Source of the DNA: a virus
Virus record (IMG/VR): IMGVR_UViG_3300032020_000004
Location: 1-58,378 of that record
Strand: one strand, 5' to 3'
DNA: 58,378 nt
The notes beneath the pieces are model-generated. The model did not search any database. It was not told the origin of the DNA and saw nothing but the letters and a program-made list of their open reading frames with translations. Of this stretch, positions 1 through 58,378 are shown in pieces; the first letter of the stretch is position 1, and each line of letters opens with the position of its first letter. The position numbers were made by a program, and so were the translations under genes.

Positions 1-127
1 CCTGTACAATCGTCAGGGCACAGGAGGGAACGGCAGCGATTGCCCACTCAGCAGGAGTGAGGGTAGCCCTCGATGTTACAGCTAAACAAGTTACCGATTT
101 GAACAGTGCTGTAAATACACTTGAAGG
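1..127. repeat. 127-bp exact direct repeat, left copy
   Basis: Bases 1-127 are identical to 57670-57796 and then the two copies diverge abruptly. The repeat is coding in both places and in the same reading frame (collar region of a tail fibre). An exact length of 127 at a contig edge equals a common assembler k-mer, so the copy at the left edge may be an assembly-graph overlap rather than a second physical copy. Either way it shows that the same sequence is followed by two different continuations in the sampled DNA. Confidence 0.95.
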
Positions 128-674
128 TAAGATGCCCGATACCACCCATCCTGTAACTCAGGCGTTTTCTGATGCAGCGGATGAGGGAGTTGCTTCAACT
201 CTAGCTCGCATTGACCATAGGCATGGAATGCCTGCTGGTGGCGGTGCTACTATAGTCCTCAAGACTGCCGATGAAACAGTCAATAATTCCAGTGTCTTAC
301 AGAATGATGACCACCTCTTACTGGCTATGGCTGCTAATGAAGCCTGGGTTATAGACATAATTCTCTATTACCTAAGTGTTTCAGCTACCCCCGATATAAA
401 ATGTGATGCAGCCATTCCCAATGGTGCTTCAGGAGCGTATGTAGCTTGGGGCTTGGATTACGCTAATGCAGTTTATACTGCAGCTACTGCTATTGGGACT
501 ACCTGTGCCTTTGGTGCTACGGCTGGAGTACTAAGGGTTGCAAGGATAACTTATGTAGTGGTAAATGGTGCTACTGCGGGCAACTTTCAGTTTCAATGGG
601 CGCAAAGAACGGCTACGGCTGAGGATACTACAATGAAAACTAATTCATGTCTTATCGCCCACCAAGTTGCTTAG
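3..674 (+). CDS. Tail fibre C-terminal part, variant A (5' partial)
   Basis: The frame is open from base 3, so the N-terminus lies outside the window; an apparent GTG start at 57 is internal. The first 42 codons match the fibre gene starting at 57477. Downstream it carries a segment with DRHG-like collar residues (IDHRHGMP), a glycine stretch, and a beta-rich C-terminal domain without recognisable enzyme motifs. Such modules form distal receptor-binding parts of siphovirus fibres. Joined to 57477-57796 this would give a complete protein of roughly 290 residues. It is inferred to be one of two alternative fibre tips, the other being at 57797-58378. Confidence 0.7.
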   Translation, partial: CTIVRAQEGTAAIAHSAGVRVALDVTAKQVTDLNSAVNTLEGKMPDTTHPVTQAFSDAADEGVASTLARIDHRHGMPAGGGATIVLKTADETVNNSSVLQNDDHLLLAMAANEAWVIDIILYYLSVSATPDIKCDAAIPNGASGAYVAWGLDYANAVYTAATAIGTTCAFGATAGVLRVARITYVVVNGATAGNFQFQWAQRTATAEDTTMKTNSCLIAHQVA

Positions 675-682
675 GAGATAAA

Positions 683-778
683 ATGCCAGAAGTAAAACAG
701 CATTACGATAACCGAGAGGAAAGACAAGACCTGGTAACTATGTATGAAGCTCAAGGCTACAGGATGCTAAGACAATGA
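683..778 (+). CDS. Small ORF, possibly truncated by homing endonuclease insertion
   Basis: This 31-residue ORF has a ribosome binding site (AGGAGA) 5-6 nt before its ATG. Its stop codon overlaps the ATG of the following LAGLIDADG gene (ATGA at 775-778). Its end, MYEAQGYRMLRQ, resembles residues 25-40 of the protein at 1271 (ANKLRMLHDD), and both contain RQ and RML in similar spacing. It may be the N-terminal remnant of a paralogue interrupted by the endonuclease gene. No function can be assigned. Confidence 0.5.
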   Translation: MPEVKQHYDNREERQDLVTMYEAQGYRMLRQ

Positions 779-1293
779 AAAGAACAGATTTAGCTTACTA
801 TGCAGGGTTATTTGATGGTGAAGGTTGTGTTCAATTACGCCCGCATAAACGTTCAGGGAAGACTTGGGCTCTATATGTATCAATAGCATCCACAAATGAA
901 TGGATTATTCAACAGCTTAAATTTAGCTTTGGTGGCTCACTCTCAAAAAAGAAATGGAAGAATCCGAATTGGAAACCTGCCTTCATTTGGGGTGTATCTT
1001 CAAAGGATGCACTTACTTTTCTTGAGGCTGTTTACCCCTATCTTAAACTTAAAAAACCACAAGCAGAAATAGCAATTCGGTTCCAGAAACATAAGATTAT
1101 TGGAGCAGAAATAGCAATTCGGTTCCAGAAACATAAGATTATTGGAGCAGAAATAGCAATTCGGTTCCAGAAACATAAGATTATTGGATGTGCTCACAAG
1201 CCAGAATACTTTGATATTGAGCGTGAATTGCGGGAAGCAGTTACGAGATTAAACCAAAGAGGAATGGCAAATGGAAATAAAAGTAAAATATAA
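775..1293 (+). CDS. LAGLIDADG-type homing endonuclease with triplicated segment
   Basis: A single LAGLIDADG-like motif (YYAGLFDGEG, residues about 8-17) and the typical conserved block PYLKLKKPQAEIA identify a homodimeric homing endonuclease. Its closest relatives in the window are the genes at 37107, 25540 and 32607. The start overlaps the previous stop by ATGA, implying translational coupling. Residues about 97-138 are three identical 14-residue units encoded by a perfect 42-bp tandem triplication, which would lengthen the helix after the LAGLIDADG fold; activity may be affected. The 3' end overlaps the next gene by 23 nt. Confidence 0.8.
   Translation: MKRTDLAYYAGLFDGEGCVQLRPHKRSGKTWALYVSIASTNEWIIQQLKFSFGGSLSKKKWKNPNWKPAFIWGVSSKDALTFLEAVYPYLKLKKPQAEIAIRFQKHKIIGAEIAIRFQKHKIIGAEIAIRFQKHKIIGCAHKPEYFDIERELREAVTRLNQRGMANGNKSKI
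1063..1188. repeat. Three perfect 42-bp tandem repeats in an endonuclease gene
   Basis: Units at 1063-1104, 1105-1146 and 1147-1188 are identical at every base and keep the reading frame, each encoding 14 residues beginning AEIAIRFQ. Identity at synonymous positions points to a very recent slippage or unequal recombination event. Confidence 0.95.
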
Positions 1294-1684
1294 TGGGTTG
1301 AACGATAGGCAAATCAAAATTATGGAACAAGAGGCTAACAAACTGAGAATGTTGCACGACGACTTTGACGCCGACTGGAAACGGGGTGATGAGCCTCACG
1401 GCACAATGACCTTTACTGATGAGCCCGAGCCAGCCCCGTTACCTATTGAACCATCGCTCTCAACTCATATTGCTACTCTAGTGGCTATAAATGCAACCAA
1501 AGCTAGACCAGCAAAAATTAAAAGAGTATGGGAAGGCAGAGATTATTTTTATGATTGCTTTGCTACTCAAACAGTAAAGGATGAGTTTATCGCTGGCAAG
1601 ATAGCAATCGGTGATTATGTTCTAGTTCACTTTGATGATATAGGAGAACAGATAGTAACGGCAAAGGTGTTTAAGTCTTGGTAG
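1271..1684 (+). CDS. Conserved hypothetical tail-region protein
   Basis: The 137-residue product has an acidic N-terminal half with DDFDADW and EPHGTMTF segments, a proline-rich linker (PEPAPLP, near residue 55), and a C-terminal small beta domain with GDYVLVHFDD suggestive of an SH3-like fold. The ATG at 1271 lies inside the end of the endonuclease gene. No enzyme motif is visible. Its position between fibre and repeat-protein genes suggests a virion accessory role, which is inference only. Confidence 0.6.
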   Translation: MEIKVKYNGLNDRQIKIMEQEANKLRMLHDDFDADWKRGDEPHGTMTFTDEPEPAPLPIEPSLSTHIATLVAINATKARPAKIKRVWEGRDYFYDCFATQTVKDEFIAGKIAIGDYVLVHFDDIGEQIVTAKVFKSW

Positions 1685-1698
1685 GGGAGATAGAATAA

Positions 1699-3405
1699 GT
1701 GTCTGCTTTTGATGAGTTTTATTTTGATCAGCTTGCCTTTGGAGAGGGTGTCACTGCGCCAGTTCAGACAATATCTGATGCCGGAGCCATAGCATCCTTG
1801 GAAGCATTCGGTACACTCAAAGCTAATTTTGGGCTATCTCCTTCTGGGATTGCTTCGCTAGAGGCGATTGGAAGCCAGAAATTGAACTTTGCTTTGGCTG
1901 CTTCGGCAATAGTATCGCAGGAAGCAGTTGGCTCGCACCAGCTTAATTTTGCGATAGATGCCTCAGCTATTGCCTCTGAGGAGGCTTTTGGCACGTTAAA
2001 GCTGCTGGCTTATCTGCTACCGTCGGGTATTGCTAGTGCTGAAGCTCTCGGTACAGCGAGTGTCGTTTATATCATAAGCCCCAGTGGGATTAGCAGTCTT
2101 GAGACGCTGGGTAGCCCGAAGTTGAACTTTGTTGTTTTTCCCAGTGGGATAGTAAGCTCAGAAGCTCTTGGTAGTCCACAGCTGAATTTTATATTGCCGC
2201 TGACAGGCATTGCCAGTGGTGAAGCCTTTGGTGCAGCAAAGATGCTTTTGTATCTGTTGCCGAGTAGTATCACCAGTGGTGAAGTGATAGGTACAGCCAG
2301 TGTCATTCCGATTATAGCTCCGTTAGGTATATCGTCAGCCGAGGCATTAGGATCTCCGCAACTGAATCTGGCGCTTGCCTTGACTGGCATTGCTTCAGGA
2401 GAAGCCTTTGGTGCTGCTAAGCTGTTGCTGTACCTGTTGCCATCTGGTATTGAATCGGCTGAGGGTTTTGGGGCAGCTAAGCTGGTGCTGTATCTGCTAC
2501 CCAGTTCTATTGATAGCGCTGAGGCGCTTGGTAGTCCCCGGCTAAACTTTGTTTTACTTCCGTCTGGGATTAGTTCAGCAGAATCTCTAGGTAGGCCGCA
2601 AGTCAATTTCATTGTGATAGCATCTGGCATAAGTTCAGTGGAGGCATTTGGCACGGCTGAGCTGATACAGGAATTGTTTTTAAGTCCGGCTGGTATCGCT
2701 TCGACAGAGGCGTTTGGCACCGCTAAGTTATTGTTGTATCTGTTGCCGGGTGGCATAGGCAGCGCAGAGGCGTTTGGCACAGCTAGAATTAGCCTGTATA
2801 TTGTTCCATCGGGCATAGCCTCATTGGAAGCCCTAGGCAGCCCGCAATTTAATTTCAGCATATTAGCAGTCGGCATACCCAGTGAGGAGACATTCGGGGT
2901 GTCAAAGTTCATATTCTATTTGCTACCATCCGGCATTGGCACTGCTGAGGCCCTGGGGACTCCGTCGCTTTCAGTTATGATATTGCCAGTCGGCATAGCT
3001 TCTGAGGAGGCTTTGGGCACAGCCAAGATGGCACTTTATGTGCTGCCGGCTGGGATAGCCAGCCTGGAAGCCCTGAGCAGCCCATCGATAGTAACTCTGC
3101 AGTTTATAGTTCCGACTGGTATAGCCAGTGCTGAAGTATTTGGTGCGCTGGCGGTTTTACTTTCGATGCTGCAGACTATAGCTCCGGAGGGCATTGTTTC
3201 AGCAGAAGCCTTCGGCGCAGCAATTATAGAGGCTTGGGGTTCAGCAATAGTCTATGCTCTTAAAAACAGCTTCTTAGTATATCAGGACAAGAGGTTAGCT
3301 GAAGCCCTTATGCACAGTAGGTTACTGGATGTTTTCCAGCACGATAGACAGCTGAAAACATACCTGCATGACAGAACTAGAACTGTTTATGCGAGGCAGC
3401 CATGA
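1699..3405 (+). CDS. Large repeat protein (GIAS-EA-G repeats), probable virion surface component
   Basis: The gene starts with GTG after an AGGGGAG ribosome binding site and encodes 568 residues. Residues about 25-510 consist of roughly twenty degenerate units of 22-26 residues with the pattern LLPSGIASAEALG followed by a short hydrophobic beta strand. The last 50 residues are charged and non-repetitive. Such arrays suggest a beta-solenoid or fibrous shaft. A second protein with analogous but different repeats is at 54871. Overlap of 4 nt with the next gene suggests one operon. No known family could be named. Confidence 0.7.
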   Translation: MSAFDEFYFDQLAFGEGVTAPVQTISDAGAIASLEAFGTLKANFGLSPSGIASLEAIGSQKLNFALAASAIVSQEAVGSHQLNFAIDASAIASEEAFGTLKLLAYLLPSGIASAEALGTASVVYIISPSGISSLETLGSPKLNFVVFPSGIVSSEALGSPQLNFILPLTGIASGEAFGAAKMLLYLLPSSITSGEVIGTASVIPIIAPLGISSAEALGSPQLNLALALTGIASGEAFGAAKLLLYLLPSGIESAEGFGAAKLVLYLLPSSIDSAEALGSPRLNFVLLPSGISSAESLGRPQVNFIVIASGISSVEAFGTAELIQELFLSPAGIASTEAFGTAKLLLYLLPGGIGSAEAFGTARISLYIVPSGIASLEALGSPQFNFSILAVGIPSEETFGVSKFIFYLLPSGIGTAEALGTPSLSVMILPVGIASEEALGTAKMALYVLPAGIASLEALSSPSIVTLQFIVPTGIASAEVFGALAVLLSMLQTIAPEGIVSAEAFGAAIIEAWGSAIVYALKNSFLVYQDKRLAEALMHSRLLDVFQHDRQLKTYLHDRTRTVYARQP

Positions 3406-3734
3406 AAGTTACAGAAGATGTCCGCGTAAAAGCCGGCCATTACGGCTATAATGAAACATTTTACTATAAGGATAGTGATGGAAATGTCGTCGAGTTGAAT
3501 GACTATACGGCAAAATTCAAAGTGTGGCCTGCTGGTGTTCCGGATGATCTTCTAGTCGAAGGCAGCTGTGATATTCCTGACCCTGACAATGGCGTTCTGC
3601 AGTATGCTGTCCAGGAAGGCGATTTTGAAGCAGATGATGTTGGCAAGGATTGGAAGTATGAGATAGAGATAAGCAAGGATGGGGTGGTCGACGGCTGTAT
3701 AACAGGCAATCTTTTTGTGGAGGAGAGCGGCTAA
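3402..3734 (+). CDS. Small beta-domain structural protein, BppU-N-like
   Basis: The 110-residue protein begins inside the stop of the previous gene (ATGA). It reads as a single immunoglobulin-like domain with alternating polar/hydrophobic strands (ETFYYKDSDGNVVELNDYTAKF, shortened here to its style) and ends at GNLFVEESG. This resembles the N-terminal domain of baseplate upper proteins and other small phage Ig-like domains. Assignment rests on pattern only. Confidence 0.5.
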   Translation: MKVTEDVRVKAGHYGYNETFYYKDSDGNVVELNDYTAKFKVWPAGVPDDLLVEGSCDIPDPDNGVLQYAVQEGDFEADDVGKDWKYEIEISKDGVVDGCITGNLFVEESG

Positions 3735-4282
3735 TGGCAGTAAGTGAGTATACGTACGGCACAGTAGCTCTAGTGGAAAGCCGTGTCGGGTGGGTGGTTT
3801 CAGGACGGACAGGTTTCAGTGGTGATACTGTCCCGACAATAACTGAGGTTGAGGCAGTGCTGGACCAGGTAGCTGCTGAGATTCATGCTGTCCTGCTGCA
3901 GAATGGTTATCCGGCGGATACGAAGGCGAATATTACGACTAATGCTCCGCGGGCAGTTGCCTGGCTTGAAAGGTTGAATGTAGCCGGTGCTTGTGCTGAT
4001 ATATTGCAGGGCTTTCCGGTTGCTGGTGATGAGGAGAGTGGCTACAGTCCTGAGAGGTTCTGGAGTAAAATCTATGAGAATGGTAAGAAGCTGATCGCAG
4101 GGTCGTTCCTAGAGCGCATGGGTTTGGCTAAGAGCTATGAGATAAGTGACATGCTGGTCAGCACCAGCTTGGAGGATGATGAGGGCAATAAGAAGGAGCC
4201 GTTGTTCAAGCGTGGCATGTGGGGGTATCCTGGCAATCAGGTTGGGATATTCCCGGATGAAGATATCAGTTATGGAGAGTGA
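3734..4282 (+). CDS. Putative head-tail connector (adaptor) protein
   Basis: The 182-residue protein overlaps the previous stop by one base. Helical segments (TITEVEAVLDQVAAEIHAVL, residues about 36-55; RAVAWLERLNVAGACADIL, about 75-93) are typical of gp6/gp15-like connector proteins, and the following genes are gp10-like and terminator-like, the usual order in HK97-type tail modules. The C-terminus is acidic. Role at the neck is inferred from order and helix pattern. Confidence 0.55.
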   Translation: MAVSEYTYGTVALVESRVGWVVSGRTGFSGDTVPTITEVEAVLDQVAAEIHAVLLQNGYPADTKANITTNAPRAVAWLERLNVAGACADILQGFPVAGDEESGYSPERFWSKIYENGKKLIAGSFLERMGLAKSYEISDMLVSTSLEDDEGNKKEPLFKRGMWGYPGNQVGIFPDEDISYGE

Positions 4283-4285
4283 TTG

Positions 4286-4825
4286 ATGCCGAAGGCGGAA
4301 CCTTTTGTAGAAATTGAGCTGAAAAACTTTGATGAGTTCAGCAAGAACTTGGGCAAAGCCAAGGAGTATATGTTTGTTGCTCTCAATGAGGCGTTGAGAA
4401 AGGCCGGCGACCTGCTCACGCCCAAGATAAGGGAAGCCACACCGGTAGGAGCTACTCACAAGCTGCGTAATGTTACAGTCTATCAGATACTAGGTAAGAC
4501 TGAGGATATGAGGTGTGAGATCCGCCAATCAGCTTTTTCGTCAACCGGTTTCCCTTATGGTGTAGCTGTCCGGCATGGGACAAGGCCGCATTTCCCGCCG
4601 ATTGAGGCTCTGATACCGTGGGTGAGAGCAAAGCTGGCTGTATCTGAGGAGCGTGTCAGGAGTGTAGCGTTTCTCGTTGCTCGAAAGATAAGTCGTGTTG
4701 GCACGAAGCCGAATCCGTATCACGTGAGAGTGTTTGAGAGTAATGTTGGTGAGTTGAAGAGTATCATGGAAGAGGCCAATGTCAAGTTTGTGGTGCAGCT
4801 TGGTGATATACCGGAGGTGCATTAG
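4286..4825 (+). CDS. HK97 gp10-like neck/tail completion protein
   Basis: About 179 residues. The pattern of an N-terminal helix (EFSKNLGKAKEYMFVALNEA), then KAGDLLTPKIREATPVGAT, then a beta segment with FPYGVAVRHGTRPH, is characteristic of the HK97 gp10 family, which joins tail to head. A TTG at 4283 could also start translation, but the ATG at 4286 is preferred. Neighbours are connector-like upstream and terminator-like downstream. Confidence 0.75.
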   Translation: MPKAEPFVEIELKNFDEFSKNLGKAKEYMFVALNEALRKAGDLLTPKIREATPVGATHKLRNVTVYQILGKTEDMRCEIRQSAFSSTGFPYGVAVRHGTRPHFPPIEALIPWVRAKLAVSEERVRSVAFLVARKISRVGTKPNPYHVRVFESNVGELKSIMEEANVKFVVQLGDIPEVH

Positions 4826-5232
4826 TGGCATTAGTTCAGTATTCGGCAATCAGGACGGCAATCAAGGAAGCGTTGGATGACATCGATGGGCTGTCGAATC
4901 ATAAGGAGGAGCCGGATGCGATTCCGAAGGTGCCGTTTAGTATTCTGGGTAGCGGCACGATAGACTACAGCACTGATATGGGCGGTGGCCATGATATTAC
5001 TTTCAGGCTGTTTATGGCTGTCAGTGAGGCTACGTCAGAAGATTCGTTCGCGGCGCTGGACGATTATTTGGCATCGACCGGTGATAAGAGCATTAAGGCT
5101 GCTATTGAAGCAGCTACAATCGGCAATGGCTATGCAGCGGTCCGGCGTGTCGAAAATGTTGGCCATGTCAGATACCGAGAAAGAACATTTGTCGGCGCCG
5201 AGTTTATTATTGCTGTTGCGAGTGGAGGATAG
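4825..5232 (+). CDS. Putative tail terminator / completion protein
   Basis: A GTG start overlaps the previous stop codon (TAGTG). The 135-residue protein begins with an amphipathic helix (SAIRTAIKEALDDIDG) followed by a beta-rich region (DITFRLFMAVSEATSEDSF) and a helix, the arrangement of lambda gpU/HK97 gp10-adjacent terminator proteins. Position directly after the gp10-like gene and before the tail tube supports this. Confidence 0.55.
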   Translation: MALVQYSAIRTAIKEALDDIDGLSNHKEEPDAIPKVPFSILGSGTIDYSTDMGGGHDITFRLFMAVSEATSEDSFAALDDYLASTGDKSIKAAIEAATIGNGYAAVRRVENVGHVRYRERTFVGAEFIIAVASGG

Positions 5233-5234
5233 GG

Positions 5235-5564
5235 ATGAGAAAGCGTAGGAGCCCAAACCAGGCAGTTAAAAGCATTAAGCCAATGGAAGATACCCTTGGC
5301 CCGGGTGAGGTAAAGGTTGTTGCAAAGGTTAAGATGCTGCTGAACTATGGTAGGTTAGCGGTGAAGCCTGGCACTGTAATCGTTCTTGGCCCCGAGGACA
5401 GAAAGCAGGGTATCAATATTGACCTGCTGCTCAGGAATAGAGCTGTCGTTCCTTTTGAGTCTGAGGAGCAGGCCGCTAAGATTGGTAGGGAAGGAGAGGA
5501 GGCTGGTAAGGAGCGTGAGACAGTTAAAATAATAAGCAGCAAAGTAAAGCGTGGAAGGAGGTGA
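5235..5564 (+). CDS. Hypothetical small structural-region protein
   Basis: 109 residues, with a GGAGGATAGGG ribosome binding site. A central beta-rich segment (VKPGTVIVLGPEDRKQG) followed by LLLRNRAVVPF recalls the protein at 51327, which also has a KVGETLEIPDE turn followed by a short helix and basic tail. Both have highly charged C-termini. They may be distant paralogues that decorate head or tail. No known function recognised. Confidence 0.55.
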   Translation: MRKRRSPNQAVKSIKPMEDTLGPGEVKVVAKVKMLLNYGRLAVKPGTVIVLGPEDRKQGINIDLLLRNRAVVPFESEEQAAKIGREGEEAGKERETVKIISSKVKRGRR

Positions 5565-5570
5565 TCGTAA

Positions 5571-6314
5571 ATGGCTAGAGTTGCAGGCAAAAACACGAAG
5601 GTCTATGTGGATGAGTTCGACTTTTCAGGTAAGATATCGACCGGTGAGATGACAGTTGATGTTAATTTACCGGAGGTTACGTCATTCGATGATACTGGCA
5701 GCACGTTTGTCGAGGGATTGCCAACGGCTTCGATAACGCAGAATGGGTTTTTTGATGCAGAGGCTGGTGGCTTCGATGAAGAGATGTGGGCCGATATTGT
5801 CAGCGGCGTTCTGCATCTTGTCGGGCTGTACCCGGGCAACAGTGCAGCACAGGAAGGGAAAGGGTATGAGATTCAAGCGATGCCCAAAAGTAATGCCAGA
5901 CCGATTGAAATAGCCGGGGCTGTATTATTAAATGTAACCTGGCAGGGTTCAGGAGCTGTTGTAAGGTCTACTGTGCTGTGTAATGGTGCTGTGGTAGGCA
6001 CCGGTGCTGTGTCCGACAGTAACCAGAATGTTGGAGCGACAGTCGCTGGCGAGAGGTTTGTGGCGATATTAAGAGTGCTGGAGGTAGATGGCACAGGCTC
6101 GATAACAGTGCAGGTGCAGGAGAGTCAGAATGATGGCGACCCCGATACCTACGCCGAACTGCTCACGTTTACAGCAGCCACAGGTGTAACGTCAGAGAGA
6201 AAGACGACAATCCTTGCTACTGAGGCATGGAAAAGAGTTTATGTTACTGCCTTTTCAGGCTTTACCTCGGTGACAATCCTGGTCGTGGTGGGCAAGGAGC
6301 AGGGAGTGTCCTGA
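5571..6314 (+). CDS. Tail tube-like protein, paralogue 1
   Basis: 247 residues after a GGAGGTGATCGTAA ribosome binding site. The first 90 residues closely match the neighbouring gene at 6360: MARVAGKNTKVYV, GEMTVDVNLPEVTSFDD, STFVEGLPTASI. The second half is a different Ig-like beta domain (about residues 105-245). The shared domain has the look of phage major tail proteins; this longer copy may be a minor or decorated tube subunit. The pair probably arose by tandem duplication. Confidence 0.65.
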   Translation: MARVAGKNTKVYVDEFDFSGKISTGEMTVDVNLPEVTSFDDTGSTFVEGLPTASITQNGFFDAEAGGFDEEMWADIVSGVLHLVGLYPGNSAAQEGKGYEIQAMPKSNARPIEIAGAVLLNVTWQGSGAVVRSTVLCNGAVVGTGAVSDSNQNVGATVAGERFVAILRVLEVDGTGSITVQVQESQNDGDPDTYAELLTFTAATGVTSERKTTILATEAWKRVYVTAFSGFTSVTILVVVGKEQGVS

Positions 6315-6359
6315 TGAAGATATATTCTAGGTCAGTAAAAATTAGGAGGAGGTGTTAAG

Positions 6360-6770
6360 ATGGCGAGAATAGCAGGGAAGGATGCCAATTTTAGCTTCGG
6401 TGGACCCCAGATTGAGGATGAGCTGAACAGCATCGAGATGACAGTTGATGTCAACCTGGTTGAAGTAACGACGTTTGGTGATGCAGCCGGGACATTCGTA
6501 GAGGGTCTGCCTACTGGCTCATTCAGCGTCAGCGGTTTTGCTGATTTCGATGCCAGTCAGGGCGATGCAACAATCTTTGGGCAGATTGGTTCGGGTGACA
6601 CAGCCTTTGTTTTCCAGCCCACCGGTGCCAGTCCGAATACGAATGACCCGAACTACACTGGCCAAGCGTTTGTTAAGTCCTACCGCATCCGAGCTGAAGT
6701 TGGTGGTGCTGTGAGTTACACTGCAGACTTCCAGGTAACAGGCGAAATAACCAGAGGCACAACGCCGTAA
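6360..6770 (+). CDS. Major tail (tube) protein, paralogue 2
   Basis: 136 residues after a strong AGGAGGAGGTG ribosome binding site. It shares the MARIAGKDANFSF, EMTVDVNL and FVEGLPTGS segments with the upstream paralogue and ends with ADFQVTGEITRG, a typical tube-protein closing strand. It sits directly before a perfect hairpin and the chaperone gene, the usual place of the major tail protein in siphoviruses. Confidence 0.7.
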   Translation: MARIAGKDANFSFGGPQIEDELNSIEMTVDVNLVEVTTFGDAAGTFVEGLPTGSFSVSGFADFDASQGDATIFGQIGSGDTAFVFQPTGASPNTNDPNYTGQAFVKSYRIRAEVGGAVSYTADFQVTGEITRGTTP

Positions 6771-6771
6771 A

Positions 6772-6794
6772 TAAGAGAGGCGAAGCCTCTCTTA
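6772..6794 (+). other. Perfect 10-bp hairpin placed just before a ribosome binding site
   Basis: TAAGAGAGGC (6772-6781) and GCCTCTCTTA (6785-6794) pair perfectly around a GAA loop. There is no U-run; instead AGGAGG follows at once and the chaperone ATG is at 6805. It could be a 3' stabiliser for the tail-tube mRNA, a processing site, or a translational control element. Confidence 0.75.
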
Positions 6795-6804
6795 GGAGGA
6801 TAGT

Positions 6805-7239
6805 ATGAAGCCTAAGATACCGCTAAAGCGGGTAGATTCCAGCAATTGCGTCGTTTATGTAGGACGCAGGATAGCCGGTGGAAAGGTGGTTGAGGCGGGA
6901 ACGCCATATAAAGTCCATGAAGGTGAGTGGGTGGATATTCTGCCTGTGACATCTGTCGGGGAGCTAATTGCGTTTGGCGAGATGGCAGCTAGCAGCTCAA
7001 AGGTGACCAAAGAGAAAAAGCTCTTGAGTCTCGGTAGCAAAATGGGCATGGCGTTTGAATCGGTGGTGCAGCGAGTAGCGCAACGGGTTTATGATTGGAA
7101 CTGGACAGATATAGAAGGCAAGCGGTTACCGAATCCACATAATAATCCGGATGTGATACGCTCTCTGTCAACCGATGAATTGGTGTGGCTTGCGAACCAG
7201 GCAGAATATGAGACTGAGATAGAAAGAAAAAACGCCTGA
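6805..7239 (+). CDS. Tail assembly chaperone, short (G-like) product
   Basis: 144 residues. Position between the tube and tape measure genes, and an A AAA AAC slippery heptamer just before the stop codon, mark it as the zero-frame tail assembly chaperone. The protein has a small N-terminal beta region (NCVVYVGRRIAGGKVVEAG) and a helical C-terminal half (about 55-144). A -1 shift at 7227-7233 would fuse it to the frame continuing to 7508. Confidence 0.8.
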   Translation: MKPKIPLKRVDSSNCVVYVGRRIAGGKVVEAGTPYKVHEGEWVDILPVTSVGELIAFGEMAASSSKVTKEKKLLSLGSKMGMAFESVVQRVAQRVYDWNWTDIEGKRLPNPHNNPDVIRSLSTDELVWLANQAEYETEIERKNA

Positions 7240-7274
7240 AGGCCCTTGCTCTGCATGTGTTGAAGGGAGGGCCT
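7227..7274 (+). promoter_or_regulatory. -1 programmed ribosomal frameshift site with downstream stem
   Basis: The heptamer AAAAAAC at 7227-7233 is in phase as A AAA AAC. Six bases later AGGCCC (7240-7245) can pair with GGGCCT (7269-7274), with extra CUU/AAG pairing possible inside. After slipping, translation continues RLKALALHVLKGG into the frame of 7233-7508. All three components (heptamer, spacing, stem) fit the canonical -1 arrangement of siphovirus chaperones. Confidence 0.85.
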
Positions 7275-7508
7275 GAGCCTGGTGAGGCGTTGATTGATGT
7301 GATATGCAGGAATTTTAACTGCACACCAGATGTAGCGCTGCAACAGGATATGAGGCTAGTTGTACCAGTGCTGGAGTATAGAATAGCTAAAGAAGCTCAA
7401 GCGATGATGAACGATACAGAGCATGGGATGACAGAGATGGCGAAGCATCCTGCACTGGTGGAGTTCTGGAAGCTATTGTGCGATTTGGGGGAGGAAGATG
7501 GCGACTGA
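7233..7508 (+). CDS. Tail assembly chaperone, frameshifted T-like extension
   Basis: This frame continues from the slippery site and adds 91 residues to the chaperone, ending LCDLGEEDGD. It has no convincing independent start; the GTG at 7257 lacks a good ribosome binding site, although internal initiation cannot be excluded. The extension is helical and would bind the tape measure, whose gene overlaps its last 11 bases. Confidence 0.8.
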   Translation, partial: RLKALALHVLKGGPEPGEALIDVICRNFNCTPDVALQQDMRLVVPVLEYRIAKEAQAMMNDTEHGMTEMAKHPALVEFWKLLCDLGEEDGD

Positions 7509-8769
7509 AGCAGAACTGGTTGCTGTAATCAAGGCTAGAGATGAAGCCTCGGCTAAGATACGAGACATAGGTGTATCTGTTGATGCTATGTCCAAAAAGT
7601 TCTTGCTGGCCGGGGGTATTATGGTTGGGTTCGCCGGTGCCTTGGCTGGTGGTATATTCAAGCTAACTCAGTCTTATGCTAAAGCCGGTGAGGCAGTGTT
7701 AAATATGGCCGCAAAGACAGGTTTCAGCACACAGATGCTGTCGAAACTTAAATATGCAGCTGAGCAGTCAGGTGCCAGTCTCGGGGTGATCCAGTCTGCG
7801 TATCGCACAATGGCCCGGCAATTAGATGATGCCAGAGCAGGCTCCGAAGGAGCGCTGAAAGAATTTGAGAGATTGGGTATCGTTCTCGAGGATTTAGAGG
7901 GCTTGTCTCCTGAGGAACAGTTTATGCGTATCGCGATGGCTGTGGCTGCCATTGAAGGCCCCCTTGAGAGAGCAGCAGCTGCCCAAGCATTGTTTGGGAT
8001 GTCAGGTATGGAGTTGCTGCCGTTGTTATCTTTAGGAAAACAAGGCATTGCTGACTTGATGAACCAAGCTTCGGAATTGGGTGTTGTCTTTGACCAACTA
8101 GCTGCTGAGAAGGCCGCGGCTCTCAATGCAAAGATGACGGAGATGCAGACTGCCTTCCAAGGTGCTTCAAATTCGCTGGCTGAACAGTTTTTACCTGTGA
8201 TCACGACGTTTATTGAAAAGGTTACCTTAGTTGTTAAGGGAGTCAAAGAATGGATAGATGTGCATCCTGAATTGGCTCAATGGCTTTTATGGCTTATAGG
8301 AATAATTGGAACAGGGGGGGCGCTTTTAATAGCGTTTAATATCATCACCAATGCTATAAAGATGGCGGCGGCTGCCGTAGCAGTTCTTAAAGCTCTCATA
8401 ATGGGGCCCTGGGCTGTATTGGATATAATTGTGGCTGCCGCTGCTGCTGCAGCAGCTGTTGCATTGATTTGGAAAGGTATGGAATCAGTTGCTGGCAAAG
8501 TTCCCGAAATGCCAGCGATTCCAGCACTGCCAGGAGCGGAAAAACTGCAAGGGGGTGGCATAGTCAGGCGCCCGACTTTTGCTATGCTCGGTGAAGCAGG
8601 ACCCGAGGCGATCGTCCCTCTTTCTCGCGGCGGTATGGGCAGTACATATAATATCACTGTCCAATCTGAGGTATTTATGGGCAATGAGTCGGAGGCCAGA
8701 GACTTTGCCCAGAAGATACTTGGTTATATCAGAGAGGACCAGCGTAGAACCGTAGGTAGGGTAGCATGA
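7498..8769 (+). CDS. Tape measure protein (short)
   Basis: 423 residues, starting inside the end of the chaperone gene. It begins with a helical region (AKIRDIGVSVDAMSKKF), has hydrophobic stretches near residues 38-60 and 250-325, and ends with the typical tape-measure closing segment PTFAMLGEAGPEAIVPLSRGG (residues about 363-383, shown here in 21-residue outline as PTFAMLG then EAGPEAIVPL). Tape-measure length scales with tail length, so a short tail of the order of 60 nm is inferred. An IVRRP-GEAGPEA C-terminus is found in many siphoviruses. Confidence 0.85.
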   Translation: MATEAELVAVIKARDEASAKIRDIGVSVDAMSKKFLLAGGIMVGFAGALAGGIFKLTQSYAKAGEAVLNMAAKTGFSTQMLSKLKYAAEQSGASLGVIQSAYRTMARQLDDARAGSEGALKEFERLGIVLEDLEGLSPEEQFMRIAMAVAAIEGPLERAAAAQALFGMSGMELLPLLSLGKQGIADLMNQASELGVVFDQLAAEKAAALNAKMTEMQTAFQGASNSLAEQFLPVITTFIEKVTLVVKGVKEWIDVHPELAQWLLWLIGIIGTGGALLIAFNIITNAIKMAAAAVAVLKALIMGPWAVLDIIVAAAAAAAAVALIWKGMESVAGKVPEMPAIPALPGAEKLQGGGIVRRPTFAMLGEAGPEAIVPLSRGGMGSTYNITVQSEVFMGNESEARDFAQKILGYIREDQRRTVGRVA

Positions 8770-9236
8770 GTAAGGCAGTATATGGTGTCTTTGTCGATTG
8801 GGATTTGGATGACTATGAGAGTGAATATGCTGATATTTCAGCTGATGTTATAGAAATCCCCAAGATTATGAGGGGCAAGGAAGACCAGCTAGGGCACGCC
8901 CCTGCCGGTATTTGCGAAGTCAGGCTTAAAGACATTGCCCATAAATACTCGCCGGAGAATGAGGATTCGCCTCTATATGGTTTGCTTTTGCCCTATCGTC
9001 CTATAAGAGTGGCAGCGACCTTTGCTAGTATAGAATACGATCTATTCAACGGTTTCATCTCCAAGATAGTCCCGCATCCGCATTGGGCGAAGCAGGACTG
9101 CTATATCTACGCCACGGATGGGTTGGAGAAACTGTCCAAGAATATAATTAGCACAGAAGTCTATACTGCATCTTTCCAACAGAATTTGGGGAATGTGACT
9201 GCTTATGATTATCCCTATCTGCGATGGGAAGTTTAG
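8766..9236 (+). CDS. Baseplate hub/distal tail protein, N-terminal half (apparently split gene)
   Basis: 156 residues, overlapping the tape measure by ATGA. The pattern RGKEDQLGHAPAGICEVRL, PYRPIRVAATF, LFNGFISKI, then YIYATDGLEKLSKN, is that of the N-terminal domain of phage hub-type tail proteins. In intact relatives this is followed in the same polypeptide by a segment like GAIVNNVLDMIGWP, which here begins the gene at 10795. The last 20 or so residues after STEVYT do not fit the family and may come from the inserted DNA. Confidence 0.65.
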   Translation: MSKAVYGVFVDWDLDDYESEYADISADVIEIPKIMRGKEDQLGHAPAGICEVRLKDIAHKYSPENEDSPLYGLLLPYRPIRVAATFASIEYDLFNGFISKIVPHPHWAKQDCYIYATDGLEKLSKNIISTEVYTASFQQNLGNVTAYDYPYLRWEV

Positions 9237-9256
9237 ATAATTGAGAGGAGTTTTAG

Positions 9257-10297
9257 ATGACAGGTAGCGGAACAGCCTTAGACCCATATATCATATCAGA
9301 TGTCAATGACCTCCAGGCTATGGAAGATGACCTAGATGCCTACTATGAGCTAGGTTGTGATATTAATGCCTCTGGAACTGCGACTTGGAATGGTGGTGCT
9401 GGATTTGTGCCTATTGGACAAAGTTCCCCTTACTTTACAGGACACTTTGACGGTAAGGACTACACTATCTCAGCTTTGACTATCAACCGCCCTGCTACTG
9501 ACTGTATAGGCTTGTTTGGGATAACTGATGGGGCAGACATCCAAAATGTTAGCCTTATCTCAGTGAGTATTCATGGTCATGATTTTACGGGAGCATTGGT
9601 AGGTCTTATTGTAGGCGATGATGTCATATTGGATTGCTCCGCTTCGGGTGCAGTAATAGGAAATGATGGCGTTGGTGGGTTGATAGGATATGCTGTCAGT
9701 TCTTCTATAACTATCGCCGACTCCTTTTCTAGCTGTAGTGTTACTAGCGATGCGGCGGCAGGATTTGCAGATGAGGTCGGTGGCTTTATTGGCTACGGGA
9801 CAGGTATTGATGTTGATAGATGTTATGCAACTGGCGATGTTACCGCTTCGGGTGACGACGTAGGAGGTTTCATAGGACATTGGGGATGGGGAACAATAAA
9901 CCAATGTTTTGCGACTAATAATGTGTCTGCTCCTGATTATAGTGAGAACTTCGCTATTGGGGGTTTTGTTGGCTGGGCAGACGGAATTGCCAAAGACTGC
10001 TATGCCAAGGGTTCAGTTACAACTTCGGGAGATTACGCTGGAGGATTTTCAGGAGTCAGTCCTGCTAGTATGGAAAATTGCTACTCTACTGGTGCTGTGA
10101 GTGGGGTGGGTTCTAATGTTGGTGGTCTTAACGGTAATGAGGGTGGAGATGTTATCAACTGCTTCTGGGATACTCAAACCTCAGGGCAAGCGACAAGTGA
10201 AGGAGGAACTGGCAAGACCACAGCGCAGATGAAAAGAAAGCAGACATTCGTTGGCTGGAATTTTAGTGACATTTGGGGGAGCGGAGAGAGGGAGTAA
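9257..10297 (+). CDS. GLUG-repeat adhesin-like protein
   Basis: 346 residues. It starts with SGTALDPYIISDVNDL, followed by a domain with FTGHFDGKDYTISALTI, then at least five GLUG-type repeats (GGFIGYGTG, GGFIGHWGW, GGFVGWADG, GGFSGVSPA, GGLNGNEGG), each followed by a C-Y/F-A-G-V pattern, and a closing CFWDTQTSG segment. These repeats build beta-helical stalks in bacterial adhesins. It lies between the two hub halves, so it may be an exposed, host-binding tail component acquired from a bacterial gene. Confidence 0.75.
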   Translation: MTGSGTALDPYIISDVNDLQAMEDDLDAYYELGCDINASGTATWNGGAGFVPIGQSSPYFTGHFDGKDYTISALTINRPATDCIGLFGITDGADIQNVSLISVSIHGHDFTGALVGLIVGDDVILDCSASGAVIGNDGVGGLIGYAVSSSITIADSFSSCSVTSDAAAGFADEVGGFIGYGTGIDVDRCYATGDVTASGDDVGGFIGHWGWGTINQCFATNNVSAPDYSENFAIGGFVGWADGIAKDCYAKGSVTTSGDYAGGFSGVSPASMENCYSTGAVSGVGSNVGGLNGNEGGDVINCFWDTQTSGQATSEGGTGKTTAQMKRKQTFVGWNFSDIWGSGERE

Positions 10298-10299
10298 TA

Positions 10300-10794
10300 A
10301 TGATTAGTCCGACATTGGTTTATGATCCAGCAGAGGATTACTATGACGTTCATGCGCAGTATCAAGCCTGCCAATTCTGCTCTGCTCCGGTTGGAGCTCA
10401 CACGATTACTGGAGTTAGTCTTTGGTTGTATAGAACGGGAACGCTTGGAGCAGTAACAATAGGAGTTAAACTGTTTAAGGCTGGTAAACCTTATGGGGAT
10501 TATTTGACTTATACGATACTAACAGCAGATGAAGCGGATGCAAAAATCCCCTTATCGACTTCTGCTTGGGTACATACAAGTCTTCCCGCATATAGAATAG
10601 AATCAATCCTAACAAGATATTGCTTTGTGCTGACCGAGAGTGGTGGTAGTTCCTCGCATTTATATTGGGGATATAGCACTGAAGTGGGGGGAGCAACTGC
10701 TTACTATTCTGAGGATGGAGGTTCAACTTGGTCTCTCTTGCTATATGGAGGAGGACACTGCGACTTCTTGTTTAAGGAGCATGGGATAAAGTAG
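10300..10794 (+). CDS. Beta-sandwich (carbohydrate-binding-like) tail protein
   Basis: About 164 residues from the ATG at 10300 (GGAG lies 9 nt upstream; an earlier ATG at 10273 is inside the previous gene). The sequence alternates strands and turns (TGVSLWLYRTGTLGAVTIGV, YRIESILTRYCFVLTESGG, YYSEDGGSTWSLLLYG) in the manner of jelly-roll domains that measure glycans. It shares the interruption site between the two hub halves with the GLUG gene. Binding function is inferred. Confidence 0.55.
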   Translation: MISPTLVYDPAEDYYDVHAQYQACQFCSAPVGAHTITGVSLWLYRTGTLGAVTIGVKLFKAGKPYGDYLTYTILTADEADAKIPLSTSAWVHTSLPAYRIESILTRYCFVLTESGGSSSHLYWGYSTEVGGATAYYSEDGGSTWSLLLYGGGHCDFLFKEHGIK

Positions 10795-12408
10795 ATGGCT
10801 GAAGTATATTACACTGACGGCGCCATTGTGAATAATGTTCTGGACATGATTGGTTGGCCAGAAGATAAGAGGGTCATTGATGTCACTCTGGGAACTACAT
10901 ATCCCAAATGGTGGACAGACCAGAGCCCGTTACAGATCATACACGACCTAGAGTTGATATCTCTTGGTTTCTTTTACGTGGATAATTATGGTAACGCCGT
11001 CTGGGAAGGCAGGAATACCCGGTCCAATGACCACCCTGTGGCAGTGGCCAGCTTTGATGACACAATGGTTGACCTCGTTTATGAACTAGACGAAAAGGAC
11101 ATTTTCAACAAAATTATCATAACAGCGGAATATGAAGATACTGAAACCATCGCCACTCCTGTAGTAAGAGAAGCCGTAGGTAGCGTTATTTTCAAATTAT
11201 ATTGGGATACGGAGTATGGACCCGAGTATATATACAAAATTATCAACACCGATGCTGATGCCATATCTTGGGGGTCACCTTCTGTTTATTGGTATAGTGA
11301 AGATTCAAAGGAATGGAGATCTAGCGCTCTTTTGTCTGTCACAAAAGTAACAGAAACAGTCGGCTATTGTAAAGTGAAAGTCTATAATATAAGTCCGACG
11401 GGCGTTGCTAGTGGCAAATATAGAATTGATATCCTCTATCAATATGAAGATATAGAGTATTCTGAGAACGTGGAGACTATTCAGACGGAGCACTGGGCTG
11501 AAGACGAAGATTCTCAAAATGCCTATGGGGTGAGAGTAAAAAAGATTGCCTTGCCCTTCAGGATGGATGCTCAAGACCTAGCAGAGTCTCTAGTCAACTT
11601 TTATTTGGCTTATTACAAAGACCCGATCGCCAGAATCAATATAACCATAGTTGGCAAAACTGATGCTCTGCTTACCGAGATCTTAACTCGTCAAATATCA
11701 GACCGGATAACTGTAATGAGTTCTGACTTGGGGATGTCGGCGGATTTTTACATCAATAAAGTAACCCACAAGATAGACAAGGGTCGGTTGCACAAGGCGA
11801 CCTACGAGCTGATTAAGCTGGAGAATGTGGCCCACACGCCTAGCAGGAGTCTATGGGTTCTGGGCAGCAGGGCAGGAACCTTAACTCTGCGCCCTAATGG
11901 TGCCGGCGACTTGACCGAATTGAGTAAATACCCAAATACAGGCGAGGCGAACTGGCAGGATGTAGATGATGTCTCCGCAGATGAAGATTCCTCCTATGTT
12001 TTTTGTGTCGAGAATGAATGGGTGTGGGATTTATATGAATTTGAGGACCACACTACAGAGGATGAGGAAATAAACACTGTTAGGCTTTGGGTTAGAGCGA
12101 GATGCTACCCAGACCTTTCGGGACTAATCGGTCATCCTGTTATTAAAACGCACGGCACTGAATATTATGGAAAATCACGGAACTTAACCTCAGTCTATAC
12201 CAATCTCGGCTGGCGTTTTGACACTAATCCGTACACAGGCTTGCCCTGGACGTGGGATGAGATTGATGATATACAGGCGGGGGTCGCCATAGGAGGCATT
12301 ACTACTCAGTATGCTAGATATACTCAGATATGGCTAGAGGTAAACTACGGGGGCATTGTCGGCTCAGAATTGGGGTATGATACCATTCTGGACATGAGGA
12401 GGAGTTAA
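10795..12408 (+). CDS. Baseplate hub/distal tail protein, C-terminal half
   Basis: 537 residues. Residues 4-60 (EVYYTDGAIVNNVLDMIGWP, TYPKWWTDQSPLQIIHDLE, then VDNYGNAVWEGR) correspond to the middle of hub-like tail proteins, and the region to about residue 350 continues that family (YELDEKDIFNKIIITAEYE, DRITVMSSDLGMSADFYI). The last 190 residues form an additional beta domain. EVYYT at the start mirrors STEVYT near the end of the N-terminal half (8766-9236), marking the probable break point. Confidence 0.65.
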   Translation: MAEVYYTDGAIVNNVLDMIGWPEDKRVIDVTLGTTYPKWWTDQSPLQIIHDLELISLGFFYVDNYGNAVWEGRNTRSNDHPVAVASFDDTMVDLVYELDEKDIFNKIIITAEYEDTETIATPVVREAVGSVIFKLYWDTEYGPEYIYKIINTDADAISWGSPSVYWYSEDSKEWRSSALLSVTKVTETVGYCKVKVYNISPTGVASGKYRIDILYQYEDIEYSENVETIQTEHWAEDEDSQNAYGVRVKKIALPFRMDAQDLAESLVNFYLAYYKDPIARINITIVGKTDALLTEILTRQISDRITVMSSDLGMSADFYINKVTHKIDKGRLHKATYELIKLENVAHTPSRSLWVLGSRAGTLTLRPNGAGDLTELSKYPNTGEANWQDVDDVSADEDSSYVFCVENEWVWDLYEFEDHTTEDEEINTVRLWVRARCYPDLSGLIGHPVIKTHGTEYYGKSRNLTSVYTNLGWRFDTNPYTGLPWTWDEIDDIQAGVAIGGITTQYARYTQIWLEVNYGGIVGSELGYDTILDMRRS

Positions 12409-12409
12409 G

Positions 12410-12586
12410 ATGGCTGATACATGGCATGAAGTGCTGGATTGGTTCGGGGGGCAGGTTGTCAACGAGGAGGACCTCGATGAGCAGATAAGCGACAATATGA
12501 CCTGGCTAAAGAATAGAATAGGTTTGCCATTTGCGGTGACCAATTATAGCTTTACTAACGTTTGCATGACGGCACCGGAGGATTAA
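12410..12586 (+). CDS. Small tail-region protein
   Basis: 58 residues, ATG after AGGAGGAGTTAAG. The helical acidic stretch NEEDLDEQISDNMTWLKNRI followed by GLPFAVTNYSF is common in short phage fibre-attachment or coiled-coil initiating peptides. No specific function known. Confidence 0.6.
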   Translation: MADTWHEVLDWFGGQVVNEEDLDEQISDNMTWLKNRIGLPFAVTNYSFTNVCMTAPED

Positions 12587-12605
12587 ATAATAAAGGAGGT
12601 GATCT

Positions 12606-13043
12606 ATGCCCGGATATGCTTGGGATGAATCGGCTGACGCAGTAGAGAAGATAACTGCTGCACGGCTGAATGACCAGAACGTAAGAGTCGCTAGTGGGTC
12701 TCTAGTTGCTGGCATCCAGCATGCCAAGATTTTCTCGTGGCAGAACGATGTAGTGAGCGGTGACATTTTAGTGTGGCTAATCTTAATCAGTATCACCACT
12801 CCAGCGACGCCCGCTGCCAAGATCAACGCCGGTCAGGCGGCCACTGAGATTGAGTCGGACGACATGATAGACGGTGGTGCCATAAACGCCGCAGGAACTA
12901 TCAACAGCATCATAAATGCCGGCACTAACGGCAAAGGTGCTCAGTACGTCGCCGACGACGAGTGGGTCACTGGGTTCGAGGACAACAGCGCCGCCTCGAC
13001 TGATTTGGTCGGCAAGTATTATATTTTCTATACCAAAGTATAA
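12606..13043 (+). CDS. Hypothetical minor structural protein
   Basis: 145 residues after AAAGGAGGTGATCT. It starts YAWDESADAVEKITAARLND and then turns beta-rich with several Ala/Gly/Thr stretches (ISITTPATPAAKINAGQAAT), like small tail-tip proteins. It follows the hub genes and precedes the membrane-protein pair. Confidence 0.55.
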   Translation: MPGYAWDESADAVEKITAARLNDQNVRVASGSLVAGIQHAKIFSWQNDVVSGDILVWLILISITTPATPAAKINAGQAATEIESDDMIDGGAINAAGTINSIINAGTNGKGAQYVADDEWVTGFEDNSAASTDLVGKYYIFYTKV

Positions 13044-13086
13044 AGAACTGAGAGTGGCTGAATGGGATTTGCATTAAAAGGAGGGT

Positions 13087-13257
13087 ATGATGGCTATACC
13101 ACAAATATTGCAGCGCTGCTATTTCTGTAAGCATTACTTTGAGAAGCTCAAGGTAGTGGCGATACGTGAGCGACCTGAGCAGGCAACTGTAGAGGTTTAT
13201 ATCTGCCAAGAATGTGAGGCACAGCTGGACAAGGGTGTGCGTACTGAAGAGCAGTAA
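13087..13257 (+). CDS. Small zinc-ribbon protein
   Basis: 56 residues with two CxxC knuckles, CYFC (residue about 12) and CQEC (about 42), separated by a charged linker, enough to bind one zinc ion. AGGAGG lies a few nt before ATGATG. One of about twenty such mini-proteins in this genome. Confidence 0.6.
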   Translation: MMAIPQILQRCYFCKHYFEKLKVVAIRERPEQATVEVYICQECEAQLDKGVRTEEQ

Positions 13258-13265
13258 TTGAGGAG

Positions 13266-13583
13266 GTGGTTGCAGTGGAAAAAGATGGCCCAGAGTTTCT
13301 GTTTGGTCAGATTATGGCCCGGCTTACCGAAGGTGATAAGGTGATGGGTAACCTGACCGAGCAGGTCAAAGAGGTGACCAAGGCAGTGTATAGGTTGCCC
13401 TGTGCAGTACATGAGGAGAAGATCAAGGAGCTGCAGGTCCGGCAGTATAAGCGTAATAATAAGAGTGAAAAGCAGAGTGAGATATCGCTTAATCTGAAGC
13501 ATGGGTTGCTAATCGCGATTACTTCTATTATGCTGAGTGCCCTAGTTGGTTTTCTGATGAGCTTGATAGTAAGACCTATCTGA
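13266..13583 (+). CDS. Haemolysin XhlA-like membrane protein
   Basis: 105 residues, GTG start after GGAGGTG. A long amphipathic helix (residues about 15-75) is followed by one transmembrane helix (LLIAITSIMLSALVGFLMSLI, residues about 80-100, of which the core is IAITSIMLSALVGFL) and a short tail. This one-TM, coiled-coil layout matches XhlA-type proteins that accompany holins. The next gene is a two-TM protein, so the pair is a candidate lysis module. Confidence 0.55.
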   Translation: MVAVEKDGPEFLFGQIMARLTEGDKVMGNLTEQVKEVTKAVYRLPCAVHEEKIKELQVRQYKRNNKSEKQSEISLNLKHGLLIAITSIMLSALVGFLMSLIVRPI

Positions 13584-13597
13584 AGGAGGAGGTTAAA

Positions 13598-13867
13598 ATG
13601 GTGGATTGGGACAAAGTGACAACCTTTATGCGTTCGGCTCAGAGGCCGTGGCTGGTCTTTCTGTTTCCATTGACAGCGGTTATCATTGCAATTTTGATAA
13701 CCTTTACTCTAATGCCGGCAGCGGTTAAGTTTGTTGACCGAGAAATTGCTCTCGTCATTATCGTGGCGCTGCTATTTCTTGTGACCAATGTTGCTACGGC
13801 TACAACGACTATCATGGCTTTTCTTTTCGGTGAGCGAGGGAGCAAGAAAAAAGAAGAGAAGCAATAA
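13598..13867 (+). CDS. Putative holin (two transmembrane helices)
   Basis: 89 residues after GAAGGAGGAGG. Hydrophobic helices at about residues 20-42 and 50-76 are joined by a short loop with VDREI and followed by a lysine-rich cytoplasmic tail (RGSKKKEEKQ). Size, topology and the position after an XhlA-like gene fit a class II holin. No cell-wall hydrolase is next to it. Confidence 0.6.
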   Translation: MVDWDKVTTFMRSAQRPWLVFLFPLTAVIIAILITFTLMPAAVKFVDREIALVIIVALLFLVTNVATATTTIMAFLFGERGSKKKEEKQ

Positions 13868-13874
13868 TACTCTG

Positions 13875-13889
13875 GTTGTAGCGCTGCAA
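13875..13889. promoter_or_regulatory. Palindromic operator-like site GTTGTAGCGCTGCAA
   Basis: This near-perfect palindrome belongs to the family GTTGTAG-N2-CTACAAC that recurs at promoters at 21812, 26236 and 30356 and in the leader at 51293. It lies about 20 bp upstream of the -35 box of the promoter at 13908. Confidence 0.6.
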
Positions 13890-13907
13890 GATGAATAAGT
13901 CCGGCTA

Positions 13908-13935
13908 TTGACTTTTGCCATCGGTGTGGTATAAT
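13908..13935 (+). promoter_or_regulatory. Sigma70-like promoter of the early region
   Basis: TTGACT (13908-13913), 16-bp spacer, TATAAT (13930-13935) preceded by TGG (extended -10). The predicted transcript begins near 13942 and enters the replication genes. It is the best match to a bacterial consensus promoter between the structural and early regions. Confidence 0.8.
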
Positions 13936-13967
13936 CATAATAACGGAACAAAGAAGGGAGTGAGGGG

Positions 13968-14144
13968 TTGAGGTTTTTTTGCGGTTACTGCCCAGCTGTG
14001 TTTAAGCAGTTTAAGGAGATAGTGGACCACTTTGAGTCTAAACATAGAAAGGAATATGAAGAAAGGAGGGAGCCATGGAAATCACAGTTAAATCGGTCAA
14101 AGTCGTTAAGACAGGCACCAACAAGAGCGGAGCCTGGGAGCTAA
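13968..14144 (+). CDS. Small C2H2 zinc-finger protein
   Basis: 58 residues from a TTG start with GAAGGGAG 11-18 nt upstream. Residues 5-26 read CGYC, twelve residues, H, four residues, H, a classic C2H2 spacing rarely seen in phages. The remainder is basic. The 3' third overlaps the next gene by 70 nt in another frame, so the true end or start could differ. A DNA- or RNA-binding regulator is possible. Confidence 0.5.
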   Translation: MRFFCGYCPAVFKQFKEIVDHFESKHRKEYEERREPWKSQLNRSKSLRQAPTRAEPGS

Positions 14145-14716
14145 TCCGGGTAACTACCCTAGACGGCACGGAATATACTACCTTTGATAAGAAGGTGAAG
14201 CACATGGGCGAAGGTGCTGTTATTGATATCGGCGAGCCCGATATCAAAGAGGGTAAAATCAGCTTCAAGGAAATAGTCAAGGTGGTCAAAGAGGGTCAAG
14301 CGCCAGCCGTAACCAGTGGTAATGGCAAGAGCCCAGAACAGATTGCGATAGAGCGCTGTAGCATTGAGGGCCAGACTGCCTACAATGGTATCATCCAGCT
14401 GATTGACCGGGAAGCTGCAGAAAAGGTTGACATAGTTCCTGCTGACCTGAAGACACTGACATTTGATTATGCTCGGGTTAAGATGTCGAAATCTCTGGCT
14501 AAGCCTGTTGCTGTAGTGAAGAAGACAGAGGCACCGGCTGAGCCAAGCGGTAATGGTGGCTTCAAGAATGCCGGGCAGTTCCTGGCCAAGTGTCAAGAGG
14601 TGTTCAGCCTGAATAGGAGCCAAGTGCTTGAGAATAACGAAGTGAAAGCACTGTATGATGCAGGTGAGTTTGATAAGGCATATCTGAAGCTAGCCGAGTT
14701 AAAAGCCGGTAAATAG
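14075..14716 (+). CDS. SSB-like OB-fold protein
   Basis: 213 residues. The N-terminal 70 residues are a plausible OB fold (TVKSVKVVKTGTNKSGAWEL, IRVTTLDGTEYTTFD, GAVIDIGEP), followed by a Gly/Asn-Gly-Lys linker, a helical middle, a second AEPSGNGG linker and a C-terminal helical domain. This modular layout and its place as first large early gene suggest single-strand DNA binding in phage replication or recombination. The acidic tail typical of bacterial SSB is absent. Confidence 0.55.
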   Translation: MEITVKSVKVVKTGTNKSGAWELIRVTTLDGTEYTTFDKKVKHMGEGAVIDIGEPDIKEGKISFKEIVKVVKEGQAPAVTSGNGKSPEQIAIERCSIEGQTAYNGIIQLIDREAAEKVDIVPADLKTLTFDYARVKMSKSLAKPVAVVKKTEAPAEPSGNGGFKNAGQFLAKCQEVFSLNRSQVLENNEVKALYDAGEFDKAYLKLAELKAGK

Positions 14717-14800
14717 CTTGCTGGTGTCCTACTACTTAAATTTGGACGAATGAAGAAGGAACGCTGTTCATAAGGGGTAGGGAGTGCCGAGCCAGCAAGC
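14716..14800 (+). ncRNA. Candidate structured RNA element closed by a 9-bp stem
   Basis: GCTTGCTGG (14716-14724) pairs perfectly with CCAGCAAGC (14792-14800). Inside are two small hairpins, GTCC/GGAC (14726-14729 with 14744-14747) and GAAC/GTTC (14759-14762 with 14766-14769, loop GCT). The result is a multibranched shape of 85 nt without coding potential, between the SSB-like gene and a small ORF. It lacks tRNA landmarks and a terminator U-run. Function unknown; could be a leader, processing or sRNA element. Confidence 0.4.
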
Positions 14801-14833
14801 CTGCCAGCCTAATAAATTAAGGAGGGAAAGGAT

Positions 14834-15007
14834 ATGACAATCAGAATTGGAGACCGCTTAGTAATCAAGAGAGAGGGGAAAATTCTTACCCCAGATGCAG
14901 GAGAGGCATACCACGAGTTTGAAGTATTAAAACAACCCTCTCTTGTAACTTTGCCAGAAAAAGTGGATAAGATTCTTTATGAGTTAATCGTAGAGATGCT
15001 TAAATAG
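14834..15007 (+). CDS. Hypothetical small protein
   Basis: 57 residues, with GGAGGGAAAGGAT before the ATG. The product starts with short beta strands (TIRIGDRLVIKREGKIL) and ends in a helix (VDKILYELIVEMLK). No family recognised. Confidence 0.55.
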   Translation: MTIRIGDRLVIKREGKILTPDAGEAYHEFEVLKQPSLVTLPEKVDKILYELIVEMLK

Positions 15008-15059
15008 GTAAGCAAGCCTGAGCCGAGGTAGATGCTCAATGTAGCAAAAGGGCGGGTAA

Positions 15060-15137
15060 ATGTTAAGCAACAATTGGCTTGATGCTGAAAGGATTTTCAC
15101 CTTGATTGGTGGAGAACCGACTAACTGGGATGAGTAA
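15060..15137 (+). CDS. Mini-ORF coupled to a membrane protein gene
   Basis: 25 residues (MLSNNWLDAERIFTLIGG then EPTNWDE). GGGCGGG lies about 8 nt upstream and its end overlaps the start of the next ORF by 8 nt. It may be a real small peptide or a coupling leader. Confidence 0.35.
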   Translation: MLSNNWLDAERIFTLIGGEPTNWDE

Positions 15138-15267
15138 TACGGTTGCAAGTCTAATCTTATGGGTGGTTTTTAGCGGAATGGCTCTGACATTTTTAGTTGT
15201 CCATTTCTGCATTGGAAAACTTGTTGAGAAATTCTTTGGTAGGTGGAGTGATGGCAAGCCAAACTAG
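15130..15267 (+). CDS. Small single-pass membrane protein
   Basis: 45 residues with one hydrophobic helix (ASLILWVVFSGMALTFLVVH, residues 6-25) and a basic C-terminus. The ATG overlaps the end of the preceding mini-ORF, and the next ORF overlaps its end by 17 nt. Function unknown. Confidence 0.5.
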   Translation: MSNTVASLILWVVFSGMALTFLVVHFCIGKLVEKFFGRWSDGKPN

Positions 15268-15394
15268 AATAGAGAAAACTAGGCGCCAGAGGAGAAGCAG
15301 GAGAAATACTTTTGGTCTAAAGACAAATCCTGGGAGGCTGAAAAGACGGACTAAAGCAACAAAAATACTAATGGATGAGGTAAAGGAGGAGTAA
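15251..15394 (+). CDS. Small highly basic protein
   Basis: 47 residues from ATG 15251, preceded by GGTAGGTGGAG. The middle is arginine/lysine-rich (RRQRRSRRN, then RLKRRTKATK), suggesting nucleic-acid binding. A longer reading from TTG/ATG 15197 is less likely because it lacks a ribosome binding site and overlaps the membrane ORF. Confidence 0.5.
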   Translation: MASQTRIEKTRRQRRSRRNTFGLKTNPGRLKRRTKATKILMDEVKEE

Positions 15395-15417
15395 AGGAGG
15401 AGAGAAAGGAGCAAACA

Positions 15418-15663
15418 ATGGACACTGACAAAACAACCTTGGCGTTGAAAAATGGAGATACTATATTGTTGAATCTTGAACATGGTGACCGTTTCACCTT
15501 TGAGACTGAGGAAGGCAATCTGCTAATCTATGCGCCTGAAATTTTAATTCTTACCCCAAAGGCTGTTAAGTGGTATAGAGTGTTCAAGTGGCTTACAGAT
15601 GTAATCACCTTTAGACCGACTATGGATTATAAGGAGGATAGAGATGAACCGTTACCGAATTGA
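15418..15663 (+). CDS. Hypothetical protein
   Basis: 81 residues with GGAGAGAAAGGAG before the ATG. A beta-rich first half (TTLALKNGDTILLNLEHGD, FTFETEEGNLLIY) is followed by KWYRVFKWLTDVITF. No known motif. Its end overlaps the next gene by 20 nt. Confidence 0.55.
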   Translation: MDTDKTTLALKNGDTILLNLEHGDRFTFETEEGNLLIYAPEILILTPKAVKWYRVFKWLTDVITFRPTMDYKEDRDEPLPN

Positions 15664-16438
15664 AAACACAGAGACGGGGGAGGTGGTGGTAAAGGAGGCG
15701 GAGTATTTGCAAACAGCTATAGATTCAGCAGGATGGACGGGCATCCAATGTAAATGCGAGGTATTGCCAGAGCAGCTGCCTCAGAGGAAGGATAAAAGAA
15801 GCCGAGCTGAGAGGAAAAGGGATAAGCAGAAGCCCACTGCTGTGACTGTAGTGAAACCAGGGGAGAAAGTGGCAGATCATGTGCCTACAGCTGCCGCGCT
15901 TGCAACTGTAGTTGAGCAGGATAATGTCGTTGCGGAGTCGGTTGTCGGCGTTCCGACTGAGGCAGAGCAGGCAGCGTATGACCATAAGTGCCAGATTGAG
16001 GCGATGGTCTTGGAAGCCGAGGTCATGTTTATTAGGATAGGTCAGCTTCTGTATAATGCCCGGGAGAACGCTGAGTGGAGCATCTTGCATTACGAATCGT
16101 ATAAAGAATATGTAGAGAGCCTCAAGTTACCTGTTACTGCTTCGTATTCTTGGGCTACTCGGCTCAGCAATATTTATGAGTACCTAGTCATGAACATGGG
16201 ACTGGATGAGAAATTACTTGCTGAGATCGGTGTTGCTAAACTGACTCGGCTCTTGCCGTTAGCTAGGAAAGGTGGACTAACGCTAGAGGTTATTGAGGCT
16301 GCGCGTGTTTTAAGTGACCTAGATTTGAGGGAAGAATTGGGGCAAAACATAGGTGCTAGTGAAGGGGAACCAGACCTCATAATTTGTCCAAGATGCGGAG
16401 AGCAATTTAATGCGAGGACAGCGACGAGAGTGAAATAA
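15644..16438 (+). CDS. Phage protein with helical domain and C-terminal zinc knuckle
   Basis: 264 residues with AAGGAGGATAGAG before the ATG. The N-terminal 40 residues form a small beta domain, a lysine-rich linker follows, then a helical domain (residues about 110-235: LEAEVMFIRIGQLLYNAREN, KLTRLLPLARKGG) resembling DUF3102/ParB-HTH-like regions of phage and plasmid regulators. It closes with one CPRC knuckle (PDLIICPRCGEQF). The final stop overlaps the ATG of the HNH gene (TAATG). A DNA-binding regulatory role is possible. Confidence 0.5.
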   Translation: MNRYRIENTETGEVVVKEAEYLQTAIDSAGWTGIQCKCEVLPEQLPQRKDKRSRAERKRDKQKPTAVTVVKPGEKVADHVPTAAALATVVEQDNVVAESVVGVPTEAEQAAYDHKCQIEAMVLEAEVMFIRIGQLLYNARENAEWSILHYESYKEYVESLKLPVTASYSWATRLSNIYEYLVMNMGLDEKLLAEIGVAKLTRLLPLARKGGLTLEVIEAARVLSDLDLREELGQNIGASEGEPDLIICPRCGEQFNARTATRVK

Positions 16439-17019
16439 TGCCACAAATAGGTGAAGTCCGAAGCGCCAAAGATATTGGTCGTAGCTATACTGGTCTATAC
16501 AAATGGGTAGCTTGCCCGGATTGCGGCAAGGAACGTTGGGGCAGATTTCGTAATGGTCGGCTTGATTCCATCAGATGTCGTGCTTGCGCTGCTCGCATGC
16601 CTGACAGAAGATTAGCAGCTAGCACCTCGAGAAGAGGTGATAAGCATCCTCAATGGAAGGGTGGTAGAAGAAAGGTTAAAGGTGGTTATATTGAAGTCTT
16701 ATTGTCGCCTGATGATTTTTTCTGGCCTATGGCGAAGAAAGATGGGTATGTAGCAGAACACCGTTTGGTTGTAGCGGAGTCTTTTGGGCGCTGTTTGCTT
16801 CCGTGGGAGATTGTTCACCATAAAAAGGGCTGTGCTAAAGATGATAACAGATATCCTGAGACTCTGCAGCTCACTAGTGATGTTGGACATAATCAAATTA
16901 CATTGTGGGAACGGAAGTTGGATAAGTTACTGGAGCAGCAGCGAGAGCTAAAGGTAGAAGTCAGGCTGCTTAGATTTGAGAATAAGCTTTTGATGGAAAG
17001 ACTAAGAAATGGCATTTAG
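16438..17019 (+). CDS. HNH homing endonuclease (NUMOD-type zinc N-terminus)
   Basis: 193 residues. An N-terminal zinc module (CPDCGKERWGRF...CRAC, residues about 24-49) precedes WKGG, then the HNH core GYVAEHRLVVAE...EIVHHKKGCAKDDNR (residues about 100-140), and a C-terminal coiled coil. It shares this architecture with 35012 and 46668. Start/stop overlap with the preceding gene implies translational coupling; its own 3' end overlaps the next HNH gene. Free-standing homing endonucleases of this kind spread their own gene between phages. Confidence 0.85.
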   Translation: MPQIGEVRSAKDIGRSYTGLYKWVACPDCGKERWGRFRNGRLDSIRCRACAARMPDRRLAASTSRRGDKHPQWKGGRRKVKGGYIEVLLSPDDFFWPMAKKDGYVAEHRLVVAESFGRCLLPWEIVHHKKGCAKDDNRYPETLQLTSDVGHNQITLWERKLDKLLEQQRELKVEVRLLRFENKLLMERLRNGI

Positions 17020-17323
17020 CCGAGAAGTAAAAGAGGCTGTTTTAAGGCGGTCAAGTGGGTTATGCGAACGGAAATTACCGAATGGGCAACGCTGTTTAGC
17101 TCTCGGCGCTGAGTTTCATCATATAGTGCTACGGAGCCGTCACGGTAAAAGAATAAAGAAACTGGCGGACAGTGAGGAGAATTGTATGCTAATCTGTTTA
17201 ACCTGTCATCGAAATAGGCACGACGGCGTCGGCTGGAACGCCGATGCCGACAGTTTAGTACCCGGCGCTGATTTTAGGCTTGCTCTCAGAGAAGGAGGAC
17301 TAGATGGAACAAAGAACATTTAG
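17009..17323 (+). CDS. HNH nuclease
   Basis: 104 residues. Motifs in order: CERKLPNGQRC, AEFHHIVLRSRHGK, NCMLICLTCHRNRHDG, giving the HH, N and H residues and two zinc knuckles of McrA-type HNH domains. It is smaller than the neighbouring endonuclease and could be a phage-own nuclease such as those linked to DNA packaging or recombination. Overlaps of 11 and 20 nt with neighbours suggest one operon. Confidence 0.75.
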   Translation: MAFSREVKEAVLRRSSGLCERKLPNGQRCLALGAEFHHIVLRSRHGKRIKKLADSEENCMLICLTCHRNRHDGVGWNADADSLVPGADFRLALREGGLDGTKNI

Positions 17324-17648
17324 AAGGAATGAGATACGGACGCCGTTTGAGAAATGCCCGACCTGTGGTGCTGATGTCAGGCTGCGGCTGGAAGAAGTTA
17401 ATGGAGAAAAGCAGCTCAAGCTGTTTAATCCTGATGATAGCCAGCACGTTTGTCAGATTGAGCTCAGGAATGAGTTTGAGAAGCACCCGATCGGGCAGAC
17501 TGTAACCGGTAAGAGGGTGACTGATTTTCAGCTGCGGGGCCGGCGCCTGACTATAACGCTTGAAGATGGGCATGTGCTTACTATTTCTGCGGCTGGCCGC
17601 CCACTTACGATAAGACTGGAGGGGCCGAGCGGGCTATTACAAGAGTAA
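17304..17648 (+). CDS. Hypothetical zinc-knuckle protein
   Basis: 114 residues. An N-terminal CPTC (residue about 18) and later HVC form a possible zinc site, followed by a beta-rich C-terminal half (RVTDFQLRGRRLTITLEDGH). ATG is preceded by GAAGGAGGACTAG. No family recognised; location next to replication genes. Confidence 0.55.
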   Translation: MEQRTFRRNEIRTPFEKCPTCGADVRLRLEEVNGEKQLKLFNPDDSQHVCQIELRNEFEKHPIGQTVTGKRVTDFQLRGRRLTITLEDGHVLTISAAGRPLTIRLEGPSGLLQE

Positions 17649-17657
17649 GGAGGGAAC

Positions 17658-18425
17658 ATGAAAGACCAGACTCTGCAGATCCGTGATAAGGTTCTGCGTC
17701 CTGGCTTTACCCAAATTCCGAATCAGGTTCTGAGGGATGGCAGACTGGCTCCCGGTGATAAGATTTTGTATGCTCTGTTACTGAGCTATGCTTGGCAACA
17801 GAGTTTTTGTTATCCGGGGCAGAAACGGCTGGCTGATGATATGAATTGTGATAGCAGGACAATCAGGCGCCATCTGGCCGCTCTCGAAGAGGTTGGCTTG
17901 GTATCCGAGATGCGCAGAGGGTTGTCTAAAACGAATGTTTATGTTCTTGAGCCCTTGCATTTAGCCTACCCTGAAGCTGATAGGACAGAATTGTCCGCTC
18001 AAGAAGGTACAATTTTGTCCGCTCCTGATGGGTCACCAGTGTCCGATAAAGAATACTCAGTAGAAGAAGATACAATTAAGAAGACTCAGGGGTTGTCACG
18101 CAATCCTAAAATAGCTGAGATGCAGAAGTTTCTTGGCTTCCCAGAGCCTAACGCCCCGTATCGACTTCATTGTAGAACAGACCCGATCCCTAATCCGGCG
18201 AAGGAAGCTGGGTTTGTAAAGAAGATGCTAAGCCGAGGTTTCAGCTGGGATGAGATTTTTGGTCTGTGGAAGGATAAGGTGATATACAGGGGTGGAGAGT
18301 TCGTCAGTATGCAGTGGGTGAATGAGGATATTGGAAAGGGAGAAAGGCATAGAAAGGATAGGGGAGATACTGAAGCGGCAGGGGCTGAAAGGCTCGTCGC
18401 CAGCGTCGGCAAGCCGCTTCGCTGA
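17658..18425 (+). CDS. Replication initiator/DnaD-like protein with winged helix
   Basis: 255 residues after AAGGAGGGAAC. Residues about 15-100 form a winged-helix domain (FTQIPNQVLRDGRLAPGDKI, LYALLLSYAW, RLADDMNCDSRTIRRHLAAL), as in phage O/DnaD-type initiators and HTH_36 proteins. A flexible middle is followed by a C-terminal helical segment (FVKKMLSRGFSWDEIFGLWK). The DnaC-like loader gene overlaps its 3' end by 104 nt, the standard initiator-loader pairing that recruits host DnaB helicase to the phage origin. Confidence 0.7.
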   Translation: MKDQTLQIRDKVLRPGFTQIPNQVLRDGRLAPGDKILYALLLSYAWQQSFCYPGQKRLADDMNCDSRTIRRHLAALEEVGLVSEMRRGLSKTNVYVLEPLHLAYPEADRTELSAQEGTILSAPDGSPVSDKEYSVEEDTIKKTQGLSRNPKIAEMQKFLGFPEPNAPYRLHCRTDPIPNPAKEAGFVKKMLSRGFSWDEIFGLWKDKVIYRGGEFVSMQWVNEDIGKGERHRKDRGDTEAAGAERLVASVGKPLR

Positions 18426-19101
18426 GGTGTATAACTGCAAAGTCTGCCTGGATTCTGGCTGGGTGTATCCGCTTGGTCAGGATGGCCGGCCTGACTACAG
18501 CCGAGTTATCCGCTGCCGGTGTATGAAGGACCAAGATGAGCAGGAAAGGAGAGAGGGATATCTCAGGCGTTGTGGCTTACCGGCTGGAACTGATAGCATG
18601 ACGTTTGAGAGATTCCAAAGGATAGCTGGGCTGGAGAAAGCCTATGATGCAGCGCTGCAACTGGCTGATGGAGCTGGGGGGGTGAAGTGGCTGACGCTGA
18701 TGGGTGGTGTAGACCTGGGTAAGACTCACCTGGCGATTGCTATTTGCCACAGGTGGCTGGCCCGGGGTATGCCAGCCAGGTATGCCTATGTGCCGTTACT
18801 GCTGGATGAGCTGAGGAGGGGATTTGAGCTCGAGGGTGAGAGGTCGTATGATAGCCAGTTCCAGTTTTTCTGTAGTGTGCCGCTGCTGGTCCTAGATGAT
18901 CTCGGGACCGAGTCGGCTACTAAGTGGGTCGAGGAGAAGCTAGACACCATCATAGATTATAGATGTGTCAATGGATTAGCGCTGGTGGTGACGACAAATC
19001 TGCCGCTTGATGCTCTGCCGGTGAGGATAGCCAGTAGGCTTCAGAGATCTGGCAGGGTGGTAGTGATAGATGCCCCGGAGTATAGGTTGAGGAGGAGTTG
19101 A
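18322..19101 (+). CDS. DnaC-like helicase loader (AAA+ ATPase)
   Basis: 259 residues. Walker A GGVDLGKT at residues 128-135, Walker B LLVLDDLG at 187-194, and sensor LVVTTNLP near 225 identify a DnaC/IstB-type AAA+ ATPase. An N-terminal cysteine cluster (C39, C42, C65, C67) is a probable zinc site as in primosomal loaders. The glycine usually following the first Walker G-x-x is Asp here (VDL), a mild deviation. No replicative helicase is encoded, so host DnaB is the likely client. The start within the previous gene is uncertain. Confidence 0.8.
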   Translation: MRILEREKGIERIGEILKRQGLKGSSPASASRFAEVYNCKVCLDSGWVYPLGQDGRPDYSRVIRCRCMKDQDEQERREGYLRRCGLPAGTDSMTFERFQRIAGLEKAYDAALQLADGAGGVKWLTLMGGVDLGKTHLAIAICHRWLARGMPARYAYVPLLLDELRRGFELEGERSYDSQFQFFCSVPLLVLDDLGTESATKWVEEKLDTIIDYRCVNGLALVVTTNLPLDALPVRIASRLQRSGRVVVIDAPEYRLRRS

Positions 19102-19524
19102 GTGCAACCAAAGATAGAAATTAACGTAACCGGTGTTGATGACCCCTTAATAAAGAGGAGACTCAAACGCATAGCGAAACCCGATTCGGGGGTAGGCAAT
19201 ATTAGACCGTGCCTGTTGTGTCAAAGCCAAACCTCATGGACGGTAAATGACCACCCTGTATGTCCTTCGTGCCAAGCCAGGTATGGCTTCTTCAAGAAAG
19301 ATTGGTTGCCTGATGCTTGTGAGGTTTGCGGCGCCCAGGGCGAATGGGTCTGTGGGAAAGATGACAAACACTCTCTATGCTATTGCCACCGGGATGCTTG
19401 GTTTGACTGGACTAGGGAGCCATTTCTCCCACGGGGTTATGATAAATTGCCAGAGAAGGAGAAAGATATTGCTTGGGAGAAGGCTTTTGCCGAGTTTATC
19501 CAAGAGATGAAGATAAAACAATAG
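19102..19524 (+). CDS. Cysteine-rich zinc-binding protein
   Basis: 140 residues, GTG start directly after the loader stop with GAGGAGTTGA. Two pairs of knuckles are visible: CLLC...CPSC (residues about 37-56) and CEVCGAQGEWVC...CYCH (about 72-97). The rest is helical and charged. Could be a primosome accessory or nucleic-acid-binding protein; no named family. Confidence 0.55.
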   Translation: MQPKIEINVTGVDDPLIKRRLKRIAKPDSGVGNIRPCLLCQSQTSWTVNDHPVCPSCQARYGFFKKDWLPDACEVCGAQGEWVCGKDDKHSLCYCHRDAWFDWTREPFLPRGYDKLPEKEKDIAWEKAFAEFIQEMKIKQ

Positions 19525-19542
19525 CCGATACTGTGAAAGGAG

Positions 19543-19743
19543 ATGAAGATGAAAAGCTATGATTGCCGAAACCCGGTTAAATGCCAGGTATTCCACGATG
19601 CTGAGTCTTATGAGGAATTACTGGTAGCGATAACTAAGTGGTGGAAAGGTGTGAAGGAGGAGGTCCCGACGCTTGAGGTTATTTTCTTTCATATAGATGA
19701 TAACCTGACGCATAACGCCGCTGTTTACTGGTGCCATGATTAA
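19543..19743 (+). CDS. Hypothetical small protein
   Basis: 66 residues after GAAAGGAG. Contains a helix with SYEELLVAITKWWKGVKEEV and a beta strand LEVIFFHIDDN. No motif recognised. It ends the first early operon; the next gene has its own promoter. Confidence 0.5.
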   Translation: MKMKSYDCRNPVKCQVFHDAESYEELLVAITKWWKGVKEEVPTLEVIFFHIDDNLTHNAAVYWCHD

Positions 19744-19819
19744 GGTGCGAAGATGACGCTAAGGCTTGACAGTGTGATGGGCTGTTCAGTCAGGACCAGG
19801 GGTGAAGGCGGGCCGCAGA

Positions 19820-19848
19820 TTGATTTTATTGTGCAAATCTGGTATAAT
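19820..19848 (+). promoter_or_regulatory. Leaderless promoter of the PD-(D/E)XK nuclease gene
   Basis: TTGATT (19820-19825), 17-bp spacer, TATAAT (19843-19848) preceded by TGG. The ATG at 19857 is 8 nt after the -10 box and there is no ribosome binding site, so the transcript should start at or just before the start codon. Confidence 0.7.
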
Positions 19849-19856
19849 AAATTCAA

Positions 19857-20741
19857 ATGGTTAGATTATCTGATGTTTGGATGCCTTGGCAGCTGGATTT
19901 CCTGCGCAATAATTTTTTAAACGTTAGCTATGCTGATATTGCTGGTGTCGTTGAGAAGAGTGAGAATGCCGTTAGAAATAAAGCCTGGGAATTAAGGCTT
20001 AGAAAGAAGGCGCTGCAGTATTCAGACGAAGAAAAGCAAAAGATAAAGCAGTTATATGAACAGGGAATATCCTTGCCAATGATAGCTGAGCAATTATGCA
20101 GACCGAAGACTGGTATATGTCATGAGGCTCGAAAGATGGGTTTGACTGATTTGCGCCGTCCTGCCGGCCTCGAAGAGCGAGCTAAAATAGCAAATATCAC
20201 TCGAGAGAGAATCCGGAGGGATGGTCACCCTAGAGGGTCAAGGGTGGTGATAACCTGCCCGGTGTGTGGCAAGTTTTTTGATGTAAAGCAGTCAGCAGGC
20301 CAGGTATTCTGTAGTATAAAATGTGCCAATAAAGTAAAAGTCCAAAATAAACTGACTTATTCTCGCGGTGCTGGCGGCAAACGAGAAGATTTGGGTGGTC
20401 AATACTTCAGAAGCTCCTATGAGGCTAATTATGCTCGGTATCTTAATTTTCTAATGGCGCATGGCGAACCGATAGTAGAATGGGAATTTGAAGCCGAGAC
20501 ATTTGAGTTCACGAAGATTAAGCGAGGAACGCGGTTTTATACGCCTGATTTTAGGCTGTTGTTCTCTGATGGACATGTAGAATATCATGAAGTTAAGGGA
20601 TGGGATTACGCAAGAGGCAAAACAGCGAGAAAGCGCATGGCAAAGTATTTTCCATATGTGAAGTTGGTGCTCATTGATGTTGATTTTTTCAAGGCGATAA
20701 AGCGTAAGGGGCATGATAAACTGATTCTAGGATGGGAATAG
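19857..20741 (+). CDS. Free-standing PD-(D/E)XK nuclease with HTH and zinc finger (homing endonuclease-like)
   Basis: 294 residues. Two helix-turn-helix-like segments (residues 24-45, SYADIAGVVEKSENAVRNKA; and 71-92) are followed by a zinc finger (CPVC at 134-137, C152, C156) and a C-terminal nuclease core: E189 in SSYEAN, D231 in YTPDF, and E245/K247 in HEVKGW. This is the catalytic arrangement of DUF1064/I-Ssp6803I-like nucleases. A private leaderless promoter and insertion among unrelated small genes fit a mobile homing gene. A phage resolvase is the alternative. Confidence 0.7.
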   Translation: MVRLSDVWMPWQLDFLRNNFLNVSYADIAGVVEKSENAVRNKAWELRLRKKALQYSDEEKQKIKQLYEQGISLPMIAEQLCRPKTGICHEARKMGLTDLRRPAGLEERAKIANITRERIRRDGHPRGSRVVITCPVCGKFFDVKQSAGQVFCSIKCANKVKVQNKLTYSRGAGGKREDLGGQYFRSSYEANYARYLNFLMAHGEPIVEWEFEAETFEFTKIKRGTRFYTPDFRLLFSDGHVEYHEVKGWDYARGKTARKRMAKYFPYVKLVLIDVDFFKAIKRKGHDKLILGWE

Positions 20742-20836
20742 TGGATTGTAGAGCTCCAAAGGCGGTCCCTGGCTGTGAGCCGAAGCTGATAATTACGATA
20801 GGAGAGGCGTTAAGTGTCTAGTGTAGAGAAGGCAAG

Positions 20837-20983
20837 ATGATTACTATAAGGCGAGTGAACTATGATGTTGGATGGTTACCACGTAAGTTCTGGCGGCATA
20901 TCTGGACACCGGTTTGGCACGATGGTCGGGGTAGATATATCTCTATCGGCTTATGGCTCTTTGCCTTCTATAGAGGTTATTGA
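20837..20983 (+). CDS. Hypothetical small aromatic-rich protein
   Basis: 48 residues rich in Trp and Tyr (FWRHIWTPVWHDGRG, then IGLWLFAFYRGY). GAAGGCAAG lies upstream. Resembles short phage inner-membrane-associated peptides but nothing specific. The 95 bases before it hold no other gene. Confidence 0.45.
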   Translation: MITIRRVNYDVGWLPRKFWRHIWTPVWHDGRGRYISIGLWLFAFYRGY

Positions 20984-20996
20984 GAGGAGGTAGGGA

Positions 20997-21398
20997 GTGT
21001 TGATTGTATCGTTCGCCTGGACCACCGCCGCGCTGCTGGCCGGAGCCAAAAGCTGCACCCGGCGCAGTTGGAATGATGATTATGCCAGGCGTTTTAAGGC
21101 TGGTGCCGTGGTTCAAGGTTGGGATAGGCTGCCCCGAGTTGGCGGCCAGCAGGTAGCGATTATTAGGCTGACTACTGACCCGTACCTGCAGCGGACAAGC
21201 CAGATGACTGAAATGGACTATCGAGCTGAAGGTCTTGAATGGATGGAGCAGAATGGAATCTTGATTCGTGGGAAGTACCCGAGGCAATTCTTTGACCAGT
21301 GGAAGGCCGCTGATGAGCTTGTCTATGTTGTCAGGTTTCAACTGATGAAGCGGCTGGTGCCGGCTGAGCTCTATCTAGTTGGTGGGAGCTCACTGTAA
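20997..21398 (+). CDS. ASCH/PUA-like domain protein
   Basis: 133 residues, GTG start after GAGGAGGTAGG. The pattern FAWTTAALLAGAKSCTRRSW, VVQGWDRLPR, AIIRLTTDPYLQ, then MTEMDYRAEGLEWMEQNG, corresponds to small ASCH-like domains that bind RNA or modified nucleotides. Function in phages is unknown. It is the last gene before a 520-bp non-coding stretch. Confidence 0.55.
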   Translation: MLIVSFAWTTAALLAGAKSCTRRSWNDDYARRFKAGAVVQGWDRLPRVGGQQVAIIRLTTDPYLQRTSQMTEMDYRAEGLEWMEQNGILIRGKYPRQFFDQWKAADELVYVVRFQLMKRLVPAELYLVGGSSL

Positions 21399-21811
21399 TG
21401 ACTTGCTGCCTGCCGTTTCATGGGAGTGCATAATAATCTCCTCGTTTAATGGTCAGCCCTTTGTCGTATCTTAAATTTCCGCAGTGTCATTCAATGAAGA
21501 GGGCTTTGTTGTTTAATTCAGCTCTGTGAGCTTTAGCGAGTCAAAGTTGTAATCTCATGCCAATACACTGATTGCTTCAAGGTATCTTTCCTCTCATACT
21601 GTCATTTAAGCCACTCATTAGCCTTCCTAGTTCGTCTTGTGGTATTTTGTCGCCCCTGCCATGTGGGTTATGGTGGAACCGGCGGTTGGGAACCGTGTGG
21701 GCAGTTCTGAAAAGCAGATTTGTAAACCTTGAAAGAGCATAGGTAATGACAGGAGTGGTTTGTTTTCTACCGACTGCTATCGTTGTATCGTAGCATTGGG
21801 CTGCTATTTAT
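21399..21811. other. Non-coding region upstream of a promoter module
   Basis: No ORF of credible length or ribosome binding site is found on either strand. The region contains several short inverted repeats, for example AGCTC/GAGCT around 21522-21535 and AACCG/CGGTT/AACCG around 21678-21697, the latter able to form alternative hairpins. It could be an origin, a decayed gene or a regulatory RNA region; nothing decides among these. Confidence 0.5.
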
Positions 21812-21827
21812 GTTGTAGTGCTACAAC
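21812..21827. promoter_or_regulatory. Operator-like palindrome GTTGTAGTGCTACAAC
   Basis: Two perfect 7-bp arms flank TG. It is the best copy of the family. Its first base is exactly 40 bp upstream of the -35 box at 21852, the same spacing as at 30356/30396, and both copies are followed by a TGTAAATG motif. Confidence 0.7.
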
Positions 21828-21851
21828 CGCTGTAAATGTCTGTATCTGGAC

Positions 21852-21886
21852 TTGACAAAAGCAAGTTGTAGTGTTACGCTTATAAT
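21852..21886 (+). promoter_or_regulatory. Promoter module with internal operator half-site
   Basis: TTGACA (21852-21857) is followed after 17 bp by TACGCT (21875-21880, extended by TGT) and immediately by TATAAT (21881-21886). GTTGTAGTGTTAC between the boxes is a half operator. The same AGTGTTACGCTTATAAT block recurs at 30411-30429 and similar ones at 23980, 26271 and 30699. Which -10 is used is not decided by sequence. Confidence 0.7.
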
Positions 21887-21920
21887 AGGATAAAAAATAA
21901 CCGAAAGGAATTGAAGGGAA

Positions 21921-22217
21921 ATGCCACACGTGTATCTACTGCACTTCGACAAGCCGCTCCATCATGCCCAGCATTATTGTGGTTGGACGTCTAATGGTGT
22001 GGAGCAAAGACTGGCGACGCATCTGGCTGGTAATGGTTCTAAGCTGGTCAAGGCGGTTGTGGCGAATGGTTCTGAGGTGGCCGTGGCCAGGGTGTGGGAT
22101 CATGATGGCTGGCAGACAGCACGGCAGCGAGAGCGCCGTATGAAGAATACTCACCACCTGCCGTCGTATTGCCCGGTGTGCCGTGAAGCTAGAAAGAATG
22201 GAAATGGAGGGCATTAG
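21921..22217 (+). CDS. GIY-YIG nuclease-like protein
   Basis: 98 residues, with AAGGAATTGAAGGG before the ATG. HVYLLHF and HYCGWT (residues 3-9 and 18-23) take the places of GIY and YIG, followed by VEQRLATHLAGNGSKLVKA, the usual R/H-containing helix, and a C-terminal ERRMKNTHHLPSYCPVC. This is a single-domain GIY-YIG protein of the UvrC/homing family. Its own operator-controlled promoter lies just upstream. Confidence 0.7.
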   Translation: MPHVYLLHFDKPLHHAQHYCGWTSNGVEQRLATHLAGNGSKLVKAVVANGSEVAVARVWDHDGWQTARQRERRMKNTHHLPSYCPVCREARKNGNGGH

Positions 22218-22218
22218 G

Positions 22219-22386
22219 ATGGAGAGAAACATGGATGAACTTATCAGAGAGATGTACCAGAAAGGACTGATTGAGATTGTCAGGAAGCCGAGGTCTGAGG
22301 AGTTAGCTGAATTGATAAGAAGCACCAAGGCGATGCCTGGTGACTGGTTGCACTGGTTGGATTATGCAAAGGCGGTGAGGAACTGA
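22219..22386 (+). CDS. Hypothetical small helical protein
   Basis: 55 residues from ATG 22219, with GGAGGG 8 nt upstream. Helical and charged (MDELIREMYQKGLIEIVRK), closing with WLHWLDYAKAVRN. The stop overlaps the next possible start (22386). Confidence 0.5.
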   Translation: MERNMDELIREMYQKGLIEIVRKPRSEELAELIRSTKAMPGDWLHWLDYAKAVRN

Positions 22387-22406
22387 TGAAGATAAGGAGA
22401 TGTAGC

Positions 22407-22784
22407 ATGGCAGAGGAAAGGATTAGGTTGCCTGAAGAGGCGGAGATAATTCTCGGTAAGCTGATGGCTGAGTACCAGTATGCTCATGCTCCAGCAAAGA
22501 TGAAGTTCCCGGATGGGCTGAGGTATCGCTACTGGGGCAAGTTTGAGCTGTTTACTGGTATCTGGGCGTTCTGCTACAGCATGACCAGAAATGAGAATGG
22601 TAAGTTTATCAGCTGGGTATACATGCCTAATGTTGGCAAGAAGCAGTGGGTGAAGAGGAAAGTGTTGGAGAACAGGCTGATGAAGGATGCCAAGGCCCGG
22701 GCGCTGAGGATGTATAACCAGCATAAGCCGGTCCAAGATAAGTATGAGGCGCTGCTGAAAAAGAGGCAGCGGAAAAGGAGGTAA
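22407..22784 (+). CDS. Hypothetical basic protein
   Basis: 125 residues from ATG 22407 (AAGGAGA six nt upstream); an in-frame ATG at 22386 is less well placed. Central region YRYWGKFELFTGIWAFCYSM suggests a small alpha/beta domain; the C-terminus is strongly basic (KKRQRKRR). Nucleic-acid binding is plausible. Confidence 0.5.
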   Translation: MAEERIRLPEEAEIILGKLMAEYQYAHAPAKMKFPDGLRYRYWGKFELFTGIWAFCYSMTRNENGKFISWVYMPNVGKKQWVKRKVLENRLMKDAKARALRMYNQHKPVQDKYEALLKKRQRKRR

Positions 22785-22786
22785 AG

Positions 22787-23005
22787 GTGAAGATAGAGAA
22801 GCGCTTTAAGAGAGGTAAGCCTGAGCAGAAGTTCAGTGGACGCGTGGAGGTAGCAGTTACAGGGTTAGATACAGACGGGAACAGGATGCAGCTCCATCAA
22901 GGTCCCTGGCGGCGCAGCATCAGAGTTAGTGATACGACTGTTGATGAAGTATTTGATATTGTATATGCTGCGTTAGAAGGAAAAGAGAGTAAGAGTGATG
23001 CGTAG
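22787..23005 (+). CDS. Hypothetical protein
   Basis: 72 residues, GTG start after AAAGGAGGTAAAG. A short beta sheet (GRVEVAVTGLDTDGNRMQL) then a helix (VDEVFDIVYAALEG). Overlaps the next gene by 8 nt. Confidence 0.5.
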   Translation: MKIEKRFKRGKPEQKFSGRVEVAVTGLDTDGNRMQLHQGPWRRSIRVSDTTVDEVFDIVYAALEGKESKSDA

Positions 23006-23267
23006 AAATCCGTATCAGCTGGAGTTTATGGAGAAAAGGAATCTGGCGCTAGAAATACCGGCGAAGTGCCTGTGTGGTGGTAAGCTAGTGTTAGGAGTAG
23101 GCCCGATTGGTTTATATGGCATCAAGGCGTATTATGAAGTCAGCTGCCAAGGCTGTGATGAGCATTATCACCTGTATTTCAACAAGATAGGTGTGCCGGA
23201 TATGCAGCTGAGAATCTGGAATCCGCCAGAGTTCTTTGGCCGTTTAGTCTGGCCAGTCAATAACTGA
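22998..23267 (+). CDS. Zinc-ribbon protein
   Basis: 89 residues. CLCG (residue about 24) and CQGC (about 50) form a four-cysteine ribbon with the intervening strands; C-terminal segment IWNPPEFFGRLVWPV. GTG at 22995 is an alternative start. Function unknown. Confidence 0.5.
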   Translation: MRRNPYQLEFMEKRNLALEIPAKCLCGGKLVLGVGPIGLYGIKAYYEVSCQGCDEHYHLYFNKIGVPDMQLRIWNPPEFFGRLVWPVNN

Positions 23268-23277
23268 GGAGGGAATC

Positions 23278-23532
23278 GTGGCAAAACTGGTTATGCTGGA
23301 AGGGAAAGAGGAGCTGGCAAAGCTCGAACAGCAGGGAGTCAAGGTTAGATTTAAGGTGCTGGTCCGGCAGTGTAGAGTGGTTAAGAATGGCTGGTTGATG
23401 ATTCGGTCGGATGAGCCAAAGAATGGAGCAGCGATAGTGCTGGGCACGCCTGATTTTGTGGCGGTGTGTAAGATTGGCTGGGAGGATGATGAAGCCAAAA
23501 CGCTGCCGGTGGTCAAGTCGCTAGATTTGTAA
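23278..23532 (+). CDS. Hypothetical protein
   Basis: 84 residues, GTG start after GAGGAGGGAATC. The product is a single alpha/beta unit with LVRQCRVVKNGWLMIRSDE and IVLGTPDFVAVCK. No recognised family. Confidence 0.5.
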   Translation: MAKLVMLEGKEELAKLEQQGVKVRFKVLVRQCRVVKNGWLMIRSDEPKNGAAIVLGTPDFVAVCKIGWEDDEAKTLPVVKSLDL

Positions 23533-23544
23533 ATAAAGAATGAC

Positions 23545-23573
23545 TTGACTAACAGAAGTAGTTTTGCTAGAAT
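23545..23573 (+). promoter_or_regulatory. Leaderless promoter of an HNH gene
   Basis: TTGACT (23545-23550), 17-bp spacer, TAGAAT (23568-23573); the ATG at 23580 follows after 6 nt with no ribosome binding site. Confidence 0.7.
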
Positions 23574-23579
23574 GCAAGT

Positions 23580-23954
23580 ATGGAGAATAAGGTTGCCCAT
23601 AGGAAGATTGCGTTAGAATCCTATTATAGAATGAAGCAGGACCCGGAAAGATATGAGCGTTATAAAGAGAGAAGACGGCGGTGGCTGCGACAGAACAGGG
23701 AGGGAATAAGAGAATACAGAAGAAGGCACATTGTGTGCACGAAAGATGGTCAGTTAACAGGTGCTAAAAGAGAAAGGCCAGATGATATTTGTGAGATTTG
23801 TGGGCGGCTAAAGAAAAAATTGGATTATCATCATTGGGACGCAGATATTAGGAAGGGAGTATGGGTTTGCGGAAGCTGCCATCATTTAGCCGAGGGAATA
23901 GATAAGGGGTTAGGCGATATATACCTGAAGTTAAAGGCGGCGGTGGACTTGTAG
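23580..23954 (+). CDS. HNH endonuclease with basic N-terminal helix
   Basis: 124 residues. The first 50 residues are a long Arg/Lys-rich helix (YERYKERRRRWLRQNREG). The core DDICEICGRLKKKLDYHHWD and KGVWVCGSCHHLAEG supplies two zinc knuckles, the HH pair and the final His of a recombination endonuclease VII/HNH type domain. The gene has its own leaderless promoter, which suggests an autonomous homing gene. Confidence 0.7.
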   Translation: MENKVAHRKIALESYYRMKQDPERYERYKERRRRWLRQNREGIREYRRRHIVCTKDGQLTGAKRERPDDICEICGRLKKKLDYHHWDADIRKGVWVCGSCHHLAEGIDKGLGDIYLKLKAAVDL

Positions 23955-23961
23955 AGGAAAT

Positions 23962-23989
23962 TTGACACATGCCGTATGAGTGTTACGAT
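23962..23989 (+). promoter_or_regulatory. Promoter module of the CGTATGAGTGTTAC family
   Basis: TTGACA (23962-23967), 16-bp spacer ending TGAGTGT, TACGAT (23984-23989), with an overlapping TATAAA at 23989-23994. It shares TGCCGTATGAGTGTTACG with the promoter at 30396. Confidence 0.7.
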
Positions 23990-24016
23990 ATAAATAGGAA
24001 AGGAGAATAAGAAGGG

Positions 24017-24415
24017 ATGCAGTGGGTTGTTTTTGCTGGGTTATCTGCTTTGGCGTATGCTCTCTGGGCGTTTTTCTGGCGTGTTGGCACTGTTTATTAC
24101 AGCTGGCGTGAGATATTGTTCTTCGCTGCACTCAGTGAGATGGCAGTAGCCCTGGGAGTAGCCTGGCCAGCAAAGTTGCCACCGCTACCGGCGATTGGAT
24201 TTGGGGTGGTAGCTGGTCTAGCAGCTGCGGTTGGGTATATCCTGTTTACATGGAGTATGGCTGGTGCCAGGAGTTCGCTGCCGATAGTGGTAATGTCGAT
24301 GTATCCGGTGCTGGCGCTGGTCTTGGCTAGGCTGATTCTTTTGGAAGCAATCAGCTGGGACCGCTGGCTCGGGGTCGGGCTGGCGATGGTGGCTGTTTAT
24401 TTGGTAGTAAGGTAG
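24017..24415 (+). CDS. EamA/DMT-like small membrane protein
   Basis: 132 residues after AAGGAGAATAAGAAGGG. Four or five hydrophobic helices (about 3-20, 34-50, 58-80, 86-106, 112-131), with an SLPIVVMSMYPVLALVLARL segment typical of EamA half-transporters. Such half-size proteins pair to make a ten-helix carrier. A phage copy is unusual; it could alter metabolite flux or be a moron. Driven by the promoter at 23962. Confidence 0.6.
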   Translation: MQWVVFAGLSALAYALWAFFWRVGTVYYSWREILFFAALSEMAVALGVAWPAKLPPLPAIGFGVVAGLAAAVGYILFTWSMAGARSSLPIVVMSMYPVLALVLARLILLEAISWDRWLGVGLAMVAVYLVVR

Positions 24416-24429
24416 GAAGGAGAAGGAAA

Positions 24430-25497
24430 ATGAAGTTAAAATGTCTTGGTGACCGGCTTGCTGGAGCAAGCTCTATAGCGAGGATGGTCGTTCCCAGGAG
24501 CCCGGCGTTGCCTGTGCTGACTTATGTGGAGATTGAGGCCAAGGATGGGCGGGCATATCTGAGGGCGACTGACCTGGAGAAGATGGTGGTGGTTGACCTC
24601 TTTGCTGCTGTAGAGGAGGAGGGGAAAGTCTTGATACCGCTGAAGAAGCTGAGGAAGTTTGTGAAACATGAGAAAGGAACAGTAGTAATCGAGAGCAAGG
24701 ACTGCGGTGTATGGTTAAGCGATGCTGATGGTCAGGTTAAGGTTTATATTGAGACCTTGCCGCCAACTGATGAGCTCCCACGCATTGAGTGTGGTGAAAC
24801 TGAATACGATGTCGGTGAGGAGTTTGTGCTGAACCTGAAGCGAGCGTGGCCGTTCTCGGCTGAGGAGGAGCCCCGGCCTGTATTGGGAGCGGTGCTGGTA
24901 GAGTCTCTCGGAGAAGGTAAAGTATTCTTTGCCGCAGCTGATGGGTTTAGGCTGTTTACCTCATCGATGAATCTGAGCTTGCCTGCTGGCTCTTGGCTGT
25001 TGCCCCGGTCAACGTGTGCTATTCTTGCTGGAATTATGAAGAAGAAACAGGCAGTCAAGATGGGGTGCGATAGTGGCAAGATGTGGTTTGAGGTGGAGCC
25101 TGATGTGAAGTTTGTAAGTCAGCTGATTCAGGGCAATTTCCCTGTGTACAGGATGCTGATACCGACGGCTCCACCGGTGTGGACGTTTACTGTTTCTGGT
25201 CCCTTGCTGCAGAGCAGGGTCTTGCAGTTTCAGAGTACTATCGTGCGCCTGACTAAGACTGAGGATGGCTTTCTGAAACTGGCCATGGCTGATGATGACG
25301 ATAGCTTCGAGGCGCAGCTACCGGCTGAGATGACTGGTGATGGCAAGATAGCGTTGAATCCAATGTATCTGGCTGATGTAGCCAAGCTGTTTGCCGAGTT
25401 GACTGTTGAGGTTACGGCCTTCTCAGCTCCTGTAAGAATACATGGTGACTTGGCAGGCGTTGTGATTGTGGTTATGCCGATGTTTGTCCAGTGGTAA
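24430..25497 (+). CDS. dnaN: DNA polymerase III beta sliding clamp homologue
   Basis: 355 residues, close to the usual 365 of bacterial beta clamps. Three domains are apparent; characteristic pieces include TYVEIEAKDGRAYLRATDLE, VLIPLKKLRKFVK, AVLVESLGEGKVFFAAADGF, FVSQLIQGNFPVYRMLIP and a C-terminal IHGDLAGVVIVVMPMFV. It would encircle DNA and tether polymerase. With a DnaC-like loader but no polymerase in the window, the phage probably redirects the host polymerase through its own clamp, or uses it in mismatch or late transcription functions. Confidence 0.85.
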   Translation: MKLKCLGDRLAGASSIARMVVPRSPALPVLTYVEIEAKDGRAYLRATDLEKMVVVDLFAAVEEEGKVLIPLKKLRKFVKHEKGTVVIESKDCGVWLSDADGQVKVYIETLPPTDELPRIECGETEYDVGEEFVLNLKRAWPFSAEEEPRPVLGAVLVESLGEGKVFFAAADGFRLFTSSMNLSLPAGSWLLPRSTCAILAGIMKKKQAVKMGCDSGKMWFEVEPDVKFVSQLIQGNFPVYRMLIPTAPPVWTFTVSGPLLQSRVLQFQSTIVRLTKTEDGFLKLAMADDDDSFEAQLPAEMTGDGKIALNPMYLADVAKLFAELTVEVTAFSAPVRIHGDLAGVVIVVMPMFVQW

Positions 25498-25502
25498 TGG
25501 AC

Positions 25503-25531
25503 TTGACAGGTGTTATAGTAAATGCTACAAT
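25503..25531 (+). promoter_or_regulatory. Leaderless promoter of a LAGLIDADG gene
   Basis: TTGACA (25503-25508), 17-bp spacer, TACAAT (25526-25531); ATG at 25540 follows after 8 nt. No Shine-Dalgarno sequence exists between. Confidence 0.75.
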
Positions 25532-25539
25532 TACAATAT

Positions 25540-25986
25540 ATGATTACTGAGGTTGAAAAGGCATATTTCGCTGGTATATTTGATGGCGAGGGTACTATAG
25601 GGATATGCCGTAGCAATAAGCATAGGAAGTCACGGCAACTGCAAATAGCCGTCGGGCAAACAATAAAAGGTTATCCTGTATTGCGGAGGTTGGAAGAGAA
25701 ATTTGGTGGTGGCATATATCCGGGTGTTAGGTGTAAGCGTTGGTGCATAAATGGTAAGAGGGCTGGTGATTTTCTAGCTCTAATTTTACCGTATATGCTT
25801 ATTAAAAGAGATGAGGCAGAGTTAGCCTTAGAGTTTGAGAGGGAGCGATTAACGAGAGGATATAGGCGGTTAGGTCCGGCTGATATTCGTATGCAAGAGA
25901 GATATGAGGTAATGATGAAACATTTGAAACTGAAGGGAGTGAAGAATGGAAGCAGGGATACAGCGGGTAAAGGTGGAGCTGATTGA
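25540..25986 (+). CDS. LAGLIDADG homing endonuclease
   Basis: 148 residues from the ATG at 25540; an upstream in-frame ATG at 25522 lies inside the promoter and is rejected. One LAGLIDADG motif (YFAGIFDGEG, residues about 9-18), then FGGGIYPG, WCINGKRAGDFLALILPYML and IKRDEAELALEF, as in its paralogues in this genome. It sits between the clamp and ParB genes and overlaps the latter by 41 nt. Confidence 0.8.
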   Translation: MITEVEKAYFAGIFDGEGTIGICRSNKHRKSRQLQIAVGQTIKGYPVLRRLEEKFGGGIYPGVRCKRWCINGKRAGDFLALILPYMLIKRDEAELALEFERERLTRGYRRLGPADIRMQERYEVMMKHLKLKGVKNGSRDTAGKGGAD

Positions 25987-26242
25987 TAGGGATGAGACGC
26001 AGCCTCGGCAAGATTTTGATGATGTAGCGCTGCAAGAATTAGCCCGGTCAATTGAGAGCAATGGGCTTCTGCAGCCAGTGAACCTCCGCAAGAGTGATGG
26101 TAGGTTTATCATTATCGCTGGTGAGAGGCGCTTCAGGGCAGTCCAGCAACTGGGTTGGAAAGAGGTCCCGGCGATTGTCCACGATGTTGATATGAATGGT
26201 CACAGGAAGCTGGAGAGTTTGTATCAGATAAAGCTGTTGTAG
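25946..26242 (+). CDS. ParB N-terminal domain protein (stand-alone)
   Basis: 98 residues comprising just a ParB/Srx fold: ELIDRDETQPRQDFDD, LARSIESNGLLQPVNLR, then FIIIAGERRFRAVQQLGW with the conserved GERR box. The DNA-binding HTH and dimerisation domains of partition ParB are absent. A palindrome of the GTTGTAG family begins within its last codons (26236), which invites the idea that the protein and this site are connected. It could be a regulator or nuclease rather than a partition factor. Confidence 0.75.
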   Translation: MEAGIQRVKVELIDRDETQPRQDFDDVALQELARSIESNGLLQPVNLRKSDGRFIIIAGERRFRAVQQLGWKEVPAIVHDVDMNGHRKLESLYQIKLL

Positions 26243-26249
26243 CGCTACA
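26236..26249. promoter_or_regulatory. Operator-like palindrome GTTGTAGCGCTACA
   Basis: Member of the GTTGTAG-N2-CTACAAC family, 3 bp upstream of the -35 box at 26253 and overlapping the end of the ParB-domain gene. Confidence 0.65.
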
Positions 26250-26252
26250 CAC

Positions 26253-26281
26253 TTGACAAAAGCAAGTTGTAGTGTTACGCT
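26253..26281 (+). promoter_or_regulatory. Leaderless promoter module with operator half-site
   Basis: TTGACAAAAGCAAGTTGTAG onward (26253 to about 26280) is identical to the promoter at 21852 up to TACGCT (26276-26281). The second TATAAT is lost here. ATG at 26290 follows 8 nt after TACGCT, without a ribosome binding site, which favours TACGCT as the functional -10 in this family. Confidence 0.7.
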
Positions 26282-26289
26282 TTTATCAA

Positions 26290-26523
26290 ATGGACAATAT
26301 GATGAATGGAACGAAGATAGAGGATCAGGTTTATATCTGCTTTGATGGGCCTGACGGCTTGGTGATTCAGACTGACCGCCGGAGCTTTGAGACTTATTTC
26401 CGGCTGCTGGGTTGGGAGCTTCTGGGCCCGGCTGAGCCGTTGCCGCTTTTCAGGCAGAGGCAGGGACTACCGGTAGCTGCCGAGAGAAGGAAGAGGTTAG
26501 GGACAGGATATGCAGGTCGTTGA
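26290..26523 (+). CDS. Hypothetical protein expressed from a leaderless promoter
   Basis: 77 residues. A compact beta/alpha N-terminal part (QVYICFDGPDGLVIQTDRR) with a basic C-terminus. The stop overlaps the nuclease start region at 26510. An ATG four codons downstream (26302) is also possible. No family recognised. Confidence 0.5.
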   Translation: MDNMMNGTKIEDQVYICFDGPDGLVIQTDRRSFETYFRLLGWELLGPAEPLPLFRQRQGLPVAAERRKRLGTGYAGR

Positions 26524-27193
26524 GGTCAACGGCAAGCGCTATTATTTGATTGATGGCCGCAAGTATCCGAGTGTGACTACTGTGCTGTCAATTATCAGGT
26601 CCCCGGCGCTGGAGCTGTGGCGGGGTGAGCTTGGTAATGTAGAGGCTGACCGTATCCGGGATGAAGCGGCCGAGATAGGTATTCAGCTGCATAGGGCGTG
26701 CTATCTGTTCAATAAGCTGCAGGTTCCTAACGCTACTGTTGATGAGCTTCCGCCGAATAGTATGTTTTTTGCTTGGCCGAGTGTGCAGGTAGAACAGATG
26801 TTTGCGGCTTATCGGCGCTGGTTTGATACCTGTGTTGAAGCTGTTGTAGCTACCGAGGTACAGGTGTTTAACAGGCAGTATGGCTATGCCGGCACTGTTG
26901 ATTTATTGGCCATCCTGAAGGGGGATGAGGTGCCGTCGGTGATTGACTTGAAAACGACCAGTGGCTTCTGGCCTGACCAACCGCTGCAGCTGGCAGCCTA
27001 CAGGGAAGCGTGGATACAGAATGAACTCCAGAGAGGAGCACTGGTTATGTCCAAGAATGCGTGCCGGCGGCTGGTGGTGAGGATAGACAAGGTTGAGCAT
27101 GACTCAGTAGTTGTCAAAGAGCATACAGAGCATCAGCGTGATTTTAATGGCTTTCTGGCCGCGCTGAGCCTGTTTCGTTATTTCAATAGGTAG
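26510..27193 (+). CDS. PD-(D/E)XK exonuclease (Cas4/AddB/RecB-like)
   Basis: 227 residues. The order H61 (IGIQLHRA), D131 (GTVDLLA), D146-L-K148 (IDLKTT) and Q160-x3-Y164 (QLAAY) is the full RecB-family nuclease signature; the iron-sulphur cysteines of Cas4 are missing. In phages such proteins process DNA ends for recombination or replication restart. It follows the ParB and small gene and precedes a helical protein possibly acting with it. Confidence 0.85.
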   Translation: MQVVEVNGKRYYLIDGRKYPSVTTVLSIIRSPALELWRGELGNVEADRIRDEAAEIGIQLHRACYLFNKLQVPNATVDELPPNSMFFAWPSVQVEQMFAAYRRWFDTCVEAVVATEVQVFNRQYGYAGTVDLLAILKGDEVPSVIDLKTTSGFWPDQPLQLAAYREAWIQNELQRGALVMSKNACRRLVVRIDKVEHDSVVVKEHTEHQRDFNGFLAALSLFRYFNR

Positions 27194-27202
27194 GAGGTGG
27201 GT

Positions 27203-27310
27203 ATGGTGGATGTGTCGAAAATGCCTCAGTGGGTTTGTGCTCATTGTGGTGGGAAAAACCCGATTGATAGTGTAAGGTGCATCCACTGTTTGGTGATGCG
27301 CAGGAAATAA
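27203..27310 (+). CDS. Mini zinc-ribbon protein
   Basis: 35 residues after TAGGAGGTGGGT. Two knuckles, CAHC and CIHC, 14 residues apart, form a RanBP-type or ribbon zinc site; the tail is basic (RRK). Too short for a track limited to 60 residues but well supported by its ribosome binding site. Confidence 0.65.
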   Translation: MVDVSKMPQWVCAHCGGKNPIDSVRCIHCLVMRRK

Positions 27311-27326
27311 ATAGGGAGGGAATAGA

Positions 27327-27923
27327 ATGGAGTTTCAGCTGACAACACAGCAGCAGGCTCTGGTTGATAGAGCCAGGGCGATCAGGGAAGAAGCGGTGGG
27401 AATGGAGGTCTTTGATGACCAGACTAGGGACTATGGGGTGAGTTTTCTTGGTAAGATTGCTACTGCCAAGAAGGAGCTGGAGGCTCAGAGAACATGGTTT
27501 GTGAAGCCTCTGAATGACCAGGTGAAGGTGATCAATGACCGGTTCAAGGAGTTCACTGGCCCAGTGCTCGAGGCGGACCGAATTGTCCGAGACAAGGTAT
27601 CCGGCTACCAGGTAGAGCAGCAAAGGCTTGCTACTGAGGCACAGAAGAAGGCGCTCGAGGAGGCACGGCAAAAGACTGAGGAAACTGGCGAAGTGGTGCC
27701 GGTTGTCATGCCGCAGGAGCCGGAGAGGGTGGTCCGCACCGAAAGTGGCAAGGCGTTTACCCGGATGGTGTGGGACTTCAAGGTGGTTGATGAGAGCAAG
27801 GTGCCGGAGCAGTACAAGATTGTTGACGAGCGCCGCATTAGGGCGGCGGTCCAGAGCGGTATCAGGCAGATCCCGGGGTGCGAAATTTATCAGCGTGCAG
27901 AGCTGACAGTTAGTGGCAGGTGA
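27327..27923 (+). CDS. Conserved phage helical protein, recombination-region
   Basis: 198 residues after GGAGGGAATAG. A coiled-coil N-terminal two thirds (ATAKKELEAQRTWFVKPLND, VEQQRLATEAQKKALEEARQ) ends in a compact beta/alpha domain (WDFKVVDESKVPEQYKIVDE, then IRQIPGCEIYQRAEL). Proteins of this shape are common next to phage exonuclease and single-strand annealing genes. Its partner relation to the nuclease upstream is inferred from position. Confidence 0.6.
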   Translation: MEFQLTTQQQALVDRARAIREEAVGMEVFDDQTRDYGVSFLGKIATAKKELEAQRTWFVKPLNDQVKVINDRFKEFTGPVLEADRIVRDKVSGYQVEQQRLATEAQKKALEEARQKTEETGEVVPVVMPQEPERVVRTESGKAFTRMVWDFKVVDESKVPEQYKIVDERRIRAAVQSGIRQIPGCEIYQRAELTVSGR

Positions 27924-27926
27924 ATA

Positions 27927-28388
27927 ATGGAGATAGTAACCGATAAGAGGCGGTTGAGAGCTAAGTGCCATGAGGTGACTGATTTCACCGAAGTAGAACA
28001 GGTGGCCAAGGTGCTTTTTGATGTTCTGCAGAACTATAATGGCCCTGCGGGGAAGGCGGTTGGCTTGGCAGCTAATCAGGTGGGCTATAGGGAGAGAATG
28101 TTTGTGATGAGGATAGACCGGGTGCCGCCAATATGCGTTGTCAACCCTGTGTTGACAAAACAGAGAGGTAGTCAGCTGGGTCCTGAGAGTTGTCTGTCGC
28201 TCCCTGGGGTCAAGGTGCTGGTGAAAAGGCCGATGAGTATTGTGATGAAGGGAGTAAACCAGTATGGCAAGTTAGTGAAGTATAAGCTGAGCGGGATTCA
28301 GGCTCGGGTTGCTTGTCATGAGATAGACCACCTGGATGGGAAGCTGATTACTGATTATGGGGTGAAACATGAAAGCACCAAGGCTTAG
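27927..28388 (+). CDS. def: Peptide deformylase
   Basis: 153 residues. All three signature motifs are present: GLAANQ (46-51), ESCLS (87-91) and HEIDH (131-135), so the metal ligands Cys and two His and the catalytic Glu are intact. The second motif starts ES instead of the usual EG. It removes the formyl group from nascent proteins. Phage-encoded deformylases are known from marine phages, where they are thought to sustain production of phage or photosystem proteins. The gene overlaps the next by 20 nt. Confidence 0.9.
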   Translation: MEIVTDKRRLRAKCHEVTDFTEVEQVAKVLFDVLQNYNGPAGKAVGLAANQVGYRERMFVMRIDRVPPICVVNPVLTKQRGSQLGPESCLSLPGVKVLVKRPMSIVMKGVNQYGKLVKYKLSGIQARVACHEIDHLDGKLITDYGVKHESTKA

Positions 28389-29205
28389 TCACAGTGGGAT
28401 AGAATATCTTGACCTTGCCTGGGGAATTTACTCCGGCTGCGATAACTGGAGAAATGGTATCTGCGGCGGGGGTGGAAAGGATTTTAACTGCTGGGCTATG
28501 CCGATTGTAAAGCGGTTTAAGAGCCACTACCCGAATGGCTTTGACCCGACCTGGTATCCCGAGGCGATGCTGTCTTCGCTGTCTGTAAAGAAGCCCAGCA
28601 TCATTGGCGTTGGCTGGGTAGGTGATATGTTTGGAGATTGGGTTGATCCGGGGCAGAGAATGTCACTGCCCTTGCCTGATGAAATATGGAGGTATGGCAG
28701 TTTTACACTGCAAGGGACACTGAGGCAGGTTTTATTTGGCGTGCTGAATAATTGTCCGCAGCACAGGTTTGTTTTCTTGACGAAGTGCTACTGGAACTTG
28801 AAGAGGTGGTCGCCGTTTCCAAAGAATGCGTGGGTCGGTGTGACGATCACTGATGGCAGTAAGCTGCGTGAGGTGCTGTATGCTTTGGCTGAAATTGAGG
28901 CTGGGCTGATATGGCTGAGCGTGGAGCCAATGCTAGGCCCGGTCGTGCCCCCGGTATGGAGGGCTGAGTGGGATATGGTTGGCTGGGTTACAGTTGGTGC
29001 TGCTACCAGACCGTACCGCCCACCGCAGGTTGATTGGGTAGAGCAGCTAGTCTATGAATGCGTTGCGGCTCGAAAGCCTGTTTTTTTGAAAGATAATCTG
29101 GTTAAGTCCCTGCCGCCCACAGTCCCGTTTTATGTTCCGCCGAAGGAGATACCGGCGAAGGGTAAGATTGAAATGGTTTACCGGCAGGAAATGCCTGACT
29201 GGTAG
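28369..29205 (+). CDS. Phage Gp37/Gp68 (DUF5131) family protein
   Basis: 278 residues. Starts with HSGIEYLDLAWGIYSGCDNW and CWAMPIVKRF, then VGWVGDMFGDWV, FVFLTKCYWNLKRW, WVGVTITDGSK, LIWLSVEPMLGPV and FLKDNL, the characteristic series of the DUF5131 family, which resembles radical-SAM TIM barrels. The usual CxxxCxxC cluster is altered here (GC...IC...NC). Role unknown; these proteins are frequent in phage early regions and have been linked to nucleotide or DNA chemistry only by suggestion. Confidence 0.75.
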   Translation: MKAPRLSHSGIEYLDLAWGIYSGCDNWRNGICGGGGKDFNCWAMPIVKRFKSHYPNGFDPTWYPEAMLSSLSVKKPSIIGVGWVGDMFGDWVDPGQRMSLPLPDEIWRYGSFTLQGTLRQVLFGVLNNCPQHRFVFLTKCYWNLKRWSPFPKNAWVGVTITDGSKLREVLYALAEIEAGLIWLSVEPMLGPVVPPVWRAEWDMVGWVTVGAATRPYRPPQVDWVEQLVYECVAARKPVFLKDNLVKSLPPTVPFYVPPKEIPAKGKIEMVYRQEMPDW

Positions 29206-29216
29206 AAAGGAGAGAA

Positions 29217-29474
29217 ATGGAGAACAAACTGGAGCAACAGGTATTGAGTGAGGTGGTGTTGATGGACATACTTGGGCTGACGAAGAAACAGCTAGATCAT
29301 CTGCGCTGGGGTAAGGGTTTGCCTTATGTGAGCCTTCAAAGGAAAGCCCGGGTCTATATTGCTGATGATGTGCTGGAGTTTATTGAAAGGCAGGCCCGGC
29401 AGGAGCTTTACGACCGAGAATTTAAGGCGGCCTTGAGAGAAAAGAAACGTGGAGAAGCCAGCACTGGCCAATAA
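29217..29474 (+). CDS. Excisionase/MerR-type HTH protein
   Basis: 85 residues after GAAAGGAGAGAA. Residues 12-55 (LMDILGLTKKQLDHLRWGKG, then VYIADDVLEFIERQA) form a winged helix-turn-helix like Xis or helix_turn_helix_17 proteins. It may be the DNA-binding protein that recognises the palindromic operators in this region. No integrase is present, so an excision role is unlikely. Confidence 0.6.
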   Translation: MENKLEQQVLSEVVLMDILGLTKKQLDHLRWGKGLPYVSLQRKARVYIADDVLEFIERQARQELYDREFKAALREKKRGEASTGQ

Positions 29475-29910
29475 GAATGAAATACCGAGGATAGATGGCT
29501 GGCCGGTTCTCGGCACCGGCTACCAGTCTGGCTGGATACACCGCTGTTATTATGCTCATGCAGAGGAGGCGCTTATCGATGCTCGGCTGGCTTCCAGTTT
29601 GGTCCCGAGTAAGAGACTGTATGTGTACCCCTTTGGGCCGGTGAATCGGAGTATTGACCTGAATTTGTGGCCCGAAGGCCGGTACTGGGCGATATTTGAA
29701 AGCCCGCCGTTTCATGGCGTCTGCGGAGCATATTATTATCCGTTGCCCGATTATTACATTGTTCTTGGTGGTGATGAGTTCTTGCAGGAAGGAGATAGTC
29801 CAGAATGGGCGGAGAAAAAGAAGCAGAGAACCAGGGAGCAGTGGGAAAGCCAGCGGCACCGTGTAGAAACTGCGGTTCAAATGACTGGTGGCTCAGGGAT
29901 AATGGAATAG
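29449..29910 (+). CDS. Hypothetical protein
   Basis: 153 residues, GTG start inside the previous gene. Aromatic-rich core (YQSGWIHRCYYAHAEEALID, YWAIFESPPFHGVCGAYYYP) and a charged C-terminal helix. No family recognised. It overlaps the next ORF by 106 nt. Confidence 0.45.
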   Translation: MEKPALANKNEIPRIDGWPVLGTGYQSGWIHRCYYAHAEEALIDARLASSLVPSKRLYVYPFGPVNRSIDLNLWPEGRYWAIFESPPFHGVCGAYYYPLPDYYIVLGGDEFLQEGDSPEWAEKKKQRTREQWESQRHRVETAVQMTGGSGIME

Positions 29911-30047
29911 GTCCAGCGGAGTGGCTGTGTGGTAGATGCCATCCGCGACCGGAGGGTTCGACTGATGAGGTCATGCAAAAGATGCGGGAGTCGAGAAGGG
30001 AAGCTGGTCAAGGGGCTCTGTTTACATTGCCGCCTGGGACTGGATAG
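29805..30047 (+). CDS. Zinc-ribbon protein
   Basis: 80 residues. CRNCG and CGRCH (residues about 20-47) make a four-cysteine ribbon; the remainder is hydrophilic. Long overlaps with both neighbours leave the exact coding limits uncertain. Confidence 0.45.
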   Translation: MGGEKEAENQGAVGKPAAPCRNCGSNDWWLRDNGIGPAEWLCGRCHPRPEGSTDEVMQKMRESRREAGQGALFTLPPGTG

Positions 30048-30276
30048 CGGCCTGATAGATTCCAAGACAAACTTGCCCAGGCAAGGCGTCGCCGAAGATA
30101 GAGTTCCTCTGGCCCGGCAGGCGAAGTTCAGGGATGATGGTAGCCTGACTGATGCGCCGGCTCGGAATAGCGAACAGCCCCAGCGGGAGAAGCAAGCCGA
30201 CCTGTTTCAGTATGAACGTGACCAGAAAAATCTCAGGCGCCTCCGGCGAGCTCAGAGGAAGCGGCGAAGCAGTTGA
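29965..30276 (+). CDS. Zinc-ribbon protein with basic tail
   Basis: 103 residues from ATG 29965, which has GGAGGG 8 nt upstream (GTG at 29929 is a weaker alternative). CKRCG and CLHC supply a zinc site in the first 25 residues; the C-terminus is highly basic (LRRLRRAQRKRRSS). A nucleic-acid-binding role is likely. Confidence 0.5.
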   Translation: MRSCKRCGSREGKLVKGLCLHCRLGLDSGLIDSKTNLPRQGVAEDRVPLARQAKFRDDGSLTDAPARNSEQPQREKQADLFQYERDQKNLRRLRRAQRKRRSS

Positions 30277-30355
30277 GATAGTATTGTTAAGCATAGGAGT
30301 GTACGGATAAAGATGCACTGATATAGCAGAGGGTCAGCTGGGGCTGACTTTCTTG

Positions 30356-30371
30356 GTTGTAGTGCTGCAAC
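30356..30371. promoter_or_regulatory. Operator-like palindrome GTTGTAGTGCTGCAAC
   Basis: Differs by one base from the copy at 21812 and likewise starts 40 bp before the -35 box (30396), followed by TGTAAATG. Confidence 0.65.
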
Positions 30372-30395
30372 TGGTGTAAATGCTCCGATACAGGT

Positions 30396-30429
30396 TTGCA
30401 TCATGCCGTATGAGTGTTACGCTTATAAT
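30396..30429 (+). promoter_or_regulatory. Promoter module of the GAGTGTTACGCTTATAAT family
   Basis: TTGCAT (30396-30401), 16-bp spacer, TACGCT (30418-30423), directly followed by TATAAT (30424-30429). The 28 bases from AGTGTTACGC to the AAATAA leader match 21870-21900 almost perfectly. Confidence 0.65.
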
Positions 30430-30461
30430 AGGATAAAAAATAAATGGAAGGAGAAAGAGAG

Positions 30462-30677
30462 ATGGAGGGCTTCTGGGAATTAGCAAAGGAACTGGAGAAA
30501 GAAGCGAATGATGCGCTGAAGTATACTTGGTTGATAAGAGGTATAACAGATGGTCGGGGTGAGGAAATCCGCGCAGAGACAGCCGAAGAAGCCAAGAGGT
30601 TATTTGCTGAGAAGTATCCTGAGAGGACTCGAGGTGGCAATCCGAAGATGACTAGCAACCCGATAAAGGTGAGGTAG
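30462..30677 (+). CDS. Hypothetical protein with PRTase-like small domain
   Basis: 71 residues from ATG 30462, preceded by GGAAGGAGAAAGAG. The segment WLIRGITDGRGEEIRAETAE then AKRLFAEKYPE is similar to small alpha/beta phage proteins that convert an amino-acid string into a beta-hairpin plus helix. No function known. Confidence 0.5.
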   Translation: MEGFWELAKELEKEANDALKYTWLIRGITDGRGEEIRAETAEEAKRLFAEKYPERTRGGNPKMTSNPIKVR

Positions 30678-30680
30678 GAC

Positions 30681-30713
30681 TTGACTTATGTCGTATGAGT
30701 GTTTCAATATAAT
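30681..30713 (+). promoter_or_regulatory. Promoter module of the CGTATGAGTGT family
   Basis: TTGACT (30681-30686), 16-bp spacer ending TATGAGTGT, TTCAAT (30703-30708), overlapping TATAAT (30708-30713). It lies in the short gap before the SWIM/RarA-like gene. Confidence 0.65.
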
Positions 30714-30739
30714 TAAAAGGAAAGGATAGGTGAAAGGAA

Positions 30740-31609
30740 ATGGCAGGGAAAAAGGTAGAGGTTGAAAAAATCCAGGTCATCCCGGTGAGTGAAGGCCGAT
30801 GGGCAGTGCCCTCCACTTCTCAGCCAGGGGTGAGCTATGAGGTGGTAGAGGAAGGTGGCCAGCTGGTCTGCAACTGCATGGCTGGTCTAAATGGAAGGGA
30901 CTGCAAGCACCGGAAGGCGGTGAGGATTGCGATGGAACAGCAAAAGATAAATGGTGAAAGGAGACTGGCAGGCGAGATGGTTCAACCAAAACAGGAAGGC
31001 AAGGCAAAACTGACGAAGCATGGGATTGAGTTTGGGCTGGCAACCTCAGCTCTCCAAAAGCTGATCCGGAGAGGCGATGAGGAGAATGCAATTGGAATGG
31101 CGCTGGAGCTGTATGAGGTTGCCCCTCATTATCTGGCGAAAAGGCTGCTGGTGATAGCATCAGAAGATGTAGGGTTGGCTGATCCACAGACAGTTGGGCT
31201 GGTCAATCAACTGGTGATGGGCTGGACTGAAGGAAAGAGGTTCAGCTGGTATATGTCGCCTCACCAACTAATTCAGGCAGTGATGTTGCTGTGCAGAGCG
31301 CAAAAGTCGACAGAGGTAGAGGATGCCATTACTCTCACAAAAGAGAAGCTGGAGAGGGGCTGGAAGCCGGTAATTCCTCCAGAGGCTGTTGATATGCACA
31401 CTCAACAGGGCAAGGAAATGGCGAAGAAGATGGGGATGAGCTATGATGAGCAGTGCAGGCAGTGGTATGAAGGCAGGCAGAGAGCAGGCATCTTCAGCAA
31501 CAAATATCAGGATGAGCTGAGGAAGCTGAAGCCGGAGTGGTTTCCACAACCGGTTGACGAGAGGAAGGTACGCGAGGACATCGACACGCTGTGGCCGAAG
31601 GAGAAGTAG
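30740..31609 (+). CDS. SWIM zinc finger fused to a RarA/MgsA C-terminal-like domain
   Basis: 289 residues. The SWIM motif CNC-x8-CKH (C44, C46, C55, H57) is followed by a helical domain (about 90-200) whose segments LQKLIRRGDEENAIGMALEL, YLAKRLLVIASEDVGLADPQ and QLIQAVMLLCRAQKS closely follow the C-terminal tetramerisation region of RarA/MgsA/WRNIP1 clamp-loader-like ATPases. The AAA+ ATPase part is absent. It may bind SSB, DNA or host RarA at forks, perhaps as a decoy. Placement among replication genes supports a DNA-metabolic role. Confidence 0.7.
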   Translation: MAGKKVEVEKIQVIPVSEGRWAVPSTSQPGVSYEVVEEGGQLVCNCMAGLNGRDCKHRKAVRIAMEQQKINGERRLAGEMVQPKQEGKAKLTKHGIEFGLATSALQKLIRRGDEENAIGMALELYEVAPHYLAKRLLVIASEDVGLADPQTVGLVNQLVMGWTEGKRFSWYMSPHQLIQAVMLLCRAQKSTEVEDAITLTKEKLERGWKPVIPPEAVDMHTQQGKEMAKKMGMSYDEQCRQWYEGRQRAGIFSNKYQDELRKLKPEWFPQPVDERKVREDIDTLWPKEK

Positions 31610-31819
31610 ATGAGGCAATTAACAGCGAAGGAAATTGAGCAACTGGCCAATCAGCCTGAAGTCAAACGAATAGCAGTAGAGAACTTTTTGATGAGCATGG
31701 GTGATAACGCAGAAGATGCCAGAGCTAACCTTCGGTTTGATAATAGACTGTATCGTTGGAATCATCAGACGTTTAATGCTATCCTTGATGGGATTAGATT
31801 GGCAGAGGAGAGGAGGTGA
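31610..31819 (+). CDS. Hypothetical small protein
   Basis: 69 residues, ATG directly after the previous stop with GGAGAAGTAG. Helical (KEIEQLANQPEVKRIAVENF, then MSMGDNAEDARANL). No family recognised. Confidence 0.5.
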   Translation: MRQLTAKEIEQLANQPEVKRIAVENFLMSMGDNAEDARANLRFDNRLYRWNHQTFNAILDGIRLAEERR

Positions 31820-31837
31820 AAGATGAGGAACTGATAT

Positions 31838-32029
31838 TTGTTTTTGGCCGTAACCAGTACCTTGGTCGCTGTAGGCTTTATGCTAGTGGTGCTGTTTCTG
31901 ACCATGGCCCTGGGAGCTGAGTGGTATGAGCCCAATTTAGCAGTAGCACTTGTTGAGACTGCTTTGTCGGTCGGAGTAATTGGGCTGGGTTTGGCTGGAT
32001 GGGTTGTTCTGATTAAGGGAAGGAGGTGA
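31838..32029 (+). CDS. Small two-helix membrane protein
   Basis: 63 residues from a TTG start. Two hydrophobic helices (residues about 3-25 and 37-57), separated by GAEWYEPN, with a basic end (IKGRR). AGGAGGTG lies 20 nt upstream of the TTG, so the start is uncertain. Could be a holin or inner-membrane effector. Confidence 0.45.
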   Translation: MFLAVTSTLVAVGFMLVVLFLTMALGAEWYEPNLAVALVETALSVGVIGLGLAGWVVLIKGRR

Positions 32030-32239
32030 ATGGTGAAAGAGAAGCCTGCGGATAGGCTGAAAAGACTGAGAGCTAGCAAATCGGATGTGCTTGGGAGGAT
32101 GAAAGCTATTCGCCAGTCAAAAGAAGGTGTTGGTCCTGTAGTCAGGAACGCAGACCACAAGCTGAGTATGCTGAATGATGAAGTCAACAGGATTGGCGCG
32201 AGAATAGTCAAGATAACAGATGCAATAGGAGCTGCGTGA
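32030..32239 (+). CDS. Small coiled-coil protein
   Basis: 69 residues after GGAAGGAGGTGA. Basic and helical with heptad-like spacing (RLKRLRASKSDVLGRMKAIR). No family recognised. Confidence 0.5.
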   Translation: MVKEKPADRLKRLRASKSDVLGRMKAIRQSKEGVGPVVRNADHKLSMLNDEVNRIGARIVKITDAIGAA

Positions 32240-32240
32240 T

Positions 32241-32462
32241 ATGAGGCAGCAGGATGTGTATATTCGAGAGGGGCGGTTTGGACAGAGTAGGGTGCGTGAG
32301 TTCTCTGGCGATGTGCCTTATAATTATTGTGAGTATGCCAGTGACAAGAGATGTATTGTCAATGGCCGGAGTCACTGCCTACTGCCAAAGTGTTACCACG
32401 ATATGACGCAGGCTGAGCTGAATCACCTGAGGAAAGAATGGAAGTCGAGTGTTGACAAATGA
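32241..32462 (+). CDS. Cysteine-rich small protein
   Basis: 73 residues. C-E-Y-A-S-D-K-R-C, then C and CYHDMT give four cysteines and a histidine in 28 residues (NYCEYASDKRC, HCLLPKCYHD), a probable zinc or disulphide knot. A promoter for the downstream small RNA begins within its last codons. Confidence 0.5.
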   Translation: MRQQDVYIREGRFGQSRVREFSGDVPYNYCEYASDKRCIVNGRSHCLLPKCYHDMTQAELNHLRKEWKSSVDK

Positions 32463-32479
32463 AGAAATAGTGATATAAT
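32452..32479 (+). promoter_or_regulatory. Promoter of small RNA unit 1
   Basis: TTGACA (32452-32457), 16-bp spacer, TGA-extended TATAAT (32474-32479). Transcription should start about 32486 and run into the structured unit and terminator, with no ORF in between. Confidence 0.8.
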
Positions 32480-32485
32480 AATGGC

Positions 32486-32569
32486 AATGAGAGTGCCTAG
32501 AGCACCTTGAGCCGATAGAAGCCTGAAGAGCTCGACAGCGGCATTAGTTGTTTATCGGGCTCTTTTTTA
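32486..32569 (+). ncRNA. Small structured RNA unit 1 (paralogue of unit at 47843)
   Basis: Roughly 80 nt between a consensus promoter and an intrinsic terminator. It starts with hairpin GTGC-CTAGA-GCAC (32493-32505), then GAGCCGATAGAAGCCTGAAG (32509-32528), which matches the unit at 47843 at 17 of 20 positions, and then the terminator. Spacing of hairpin, conserved box and terminator is the same in both. No riboswitch class that I know fits; it could be a phage-encoded sRNA or an attenuator for the following gene. Confidence 0.65.
32527..32569 (+). terminator. Intrinsic terminator of RNA unit 1
   Basis: AGAGCTCGA (32527-32535) pairs with TCGGGCTCT (32555-32563), one G-U wobble, followed by a T-rich run to 32569. 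Confidence 0.8.
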
Positions 32570-32606
32570 TACCTTTGTTGGTTGTAGCATTACCACTGGA
32601 GATAAA

Positions 32607-32930
32607 ATGAAGGCGTGGGATAAGGCGTATTTAGCTGGGCTATTGGATGGGGAGGGACATGTACGGTTGTATGGGAATAGGTTATGGGTTCAAATTGGCC
32701 TGAAGAATTGCGATGATGTTTTGAATTATTTGAAGGCTAATTTTGGCGGCAATGTATATGATGGAGGTGCTTGCCGCAGGTGGATAGTTACAGGCAGAGA
32801 AGCTCATCTCTTCTTTAGAGATGTTGAACCATACTTGAGGATTAAGAAGGATAAAGTAGCGGCGTGTTTTCTGCAAATAGGCAGGAGATTGAGATTAAAA
32901 GGCACAATAAGGAGGCGAAGAAAATTATGA
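32607..32930 (+). CDS. LAGLIDADG homing endonuclease (short)
   Basis: 107 residues with TGGAGATAAA before the ATG. Motif YLAGLLDGEGHVRL (residues about 8-21), then FGGNVYDGG, WIVTGREAHLFF and PYLRIKKDKVAACF match its paralogues. The shortest of the four. Its end overlaps the aminotransferase start by 4 nt. Confidence 0.8.
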   Translation: MKAWDKAYLAGLLDGEGHVRLYGNRLWVQIGLKNCDDVLNYLKANFGGNVYDGGACRRWIVTGREAHLFFRDVEPYLRIKKDKVAACFLQIGRRLRLKGTIRRRRKL

Positions 32931-34033
32931 TTCGTGGAACCGATGTCAAGTTTACAGCAGAAGAGCAAGGGGCGATGATGGCTCGGCTACGTGATGTGGT
33001 CGAGTCAAATTTTTTTATGTGGGGTGACCAGCAGGAGGAGTTCCAGATCCACATGGCTGGGATGACCGGTCGTAAGTACGCCATGACCTACAGCCATGTG
33101 ACGCAGGCGACTGAGGCGATATTTGATATACTGTTCAACTGGAAGACGGCGAAGTGTATTGTTGCCTTTCAGGGTAACCAGTTTCCGTCAGTAATGTTTG
33201 CTGCTCAGAGGCAGGCGTACGATATTGAGTGGGTTGATGTCCAGCCTGAGTCGATGGCACCGGCGCTGGTTGATGTGGAGCGGATGTATAGACAGAGGAA
33301 ATTTGATGTTCTGGTCCTGCAGCATACTGGCGGATTTATTACTGATGAGGTAGAGAGCATAGCTGCCTGGTGCAAAGCCAACAAGGTGTTTTTCCTTGAG
33401 GATGCGTCACAGGCGATGGGGACTTTCAAAGAAGGCTGGGCAGCTGGGCATTGGGGCGATATTTCGGTGATCAGTCTGTCAGCCACGAAATTCCTGACTA
33501 CCGGTGGCCAGGGTGGTATTGTGCTGTTTGACGATAAAAGTCTTTGGGATCCACTGTTCCAACGCAAGGTGTATGGGCGTAGCGAGATGTTTCAGAAGGG
33601 TGACTGGGTAACCAAAGGCTGGAACTGCCAGATGACTGAGATGCAGGCAGCGGTTGGTAATGCGCTGTTTCCGTTTCTGGACGGCTGGATTGCTCATCGC
33701 AGAAAGATTGCTGATGTGTATGAGCAGCTGTTTGATGATACGTCTCTGCGACCATGTGGGCACCGCAGCGACCGGCCGAACTGGTATAAGTATCCTGTGA
33801 TGCTGCCGCCTGATGTAGATAGACAGCAGTTCAAGGAGTATTTACTGGCCCAGGGTGTGCAGTGCTCCAGCGAGATCTATTCTCAGCCAACTTACTCGAT
33901 GGGTTCGTTCGGTGGTGAGTTCAGCGATGTAAGTTTGCCTGGCTCAGAGAAGTTCTCCCGGCATCATGTTTGCCTGCCGATGCACAATGCTATGTCTATG
34001 AAAGATGCTGAGCCTGTTGGTAAAGCACTGTAA
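32927..34033 (+). CDS. DegT/DnrJ/EryC1/StrS-type PLP aminotransferase
   Basis: 368 residues from ATG 32927 (AAGGAGG 11 nt upstream). Family marks: FFMWGDQQEEFQ, EDASQAMGTFKEG (the Asp that contacts pyridine N), SLSATKFLTTGGQGG with the Schiff-base Lys, and WNCQMTEMQAAVG. These enzymes normally make amino sugars on nucleotide carriers. In phages they have also been linked to base hypermodification or capsule changes. It stands near a PP-loop enzyme, ParB-like protein and DNA methyltransferase, making a DNA-modification role worth testing. Confidence 0.85.
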   Translation: MIRGTDVKFTAEEQGAMMARLRDVVESNFFMWGDQQEEFQIHMAGMTGRKYAMTYSHVTQATEAIFDILFNWKTAKCIVAFQGNQFPSVMFAAQRQAYDIEWVDVQPESMAPALVDVERMYRQRKFDVLVLQHTGGFITDEVESIAAWCKANKVFFLEDASQAMGTFKEGWAAGHWGDISVISLSATKFLTTGGQGGIVLFDDKSLWDPLFQRKVYGRSEMFQKGDWVTKGWNCQMTEMQAAVGNALFPFLDGWIAHRRKIADVYEQLFDDTSLRPCGHRSDRPNWYKYPVMLPPDVDRQQFKEYLLAQGVQCSSEIYSQPTYSMGSFGGEFSDVSLPGSEKFSRHHVCLPMHNAMSMKDAEPVGKAL

Positions 34034-34060
34034 TGCACCGGTGAGGGGATAAAAAGGGAA

Positions 34061-34348
34061 GTGAATATTAAATCACATGGTAGTGGGGAGGTGGTTGATG
34101 TGGTGGAGGAGAAGGAAGGAAGGCATCCTGGTGATAAGGGTTGCGAGTTCTCTGACAGCTGTTTAATGTGCCCTTTCCCAGTGTGTAAAGATGATGTTGG
34201 TATAGGTGAGTTTATGCGGTTTCTCAAAGGTCAGGAGGTTCGCGAGTTATGGGAACAAGGAAAGGCAGTAAGAGAGATAGCAAAAATATTGCAGGTAAGC
34301 GAGAGAACAGTCCAGCGGCGATTGCACCGATCAGGGTTGTCCCGATAG
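34061..34348 (+). CDS. Cysteine-cluster HTH regulator
   Basis: 95 residues, GTG start after AAAGGGAA. CEFSDSCLMCPFPVC (residues 28-42) is a compact four-cysteine cluster, followed by a resolvase-type helix-turn-helix (GKAVREIAKILQVSERTVQR, residues about 67-86). A metal-sensing or metal-stabilised transcription factor is inferred. It overlaps the ParB-like gene by 100 nt. Confidence 0.6.
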   Translation: MNIKSHGSGEVVDVVEEKEGRHPGDKGCEFSDSCLMCPFPVCKDDVGIGEFMRFLKGQEVRELWEQGKAVREIAKILQVSERTVQRRLHRSGLSR

Positions 34349-35025
34349 ACAGCGTGCAACCTAATATTTATAATCCAAATGTTGAGGACCCGGACACGTT
34401 CAATGTGCTGGTTGAGAACATCAAGCAGTATGGCTTTACCGGTGCCATTGAGGTAGCTCCAAATGAGGATGGGCAGACGTTCATTATTGTTGGCGGCGAG
34501 CATCGGTGGAAGGCGGCAAAGCTAGCCGGGCTGAAGGAAGTGCCAGTGTCTATAGTTCCCTGGGATGAAGATATGCAGAAGATCCAGAGCATCAAGCTGA
34601 ATGTTATCCGTGGGAAGCTGGACCCGCACAAGTTTACCAAGCTGTTTATGGAGCTGGAGAAGAAGTATGGCCGCGACCCACTCCGCAAGCTGATGGGTAT
34701 GGGGGCGAAGGATGCCATGTTCCGCCAGCTGATGAAGGATGTCAAGAAGAGCCTGCCTCAGAGTGTGCAGGATGAGATAGAGAAGCGGGCAGATAAGATT
34801 CGGAATGTGGAGGACCTAGCGGCCGTAGTCCAGAGCCTGTATGCTCAGTATGGCAACACGCTGCAATATGGATTTGTGTTTTTCCGATTTGCAGGGAAAG
34901 AGCATCTGATGGTAAAATTAACTGAAGATGGACTGAAGCGTTTGCGAAAAATAACTCAGCAATGCTCTGAGACTGGTCAAAACATAAATGAGAGGATTGA
35001 AGAGGTGATAGTTGCCACGCGGTAA
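34249..35025 (+). CDS. ParB-fold protein (IbrB-like)
   Basis: 258 residues. ParB/Srx core: VVPIDSVQPNIYNPN, LVENIKQYGFTGAIEV, IIVGGEHRWKAAKLAG with GEHR replacing GERR, then a long helical C-terminal part. Stand-alone proteins of this type often accompany PP-loop PAPS-reductase-family proteins (as in the IbrA/IbrB pair); such an enzyme is at 38451. The C-terminal segment CSETGQNINERIEEV resembles the end of the HNH protein that follows. The start inside the previous gene is uncertain. Confidence 0.7.
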   Translation: MGTRKGSKRDSKNIAGKRENSPAAIAPIRVVPIDSVQPNIYNPNVEDPDTFNVLVENIKQYGFTGAIEVAPNEDGQTFIIVGGEHRWKAAKLAGLKEVPVSIVPWDEDMQKIQSIKLNVIRGKLDPHKFTKLFMELEKKYGRDPLRKLMGMGAKDAMFRQLMKDVKKSLPQSVQDEIEKRADKIRNVEDLAAVVQSLYAQYGNTLQYGFVFFRFAGKEHLMVKLTEDGLKRLRKITQQCSETGQNINERIEEVIVATR

Positions 35026-35599
35026 GAAGATAATAGATAAACTGCCAGTAGAGGAGATAAGAGCTTTATATTGGCAGGAGCAGAAGTCTACTTATGAGAT
35101 ATCACTAATCTTTGGCTGTTGCTATAGTACGATTCGTGATTTGCTGTTCAAAAATGGCGGCTTGCGTAGGAAGACAGACGCAGCCCGGTTGGCGATAGCA
35201 CAGGGTAGACGAAAGCAGAAGAATCTTCTCAAAGGGTCGGATTCGCCAAGTTGGAAAGGTGGCCGTTATGAAAGTAAAGAAGGCTATGTATTCATATATC
35301 TTCCAAATTATCATAGGGCTATGTCCAATGGTTATGTTCGGGAACATATCTTAGTTTGGGAAGAGGCGCATGGGGAAATATTGCCAAAGGGATGGGAAGT
35401 CCATCATCTCAATGGGATTAAAAATGATAATGCCCCAGACAATCTATGTGCTCTTAGGAAAAAGAAGCATCAGCTATGGATACCGGCTTTGCAAGAGCGT
35501 ATCCGCACATTAGAAAGAGCTCTAAAGGATATAGCTGCTCACTGTGCTGAAGAGGGTAAGGATATAAATGCCGAGATGGTTAAGAGACTTGTTGGCTAG
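35012..35599 (+). CDS. HNH homing endonuclease with N-terminal HTH
   Basis: 195 residues from a TTG start that overlaps the ParB-like gene by 14 nt. An HTH (EQKSTYEISLIFGCCYSTIR, residues about 22-41) precedes the WKGGRYESKEGYVFIYLP segment, HRAMSNGYVREHILVWEE, and EVHHLNGIKNDNAPDNL with the catalytic HH...N. The tail CAEEGKDINAEMVKRL is similar to the end of the ParB-like protein, suggesting the gene carried or copied that terminus on insertion. Confidence 0.85.
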   Translation: MPRGKKIIDKLPVEEIRALYWQEQKSTYEISLIFGCCYSTIRDLLFKNGGLRRKTDAARLAIAQGRRKQKNLLKGSDSPSWKGGRYESKEGYVFIYLPNYHRAMSNGYVREHILVWEEAHGEILPKGWEVHHLNGIKNDNAPDNLCALRKKKHQLWIPALQERIRTLERALKDIAAHCAEEGKDINAEMVKRLVG

Positions 35600-35720
35600 G
35601 TTTTTTCAGAAGCGGAGGCAGTTTGTTAGTTACGGCGGCTTCCCGAGGAACAGTAGAGACATAAGGTTACATAGACGGAAGAGATGGATATTTTTCGGAA
35701 AGGAGAGTGTAGATAGATGA
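35568..35720 (+). CDS. Possible small arginine-rich ORF
   Basis: 50 residues (starts MPRWLRDLLARFFQKRR), overlapping the HNH gene by 32 nt and the next gene by 4 nt (ATGA). The ribosome binding site is weak. It fills an otherwise empty 117-base gap, so it may be real, but codon evidence is slight. Confidence 0.3.
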   Translation: MPRWLRDLLARFFQKRRQFVSYGGFPRNSRDIRLHRRKRWIFFGKESVDR

Positions 35721-36241
35721 CTGTAACGATTGCTGCATTGCAAGAGGCGGTAGCAAAAGAACTGGGGGTGGAGAAGGTAGGCTTTGATGCTAAGTCAGGC
35801 AAGTTCATGTGCCGGTGTGGGCGGTGTGGCCAGATGGAAGTATCAGGTGGTACAGTGCAGGGGTTATATGAACAGCACCAGCTAGAGAGGTTGAAGAAAG
35901 TGCATGATAACAAAGTTTTGAAGAGAGAAGGAGTGATTGCCCGAGGTACGAATTTCAAGCAGCCACCGGAAGAAGTGCTGAAGTGGCTGTTTGAGGCGAA
36001 GGTAGATATCAGCGATGTGTACCGGCTCAGGGTGCTGAAGAGAAATGGTGGTGACAGTGCTGAGGTAGGGTTGTGGTTGTTCTGCCGTAACGATAAGGGT
36101 TACAGGTATGTAGGTCCTGATGGCAAGCCTGCTCGCAAGTCAGTGAAGATGATTTGCAAAGAACTGCCCAAGTTCATTGAGGATGAATATGGGTATCCCA
36201 TGGAGCAATATGGTGATGAAACGGAGCTACCAGGGGAGTAA
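35717..36241 (+). CDS. Hypothetical zinc-binding protein
   Basis: 174 residues with GGAAAGGAGAG upstream. CRCGRCG (residues about 32-38) is a compact cysteine cluster; the rest is a mixed domain (VGLWLFCRNDKGYRYVGPDG) with acidic tail. No family recognised. Confidence 0.5.
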   Translation: MTVTIAALQEAVAKELGVEKVGFDAKSGKFMCRCGRCGQMEVSGGTVQGLYEQHQLERLKKVHDNKVLKREGVIARGTNFKQPPEEVLKWLFEAKVDISDVYRLRVLKRNGGDSAEVGLWLFCRNDKGYRYVGPDGKPARKSVKMICKELPKFIEDEYGYPMEQYGDETELPGE

Positions 36242-36252
36242 AGGGGGGTAAT

Positions 36253-36744
36253 ATGCTGATAAACTGGTTTCTGAATAGCAAGACTGGTATGGCCGAGTGG
36301 AGGATTACCACTGCTGAATGCAATTTTTACTTTCAGCAGCCGCTTGACAGCTTTTTTAAGCTGGTAGATGGGCTGCACGAAGCGTGCTGCAGTGTAAAGG
36401 CTATGATGCAGGATGGGCTTGACTCAAAAGCAGCTATTGCGGAGTGGCAGAGGATGATTCGAGAGGAACAGGAGAGTGAAGCTAAAGAGAAGTCGCAGCT
36501 TAGCTGTGTACTGAAGGACGATAAAGGTAATGTTGTTGGTGAGACTGACAGGCTGTATGAAGTATCCGGCGATGAGGTTATGTTTGATGAGGTGTTGGTG
36601 AAAGGCAGTATCGGTGATAAGGTCTGGTATAATGGCCAGTCTTTGGCTGTGGTAAGCATTGCCAGCCAAATTGGTTTGCTGGTTGATGGTAGAGGCGCTC
36701 GGGGACCGGTGATGCACGGTGTTCGATGTAAGGTGGTGAAATGA
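36253..36744 (+). CDS. Hypothetical protein
   Basis: 163 residues after AAAGGGGGGTAAT. A helical middle (AAIAEWQRMIREEQESEAKE) is followed by a beta-barrel-like C-terminal part (SIGDKVWYNGQSLAVVSIAS). No known motif. Overlaps the next gene by 4 nt. Confidence 0.5.
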   Translation: MLINWFLNSKTGMAEWRITTAECNFYFQQPLDSFFKLVDGLHEACCSVKAMMQDGLDSKAAIAEWQRMIREEQESEAKEKSQLSCVLKDDKGNVVGETDRLYEVSGDEVMFDEVLVKGSIGDKVWYNGQSLAVVSIASQIGLLVDGRGARGPVMHGVRCKVVK

Positions 36745-37106
36745 TGGAACAGACATGGGCTGACAAGTTGTCATTTTGGTTTGAAAGGTCGCATTACTGG
36801 CGGGGGCAGCAGGTGAATCCGTATTACTGGTACTGGCATGATTATCGGTGCCGGCTAGAGCCCTGGACTTACGAATGGCGAAGACATGTGAAGAAGTGGT
36901 GGTGGGTTGTTCTATTGAAATTAGTGCTAGGCGGAGGTGCTCTTATCTGGTTGTTGCTATTCCCATGCAGCCATGCCGCGACCTGGGTAAAGGTTATTGT
37001 CATGGTGGCAGCCATAATCCTTGTGGGTTTCTATGCCTGGCTGCTTTTGCATCTGGGGTGCTTTGCCCTGCGGTTCTATAATAAAATTAAGGGAAGGAGA
37101 AGTTAA
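36741..37106 (+). CDS. Two-TM membrane protein, possible lysis partner
   Basis: 121 residues. A tryptophan/tyrosine-rich first half (VNPYYWYWHDYRCRLEPWTY) precedes two membrane helices (WVVLLKLVLGGGALIWLLLF, about 50-69; VKVIVMVAAIILVGFYAWLL, about 78-97). Only the LAGLIDADG gene separates it from the papain-like protease gene at 37550, so the two could once have been adjacent and work together at the envelope. Confidence 0.5.
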   Translation: MMEQTWADKLSFWFERSHYWRGQQVNPYYWYWHDYRCRLEPWTYEWRRHVKKWWWVVLLKLVLGGGALIWLLLFPCSHAATWVKVIVMVAAIILVGFYAWLLLHLGCFALRFYNKIKGRRS

Positions 37107-37553
37107 ATGGCCTTGAAAAAGAGATTAGATGCAATAACATTAGCTTATGTGGCAGGCATTGTTGATGGAGAAGGCTGTATCAGGATTGATAAAGCTAAGG
37201 GGCGTACAAGTAAAAGAGGATATTGTTATGTTCTTGTACTAACAGTCAGCAACACCAACGAATGGCTTTGTCAACATCTGAAAAATTTATTTGGCGGATG
37301 CACTTTTGCCTGTTACCATCAGAAACCGCGAAAAGTCTGTTGGGAATGGAGGGTTGCTGCATTAAAAGCTAGGGCAGTATTAGAACAGATTGCTCCTTAT
37401 CTAACCATTAAGAAGCCACAGGCTGAATTAGCACTTCAATTTCAGAAACGCCGAAGGCATAGGGGTGGGAGGATTGGAATGACTGAAGCAGAATTAGCAG
37501 TAGATGAAGCTGAATTTATTATTATGAAAGCTCTCAAAACAGGAGGTGGATGA
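37107..37553 (+). CDS. LAGLIDADG homing endonuclease
   Basis: 148 residues starting at the base after the previous stop, with GGAAGGAGAAG upstream. YVAGIVDGEGCIRID (residues about 13-27), SNTNEWLCQHLKNLFGG, and PYLTIKKPQAELALQFQK correspond closely to the protein at 775, of which it is the best full-length relative here and which lacks the triplication. Overlaps the protease gene by 4 nt. Confidence 0.85.
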   Translation: MALKKRLDAITLAYVAGIVDGEGCIRIDKAKGRTSKRGYCYVLVLTVSNTNEWLCQHLKNLFGGCTFACYHQKPRKVCWEWRVAALKARAVLEQIAPYLTIKKPQAELALQFQKRRRHRGGRIGMTEAELAVDEAEFIIMKALKTGGG

Positions 37554-38416
37554 TGAATCAATTTATTGGGGGATGGTTAAAAGATAAGTATGACCGAAGA
37601 GATTTTTTACGTAAGGCGACTTTCAAGGAGATTCCGCCAGTTGTTGTACTCGAGGAGTATCTGCCGGAGGTCAGGGTTCAGGGAAATGTTGGCTCCTGTG
37701 TCGGGTTTGGTATAGGCGCTAACCTAGTAGCCAGGGCGAAAAGGTTTGGTGCTTATACTGAATGGTTCAGCCCGACCTGGATTTACAACGGCGCCAGGTA
37801 TCTTGAGGGCACGCTGACGCAAGATAATGGCTGCTACCCCAGAGATGCTCTGCACTGGCTATATCAGAAGGGGTGTCTTTTGGAGCAGTTCTGGCTGTAT
37901 GACCCGGAGGAACTGGATCTCATGGCACCGCCTTCGCATTTGGAACCAGAGGCGGCTAAGTATCCTTTACTGTCCTACTATCGTGTCGTGGATGGAGTCA
38001 CTGGTATATGTGAGGCACTGGCTGATGGGCATTATGTCTCTATCGGCACGCCGTGGTTTGATAAGTGGATAAGCCCTAAAGATGACAGACTGGCCGAGGT
38101 GAGTATCCGTGATTCGGTAGCTGGCGGACATGAGACTTGTCTTTGGGGCTATGATAAACAGGCACAAGTATTCTTTGGCGTAAATAGTTGGGGCACTGAG
38201 TGGGGTGATAGAGGATTGTTTACGATGCCTTTCTCTGCCTTTGATGTGTTCAAGCAGAAGGGTGGGTATGATGCTCACTATATTGGCTTGGAGGCAGCTC
38301 CGGAGGAGACTGAGGAAAAGGATAGCTCTTGTCCATTTGCCAAAGGATATGCTGGGCTGGGCAATCTAATTGCTAGGCTCCTTGGGAGTCATTCGAGGGT
38401 AAAGGCAGTAGGATGA
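37550..38416 (+). CDS. Papain-like (C1A family) cysteine protease
   Basis: 288 residues. The oxyanion Gln and catalytic Cys are in VQGNVGSCVGFG (residues about 42-53), the catalytic His in GGHETCLWGYD (about 188-198) and the Asn in FGVNSWGTEWGD (about 205-216): the full C1 triad. No signal peptide or prodomain is obvious. As no peptidoglycan hydrolase is found, this enzyme could act in lysis by cutting envelope or S-layer protein, or in modifying host proteins; both are inference. Confidence 0.85.
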   Translation: MMNQFIGGWLKDKYDRRDFLRKATFKEIPPVVVLEEYLPEVRVQGNVGSCVGFGIGANLVARAKRFGAYTEWFSPTWIYNGARYLEGTLTQDNGCYPRDALHWLYQKGCLLEQFWLYDPEELDLMAPPSHLEPEAAKYPLLSYYRVVDGVTGICEALADGHYVSIGTPWFDKWISPKDDRLAEVSIRDSVAGGHETCLWGYDKQAQVFFGVNSWGTEWGDRGLFTMPFSAFDVFKQKGGYDAHYIGLEAAPEETEEKDSSCPFAKGYAGLGNLIARLLGSHSRVKAVG

Positions 38417-38442
38417 CCTTTGAGGAGATTGTGGGGAGACTA
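38408..38442 (+). repeat. Gene-junction repeat, copy a
   Basis: GTAGGATGACCTTTGAGGAG (38408 on) to GGGGAGACTA matches copies at 39204-39257 and 39460-39508 with one or two changes. It contains an ATG (38414) opening a 13-residue frame MTFEEIVGRLPKL whose stop overlaps the PP-loop gene start (ATGA). Confidence 0.85.
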
Positions 38443-38450
38443 CCAAAGCT

Positions 38451-39215
38451 ATGAACTTATTAAGAGAAGTTGCAGAAAAAGTAAATAGACCATTCTCAGT
38501 TAAGTTGGCTGAGACTAGGGAAGTTATTAAACACCACTTTGAGGAGTTTGGCAATAAGGTGGCAGTTGCTTTTTCTGGCGGTAAGGATAGCGAGGTTGTT
38601 CTTTGGCTATGTCTCCAAATCAATCCGAATGTGCCAGTAGTATTTAATAATACGGGCGTTGAATATCCTGAGACAGTTAATTTTGTGGCGAAGTTAGCTG
38701 AGGAGTGGAACTTAAATCTAATCGTTACTCATCCCGAAAAAAGTTTCTGGGAATGTATTGAACAATATGGATTTGCCAAGGGTAAGACAATGAAAGGAAA
38801 GGGCAATGCCCGATGTTGTTATTGGCTTAAAGAAAAGCCGATGCTTTTGGCGATACGCCAGAATGATTGGCTTGGTTATTTTACGGGAGAAACAGCAAGT
38901 GAAAACCGCAATCGGATGTTTTGGGCTAAAGAGAAGGGTATGTGCTCACACCTTAAAAATGAGGATGTGTGTAAAATAAAACCGATATTGTGGTGGACTG
39001 AAGCGGAAGTTTGGGACTTTATTCACAAAGAGGGCTTACCACTCAATGAGGCTTACATCAAGGGAGCAAAAAGGGTTGGCTGTTTGCCTTGCACAGCTTA
39101 TAGCAAGTGGGAACAAGAGATGCAGAGACTTAACCCAAAGCTCTATGAAATTATTAAGTTGAGAAAGGATAATCAATATGTCATGCGACTTCCAATGGCT
39201 GTTCCCAATCCGTAA
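38451..39215 (+). CDS. PP-loop ATPase of the PAPS reductase family (IbrA-like)
   Basis: 254 residues. PP-loop SGGKDS at 42-47 in VAVAFSGGKDSEVVLWL, then VVFNNTGVEYPETV, a YWLKEKPM segment, and GCLPCTAYSKWEQE with a CxxC. This is the adenylating alpha-hydrolase fold of PAPS reductases and DndC/IbrA proteins. Together with the ParB-fold protein at 34249 it forms a pair known from phages and plasmids, sometimes suspected in DNA sulphur modification or protection. The last codons (VPNP) lie in the junction repeat. Confidence 0.85.
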   Translation: MNLLREVAEKVNRPFSVKLAETREVIKHHFEEFGNKVAVAFSGGKDSEVVLWLCLQINPNVPVVFNNTGVEYPETVNFVAKLAEEWNLNLIVTHPEKSFWECIEQYGFAKGKTMKGKGNARCCYWLKEKPMLLAIRQNDWLGYFTGETASENRNRMFWAKEKGMCSHLKNEDVCKIKPILWWTEAEVWDFIHKEGLPLNEAYIKGAKRVGCLPCTAYSKWEQEMQRLNPKLYEIIKLRKDNQYVMRLPMAVPNP

Positions 39216-39257
39216 TGAGACTGTAGGATGACCCTTGAGGAGATTATAGGGAGACTA
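39204..39257 (+). repeat. Gene-junction repeat, copy b
   Basis: CCCAATCCGTAATGAGACTG (39204-39223) followed by TAGGATGACCCTTGAGGAGA and on to GGGAGACTA. It ends the PP-loop gene and opens a short frame MTLEEIIGRLNE from 39228. Confidence 0.9.
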
Positions 39258-39274
39258 AATGAAAGGAGGAGAAG

Positions 39275-39448
39275 ATGGAGATACCACTTGAGGTGATTAA
39301 ATGGCTAAAAAACAATGCCTATGCTGTAAAGGAGAAAGACTACTGGTTTTTATCTGACTTCCCGCCTGATATGGTTCCCGAAAAACTTGAAATTCCAATG
39401 AGAAGCAGGATGTGGAAGTTAATAGTTAAGATAACTACCCTGGAATAA
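39275..39448 (+). CDS. Small hypothetical protein in the cassette array
   Basis: 57 residues, AAGGAGGAGAAG before the ATG. Helical start (LEVIKWLKNNAYAVKEKDYW) and MVPEKLEIPMRSRMW at the end. It lies between junction repeats b and c. Confidence 0.55.
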   Translation: MEIPLEVIKWLKNNAYAVKEKDYWFLSDFPPDMVPEKLEIPMRSRMWKLIVKITTLE

Positions 39449-39459
39449 GGCAGGAGATG

Positions 39460-39508
39460 CCCAATCCGTAATGAGACTGTAGGATGACCCTTGAGGAGAT
39501 TGTGGGGA
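39460..39508 (+). repeat. Gene-junction repeat, copy c
   Basis: Identical to copy b from CCCAATCCGT through CCCTTGAGGAGATT, then GTGGGGA as in copy a. Opens the short frame MTLEEIVGKG from 39484. Confidence 0.9.
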
Positions 39509-39520
39509 AAGGAGAAGACA

Positions 39521-39694
39521 ATGATATGCACTAGATGCGGAAGGGAATTAGCCGAATGGCACTTTGGGGAAGAGCATTATTGTCAAATGTGTTGGGAGGC
39601 TCATTGCAGCGAAGAGTGGTGGCGATTAAATGTTTGGCAGAATGGAATCTTCCCAATCCGTAATGAGAGTATAGAATATGAACCCATATTTTGA
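39521..39694 (+). CDS. Zinc-ribbon protein in the cassette array
   Basis: 57 residues from ATG 39521 with GGAAAGGAGAAG upstream. CTRCGRELAEW and CQMCWEAHC supply the zinc ligands. The 3' end runs through junction repeat d in a different frame and overlaps the methyltransferase start by 17 nt. Confidence 0.6.
   Translation: MICTRCGRELAEWHFGEEHYCQMCWEAHCSEEWWRLNVWQNGIFPIRNESIEYEPIF
39652..39675 (+). repeat. Gene-junction repeat, copy d (partial)
   Basis: CCCAATCCGTAATGAGAGTA matches the first half of copies b and c with one change, and ends just before the methyltransferase ATG. Confidence 0.8.
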
Positions 39695-40757
39695 AGATAA
39701 TCTGGTAAAAATCTATAACGGCGATGCACGCAATATGAGCAAATTGCTAGATAATTCCGTTCAATGCGTGGTGACTTCTCCACCATACTGGGGTTTAAGA
39801 AAGTATTCTGGCTTACCTGATTTGATATGGGGGAATAAGGATTGTGAGCATAGGTGGGGGAATATAATCCCCAATCCGATGTGTAAATCAGGTAAGCACA
39901 GTTCAAAAAGCATTGTCGCCGAAGGCACTAAAATAGCTGAGCACGAGATTAGGATAAATAGCAATCAAGGCTCGTTCTGTTCTCTCTGCGGTGCGTGGAA
40001 AGGTCAGTTAGGGCTTGAACCTACACCCGAACTCTATCTTGACCATCTTGTTGAGATATGCCGTGAGATAAAAAGAGTAATGAGAAAGGACGGCGTATTT
40101 TTCCTTAATTGCGGGGATAGCTATATGAGCCACGGTGGGGACAGGTCTAAAATTGGTGGTTTTCAAGCTAATCCTAATCAAGACAGATTGGAAGCAGAAA
40201 ACTCTATGTCTATGAAGAAGAAAACAAATGATATTCTAAAAGATAAAGACCTTTGCTTAATACCGTTCCGTCTAGCTATTGCCCTACAGAGTGATGGCTG
40301 GTGGGTAAGGTCGATTATTATCTGGTCAAAGCCCAATCCTATGCCAGAGAGCGTTACCGATAGACCCACAGAGAGCCACGAATATATCTTACTTTTAACA
40401 AAATCGGCTCGCTATTACTGGGATGCGGAGGCGGTGCGAGAACCCTATACCGAACCACTGAATCGCTGGGGTGGCCCCGAATTCCGAGATAGTAGCCATA
40501 ATATTAGAAGTGTCTGGGAATTTCCCACACAACCTTACCCCGAAGCCCACTTTGCCGTATTCCCAGAGAAGTTACCAGAGATATGTATTAAGGCAGCCAG
40601 TAAAGTAGGTGACCTAATCCTTGACCCCTTTGTAGGGAGTGGGACTACTCTATGGGTAGCAAAGAAATTGGGTAGGCGGGCTGTGGGGTATGAGTTATCA
40701 GAAGAATACTGTCAGCTTGCCCTTGAAAGAAATAGGCAGATGGCTATGGAAGTATAA
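39678..40757 (+). CDS. DNA methyltransferase, beta class (TSPPY)
   Basis: 359 residues. Catalytic motif TSPPY at 33-37 and SAM-binding DPFVGSGTT at 316-324, in that order, with VGYELSEEYCQLALER after it, as in beta-class amino-methyltransferases; TSPPY favours N4-cytosine, with N6-adenine also possible. An internal CSLCG and CEHRW segment may bind zinc. No cognate restriction enzyme is visible. It probably protects phage DNA from host restriction. Confidence 0.85.
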   Translation: MNPYFEDNLVKIYNGDARNMSKLLDNSVQCVVTSPPYWGLRKYSGLPDLIWGNKDCEHRWGNIIPNPMCKSGKHSSKSIVAEGTKIAEHEIRINSNQGSFCSLCGAWKGQLGLEPTPELYLDHLVEICREIKRVMRKDGVFFLNCGDSYMSHGGDRSKIGGFQANPNQDRLEAENSMSMKKKTNDILKDKDLCLIPFRLAIALQSDGWWVRSIIIWSKPNPMPESVTDRPTESHEYILLLTKSARYYWDAEAVREPYTEPLNRWGGPEFRDSSHNIRSVWEFPTQPYPEAHFAVFPEKLPEICIKAASKVGDLILDPFVGSGTTLWVAKKLGRRAVGYELSEEYCQLALERNRQMAMEV

Positions 40758-40760
40758 AAT

Positions 40761-40913
40761 ATGATATGTCCCTATTTTACAAAAACTAAAATTAAGTTAC
40801 GCAAGAAACACACTATTGCGGATGAGTGCCAAGTCTGCCCATTAAGGGACGAAACAGGAGACTGTATAAAAGACATACACGAAGATGCTAGTGAAATGGC
40901 TTTGAAATGCTAG
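40761..40913 (+). CDS. Small cysteine-rich protein
   Basis: 50 residues. C3, then CQVC (24-27) and C35 in GDC, and a terminal Cys. ATG follows the methyltransferase stop after 3 nt. Metal binding likely; function unknown. Confidence 0.5.
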   Translation: MICPYFTKTKIKLRKKHTIADECQVCPLRDETGDCIKDIHEDASEMALKC

Positions 40914-40938
40914 ATTAGGGTTGTAATTCGACAGCGAA

Positions 40939-41493
40939 ATGAAAAAATCGAGTAAAGCTAAAACAGATAAAAGCACAGTGCGAAAGTACCGACACTTCGA
41001 TGAATTGCGGGATTGTCTGGCAAGTGGATGGTCTGTGCCGGCAGTGCATGAATATTTGATTAAGCGCTATGGTCCGGATGGGATACCAACTGCTACAGCT
41101 ATAATGAGATGGCGAGATAAACACTTGGAGCCAGCGGCCCGTGTGATACCGCACCAGGTCATACAGAGCAAGCTCAAAGGAGTGGCGTTCAGAGTTGATG
41201 TCATTGGGCACCTGAGCCGGCTGATTGCTCTGTGTGAGGACAGGGTAGCTCGAGGCATTGCTAAGGAGGATGAGTTTATGGGGATGCCGCTGGCAGTCAA
41301 CGATGGTGTGATACAAGTGTACCTGCAGGCGATAATGGATTATTTGAAGGTAGCACAGGACTTAAACTTGCTGCCAAGCCCGCCACCGCCGCTGTTTGAT
41401 TTCAGGTCGCAGACCCTGGTGGTTTCTCCGGAGACTTTAATCAGGCTGAAGGAGACAGTGAGGGAGATTAAGGCGATGGAAATTGCAAACTAG
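40939..41493 (+). CDS. Putative small terminase subunit
   Basis: 184 residues. Basic N-terminus, an HTH-like segment (LASGWSVPAVHEYLIKRYGP, residues about 27-46; TATAIMRWRDKHLEP), a helical middle and a C-terminal SPETLIRLKETVREIKAME. Length, DNA-binding N-terminus and position shortly before terL fit TerS. Confidence 0.6.
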   Translation: MKKSSKAKTDKSTVRKYRHFDELRDCLASGWSVPAVHEYLIKRYGPDGIPTATAIMRWRDKHLEPAARVIPHQVIQSKLKGVAFRVDVIGHLSRLIALCEDRVARGIAKEDEFMGMPLAVNDGVIQVYLQAIMDYLKVAQDLNLLPSPPPPLFDFRSQTLVVSPETLIRLKETVREIKAMEIAN

Positions 41494-41506
41494 CATAAGG
41501 TGGCAA

Positions 41507-41671
41507 ATGGCTAATACAGTGTGTTGGTGTGTTAAATGCAAAAAGGAGGTAGTCCCAGTGCGGGGTGAGTTCCAGCATCCTCATTTGGGGAGTCAGAGTT
41601 GCTTGATTTGCCCGGATTGTCACAGCATGGTGATACCGAAGGATGAAACCAGACCGAAGGAGCCTGCATGA
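41507..41671 (+). CDS. Zinc-ribbon protein
   Basis: 54 residues from ATG 41507 (AAGGTGG upstream). CVKCKKE and CPDCHS give four zinc ligands. Its stop overlaps the next mini-ORF (ATGA at 41668). Confidence 0.6.
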   Translation: MANTVCWCVKCKKEVVPVRGEFQHPHLGSQSCLICPDCHSMVIPKDETRPKEPA

Positions 41672-41745
41672 AGCCGCCACTGACCGCTAGTAAGTATGAT
41701 GACTACCAGACGCCGCCGAAGGCGTTAAAGGTTATACCAGAATGA
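41668..41745 (+). CDS. Mini-ORF in a coupled chain before terL
   Basis: 25 residues (MKPPLTASKYDDYQTPPKAL then KVIPE). Starts by ATGA overlap with the previous gene and ends by ATGA overlap with the next. Confidence 0.45.
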   Translation: MKPPLTASKYDDYQTPPKALKVIPE

Positions 41746-41816
41746 TTACAAACCCGGATGGGACAAAGATGATGTGGTTGTGGTTTGATGATTCCCGAGG
41801 AGAGGCCAGCCGATGA
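41742..41816 (+). CDS. Mini-ORF overlapping the terL start
   Basis: 24 residues (MITNPDGTKMMWLWFDDSRG then EASR). ATGA overlaps at both ends connect it to the upstream mini-ORF and to terL; GAGGAGAGG for terL lies inside it. Confidence 0.45.
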   Translation: MITNPDGTKMMWLWFDDSRGEASR

Positions 41817-44209
41817 CGACTGAAGTAATTGCAGCGCTGCCACCTGAAATAGAAGAGTACCGGCAGCTGATTAAGAGCCGGCTGAGGTGGCATACTCGCT
41901 TTGTTCATGGGTATAGTATGCCTTGGCATCAGCTGGTCTGGACTGAGGCACTCGAGGATTTTTCCATCAAGCGTCTGCTGATTGTTGCACCGCCTAAGTA
42001 TGGTAAGGCTTTAGCTTTAGATACACCAATACCAGTCCCGACAGGCTGGAAGACTATGGGAGAATTAAAAGTTGGCGACGCTGTATTCGCTGGTGATGGT
42101 ACGGTCACGAATGTGGTTGGCGTGTCACCGATTTGGAGAGGCCGTCGCGTGTTTCGCGTCGAGGATAAACTAGGTCATTATGTAATCGCTGATGCTGCAC
42201 ACGAATGGATAGTGCGATTGAACCGTGAACGGCCCACGGTGTATACAAGGCATGAGACGGAATGGCTTTATAGGCGCCAGCACGGATTATCTGGCGCTCG
42301 AGCATTTTATCTGGGGGTGCATGGTGGATTAAAACTCCCTGACGTTCCGTTGCCGATACCACCATATACATTAGGTGTCTGGCTAGGAGATGGAGACTCA
42401 GACGCTGGTAGATTCACCTGCGGCGATGCGGACCGGGCCTTCATTTCATCTGAGATAAGAAAAGATGGATTCCAAGTAAAAGACCGCACTAGGTTAAGAG
42501 CCACTATTTACGGGCTGTCTCGCTTATTAAGGATAAATGGACTATTGCAGCACAAGAAAATCCCTGCGGAGTATCTGAGGGCATCGCCGAATCAGAGATT
42601 GTCTCTGTTACAAGGTTTAATGGATACCGACGGGTATGTTGCTAAAGACGGTGATGGCGGTGAGTTTTGCAATATGAATGAGGGGTTGGCTGAACAGGTT
42701 GCCGAACTGGTGGTATCGCTCGGTATGAAGTGCTCTTTGGTTTCTGGTAACGCCATCTGTCAAGGGAAGGACTGTGGTAAAAAATACCGTGTTCTGTTAC
42801 GTGGCGAGAGTGTCTTTCGCTTGCCCCGCAAACTGGCGAGATGCCATAAATCATCAAGGTCTGGTCATTATATCACCATATTGCCTGCGGGGGTGGCTGA
42901 TACTAAATGTATAGAGGTTGAGCATAATTCCCATACTTTCCTGGCGGGAAAGGGTATGTTTCCAACCTGTAATTCTCCGGCGGTCGGTGTTGACTACTTG
43001 GGCTGGCGCATTGGCAATAACCCAGAGGGGTATCATTGTATCTACGTGTCGAACACAGTGTTACAGGCTAATAGGTTCAGCGTAGCCCTGCGTGACACGA
43101 TTGCCTACAATGAGAACTACCGCTTTCTGTATGGCTTGGAGCCTGATGTTAATAAGGGATGGGCGGAAAGGGAGTGGTTTGTCAAAAGAACTAATGAGGC
43201 AGATAAGGACCCGACGCTGCAGGCCTGTGGTGTAGGTGGGCCGCTTCTTGGCGCTACTGTAGAGGAGGTCATATTTGATGATATAGCTGACCAGGAGAAT
43301 ATGGCGACTGAGTATCAGAGGCAGAAGCTAATGGAGTGGGTTAGAGGAACGCCTATGAGCCGTCTGGTCCCTGGGGCGACTAGAGTGATTATGATTTGCA
43401 CTCGGTGGCATGAGAACGATCCGGCTGGCGAGTTTGAGAAAGAAGGCTGGGTAGTTATACAGCAGCAGGCGATTGATGAGGATGGGAAGCTGACCTATCC
43501 AGGCTATTGGACGTGGGAAGATTTAGAGGACCGGCGCCGAGACCTTGGCAACAGACTGTTTGAGATGATGTTTCAGGGCAGGGTAATGCCGGCTGAAGGT
43601 GGTATTATCAGGAAGGAGTGGTGGAGGTACTGGAAGCAGGGCATGGCTCCTTGGCAATTGCCTATCGACAGCTCAGATTTTAAGCCAATCAGGGGGATAG
43701 TTCAGAGCTGGGATACAGCATTCAAGGAGAAGCAGGCTAATGATTTCAGTGCCTGTTCTACTTGGGCTGTATTAGATACTGGCTATTATTTGCTGGATGT
43801 CTGGCGAGGCAAGGTGGAGTTCCCGAGGCTGAAGCAGGTGGCTGTGAGCCTGCATGACCAGTGGAAGCCGATAGCGGTATTGATTGAGGATGCCGCTTCC
43901 GGCCAGTCGCTGATTCAGGAGTTAAAATCTAATACCAGAATACCGGTGATTGCCATTAAGGTTGACAAAGACAAGGTGTCCAGAGCTCATGCGGTGACCC
44001 CGATGTTTGAAGCTGGTAAGGTGTTCTTGCCCGAAGAAGCACCCTGGAGGCCGCAGTTTGAGTATGAGCATGAGATATTCCCCGGTGGTATCAATGATGA
44101 CCAGGTGGACACGACCACGCAGTTTCTGAACTGGGCGAGGAGATATGTGGTAACTGGCCCACAGAAGGCAACAGGGCTGGAGAAGAAATCGATGTGGAAG
44201 GTGGTATAA
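41813..44209 (+). CDS. terL: Terminase large subunit with in-frame intein
   Basis: 798 residues including a 322-residue intein (66-387). Exteins: Walker A PPKYGK joined to S, Walker B EVIFDDIAD, RVIMICTRWHEND, then the RNase H-like nuclease with QSWDTAFKE, VLIEDAASGQ and DDQVDTTTQFL. The mature protein would have 476 residues, standard for TerL. It drives ATP-dependent packaging and cuts concatemers. Without splicing the P-loop lysine and serine would be separated, so packaging requires the intein to excise. Confidence 0.95.
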   Translation: MTTEVIAALPPEIEEYRQLIKSRLRWHTRFVHGYSMPWHQLVWTEALEDFSIKRLLIVAPPKYGKALALDTPIPVPTGWKTMGELKVGDAVFAGDGTVTNVVGVSPIWRGRRVFRVEDKLGHYVIADAAHEWIVRLNRERPTVYTRHETEWLYRRQHGLSGARAFYLGVHGGLKLPDVPLPIPPYTLGVWLGDGDSDAGRFTCGDADRAFISSEIRKDGFQVKDRTRLRATIYGLSRLLRINGLLQHKKIPAEYLRASPNQRLSLLQGLMDTDGYVAKDGDGGEFCNMNEGLAEQVAELVVSLGMKCSLVSGNAICQGKDCGKKYRVLLRGESVFRLPRKLARCHKSSRSGHYITILPAGVADTKCIEVEHNSHTFLAGKGMFPTCNSPAVGVDYLGWRIGNNPEGYHCIYVSNTVLQANRFSVALRDTIAYNENYRFLYGLEPDVNKGWAEREWFVKRTNEADKDPTLQACGVGGPLLGATVEEVIFDDIADQENMATEYQRQKLMEWVRGTPMSRLVPGATRVIMICTRWHENDPAGEFEKEGWVVIQQQAIDEDGKLTYPGYWTWEDLEDRRRDLGNRLFEMMFQGRVMPAEGGIIRKEWWRYWKQGMAPWQLPIDSSDFKPIRGIVQSWDTAFKEKQANDFSACSTWAVLDTGYYLLDVWRGKVEFPRLKQVAVSLHDQWKPIAVLIEDAASGQSLIQELKSNTRIPVIAIKVDKDKVSRAHAVTPMFEAGKVFLPEEAPWRPQFEYEHEIFPGGINDDQVDTTTQFLNWARRYVVTGPQKATGLEKKSMWKVV
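42008..42973 (+). mobile_element. Intein with LAGLIDADG endonuclease in the TerL Walker A motif (class 3-like)
   Basis: Begins Ala (ALALDTPIPVPTGW, block A) and ends TCN before extein Ser388. Block B is ADAAHEW with W132; blocks C and E of the endonuclease are LGVWLGDGDSDAG and LLQGLMDTDGYV; block F is KCIEVEHNSHTFLAGKG with C366. Ala at position 1, Trp in block B, Cys in block F and Ser at +1 are the marks of class 3 inteins, which use the block F cysteine as first nucleophile. The penultimate residue is Cys instead of His. Confidence 0.9.
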
Positions 44210-44272
44210 TGGACAAAGGGGCATTGACGCAAAGTAGTTTGCAGGTGAAAATGAATAAAGAGGAGGTGGGTG

Positions 44273-46678
44273 ATGGCTATTAAAGGCAAGAAGGGGGATG
44301 TCAGCCAGGTTATAGGTGTAACCGGCCTGAGAATATGGGGTGGTGTTCTCGGCGAAGAATATTTGGCGGTGCTGAAGGGAACTAGGAAGGTAAAGGTCTT
44401 CCGAGAGATGCAGGATGATGCCGTTATCGGCTGTCTGCTGGATGCTATCATAATGCCACTGATGGCTGCAGAATTTGAGACAGTGCCGGCAGGTGACGCT
44501 GAGAAGGATAAGCAGAATGCCGAGTTTCTCTGGCAGTGCATGAACGATATGACCAAGTATAGCTGGCGGCAGCATGTGCTAGATATGCTGGGCATGCTTG
44601 CCTGGGGCTGGGCGGCCTCAGAGATGGTGTTTAAGAAGAGGTTGGGTCAGGATTCTGATAGACCGTCTCAGTATAATGATGGTAAGCTGGGCTTCCATAT
44701 TCTTGACCCGCGTGGGCAGGAGACGCTGGACAAGTGGAAGATGGATGATGAGTTTAATGTTGAGCTCATGGTGCAGAAAGACCCGAACAGCAGTCAGCTG
44801 ATTGAGATAGAAAGCTGGAAGTTGCTTCATGCCACATTCCGGTCTAGGAAGAGGTCGCCAGAAGGTTTAAGCCCGTTAAGGTCGCTGTATCGTGAGTGGT
44901 ATACCAGAAAGAACTTGGAGGTCATAGAGGCCATCGGCGCTGAGCGTGACCTATGTGGCTTGCCGGTGTTCCGTCTGCCGTATGGTGCTTCTGATGCTGA
45001 CAAGGTGGCAGCGGAGTTATTGATCCGTAATCTCCGTCAGGATGAGGAAGCAGGTCTGGTTTTACCTCCACCCCCAAGTCCGGATGCCAATGTTTCGAAG
45101 TGGGAGTTTGAGCTGATTAGTTCGCCAGGGCAGAAGCAATTTAATGTGCGTGAGATAATCAGAGACTTGAACAAGGTGATCCTGATGAGATTTTTTGCCC
45201 AGTTCTTATTGCTGGGTATGGAGAAAGTAGGCACGCAGGCACTGGTTGAAGGCTCTCAGGACTTTTTCAGCTTGGCGTTGACGTCTGTCCAGCAAGAGCT
45301 TCTGGAGACTTGGAATCAGCAGTTAGTGCCGTTACTGTTTGCTATGAATCCGCAGATGCTCTCCGGCGCTTCAGGGATGCCGACGATAGATTGGGCTGGT
45401 CCTGGTAGCAAGGATGTACAGAGGGTTGTGACCATGGCTAAGGATATGGTGGCGGCTCAGCTTCTGACTCCGGAAGAGAAGCTGGAGGATTATTTGAGGA
45501 CGATCACAGGACTCCCAGACAGGCCCGAAGGTATTGGTCAAGGTCCCCGGTCGCCAGTGGCACCGCCAATGCCAGGCTTGCTGTCCTATGAGTGGTATGA
45601 GTTGCCTGATGGTAGCTGGCTGGCCAGACCGAAGAAGGAGAAGATTCAGCTACATGCTCAGCCTGATGTTGGCGATGTGCATATTCCAACAGCAATAAAG
45701 AGGAAGAGGCGTGACCACTGTATGCTCTGTGAGGAGCCGCCGATTGTTGAGGTGCTCTGGGCTGAAGGTATGGCGCGGGCTTGGTTCTGTGCTGCCTGCT
45801 ATAAGGAGTGGAAGGCTGAATCGGAGACACATGAGGTTGTCGAAGAGCGAAAGGTTGAAGGCGGGACTGTGCCTCAGCGGTGGGCAGGCTATGAACAGGA
45901 GGTTGATGAGGTTGCCAGCTTTGTTGATGTGGCCGGCATAAAGGGAAGGCGTGGCAGTTCGAAGATTGGCAAAGCGACGAATGAGTATCAGGGGCTGCTG
46001 ACCAATATCTATGACCGGTGGGCTAAGACAGCCCAAAAAGCTATTCTGGTGGCTGATGAGGCTGGTGCAAAAGGCAAGGAGCTGACGAAGGTGATTGATA
46101 AGCAGCTGCTGGCGTTAGCCAAGGGGCTGAAGGCTGCAGCTCAGAAGCATATTGGTGAGGCGTTCCGTCTTGGTATGAAAGGTCAGCTTGACCGGCAGGC
46201 AGAGAAGCTGTTGGAGAAGCAGGTAGAGCAGAATAGTAAGTTTGTTGATGAGAGTCTGATCCCGAGAATCAGAGAAAAGATTGTAGCGCACTTGGATGAG
46301 CTCAAGGAAAAGCATCAGTACCAGCTTGATGCAGTTGGTTTGCTCGGGTTGCTGGTGTCGATGAGAAGTGAGCCGGTAGGCTTTGCTGGCGCTTTCTGGA
46401 GTGGTATTTTTATAGGTGCAGGCTTGAATAGGCAGCGAGAAGATAAGAAGAGAATAGAGGAGGGCATGAAGCCGCGGCGTGTAAGGTGGGTTCTTGACCC
46501 TGCGGCTGAGCACTGCCAAAAGTCGGCTCATGGTCATGGTTGTCCGGACCTGGCTGGTGAGTATGAGAGCTGGGAAGATATGCCAACAGTGCCAGCGGGA
46601 AGCGTGACCTGCTTGGGAAATTGCCGTTGTAGAATCATGATAGAAAATGATTCAGGAGAGTGGGAATATGCTGCTTAA
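44273..46678 (+). CDS. Portal protein fused to MuF-type minor head protein
   Basis: 801 residues (ATG 44273, GAGGAGGTGGG upstream). Residues 1-400 follow the Mu gp29/DUF935 portal type: WRQHVLDMLGMLAWGWAASE, KLLHATFRSRKRSPEGLSPL, LYREWYTRKNLEVIEAIGAE, and IRDLNKVILMRFFAQFLLLG. Residues about 480-510 hold a zinc ribbon (CMLC, CAAC). The end, LDPAAEHCQKSAHGHGCPDL and CLGNCRCRI, is the closing part of phage head morphogenesis (MuF) domains. Portal and minor head proteins are usually separate genes. A 24-codon ORF at 44209-44283 overlaps the start. Confidence 0.8.
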   Translation: MAIKGKKGDVSQVIGVTGLRIWGGVLGEEYLAVLKGTRKVKVFREMQDDAVIGCLLDAIIMPLMAAEFETVPAGDAEKDKQNAEFLWQCMNDMTKYSWRQHVLDMLGMLAWGWAASEMVFKKRLGQDSDRPSQYNDGKLGFHILDPRGQETLDKWKMDDEFNVELMVQKDPNSSQLIEIESWKLLHATFRSRKRSPEGLSPLRSLYREWYTRKNLEVIEAIGAERDLCGLPVFRLPYGASDADKVAAELLIRNLRQDEEAGLVLPPPPSPDANVSKWEFELISSPGQKQFNVREIIRDLNKVILMRFFAQFLLLGMEKVGTQALVEGSQDFFSLALTSVQQELLETWNQQLVPLLFAMNPQMLSGASGMPTIDWAGPGSKDVQRVVTMAKDMVAAQLLTPEEKLEDYLRTITGLPDRPEGIGQGPRSPVAPPMPGLLSYEWYELPDGSWLARPKKEKIQLHAQPDVGDVHIPTAIKRKRRDHCMLCEEPPIVEVLWAEGMARAWFCAACYKEWKAESETHEVVEERKVEGGTVPQRWAGYEQEVDEVASFVDVAGIKGRRGSSKIGKATNEYQGLLTNIYDRWAKTAQKAILVADEAGAKGKELTKVIDKQLLALAKGLKAAAQKHIGEAFRLGMKGQLDRQAEKLLEKQVEQNSKFVDESLIPRIREKIVAHLDELKEKHQYQLDAVGLLGLLVSMRSEPVGFAGAFWSGIFIGAGLNRQREDKKRIEEGMKPRRVRWVLDPAAEHCQKSAHGHGCPDLAGEYESWEDMPTVPAGSVTCLGNCRCRIMIENDSGEWEYAA

Positions 46679-47396
46679 AAGAGGTCGTGAAATTGGGATT
46701 AAGTCTGGCGATTTATATGTTAAGGCATCCTGTATCAATTGTGGCCTAGAGAGATGGGTTAAGAAGGCGGATTTCGATGCTGGCAAACAGCAGTATTGCA
46801 AAAAGTGCTATCTAGCCCCGAAGATAGAAGGTGACCGCAAACGGATATTGGCTGAGCATCCTGATATAAAGGATGTTAAGCATAGTTCTGAATTGGGTAA
46901 ATCTGGGGATTGTTTATATGTTTTGGTCGAATGTCCTGAGTGCGGTAAACCAAAATGGATGAGGAAATCTGCTTATGAACGTGGTATAAACCTGTTATGT
47001 CGCTCTTGTGGTGGCCGTCAGGGTATGAATAAACGAGGCAGATACGGCTGTAAAAAGCATCAAGGCTATGTGATGGTTACTGTGCATCCAAATGACCCGA
47101 TGCGAGTTATGGCTCATAAGAGTGGCTGGGTGTTGGAGCACCGATTGATCATGGCTCGACATCTTGGCAGGCCTTTGCTGAAAGGTGAGCAAGTGCACCA
47201 TAGACCGGATGTAGCCAAAGACGACAACCGAATAGAAGGACTTTACCTAATGCCTGACCTTGCCGCCCATGCTAGGCTACTTCCTTGTGCAAATTGTGAG
47301 CTGAAAAAAGAGATCCGTTTACTGCGCTGGCAGATTAAGGAACAGAATGAGCAAATTAAGAATTTGACTTCTCTTTTGATGCTGAGGGAGGAATAA
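46668..47396 (+). CDS. HNH homing endonuclease with two zinc modules
   Basis: 242 residues from ATG 46668 (CAGGAGAGTGGG upstream), overlapping the portal gene by 11 nt. Two CxxC modules (CINCGLERWVKKADF...CKKC and CPECGKPKWMRKSAY...CRSC, residues about 22-110) precede GYVMVTVHPND, VLEHRLIMARHLGRPL, and EQVHHRPDVAKDDNR with the catalytic HH and N, and a coiled-coil end. Same design as 16438, with the zinc module duplicated. Confidence 0.85.
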   Translation: MLLKRGREIGIKSGDLYVKASCINCGLERWVKKADFDAGKQQYCKKCYLAPKIEGDRKRILAEHPDIKDVKHSSELGKSGDCLYVLVECPECGKPKWMRKSAYERGINLLCRSCGGRQGMNKRGRYGCKKHQGYVMVTVHPNDPMRVMAHKSGWVLEHRLIMARHLGRPLLKGEQVHHRPDVAKDDNRIEGLYLMPDLAAHARLLPCANCELKKEIRLLRWQIKEQNEQIKNLTSLLMLREE

Positions 47397-47399
47397 GAT

Positions 47400-47588
47400 A
47401 TGGCAGATGCTGAAATTCGTTGTAGGAAATGCGGCAAGCTCCTAGCTAAGGATGTTGAAGGCGTACTGGAAGTGATGAATGGCAATAAGGCTATCAGGGT
47501 GTATGGGGCTGTAGCGGTGGCTATTGATTGCCCACGTTGCGGAGCCACTGTTGATTTGCCCCGTAAATTGCCACTGAGGAGTAAGTAA
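47400..47588 (+). CDS. Com-like zinc-ribbon protein
   Basis: 62 residues. IRCRKCGKLLAKDVEG and IDCPRCGATVDLP match the layout of Mu Com, a zinc protein that activates translation of the mom DNA-modification gene by RNA binding. Here it lies next to the portal/HNH genes and upstream of small RNA unit 2. Whether it binds RNA is unknown. Confidence 0.6.
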   Translation: MADAEIRCRKCGKLLAKDVEGVLEVMNGNKAIRVYGAVAVAIDCPRCGATVDLPRKLPLRSK

Positions 47589-47589
47589 G

Positions 47590-47811
47590 TTGCCGAGCAG
47601 GAAGTGGCGGTTAGGTATATTGATACTGTGCCGGAAGTGTGGCCAGCCTGGAGGCACGTTAAAGAGGATTGATAAAGGCGTTTATGAGCATGAGCAGTGT
47701 CCGGTTGTTAAACCGAAGGCGAGGAAAAGTAGTCTTGTAGTTGCTAGTAGCCCACTGGTGACAGCGCGGCGCAAACTGCCACCCGGGCTGTTGCGGACAG
47801 GTCATTCTTGA
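47590..47811 (+). CDS. Zinc-binding small basic protein
   Basis: 73 residues, TTG start two bases after the previous stop. CRKCGQPGGT and HEQC form a possible site; the C-terminal half is basic and low in structure. The stop overlaps the RNA unit 2 promoter. Confidence 0.45.
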   Translation: MPSRKWRLGILILCRKCGQPGGTLKRIDKGVYEHEQCPVVKPKARKSSLVVASSPLVTARRKLPPGLLRTGHS

Positions 47812-47836
47812 CAAGAAATCACGGAGGTGTTATAGT
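47808..47836 (+). promoter_or_regulatory. Promoter of small RNA unit 2
   Basis: TTGACA (47808-47813), 17-bp spacer, TATAGT (47831-47836). The start point is expected near 47843, 40 nt before the terminator stem. Confidence 0.8.
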
Positions 47837-47842
47837 AGTACT

Positions 47843-47925
47843 AATTTAATAAGAGGCTAGAAGCCCGGAGCCGATAGAGGCTGGAAGCCCGACTTGCGGT
47901 ATTGTGAGTCGGGCTTTTGTTTTGC
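47843..47925 (+). ncRNA. Small structured RNA unit 2 (paralogue of unit at 32486)
   Basis: About 80 nt. Hairpin GGCT-AGA-AGCC (47854-47864), then GAGCCGATAGAGGCTGGAAG (47868-47887), corresponding to GAGCCGATAGAAGCCTGAAG of unit 1, then the terminator. AGCC/GGCT inside the conserved box could pair in this copy but not in unit 1, so the box itself may be the conserved element. No ORF is contained. It precedes the protease/scaffold gene by 98 nt. Confidence 0.65.
47885..47923 (+). terminator. Intrinsic terminator of RNA unit 2
   Basis: AAGCCCGACT (47885-47894) pairs perfectly with AGTCGGGCTT (47907-47916) around a 12-nt loop, followed by TTTTGTTTT. Confidence 0.9.
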
Positions 47926-48022
47926 TCACTGAAGATGGTGGAAGGCCAGGCTTGAAGGTGTAGGCGGGAGCCAGTTTCTAGGGCTGGCAGTAAGTGGGCA
48001 TAGTGGCAGTAGGAGGTGATCG

Positions 48023-49894
48023 ATGCCGTTCGCAGGCTATCCTAATTTTGCTGCTTGTGTAGCTGATAAGCAGGGTAAGGCTGATGACCCTGCAGCGCTG
48101 TGTGCTTGGTTAGAACATGAGACGACAGGCAAGTGGCCAGGTGAGATGACGCAGGGTCTGCCGGCTGGTATCAAGGATAAGTTCTGGCAAGCCTTTGGTG
48201 GATACATGGATAATGAGAAGAATGAGGCAAAGGCTATGGAGTTTGCGGTAAAAGCAGTTGCTGATGCTGGCTGGGTCTGGCAGAAGCATGGCTGGGCTCG
48301 TAAGGCTGAGCACAAGATGCAGATGCAGGCAGTGTTAGGCGTCCCGATATTTGCTACGGGCACGCATAATGACGAGAAGTATACGGCTGCCGACCTGAAG
48401 GAGATGGTCACAGCTTTTAAGGAACTCAAGGGAATACTGGACCCACCGGTGAAGATTGGGCATACCAGCGATGAATTTAACCGAGCTCTTGCCGAAAAGA
48501 TGGGCATAGAGCCAGAGCTTATAAAAGGCGAAAATGGCAATGGCGTGATGGCGTTTGGCTGGATAGATGACCTGCGTGTGTCCGGTAATGTTTTGTATGC
48601 TGACCTGGCTGATGTTCCGCAGCCAGTTGCCGAACTGATTGAGAGTAAGAGCTACAATAAGGTCAGTGCTGAGGTGATGTTTGATTTTAAGCACAAGGAT
48701 AAGACGTATCCCAAAGTGTTGTGCGGACTGGCGTTGCTTGGAGCTGAGTTGCCGGCTGTTCGTGAAAGTGGTTTAGAGACAGCGGCTGTTTATATGGTGA
48801 CCCGAGAGCCTGATTCGGTGATTGAGTTTGCCCTGGACTTGGATGCCGATGTTACGTTCGAGATGCTGCAGCCAGCAATGACTGATATTGAGGAGGCGAT
48901 TGAGAGGCAGATGAAGGGCAAGGCAGGCGTCAGTATAATCCGAGCTATGTGGAAGGAGGTGAAAGGTAAGGTAAAACACATGCTGGAGGCAAAGAAGCAC
49001 AGCATGGGTGACATTCCGCCTGAGATTCAGGCGTATGCAGATGCAAATTTCCAAGGCAATGTCGAAGGCCTGATTAGATGGGCTGGTGAGGTGGGCTTCA
49101 ATGGTTGCGTGAGTGCGGTTTCAGGTAAAGAGGGTATTACTGACCCTGAACGCTTATGCGGATGGCTGAAGGCGCAAGCACGTGAACGTGGATGGCTTTC
49201 ACCGGCACACCAGTCATTAGAAAAAGGAGAGGAGGTCCAGAACATGAACAAGGAATTTTTGAAGGCTTTGGGGCTGGCCGAGTCTGCTAAGGATGAGGAT
49301 GTTATGGCAGCACTGAAGAAGCTCCAGGACGGAAAGGTCGATTTGACAGCATTGTTTACCGCTCTTGGCTTGCCACCCGAGGCAACTCTTGAGGATGCGG
49401 TCAAGGCAATCGGTGCTCTAAAGGAGCAGGCTGCTGCCGCTGTTAGTGGTGCGACAAAGCAGTTCAGCGATAGAGTTACCCAGCTCGAGAAGGATAACAA
49501 GGCGCTGAAGCGCGAGAACCGCAAGGCTTATTTTAAGGAGATTGCTGCTGGGCTGAAGGCAATCAGCGGCACTCCGGATGAGCTCGCCGAAGAGCTTGTC
49601 AGCCTTGAGGAGTCTGCTGGTGAGGAGACAGTCAAGAAAATCCTGGCACGGTATCAGGACCAGAATAAGCGTTTGATTGCCGCCGGCGTGTTCAAGGCCA
49701 AGGGCACTTCTGCAGCGGGTGGTGAAGAGGAAGACCATGAGTTCCTCAAGAAGGTGAAAGCGCATATGCAGGAGAAGCATGTAGACGAGGCAACAGCGCA
49801 GGCTGTAATCCGCAAGGCTGAGCCTGTTCTGTTCAAGGACTACATGGCCACGAGAAAAATCGTTACCCGAGCTGTCGAAGGCAGCGAGGACTAA
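48023..49894 (+). CDS. Prohead protease/scaffold polyprotein (Mu gpI-like)
   Basis: 623 residues after AGGAGGTGATCG. Residues about 95-260 (FATGTHNDEKYTAADLKEMV, PVKIGHTSDE, GWIDDLRVSGNVLYADLADV, SYNKVSAEV) match Mu-type protease domains. Two copies of a small motif, DDPAALCAWLEHE near the N-terminus and TDPERLCGWLKAQ near residue 375, flank it. The C-terminal 210 residues are helical scaffold, with an AACSFR-free Ala-rich hinge and LEKDNKALKRENRKAYFKEI coiled coil. It shapes and then matures the prohead. Confidence 0.8.
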   Translation: MPFAGYPNFAACVADKQGKADDPAALCAWLEHETTGKWPGEMTQGLPAGIKDKFWQAFGGYMDNEKNEAKAMEFAVKAVADAGWVWQKHGWARKAEHKMQMQAVLGVPIFATGTHNDEKYTAADLKEMVTAFKELKGILDPPVKIGHTSDEFNRALAEKMGIEPELIKGENGNGVMAFGWIDDLRVSGNVLYADLADVPQPVAELIESKSYNKVSAEVMFDFKHKDKTYPKVLCGLALLGAELPAVRESGLETAAVYMVTREPDSVIEFALDLDADVTFEMLQPAMTDIEEAIERQMKGKAGVSIIRAMWKEVKGKVKHMLEAKKHSMGDIPPEIQAYADANFQGNVEGLIRWAGEVGFNGCVSAVSGKEGITDPERLCGWLKAQARERGWLSPAHQSLEKGEEVQNMNKEFLKALGLAESAKDEDVMAALKKLQDGKVDLTALFTALGLPPEATLEDAVKAIGALKEQAAAAVSGATKQFSDRVTQLEKDNKALKRENRKAYFKEIAAGLKAISGTPDELAEELVSLEESAGEETVKKILARYQDQNKRLIAAGVFKAKGTSAAGGEEEDHEFLKKVKAHMQEKHVDEATAQAVIRKAEPVLFKDYMATRKIVTRAVEGSED

Positions 49895-49912
49895 CAGGAA
49901 GAGGTGAAATAG

Positions 49913-50299
49913 ATGGCAAACAATATTGATGGACCTGAGATCACCCTGAAGGCATACGGCGACCTGTCCGCTTACCAGTTCCATATTATGAAGGTCGGCA
50001 CGGATGGCAAGGCTAATCTGGCAACTGACCCAGATGACCATACGGCCTGCATGATTGGGATACTCCAAAACAAGCCCGATGCTGCAGATGAACCGGCAGT
50101 GGTTAGAATTGAGGGAGTTGCTAAAGTAGTGGGTGGGGCTACAATTGCTGCCGGCACAAAGGTGACATGCGATGGTGACGGCCACCTGGCCGCGGCAGTT
50201 TCTGGCGATAATGTCATTGGCATTGCGCTTGAAACTGCTGGTAGCACTAAAATCACCCAAATCTTGCTGTGCCATGGCTCGACTATAAGCGACGCCTAA
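49913..50299 (+). CDS. Head decoration protein (DUF2190-like)
   Basis: 128 residues after AAGAGGTGAAATAG. Beta-rich, with YQFHIMKVGTDGKANLATDP, GVAKVVGGATIAAGTKVTCD and VIGIALETAGS, the pattern of capsid-decorating DUF2190 proteins. Located between scaffold and capsid genes, as usual. Confidence 0.75.
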   Translation: MANNIDGPEITLKAYGDLSAYQFHIMKVGTDGKANLATDPDDHTACMIGILQNKPDAADEPAVVRIEGVAKVVGGATIAAGTKVTCDGDGHLAAAVSGDNVIGIALETAGSTKITQILLCHGSTISDA

Positions 50300-50328
50300 G
50301 TTTAAGAGAGAGGAGGAGGTGAAATAAA

Positions 50329-51270
50329 ATGGCACAACCAACACCGAGTGATGTCCATATTGATGCTGCGTTAAGCAACATCTCGATAGCCTACCGGAAT
50401 GACAGCTACGTGGCTCAAAAGGTATTCCCGATTGTCCAGGTAGACAAGCAGTCAGACAAGTACTTCATATTTAGCAAGGCGTTCTGGTTCCGCAACAGTG
50501 TGGAGCGCAGAGGCCCCGGCTCTCGGTATGCGGAAGGTGGACTTGAGTTGAGCAGCACCAATTACGAGTGTATCAACAAGGGTCTGAGCTTCCCGCTGCC
50601 CTGGGAATCGATTGAGAACCAGGATGCAGCGATTGACCTTGAGTCTGACGGCGCTGAGTGGCTGGCTGACCAGTTCCAGCTGGACCGGGAGATAGCCCTG
50701 GCTGCCAAGATCTTCAATGCTTCTGCTTGGGGCACGACAGCTGGGCTGTCAGGAACCAGTATGTGGAGCGACTATGCCAACAGTGACCCGATTAGCAACA
50801 TCGAGACAGCGAGGGAGACGGTTAAGAAAGCAATTGGCCGTTACCCCAATGTCATGCTGATGGGCGCTGAGGTATGGGATAAGCTCAAGTTCCATCCTGA
50901 CCTGCTTGATATCTACAAGCACACGTCGGTTGCTGTTCTGACCCCTGACCTGGTGGCTAAGGTCTTCGATGGCATTGAGCAGCTGCTAATCGGCAATGCG
51001 ATTTACAACAGCACTGCTGAAGGCGTTGCTTTCAGTGGTGGCTATATCTGGCCGAAGAATGTGTTGCTGCTCTATGTGCCGAAGAGCCCGAGCATCCGAA
51101 CACCGGCAGCTGGCTACACCTTTGTCTGGAAGCAGAATGGCTATGCCATCGCTATCGAGCGTGTGGAAGAGCGTCTGCGAAAGAGGGATGTGTTGCTGGC
51201 TGACCATGCCTTTGACCAGAAGGTGGTCGGCAGCGACTGCGGCTATGAGATCACAACTGCAGTAGCATAA
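50329..51270 (+). CDS. Major capsid protein
   Basis: 313 residues, with a strong GAGGAGGAGGTGAAA ribosome binding site. VAQKVFPIVQVDKQSDKYFI (residues about 28-47), GLSFPLPWESIENQ, and RYPNVMLMGAEVWDKLKFHP are typical of the Mu/HK97-like capsid group, and the C-terminal CGYEITTAVA strand is standard. Position after protease and decoration genes confirms the call. Confidence 0.85.
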   Translation: MAQPTPSDVHIDAALSNISIAYRNDSYVAQKVFPIVQVDKQSDKYFIFSKAFWFRNSVERRGPGSRYAEGGLELSSTNYECINKGLSFPLPWESIENQDAAIDLESDGAEWLADQFQLDREIALAAKIFNASAWGTTAGLSGTSMWSDYANSDPISNIETARETVKKAIGRYPNVMLMGAEVWDKLKFHPDLLDIYKHTSVAVLTPDLVAKVFDGIEQLLIGNAIYNSTAEGVAFSGGYIWPKNVLLLYVPKSPSIRTPAAGYTFVWKQNGYAIAIERVEERLRKRDVLLADHAFDQKVVGSDCGYEITTAVA

Positions 51271-51292
51271 CCGAAAACAGAATAGATGCAGT

Positions 51293-51307
51293 GTTGTAGC
51301 GCTGCAA
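51293..51307. promoter_or_regulatory. Operator-like palindrome GTTGTAGCGCTGCAA
   Basis: Same sequence as the copy at 13875, in the 56-base gap after the capsid gene. No clear promoter accompanies it, so it may control RNA structure or bind the same protein for another purpose. Confidence 0.5.
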
Positions 51308-51326
51308 ACGGAAGGAGGTTTCCGAT

Positions 51327-51617
51327 ATGAAGTTCGAGGTGCTAAAGCCGTTTACTTGGGCAGGGCAAGACCTGAAGGTGGGTGAGACTTTGGAGATTCC
51401 AGATGAGTCTCCGAAGATTGGCTCGCTTGCTAGGTCAAAGTTTATTCGTGTTGCAAGCGCCCTGCCCAAGTTTGTTTCCAAAGAGCTACCAAAGGTCGAA
51501 GAGGTAGTTCAGGAGATGGGATCCGAGGAGAAGGGCCGGTCTGTTGAGGTGGCTGCTACTCGGGACCCGAAAGAGATAATTCGCCAGGCGAAAGCCAAAG
51601 CCGCTGCTAAAAAGTAG
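51327..51617 (+). CDS. Hypothetical head-region protein
   Basis: 96 residues after GGAAGGAGGTTTCC. Begins with a beta unit (FEVLKPFTWAGQDLKVGETL) and ends with a basic Ala/Lys helix (RQAKAKAAAKK). Distantly similar in layout to the protein at 5235. Such short proteins after the capsid gene often serve as head-completion or linker proteins. Confidence 0.55.
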   Translation: MKFEVLKPFTWAGQDLKVGETLEIPDESPKIGSLARSKFIRVASALPKFVSKELPKVEEVVQEMGSEEKGRSVEVAATRDPKEIIRQAKAKAAAKK

Positions 51618-51651
51618 CGGCAATCTGAGGTGAGGAGGAGGAAAAAATAAA

Positions 51652-53010
51652 ATGCAGAGATGGCGAGGGACTCATGTTTTTGACCAGGTGAGGCTGTCTG
51701 ATGACAAGTATCTGAAATTTGGAGACAGCCAGGATTTCACCATTCGCTGGGATGGCACGAATAACCGGTTGGAGTTGTCCAGAGCGGCTAATACGCTGAC
51801 TGACCCGGGCCGGCAGATTTATGCCAGCTTCACAGCGACTGGTGCAGTGGCTTCAGGGAAGTCGCTAACTGGCATCCAGATTAGTGCCACGTTCAATGGT
51901 ACTGGCAATAATGGCAGTGTGACGGCGGCTGAGTTCAAGGCTCGGCATACGACAGGCAACGCAGCGACGGTAGTCCAGCTGAGGGGCGTAGTCGGCAACG
52001 CCGATGCCAAGAACGGCATTGTGACGACAGCCTATGCCGTTGAGGGGTCGATTGATGTCAGTGCCGGCGGCTCGGTTGGCACCAGTGCTTGTTTCCATGG
52101 CAACCTGAACAACAGCGGTACGGTGACCACCAGCTACGGCGTGTTCGTGGAGGGTGTCTCAGGCAACAACTTGACCAAAGGTATCTTCATGCAGTACGTC
52201 ACCACAGGCGTTGGTATCAGCGCTGCGACAACTGGTATCGACATCGGTAATGTCACGACCGGTATCACGTTCACAGGGACGATAGGTGTAGCGATTACAT
52301 TTGCCAGCACCACCCTGACGCCTGATTCTACTAGGAGTAACTGTGCTCTCGGCATAGGTACTCGGGCAACTGAAAAAGATATCACAATGGCTGCTGCTGC
52401 TACTCAACATCTTGACCCGATTCAAATGAACCTCAATATCATCGGAGCTAATCCTACTGGGTCAAGCACAGTCAATGGTATTTATCAGTTGATCACTCAC
52501 GATACCACTGATATGACTAACCTGAGACTAAAGTGTGCTGACTGGAATGTAGTTATTAAAAAGGATGTCTTAGATGCCTATGTTTTTCAAGGCGAAATAG
52601 ACTTCAATGCTTCGGGTATTGCCGTAGGCAATGAGGCTTGTGTTGTAGGCTTGGTGCTAGATGCTGGGGCAAATGCTGTTACCGCCTCCGAGGGATGGAG
52701 AGGTCTAAGTATAACCCTGCGTGGTGCTGGAACTCCTGCCAATTCACAGGCAATACTCATAGATGGCGCAAGTGATATCACTGTAAGAGAGGGAATATGG
52801 ATAATGGGTGGGGGCATAACTGCTGCCATTCGGCTTGCAAGAGTAGATAATTATGCAAACAGTCCCATCAACCTTTTAGCCCTCCCTCCAGCAGGATATA
52901 CTCCAGTATCAAGTCATGGTGGCATTGCCAATGGTGGCACAGTTGTTAAGATAGCTTGCTTGGTGGGGACTACTCCCTACTACCTTCTAGCAAGCACCGC
53001 ACCTGCATAA
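51652..53010 (+). CDS. Beta-rich head-fibre/decoration protein
   Basis: 452 residues after GAGGAGGAAAAAAT. Repetitive Gly/Thr/Ala beta sequence with TGIDIGNVTTGITFTGTIG and NLNNSGTVTTSYGVFVEGVS segments indicates a beta-helix. The N-terminus (HVFDQVRLSDDKYLKFGDSQ) resembles domains that anchor surface fibres. Position between capsid and tail genes suggests a head fibre; a fibre on the tail is the alternative. Confidence 0.65.
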   Translation: MQRWRGTHVFDQVRLSDDKYLKFGDSQDFTIRWDGTNNRLELSRAANTLTDPGRQIYASFTATGAVASGKSLTGIQISATFNGTGNNGSVTAAEFKARHTTGNAATVVQLRGVVGNADAKNGIVTTAYAVEGSIDVSAGGSVGTSACFHGNLNNSGTVTTSYGVFVEGVSGNNLTKGIFMQYVTTGVGISAATTGIDIGNVTTGITFTGTIGVAITFASTTLTPDSTRSNCALGIGTRATEKDITMAAAATQHLDPIQMNLNIIGANPTGSSTVNGIYQLITHDTTDMTNLRLKCADWNVVIKKDVLDAYVFQGEIDFNASGIAVGNEACVVGLVLDAGANAVTASEGWRGLSITLRGAGTPANSQAILIDGASDITVREGIWIMGGGITAAIRLARVDNYANSPINLLALPPAGYTPVSSHGGIANGGTVVKIACLVGTTPYYLLASTAPA

Positions 53011-53020
53011 ACTTCAAGGG

Positions 53021-53050
53021 CTTTGGGGGTGAGCCTTAATCACCCCAAAG
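53021..53050 (+). other. Hairpin directly before a ribosome binding site
   Basis: CTTTGGGGGTGA (53021-53032) pairs with TCACCCCAAAG (53040-53050) with one bulged G. The ribosome binding site AAAGGAGG begins inside the right arm at 53047 and the ATG is at 53060, so the stem could mask or expose it. No U-run follows. Confidence 0.7.
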
Positions 53051-53059
53051 GAGGCTGAG

Positions 53060-53188
53060 ATGGCGGAGAAGAAGTATAAAGTCTGTCCGAAGTGTGGCGA
53101 CAAGATTCTGGCTGAAAGCCCGAAGACCGTCTGTGACGTCTGTGATGTAGAGTACGTCCCCGAGGTCAAGAAGAAAAAGAAGAGGTAG
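53060..53188 (+). CDS. Mini zinc-ribbon protein
   Basis: 42 residues: CPKCG and CDVCD zinc knuckles and a lysine-rich tail (KKKKKR). AAAGGAGG is 6 nt before the ATG. Lies between two hairpin clusters. Confidence 0.65.
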   Translation: MAEKKYKVCPKCGDKILAESPKTVCDVCDVEYVPEVKKKKKR

Positions 53189-53252
53189 GCAGCTGACTGC
53201 CTAAGAAAATCTTAGATTGGGGCGGTGGTTGCTGTTGGGTGGTCACCGCCCC
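53186..53252 (+). other. Three consecutive hairpins between two genes
   Basis: TAGGCAG/CTGCCTA (53186-53203, loop CTGA) starts at the stop codon; CTAAGA/TCTTAG (53201-53215, loop AAA) shares three bases with it; GGGGCGGTG/CACCGCCCC (53219-53252) is a perfect 9-bp stem. The first two are mutually exclusive. AAAGGAGG and the next gene follow. No T-run, so a pause, processing or translation-control site is more likely than a terminator. Confidence 0.7.
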
Positions 53253-53278
53253 AAGTGCTATCAGCAAAGGAGGCTGAA

Positions 53279-53719
53279 ATGGGCAAACAGGCAAAGCTCA
53301 AAGCAGATAGGCGTGCAGTGCGGGATGCGGAGAAGCTGAAAGGCTGGAAGATAGATATAAGGCCGTATGAGGTCAGAGTTATGGATGTTGACGAGAAGGG
53401 TCAGGTTAGAATGAAAGGCGGTAAGCCTGTCTGGACAACTGATGAGTTTGATGTCCAGGGGTCGCTGGCCGATATTATTTTCAACCGAGACCTGAACCTG
53501 AAACCGGCTGAGGCATTTGAGGCCTACGACCTATCAAAGAAAATAAAGTCAGCCAAGATGCATGTTGTACTGGACAGCAAGGAAATGGCTATGGTTAGAA
53601 GAGCATACGATTCTCTCAAAGGTATTGGTGAGAATATGGTGCCGTTCCTTATGCGAATCCGGGATGCCGAGGAAATCCAGCTGGCGGAGGTGAAAGGTGA
53701 GACTGATAATAAAGCCTAG
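53279..53719 (+). CDS. Hypothetical structural-region protein
   Basis: 146 residues from ATG 53279 (AAAGGAGG upstream); a GTG at 53225 is rejected because it lies in the hairpin stem. Begins with a basic helix, then DIRPYEVRVMDVDEKGQVRM and a helical second half (AKMHVVLDSKEMAMVRRAYD). No family recognised. Overlaps the next gene by 23 nt. Confidence 0.55.
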   Translation: MGKQAKLKADRRAVRDAEKLKGWKIDIRPYEVRVMDVDEKGQVRMKGGKPVWTTDEFDVQGSLADIIFNRDLNLKPAEAFEAYDLSKKIKSAKMHVVLDSKEMAMVRRAYDSLKGIGENMVPFLMRIRDAEEIQLAEVKGETDNKA

Positions 53720-53897
53720 CCGGAAAAGTGGTGAAAGGGATACTGTTTTTACGACTGAATATGGCGGCGTGAAGTATTCTGTTGGTCCACAGCCGGCGCA
53801 GGTCCCGGATGATGTCGGGCGCTATCTGTTGACTTCGTTCTCGGCACTTATTGAGTTGGCGGAGGAGCCGGCTAAGAAGTCCAAGAAAGATAAGTAG
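53697..53897 (+). CDS. Small hypothetical protein
   Basis: 66 residues, GTG start with GCGGAGGTGAAAG upstream. Beta-hairpin start (TVFTTEYGGVKYSVGPQPAQ) and a helical, lysine-rich end (AKKSKKDK). Confidence 0.5.
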   Translation: MRLIIKPSRKSGERDTVFTTEYGGVKYSVGPQPAQVPDDVGRYLLTSFSALIELAEEPAKKSKKDK

Positions 53898-53913
53898 GTG
53901 GAGGAGGTGTAGC

Positions 53914-54270
53914 ATGAAACAAGTCAGACGGGAAATGTCTGCCGTCAGCGTAATCTCAGCGCTGATAGATTTTTCTGAAGAAGATGACCTTTCAGCCGCT
54001 GTTGATATTGGCAGCTTTATGGTCGTTGGTTTACTGATACCCACGATTGATAGTGGCAATGTAACGTTTCTGGTGTGTGATACTCTCGCTGGGACGTACC
54101 AAGACCTGAAGAAAAGCGATGCCTCTGCAGTTAGCATTACCGCTGGCACAGGTAATTTCGCAGTCAGTGCTGATGACCTGACGCCCTTGGCAGCGTTTCG
54201 ATTTATAAAAGTAAAGACGGCAGTCGCTCAAACAGAGGACCGCACTTTCAAGTTTATTGTGAAGATGTGA
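53914..54270 (+). CDS. Small beta-sandwich protein
   Basis: 118 residues from ATG 53914 (GGAGGAGGTG upstream). The series AAVDIGSFMVVGLLIPTIDS, VTFLVCDTLAGTYQDLK and AFRFIKVKTAVAQTEDRTFK reads as an eight-strand beta-sandwich common in small phage head/tail decoration proteins. Confidence 0.6.
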   Translation: MKQVRREMSAVSVISALIDFSEEDDLSAAVDIGSFMVVGLLIPTIDSGNVTFLVCDTLAGTYQDLKKSDASAVSITAGTGNFAVSADDLTPLAAFRFIKVKTAVAQTEDRTFKFIVKM

Positions 54271-54278
54271 GGAGTAAC

Positions 54279-54470
54279 ATGAAAAGCTGGTTCAAGTGTC
54301 CTAAGTGTGGGATGGAGTGGGGCTTCCCTGACTTGACAGTAGAGCAGGCTTGTCTTGAACGTAGAGACAGGTGCCCAAGGTGCGGAACGGTTGCTGCTCC
54401 TGTTGGTGAAGTTACAGCTCCTCCTGTTAAAAAATCATTGGTTGGGAGGTTGATACATGGCAGGAAGTAA
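54279..54470 (+). CDS. Zinc-ribbon protein
   Basis: 63 residues from ATG 54279 with GAGGAG upstream. CPKCGMEWGF and CPRCGTV make a four-cysteine ribbon. C-terminus VGRLIHGRK. Overlaps the next gene by 14 nt. Confidence 0.6.
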   Translation: MKSWFKCPKCGMEWGFPDLTVEQACLERRDRCPRCGTVAAPVGEVTAPPVKKSLVGRLIHGRK

Positions 54471-54861
54471 ATCAGATTATTTAGAGAATGAATTACTTGA
54501 CCACGTGCTAGGAGGTGCCGATTGGGCAAGGCCCGCTACGGTTTATATTGCCCTTTATACTGTAGCACCAACTGACGCTGGTGGTGGTACAGAGGTATCT
54601 GGCGGTGCTTATGAAAGAAAAGCCGTCACCAATAATGCTACTAACTTTCCAGCAGCATCCGGTGGAGCAAAGTCCAATGGCGCTGAGATTGTCTTCATAG
54701 AGGCAACGGCGTCTTGGGGAACTGTAGTAGCTTTTGGTATCTTTGATGCTATTACTGGTGGTAACCTGCTCTACTGGGCAGATTTGACCACTCCCAAGGC
54801 AATAGGTAGTGGCGATACACCCAAGTTTGCAGTTGGTGATTTAGACTTAACTGAGGATTAG
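54457..54861 (+). CDS. Tail fibre-associated protein
   Basis: 134 residues with GGGAGG upstream. DYLENELLDHVLGGADWARP, TVYIALYTVAPTDAGGGTEV, SGGAYERKAV, ATASWGTVVAFGIFDA, and GNLLYWADLTTPKAIGSGDT are hallmarks of a widespread phage minor tail/fibre family. The gene at 56426 has a similar end (DGANKIFKL). Function in the fibre base is inferred from relatives. Confidence 0.75.
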   Translation: MAGSKSDYLENELLDHVLGGADWARPATVYIALYTVAPTDAGGGTEVSGGAYERKAVTNNATNFPAASGGAKSNGAEIVFIEATASWGTVVAFGIFDAITGGNLLYWADLTTPKAIGSGDTPKFAVGDLDLTED

Positions 54862-54870
54862 GAGTAACTA

Positions 54871-56394
54871 GTGGCTACAACCTGGTATTTCCGTAATACT
54901 AGTGCCTCTGGCAATATGCCAACTGGGGAATTAAGCACAGATACTGACAATGTTCCCACACTCCCTGCTGATAAGAACACAGTGCTGAATATGTTGGCAA
55001 CTAAGGGAGCATCACAGTTTACAAAGCTCCAAGCTCTGTCATATTCTGTTGCCTACTATACTATGATTAGGCTGTTTATCAGTCCTCCTTTAGCTGCTCA
55101 GACACTGGCAGGTGGACAAGCAGGTTTCAAAGTTGGTATAGGCACTAAGGAAAGTTCTGTTAGTATGAACCAGTTCCGCAGAACTTTTGTCTACATCTGG
55201 AGGCAGGGTTCTGGGAATGTCAAAACTATCTTAGTTCCAACTCAGTGCGGCACAGAACATACTACTGCAGAAAGGGGTTGTGTTATTACTGCCGCTGGAG
55301 CCGCAGGGGATTTCTCCATCCTGAATGGAGATAGGATAGTTGTTGAAATCTGGGTATATTGTAATTCAACTACTAGTTATAGCTCTTCAACCTACTACGA
55401 TGGCACAACTGATGTAGTAGAGGCAAGCACAACTTCAGATGCCTGCGGATTCTTCTATTCTCCTCAGACACTAACATTATACCAAGTGCCTCTGGCAGGT
55501 GTAGTCAACGGTATTACTAGTGTAGCAGGAATGATTAAGCCTTCCAGACGAGTGGTAGGAGTTGCAGTTGGTGTATCAGCCGTATCTGGAGTAGCGAAGG
55601 CTTCCAGAAAACTTGCCGGAGTCGTAACTTGTTTAGGAACTGCCGCTGGTCTAGCGAAGACCACCCGGCGAATAGCAGGCTTAGCTTCTGGTGAAGCCAC
55701 TGCTATAGGTTCGCTTACTGTAACTCTGCCTGAGATTCTCCTAGCTGGAGTAGTCAGTGGAGTTGCTTCGGCTGTAGGAACAATCAGATGTCTCAGACCC
55801 GTTGCTGGATTGAGCATGGGATTAGCTAATGTATCTGGTGGAGTCAAGATGGCAAGGAAGGTTTCAGGTACGGTAGCTGGCACTGGACAGGTTTCAGGAC
55901 TGGTCAGAGTTAGTCAAAGGTTGGTGGGTGCTATATCAGGTATGGCTAGTGTATCTGGAATTGTAAAGGCTTCCCGAAAGTTAGCAGGTGCTATAGCCGG
56001 CATGGCAAGCACCACAGGACTAGCAAAGGTCAGCAGGAACCTGTCCGGTTTAAGTGCTGGCTTAGCTGCCGTATCTGGGGTGGCAAAGGTAAACCGCGGG
56101 GTAGCCGGGGCCGTAGTTGGCGTTGCTAGTGTTTCAGGTTTAGCAAAGGTCAATCGTGCCCTGGCGGGTGCTGTTGCTGGCGCCGCTGCCGTCTTCGGTG
56201 AGGCAAAAGTGGTGAGTAGACTAGCTGGTTTTGTTTCCGGCGTAGTTTCAGTATCCGGACAGTTGAGGACAGGTGTTTTTGAATACCTGGCTGGAATCGT
56301 TAGCGGTGAGAGCTCAATTACAGGTAATTTGACTGTTGAGCAGATCGTGAGTGGTTCTGCTAGGAAGCTCAGATGGATACTTCTAAGGGGATGA
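54871..56394 (+). CDS. Repeat protein (VAGVVSG-VSG repeats), probable fibre
   Basis: 507 residues, GTG start. Residues 1-210 form a beta-rich domain (TWYFRNTSASGNMPTGELST, YTMIRLFISPPLAAQTLAGG). From about 210 to 480 there are about twelve 22-24-residue units of pattern LAGAVAGVASVSGLAKVNR. The protein parallels 1699-3405 in using short Gly/Ala/Ser units, though the units differ. A beta-solenoid or collagen-like shaft is plausible. Confidence 0.65.
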   Translation: MATTWYFRNTSASGNMPTGELSTDTDNVPTLPADKNTVLNMLATKGASQFTKLQALSYSVAYYTMIRLFISPPLAAQTLAGGQAGFKVGIGTKESSVSMNQFRRTFVYIWRQGSGNVKTILVPTQCGTEHTTAERGCVITAAGAAGDFSILNGDRIVVEIWVYCNSTTSYSSSTYYDGTTDVVEASTTSDACGFFYSPQTLTLYQVPLAGVVNGITSVAGMIKPSRRVVGVAVGVSAVSGVAKASRKLAGVVTCLGTAAGLAKTTRRIAGLASGEATAIGSLTVTLPEILLAGVVSGVASAVGTIRCLRPVAGLSMGLANVSGGVKMARKVSGTVAGTGQVSGLVRVSQRLVGAISGMASVSGIVKASRKLAGAIAGMASTTGLAKVSRNLSGLSAGLAAVSGVAKVNRGVAGAVVGVASVSGLAKVNRALAGAVAGAAAVFGEAKVVSRLAGFVSGVVSVSGQLRTGVFEYLAGIVSGESSITGNLTVEQIVSGSARKLRWILLRG

Positions 56395-56425
56395 GAAATG
56401 GCAGTTAGTACAAAGGAGGAGGATT

Positions 56426-56830
56426 ATGGCGAATGCACTTTACGACCATGGTAGAGAGGGATTTCTTGATGGCAGTATCGATTGGGACACGGACGATATT
56501 AAGTTCGTGTTTACAGACCACACCGATGATACGCCGAACCCAGCGACTGATGATATGCTGAACGATATTTCGGCTGGCACCGTAGCGACCAGCGGCAATC
56601 TCGCCAGCAAGACTGTCACCCTTGGCGTGGCAGATGCTGCTAATACGACAGTCAGCACAGTGACTGGAGATGCGTTTGATAGCATCAGCTTATACAAGGA
56701 CACTACTGACCCTGCAACGTCCCGGCTGATTGCCTATATTGATGATGCTACTGGTCTGCCCTGCACGCCGAACGGCGGCGATATCACTGTCCAGTGGGAC
56801 GACGGTGCCAATAAAATCTTCAAGCTGTAG
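56426..56830 (+). CDS. Tail fibre-associated protein, second type
   Basis: 134 residues after AAAGGAGGAGG. NALYDHGREGFLDGSIDWDT, DIKFVFTDHTDDTPNPATDD, FDSISLYKDTTDPATSRLIA match the layout of small fibre-base proteins related to the one at 54457. Separate length-equal paralogues with different surfaces may build one hetero-oligomer. Confidence 0.65.
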   Translation: MANALYDHGREGFLDGSIDWDTDDIKFVFTDHTDDTPNPATDDMLNDISAGTVATSGNLASKTVTLGVADAANTTVSTVTGDAFDSISLYKDTTDPATSRLIAYIDDATGLPCTPNGGDITVQWDDGANKIFKL

Positions 56831-56839
56831 AGGAGTCTT

Positions 56840-57244
56840 ATGGTTAGTGTATTTGTGCCGAAGATAAAACAGGTTACTGTGTCCCGGGACGGCTCTGATG
56901 TTGTGCTTGTAGTAAATGGGCAAAGGGTTACTGAGTTGCCCTGGGATGCAGCCTTGCTGGTGGCTAAAGCAATCATAATTCAGGCTAGGCGGATAGAGGA
57001 GCAGGTGAAGGCTCCGCAGACAGTGATAGACCAAGCAATCCTGATGAGGAAGGGTATTCCTTTGGGCCTGACCAGTAACCCGAAAATCATAGATGAAGCC
57101 AAGAAGGAAGCCGGTTTCAATAGCAAGTTAAGGAGATATATTCCGGGCACGATAGAATCGAGGGAAATCTTTGGTAAGCCAGTATTGATTAAGCATAAAC
57201 CAAAACAGGAGGAAGCAGATGGATTACGAGAAAATGACCGCTGA
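56840..57244 (+). CDS. Hypothetical protein
   Basis: 134 residues after AGAGGAGTCTT. Begins with a beta unit (VTVSRDGSDVVLVVNGQRVT) then a helix (LPWDAALLVAKAIIIQARRI), and a basic second half. Overlaps the next ORF by 26 nt. Confidence 0.55.
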   Translation: MVSVFVPKIKQVTVSRDGSDVVLVVNGQRVTELPWDAALLVAKAIIIQARRIEEQVKAPQTVIDQAILMRKGIPLGLTSNPKIIDEAKKEAGFNSKLRRYIPGTIESREIFGKPVLIKHKPKQEEADGLRENDR

Positions 57245-57452
57245 ACAGCTGGAGAAAGAGAATAAGAAGCTGATGACCCTGATAGCTGGAATCAGGGCGA
57301 AGAAGAAGCAGATAGCTGATATTTTGAACCAGCGAGCTGCCGAGGCTAAGGTAGCCGGTATGTCCGACAGCGAGAGGGCAGCATTGGCCCGCGTGCTCCA
57401 GCCGAAAGGCATAGGGTCGGCTGAAGCGGTAGGTAAACCGGGCACTTCATAG
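57219..57452 (+). CDS. Small coiled-coil protein
   Basis: 77 residues with ACAGGAGGAAGCAG upstream. EKMTAEQLEKENKKLMTLIA, then IRAKKKQIADILNQRAAEA, makes a two-helix coiled coil. May be a fibre-assembly or regulatory peptide. Confidence 0.55.
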   Translation: MDYEKMTAEQLEKENKKLMTLIAGIRAKKKQIADILNQRAAEAKVAGMSDSERAALARVLQPKGIGSAEAVGKPGTS

Positions 57453-57476
57453 AGTTAGGGGAGAGAAGGGGCGCCA

Positions 57477-58378
57477 ATGGCTACTACTTTTAATGTAGTT
57501 GTAAACCTTGCCAAATCTACTTTGGCTTCTGGCATAGATGATGATGACTTAGCTTTAGACGTTGCTGCTGGAGAAGGAGCTAAGTTTCCATCTACCTACC
57601 CTTTCAATCTTAGTCTCGATACTGAAGCTCTGAGGGAGATTGTTAAGGTTACTAATCGTAGCACTGATACCTGTACAATCGTCAGGGCACAGGAGGGAAC
57701 GGCAGCGATTGCCCACTCAGCAGGAGTGAGGGTAGCCCTCGATGTTACAGCTAAACAAGTTACCGATTTGAACAGTGCTGTAAATACACTTGAAGGGCTA
57801 AGTTGGGGGCTGGCTATCTTTGGTGATGGCAGCGATGGCGATGTAACTATCTCTGCTGATACTCCCCTCACTAAAGATATGTTCTACAATGACCTCACGG
57901 TAAATGCTACCAAGATTTTAGATACTGCTGGCTATAGGATATTCGTCAAGGGAACATTAACCAATAACGGGACTATTAGTCGTAAGGGAAATGATGCTGT
58001 TTCTTATACTGCGGGAGCAGCCTTAAGTGCTGGTACCTTAGGTGGTAGCACCGCTGGTGGAGGTGGCGGTACTTCCAGAGGCGCTGGTGGAGGTGGGGCA
58101 GGAGTCTTATTTATTGCTGCCAAGGTAATAGTCAACAATGGCACGATAACTTGCGCTGGAGGCAACGGTGGTAATGCTCCAGGACCAGGAGGAAGTGCCG
58201 TTGCGGGAACTAGTGGCACTAACGCAATTATTTCCATAGGTGCTGCTGGTGGTGCTGGTGGTGCAAGCGAAGGAACAGCTGGTGGTGCTGGTGGCACTGT
58301 AACCGCTCCAGGGACAACACAACTTGGCGGCTGGAGAGCTCTTCCTTCTTTAGCCTCACTCAGGAGTGAAATTGCCAC
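57477..58378 (+). CDS. Tail fibre, N-terminal part plus variant B tip (3' partial)
   Basis: The ATG at 57477 follows GGGGAGAGAAGGGG. The frame is open to the window end (300 codons). Residues 1-107 are the fibre base shared with the left-edge copy (ALREIVKVTNRSTDTCTIVR, AGVRVALDVTAKQV). From about 108 on comes a different tip: a GDGSDGDVTISADTPL segment and a glycine-rich domain (STAGGGGGTSRGAGGGGAGV, CAGGNGGNAPGPGGS), as found in distal fibre adhesins. Joined to 128-674 instead, the same base would carry variant A. Confidence 0.75.
   Translation, partial: MATTFNVVVNLAKSTLASGIDDDDLALDVAAGEGAKFPSTYPFNLSLDTEALREIVKVTNRSTDTCTIVRAQEGTAAIAHSAGVRVALDVTAKQVTDLNSAVNTLEGLSWGLAIFGDGSDGDVTISADTPLTKDMFYNDLTVNATKILDTAGYRIFVKGTLTNNGTISRKGNDAVSYTAGAALSAGTLGGSTAGGGGGTSRGAGGGGAGVLFIAAKVIVNNGTITCAGGNGGNAPGPGGSAVAGTSGTNAIISIGAAGGAGGASEGTAGGAGGTVTAPGTTQLGGWRALPSLASLRSEIA
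57670..57796. repeat. 127-bp exact direct repeat, right copy
   Basis: Identical to bases 1-127; after 57796 the sequence switches to the variant B fibre tip, whereas after 127 it runs into variant A. Confidence 0.95.

Follow-up and report, generated by a model that had tools for sequence, protein, structure and literature searches.

Paired promoter-leader-terminator units of an IMG/VR phage as candidate targets of Com-type antitermination

Introduction

ANTAR target RNAs consist of two hexaloops with A1 and G4, and lambda boxB is a pentaloop of the GNRNA type. To our knowledge, what is known of Com comes from a single phage gene pair and a single SELEX experiment.

The accessible text of PMC6483171 gives the SELEX motif of the Com zinc finger as NGAGNNCC(N)2-3GAGNNCCNN, places recognition at CC(N)2-3GAG inside a loop closed by C-G, names Haemophilus sputorum as the source of the protein tested, and describes the role of Com in phage Mu as one in translation, not termination. 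Layouts with regulated read-through are described for the lambda Q and AlpA operons (PMC6606751, PMC7969949), and phage HK022 put comprises two ~70-nt RNAs, each with two stem-loops (PMC9378689).

Here we analyse a 58.4-kb IMG/VR phage record, called the window throughout, that carries two related promoter-proximal units, each ending in an intrinsic terminator. With moderate confidence, we propose that each unit serves in cis as the 5' leader of a phage operon and would be controlled by Com-type, protein-dependent antitermination.

Leader architecture in the window

The first-pass annotation had described a series of promoter, hairpin, box and terminator that occurs twice and contains no ORF, and had read the two copies as diverged members of one selected RNA family. 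Both claims held: the promoters are near-perfect sigma-70 sequences (12/12 and 11/12), no ORF of at least 60 aa lies inside either unit, folding agrees with the earlier description of hairpin 1 and the terminators, and Rfam has no match. The units and their parts are as follows.

32452-32568, + strand: unit 1 (promoter, hairpin 1, box, intrinsic terminator)
32452-32479, + strand: unit 1 promoter, TTGACA-16-TATAAT with TG extension, 12/12
32491-32506, + strand: unit 1 Com box GAGTGCCTAGAGCACC, 10/10 positions of the bipartite Com SELEX motif
32493-32505, + strand: unit 1 hairpin 1, GTGC-CTAGA-GCAC
32509-32528, + strand: unit 1 20-nt box, its 3' end entering the terminator 5' arm
32526-32568, + strand: unit 1 intrinsic terminator, -18.6 kcal/mol, U-tract 32563-32568
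47808-47922, + strand: unit 2 (promoter, hairpin 1, box, intrinsic terminator)
47808-47836, + strand: unit 2 promoter, TTGACA-17-TATAGT, 11/12
47855-47865, + strand: unit 2 hairpin 1 GGCTAGAAGCC, a degenerate Com box containing CTAGA, 7/10
47868-47887, + strand: unit 2 20-nt box, hairpin AGCC-GATAGA-GGCT
47884-47922, + strand: unit 2 intrinsic terminator, -23.9 kcal/mol

The unit 1 promoter scores best within 30000-49900 and recurs at the equivalent place, with equal spacing, in the related phage G001; the TTGACA of unit 2 also holds its position in relatives. Promoter-like sequences of at least 11/12 in that interval are confined to the two units and a site inside parB (34346), which has no leader and was rejected. 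The unit 2 terminator is the strongest + strand terminator found across the whole window. The pre-terminator part of 14 leaders folds barely better than dinucleotide shuffles (mean z -0.79), and hairpin stability alone is weak evidence. Rfam searches at gathering and relaxed thresholds gave nothing relevant, with only tRNAs in relatives, and unit 2 weakly resembles STnc250 below threshold (E 0.006, 23.8 bits; cut-off 42). The earlier statement that the units match no known family thus stands for Rfam and falls for unit 1, which carries the SELEX-defined Com target motif.

The window contains exactly two copies of the box, and the reported identity of 17/20 between them is correct. A degenerate box pattern with up to three mismatches had two matches in the window versus 0.05 expected, and no shuffle had two; an exact search of IMG/VR with the 20-nt box found no match. 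The box had also been taken for the constant element, which proved wrong: only its core (CCGATAGAGG, AGAGGY) persists in relatives, and it is the promoter, hairpin 1 and terminator that are kept. The sequence of the box is lost from the G001 counterpart of unit 1, and the unit 2 box hairpin is retained in L093 as ACC-GATAGA-GGT. In window-like leaders, AGAGGY-NNN-GARCCC extends into the terminator arm, and in L184 a second exact Com box likewise enters that arm. The 20-nt box may itself be a second Com box in degenerate form, the least secure part of our reading. A search with promoter plus AGCCGATAGA gave eight matches, mostly chance by eye, and was discarded.

The genes next to the units include the following.

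34249-35025, + strand: ParB-like gene, whose G001 counterpart lies directly behind the unit 1 ortholog
47400-47588, + strand: Com-like two-CxxC zinc-ribbon protein of 62 aa, PF10122 at 23.2 bits (cut-off 22.9), phrog_6417 'translational regulator'
48023-49894, + strand: prohead protease (Mu-like gpI), PF10123 and phrog_976 head maturation protease, first gene after unit 2

Unit 1 is followed by genes for a LAGLIDADG protein and an aminotransferase-like protein and by parB. Unit 2 is bordered upstream by a small zinc-ribbon gene pair and downstream by the prohead protease gene, with the major capsid gene next.

Other features of the window were also recorded. A second promoter family (21850, 23961, 26251, 30395, 30680) has a repeated operator-like element, GTTGTAG/CGTATGAGTGTTACG, adjoining TATAAT, and the palindrome GTTGTAGYGCTGCAAC is scattered (for example at 13875, 30356 and 51293). 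Within a LAGLIDADG-type ORF, a 42-nt unit is repeated perfectly in tandem, three times in all (1062-1188), and the large terminase ORF (41813-44209) has an intein-like insertion, with intein-like sequence in its G001 homologue as well. A perfect 127-bp direct repeat (1-127 and 57670-57796) lies near the record ends with different continuations, and may be terminal redundancy, a duplicated gene start or an assembly effect.

Com motif and Com-like protein

Read as A-GAG-TG-CC-TA-GAG-CA-CC-TT, unit 1 has all ten fixed positions of the Com motif. It fits the bipartite form GAGNNCC(N)2-3GAGNNCC and also presents CC(N)2-3GAG in a C-G-closed loop on a 3-4 bp stem; unit 2 fits neither, and its hairpin, with 7/10 of the bipartite motif, is not significant alone, such matches being frequent in shuffles. 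The full motif occurs once in the window, versus 0.13 on average in shuffled windows. Because the hairpins were catalogued before the motif came to attention, the match is not a product of fitting. The G001 ortholog of unit 1 (GAGTGCCAAGAGCACC) matches at 10/10 and the G001 late leader at 9/10. Together with the match itself, this suggests that unit 1 is a target of the Com family, with binding as a prediction. Its exact Com box lies outside the terminator arm, and only degenerate copies further downstream overlap the arm.

A C-G-closed CC(N)2-3GAG hairpin is present in 6/14 leaders against 0.31 expected from dinucleotide shuffles, a count in which unit 1 and its G001 ortholog, like the leaders of related phages in general, are not independent. 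Hairpin 1 stems differ in sequence (unit 1, GUGC/GCAC; unit 2, GGCU/AGCC; L010, GGGC/GCCC; L105, GCGGC/GCCGC; L119, GUUC/GGAC). Covariation was assessed by eye on hand-aligned hairpins because MAFFT leader alignments misalign hairpin 1; in leader alignment A5, RNAalifold found nearly invariant stems, which therefore offer little evidence of covariation. The loops, CUAGA and CAAGA, do not match lambda boxB, and the unit 1 loop is a pentaloop, not an ANTAR hexaloop.

The genome with unit 1 also encodes a Com-family protein, by a marginal score, and the protein of the sister phage L093 reaches 24.8 bits. The spacer between the CxxC pairs is longer in the window protein than in Mu Com. The product of 47400-47588, encoded just upstream of unit 2, is a candidate and probably the trans-acting factor for the leaders.

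Conservation in related phages

Phage G001, the closest relative, whose capsid protein is 74% identical to that of the window, has both units in synteny (21604 and 36771, window orientation). Its unit 1 ortholog keeps the promoter, ATGAGAGTGCC-A-AGAGCACC and the terminator, and ends ~30 nt upstream of parB. A single-sequence search with the protease gave no match. Among 43 protease loci, some of them near-duplicates, 30 have a terminator directly before the gene with TTGACA upstream, 7 have TTGACA (48-77 nt upstream of the gene) without a terminator, and 6 have neither. Relative to the upstream gene, the TTGACA is read as LD codons or as LT codons, spans a stop or is intergenic, and is thus conserved as DNA.

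Each unit places a promoter and then an intrinsic terminator before a gene, with no promoter between, as in attenuators and antitermination leaders. In L011, L093, L103, L105, L106, L119 and L139, only 7-28 nt separate the end of the terminator from the protease start codon, which leaves no room for a promoter before an essential gene, so the protease/capsid operon can be transcribed only by read-through. That conclusion comes from the sequence and is no proof of regulation, but such a layout is ordinarily a sign of regulated read-through, as for lambda Q and AlpA.

Operons controlled by Q and AlpA have the equal arrangement of promoter, short leader and terminator (PMC6606751; PMC7969949), and an antiterminator of that type would load at promoter DNA and carry the polymerase past the terminator, with the RNA hairpins playing a minor part. 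The fairly constant sequence around the -10 element of window-like leaders (AGTGNTA/GGTGTTA) agrees with such loading. We nevertheless consider it unlikely, since it leaves the exact Com motif of unit 1, the recurrent CNNGA loops and the overlap of box and terminator unexplained, and comparison of the promoter spacers by eye revealed no conserved direct repeat.

The first-pass annotation had implied stand-alone RNAs, and the units do have their own promoter, their own terminator and no ORF; unit 2 also has its faint likeness to STnc250. A pair of trans-acting small RNAs is nonetheless improbable in our view: the STnc250 match is far under the gathering score, the units hold their place in front of the same genes while their sequence changes, and in several relatives the essential gene has no space upstream for another promoter. 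The units are better read as leaders fixed before the parB/packaging and capsid operons.

Two further readings are very improbable. An RNA that itself binds the polymerase, like HK022 put, would agree with two related promoter-proximal RNAs per phage and with small hairpins, but the window hairpins, at 11-16 nt, are not the long put stems (~70-nt RNA with two long stem-loops; PMC9378689), a terminator follows the leader directly, and the Com association would be unexplained. A leader-peptide or metabolite attenuator can draw on a possible peptide, MRVPRAP..., that begins a few nucleotides past the expected start site in unit 1 and its G001 ortholog, with a synonymous change as the sole difference there, but late leaders (unit 2, L010, L093) do not encode it, several lack any ATG, and neither a ribosome site nor a riboswitch match was found.

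A more distant group of phages (group B: L014, L107-L136; protease ~35% identical) has leaders with two hairpins, GGCGG-CUUGA-CCGCC and GUUGG-CCCGA/CUAGA-CCAAC, the second of which overlaps the terminator 5' arm. The leader is always preceded immediately by a small zinc-type gene (CxC/CxxC...RRHGxxH; for example in L121 and L133), and another CxxC gene sits between terminator and protease. Pfam and PHROGs searches did not recognize the adjoining zinc protein, and hhalign linked it weakly to the Com-like protein of the window (66%). In L107, L117, L120, L129, L130 and L132, ARAGORN placed a tRNA-Met(CAT) in the hairpin 1 loop of the leader before the protease (GGCGGC-[tRNA]-GACCGCC); in L124, a nested tRNA was found by Rfam only.

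Com boxes across phages and Bacillota

IMG/VR was scanned for a promoter followed by the Com motif (TTGACA-N15-18-TATANT-N5-30-GAGNNCCNNGAGNNCC). The scan matched 17 contigs versus ~3 by chance, a base-frequency estimate. In 13 of them, from 7 lineages, a terminator follows immediately and then a start codon, as in the window leaders; the remaining 4 look like chance. Genes after these leaders are mostly scaffold-, protease-, portal- or terminase-like, as read from sequence. In L182, L183, L186, L188 and L190, the second GAGNNCC doubles as the 5' arm of the terminator and, judged by eye, the box hairpin and the terminator would therefore be mutually exclusive; overlap is clear in these five and in the bacterial boxes described below, and degenerate in units 1 and 2.

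Textbook Com-like genes were present in three scan lineages, just upstream of the leader in L184/L194 and L190 and after the portal-like gene in L183. The records of the Com-box phages L182, L186, L188 and L191 had no PF10122 match, and a search of annotated phages with Com-like proteins found no named example. The phage of L185 has a second Com box (L249; phage G034, minus strand, 28489-28504) on a ribosome site, not a terminator; its 3' half can base-pair with the ribosome-binding site of the following gene, so that this version of the switch looks translational and mom-like.

An independent test used PF10122 matches in 398 genomes of one bacterial phylum, Bacillota (confident, E 5e-7 or better). 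Exact Com boxes lie near com at 11/13 confident loci versus 0/17 doubtful ones. The stricter box GAGRGCCNNNGAGCCCC is present in 11/13 com-bearing genomes versus 0/12 others (Fisher 2e-5), and its reversed pattern in none; because GAGRGCCNNNGAGCCCC was shaped on the boxes of those genomes, the informative parts are the 0/12 and the reversed control. Among distinct boxes, 25/28 make up the 5' arm in a terminator-like hairpin that carries a T-rich tail, a few of them weak. In Bacillota, com is part of host operons, behind a sigma-54 activator and ahead of genes for thiolase, CoA-transferase or acyl-CoA dehydrogenase. Across L196-L208 and L226-L248, Com-box terminators often occur on either side of com, possibly an unrecognised regulon. 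The pattern of promoter plus Com box was absent from 70 genomes of one family.

Discussion

The architecture, position and conservation of the leaders, the Com motif of unit 1 and the overlap of boxes with terminator arms in relatives and bacteria can be read from the DNA, and they point to a Com-dependent switch. We infer that host RNA polymerase would initiate at the sigma-70 promoter, transcribe a leader of ~80 nt and stop at the intrinsic terminator by default. The GAG..CC / CNNGA hairpins of the nascent leader would be bound by a small zinc-finger protein of the Com type, probably the product of 47400-47588; with the GAG..CC strand occupied, the terminator could not form (or the polymerase would be marked), and read-through would follow. 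At unit 1, read-through would give transcription of parB and the packaging genes, and at unit 2, later, of the protease-capsid operon. As the Com-like gene lies in the 3' part of the parB-packaging segment, control at unit 1 would provide positive feedback.

On balance, we think that Com-family zinc fingers are widespread RNA-binding antiterminators and that Com boxes in terminator arms control late operons of many phages and acyl-CoA/thiolase operons of Bacillota. If so, the frequent flanking of com by Com boxes would be feedback, and Mu com-mom would be a special, translational case. For orphan Com genes of phages and of clostridial metabolism, this proposal predicts a mechanism, a regulon and a target site readable from the genome. 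It also offers a simple account of when late genes are expressed across a large group of uncultured phages.

The closest described system is Mu Com/mom (Com zinc finger, PF10122). Unit 1 has the same motif, GAGNNCC-NN-GAGNNCC, with CC(N)2-3GAG in a C-G-closed loop, and the window likewise has a Com-like gene in the same phage, adjoining unit 2. Mu Com acts on translation by melting a hairpin that covers the mom start codon, whereas in the window the box adjoins an intrinsic terminator hairpin downstream of a promoter; unlike the Mu target, the box of unit 2 is degenerate. Lambda pR'-tR' with Q, and the AlpA operons, share with the window a strong promoter, a short leader, a terminator, late or lysis genes and, as proposed here, read-through control, but Q and AlpA are recruited by promoter DNA, whereas the conserved part of the window leaders is a motif of the nascent RNA. 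HK022 put is alike in having two related promoter-proximal hairpin RNAs in one phage and differs in size and structure, without direct terminator overlap or a partner protein. The two-hairpin layout of group B resembles ANTAR targets. In ANTAR and LicT/BglG leaders, a protein-bound hairpin excludes the terminator, as we propose for Com leaders; the loops of the window are CNNGA pentaloops, not the ANTAR hexaloop pattern, and the protein would belong to another family.
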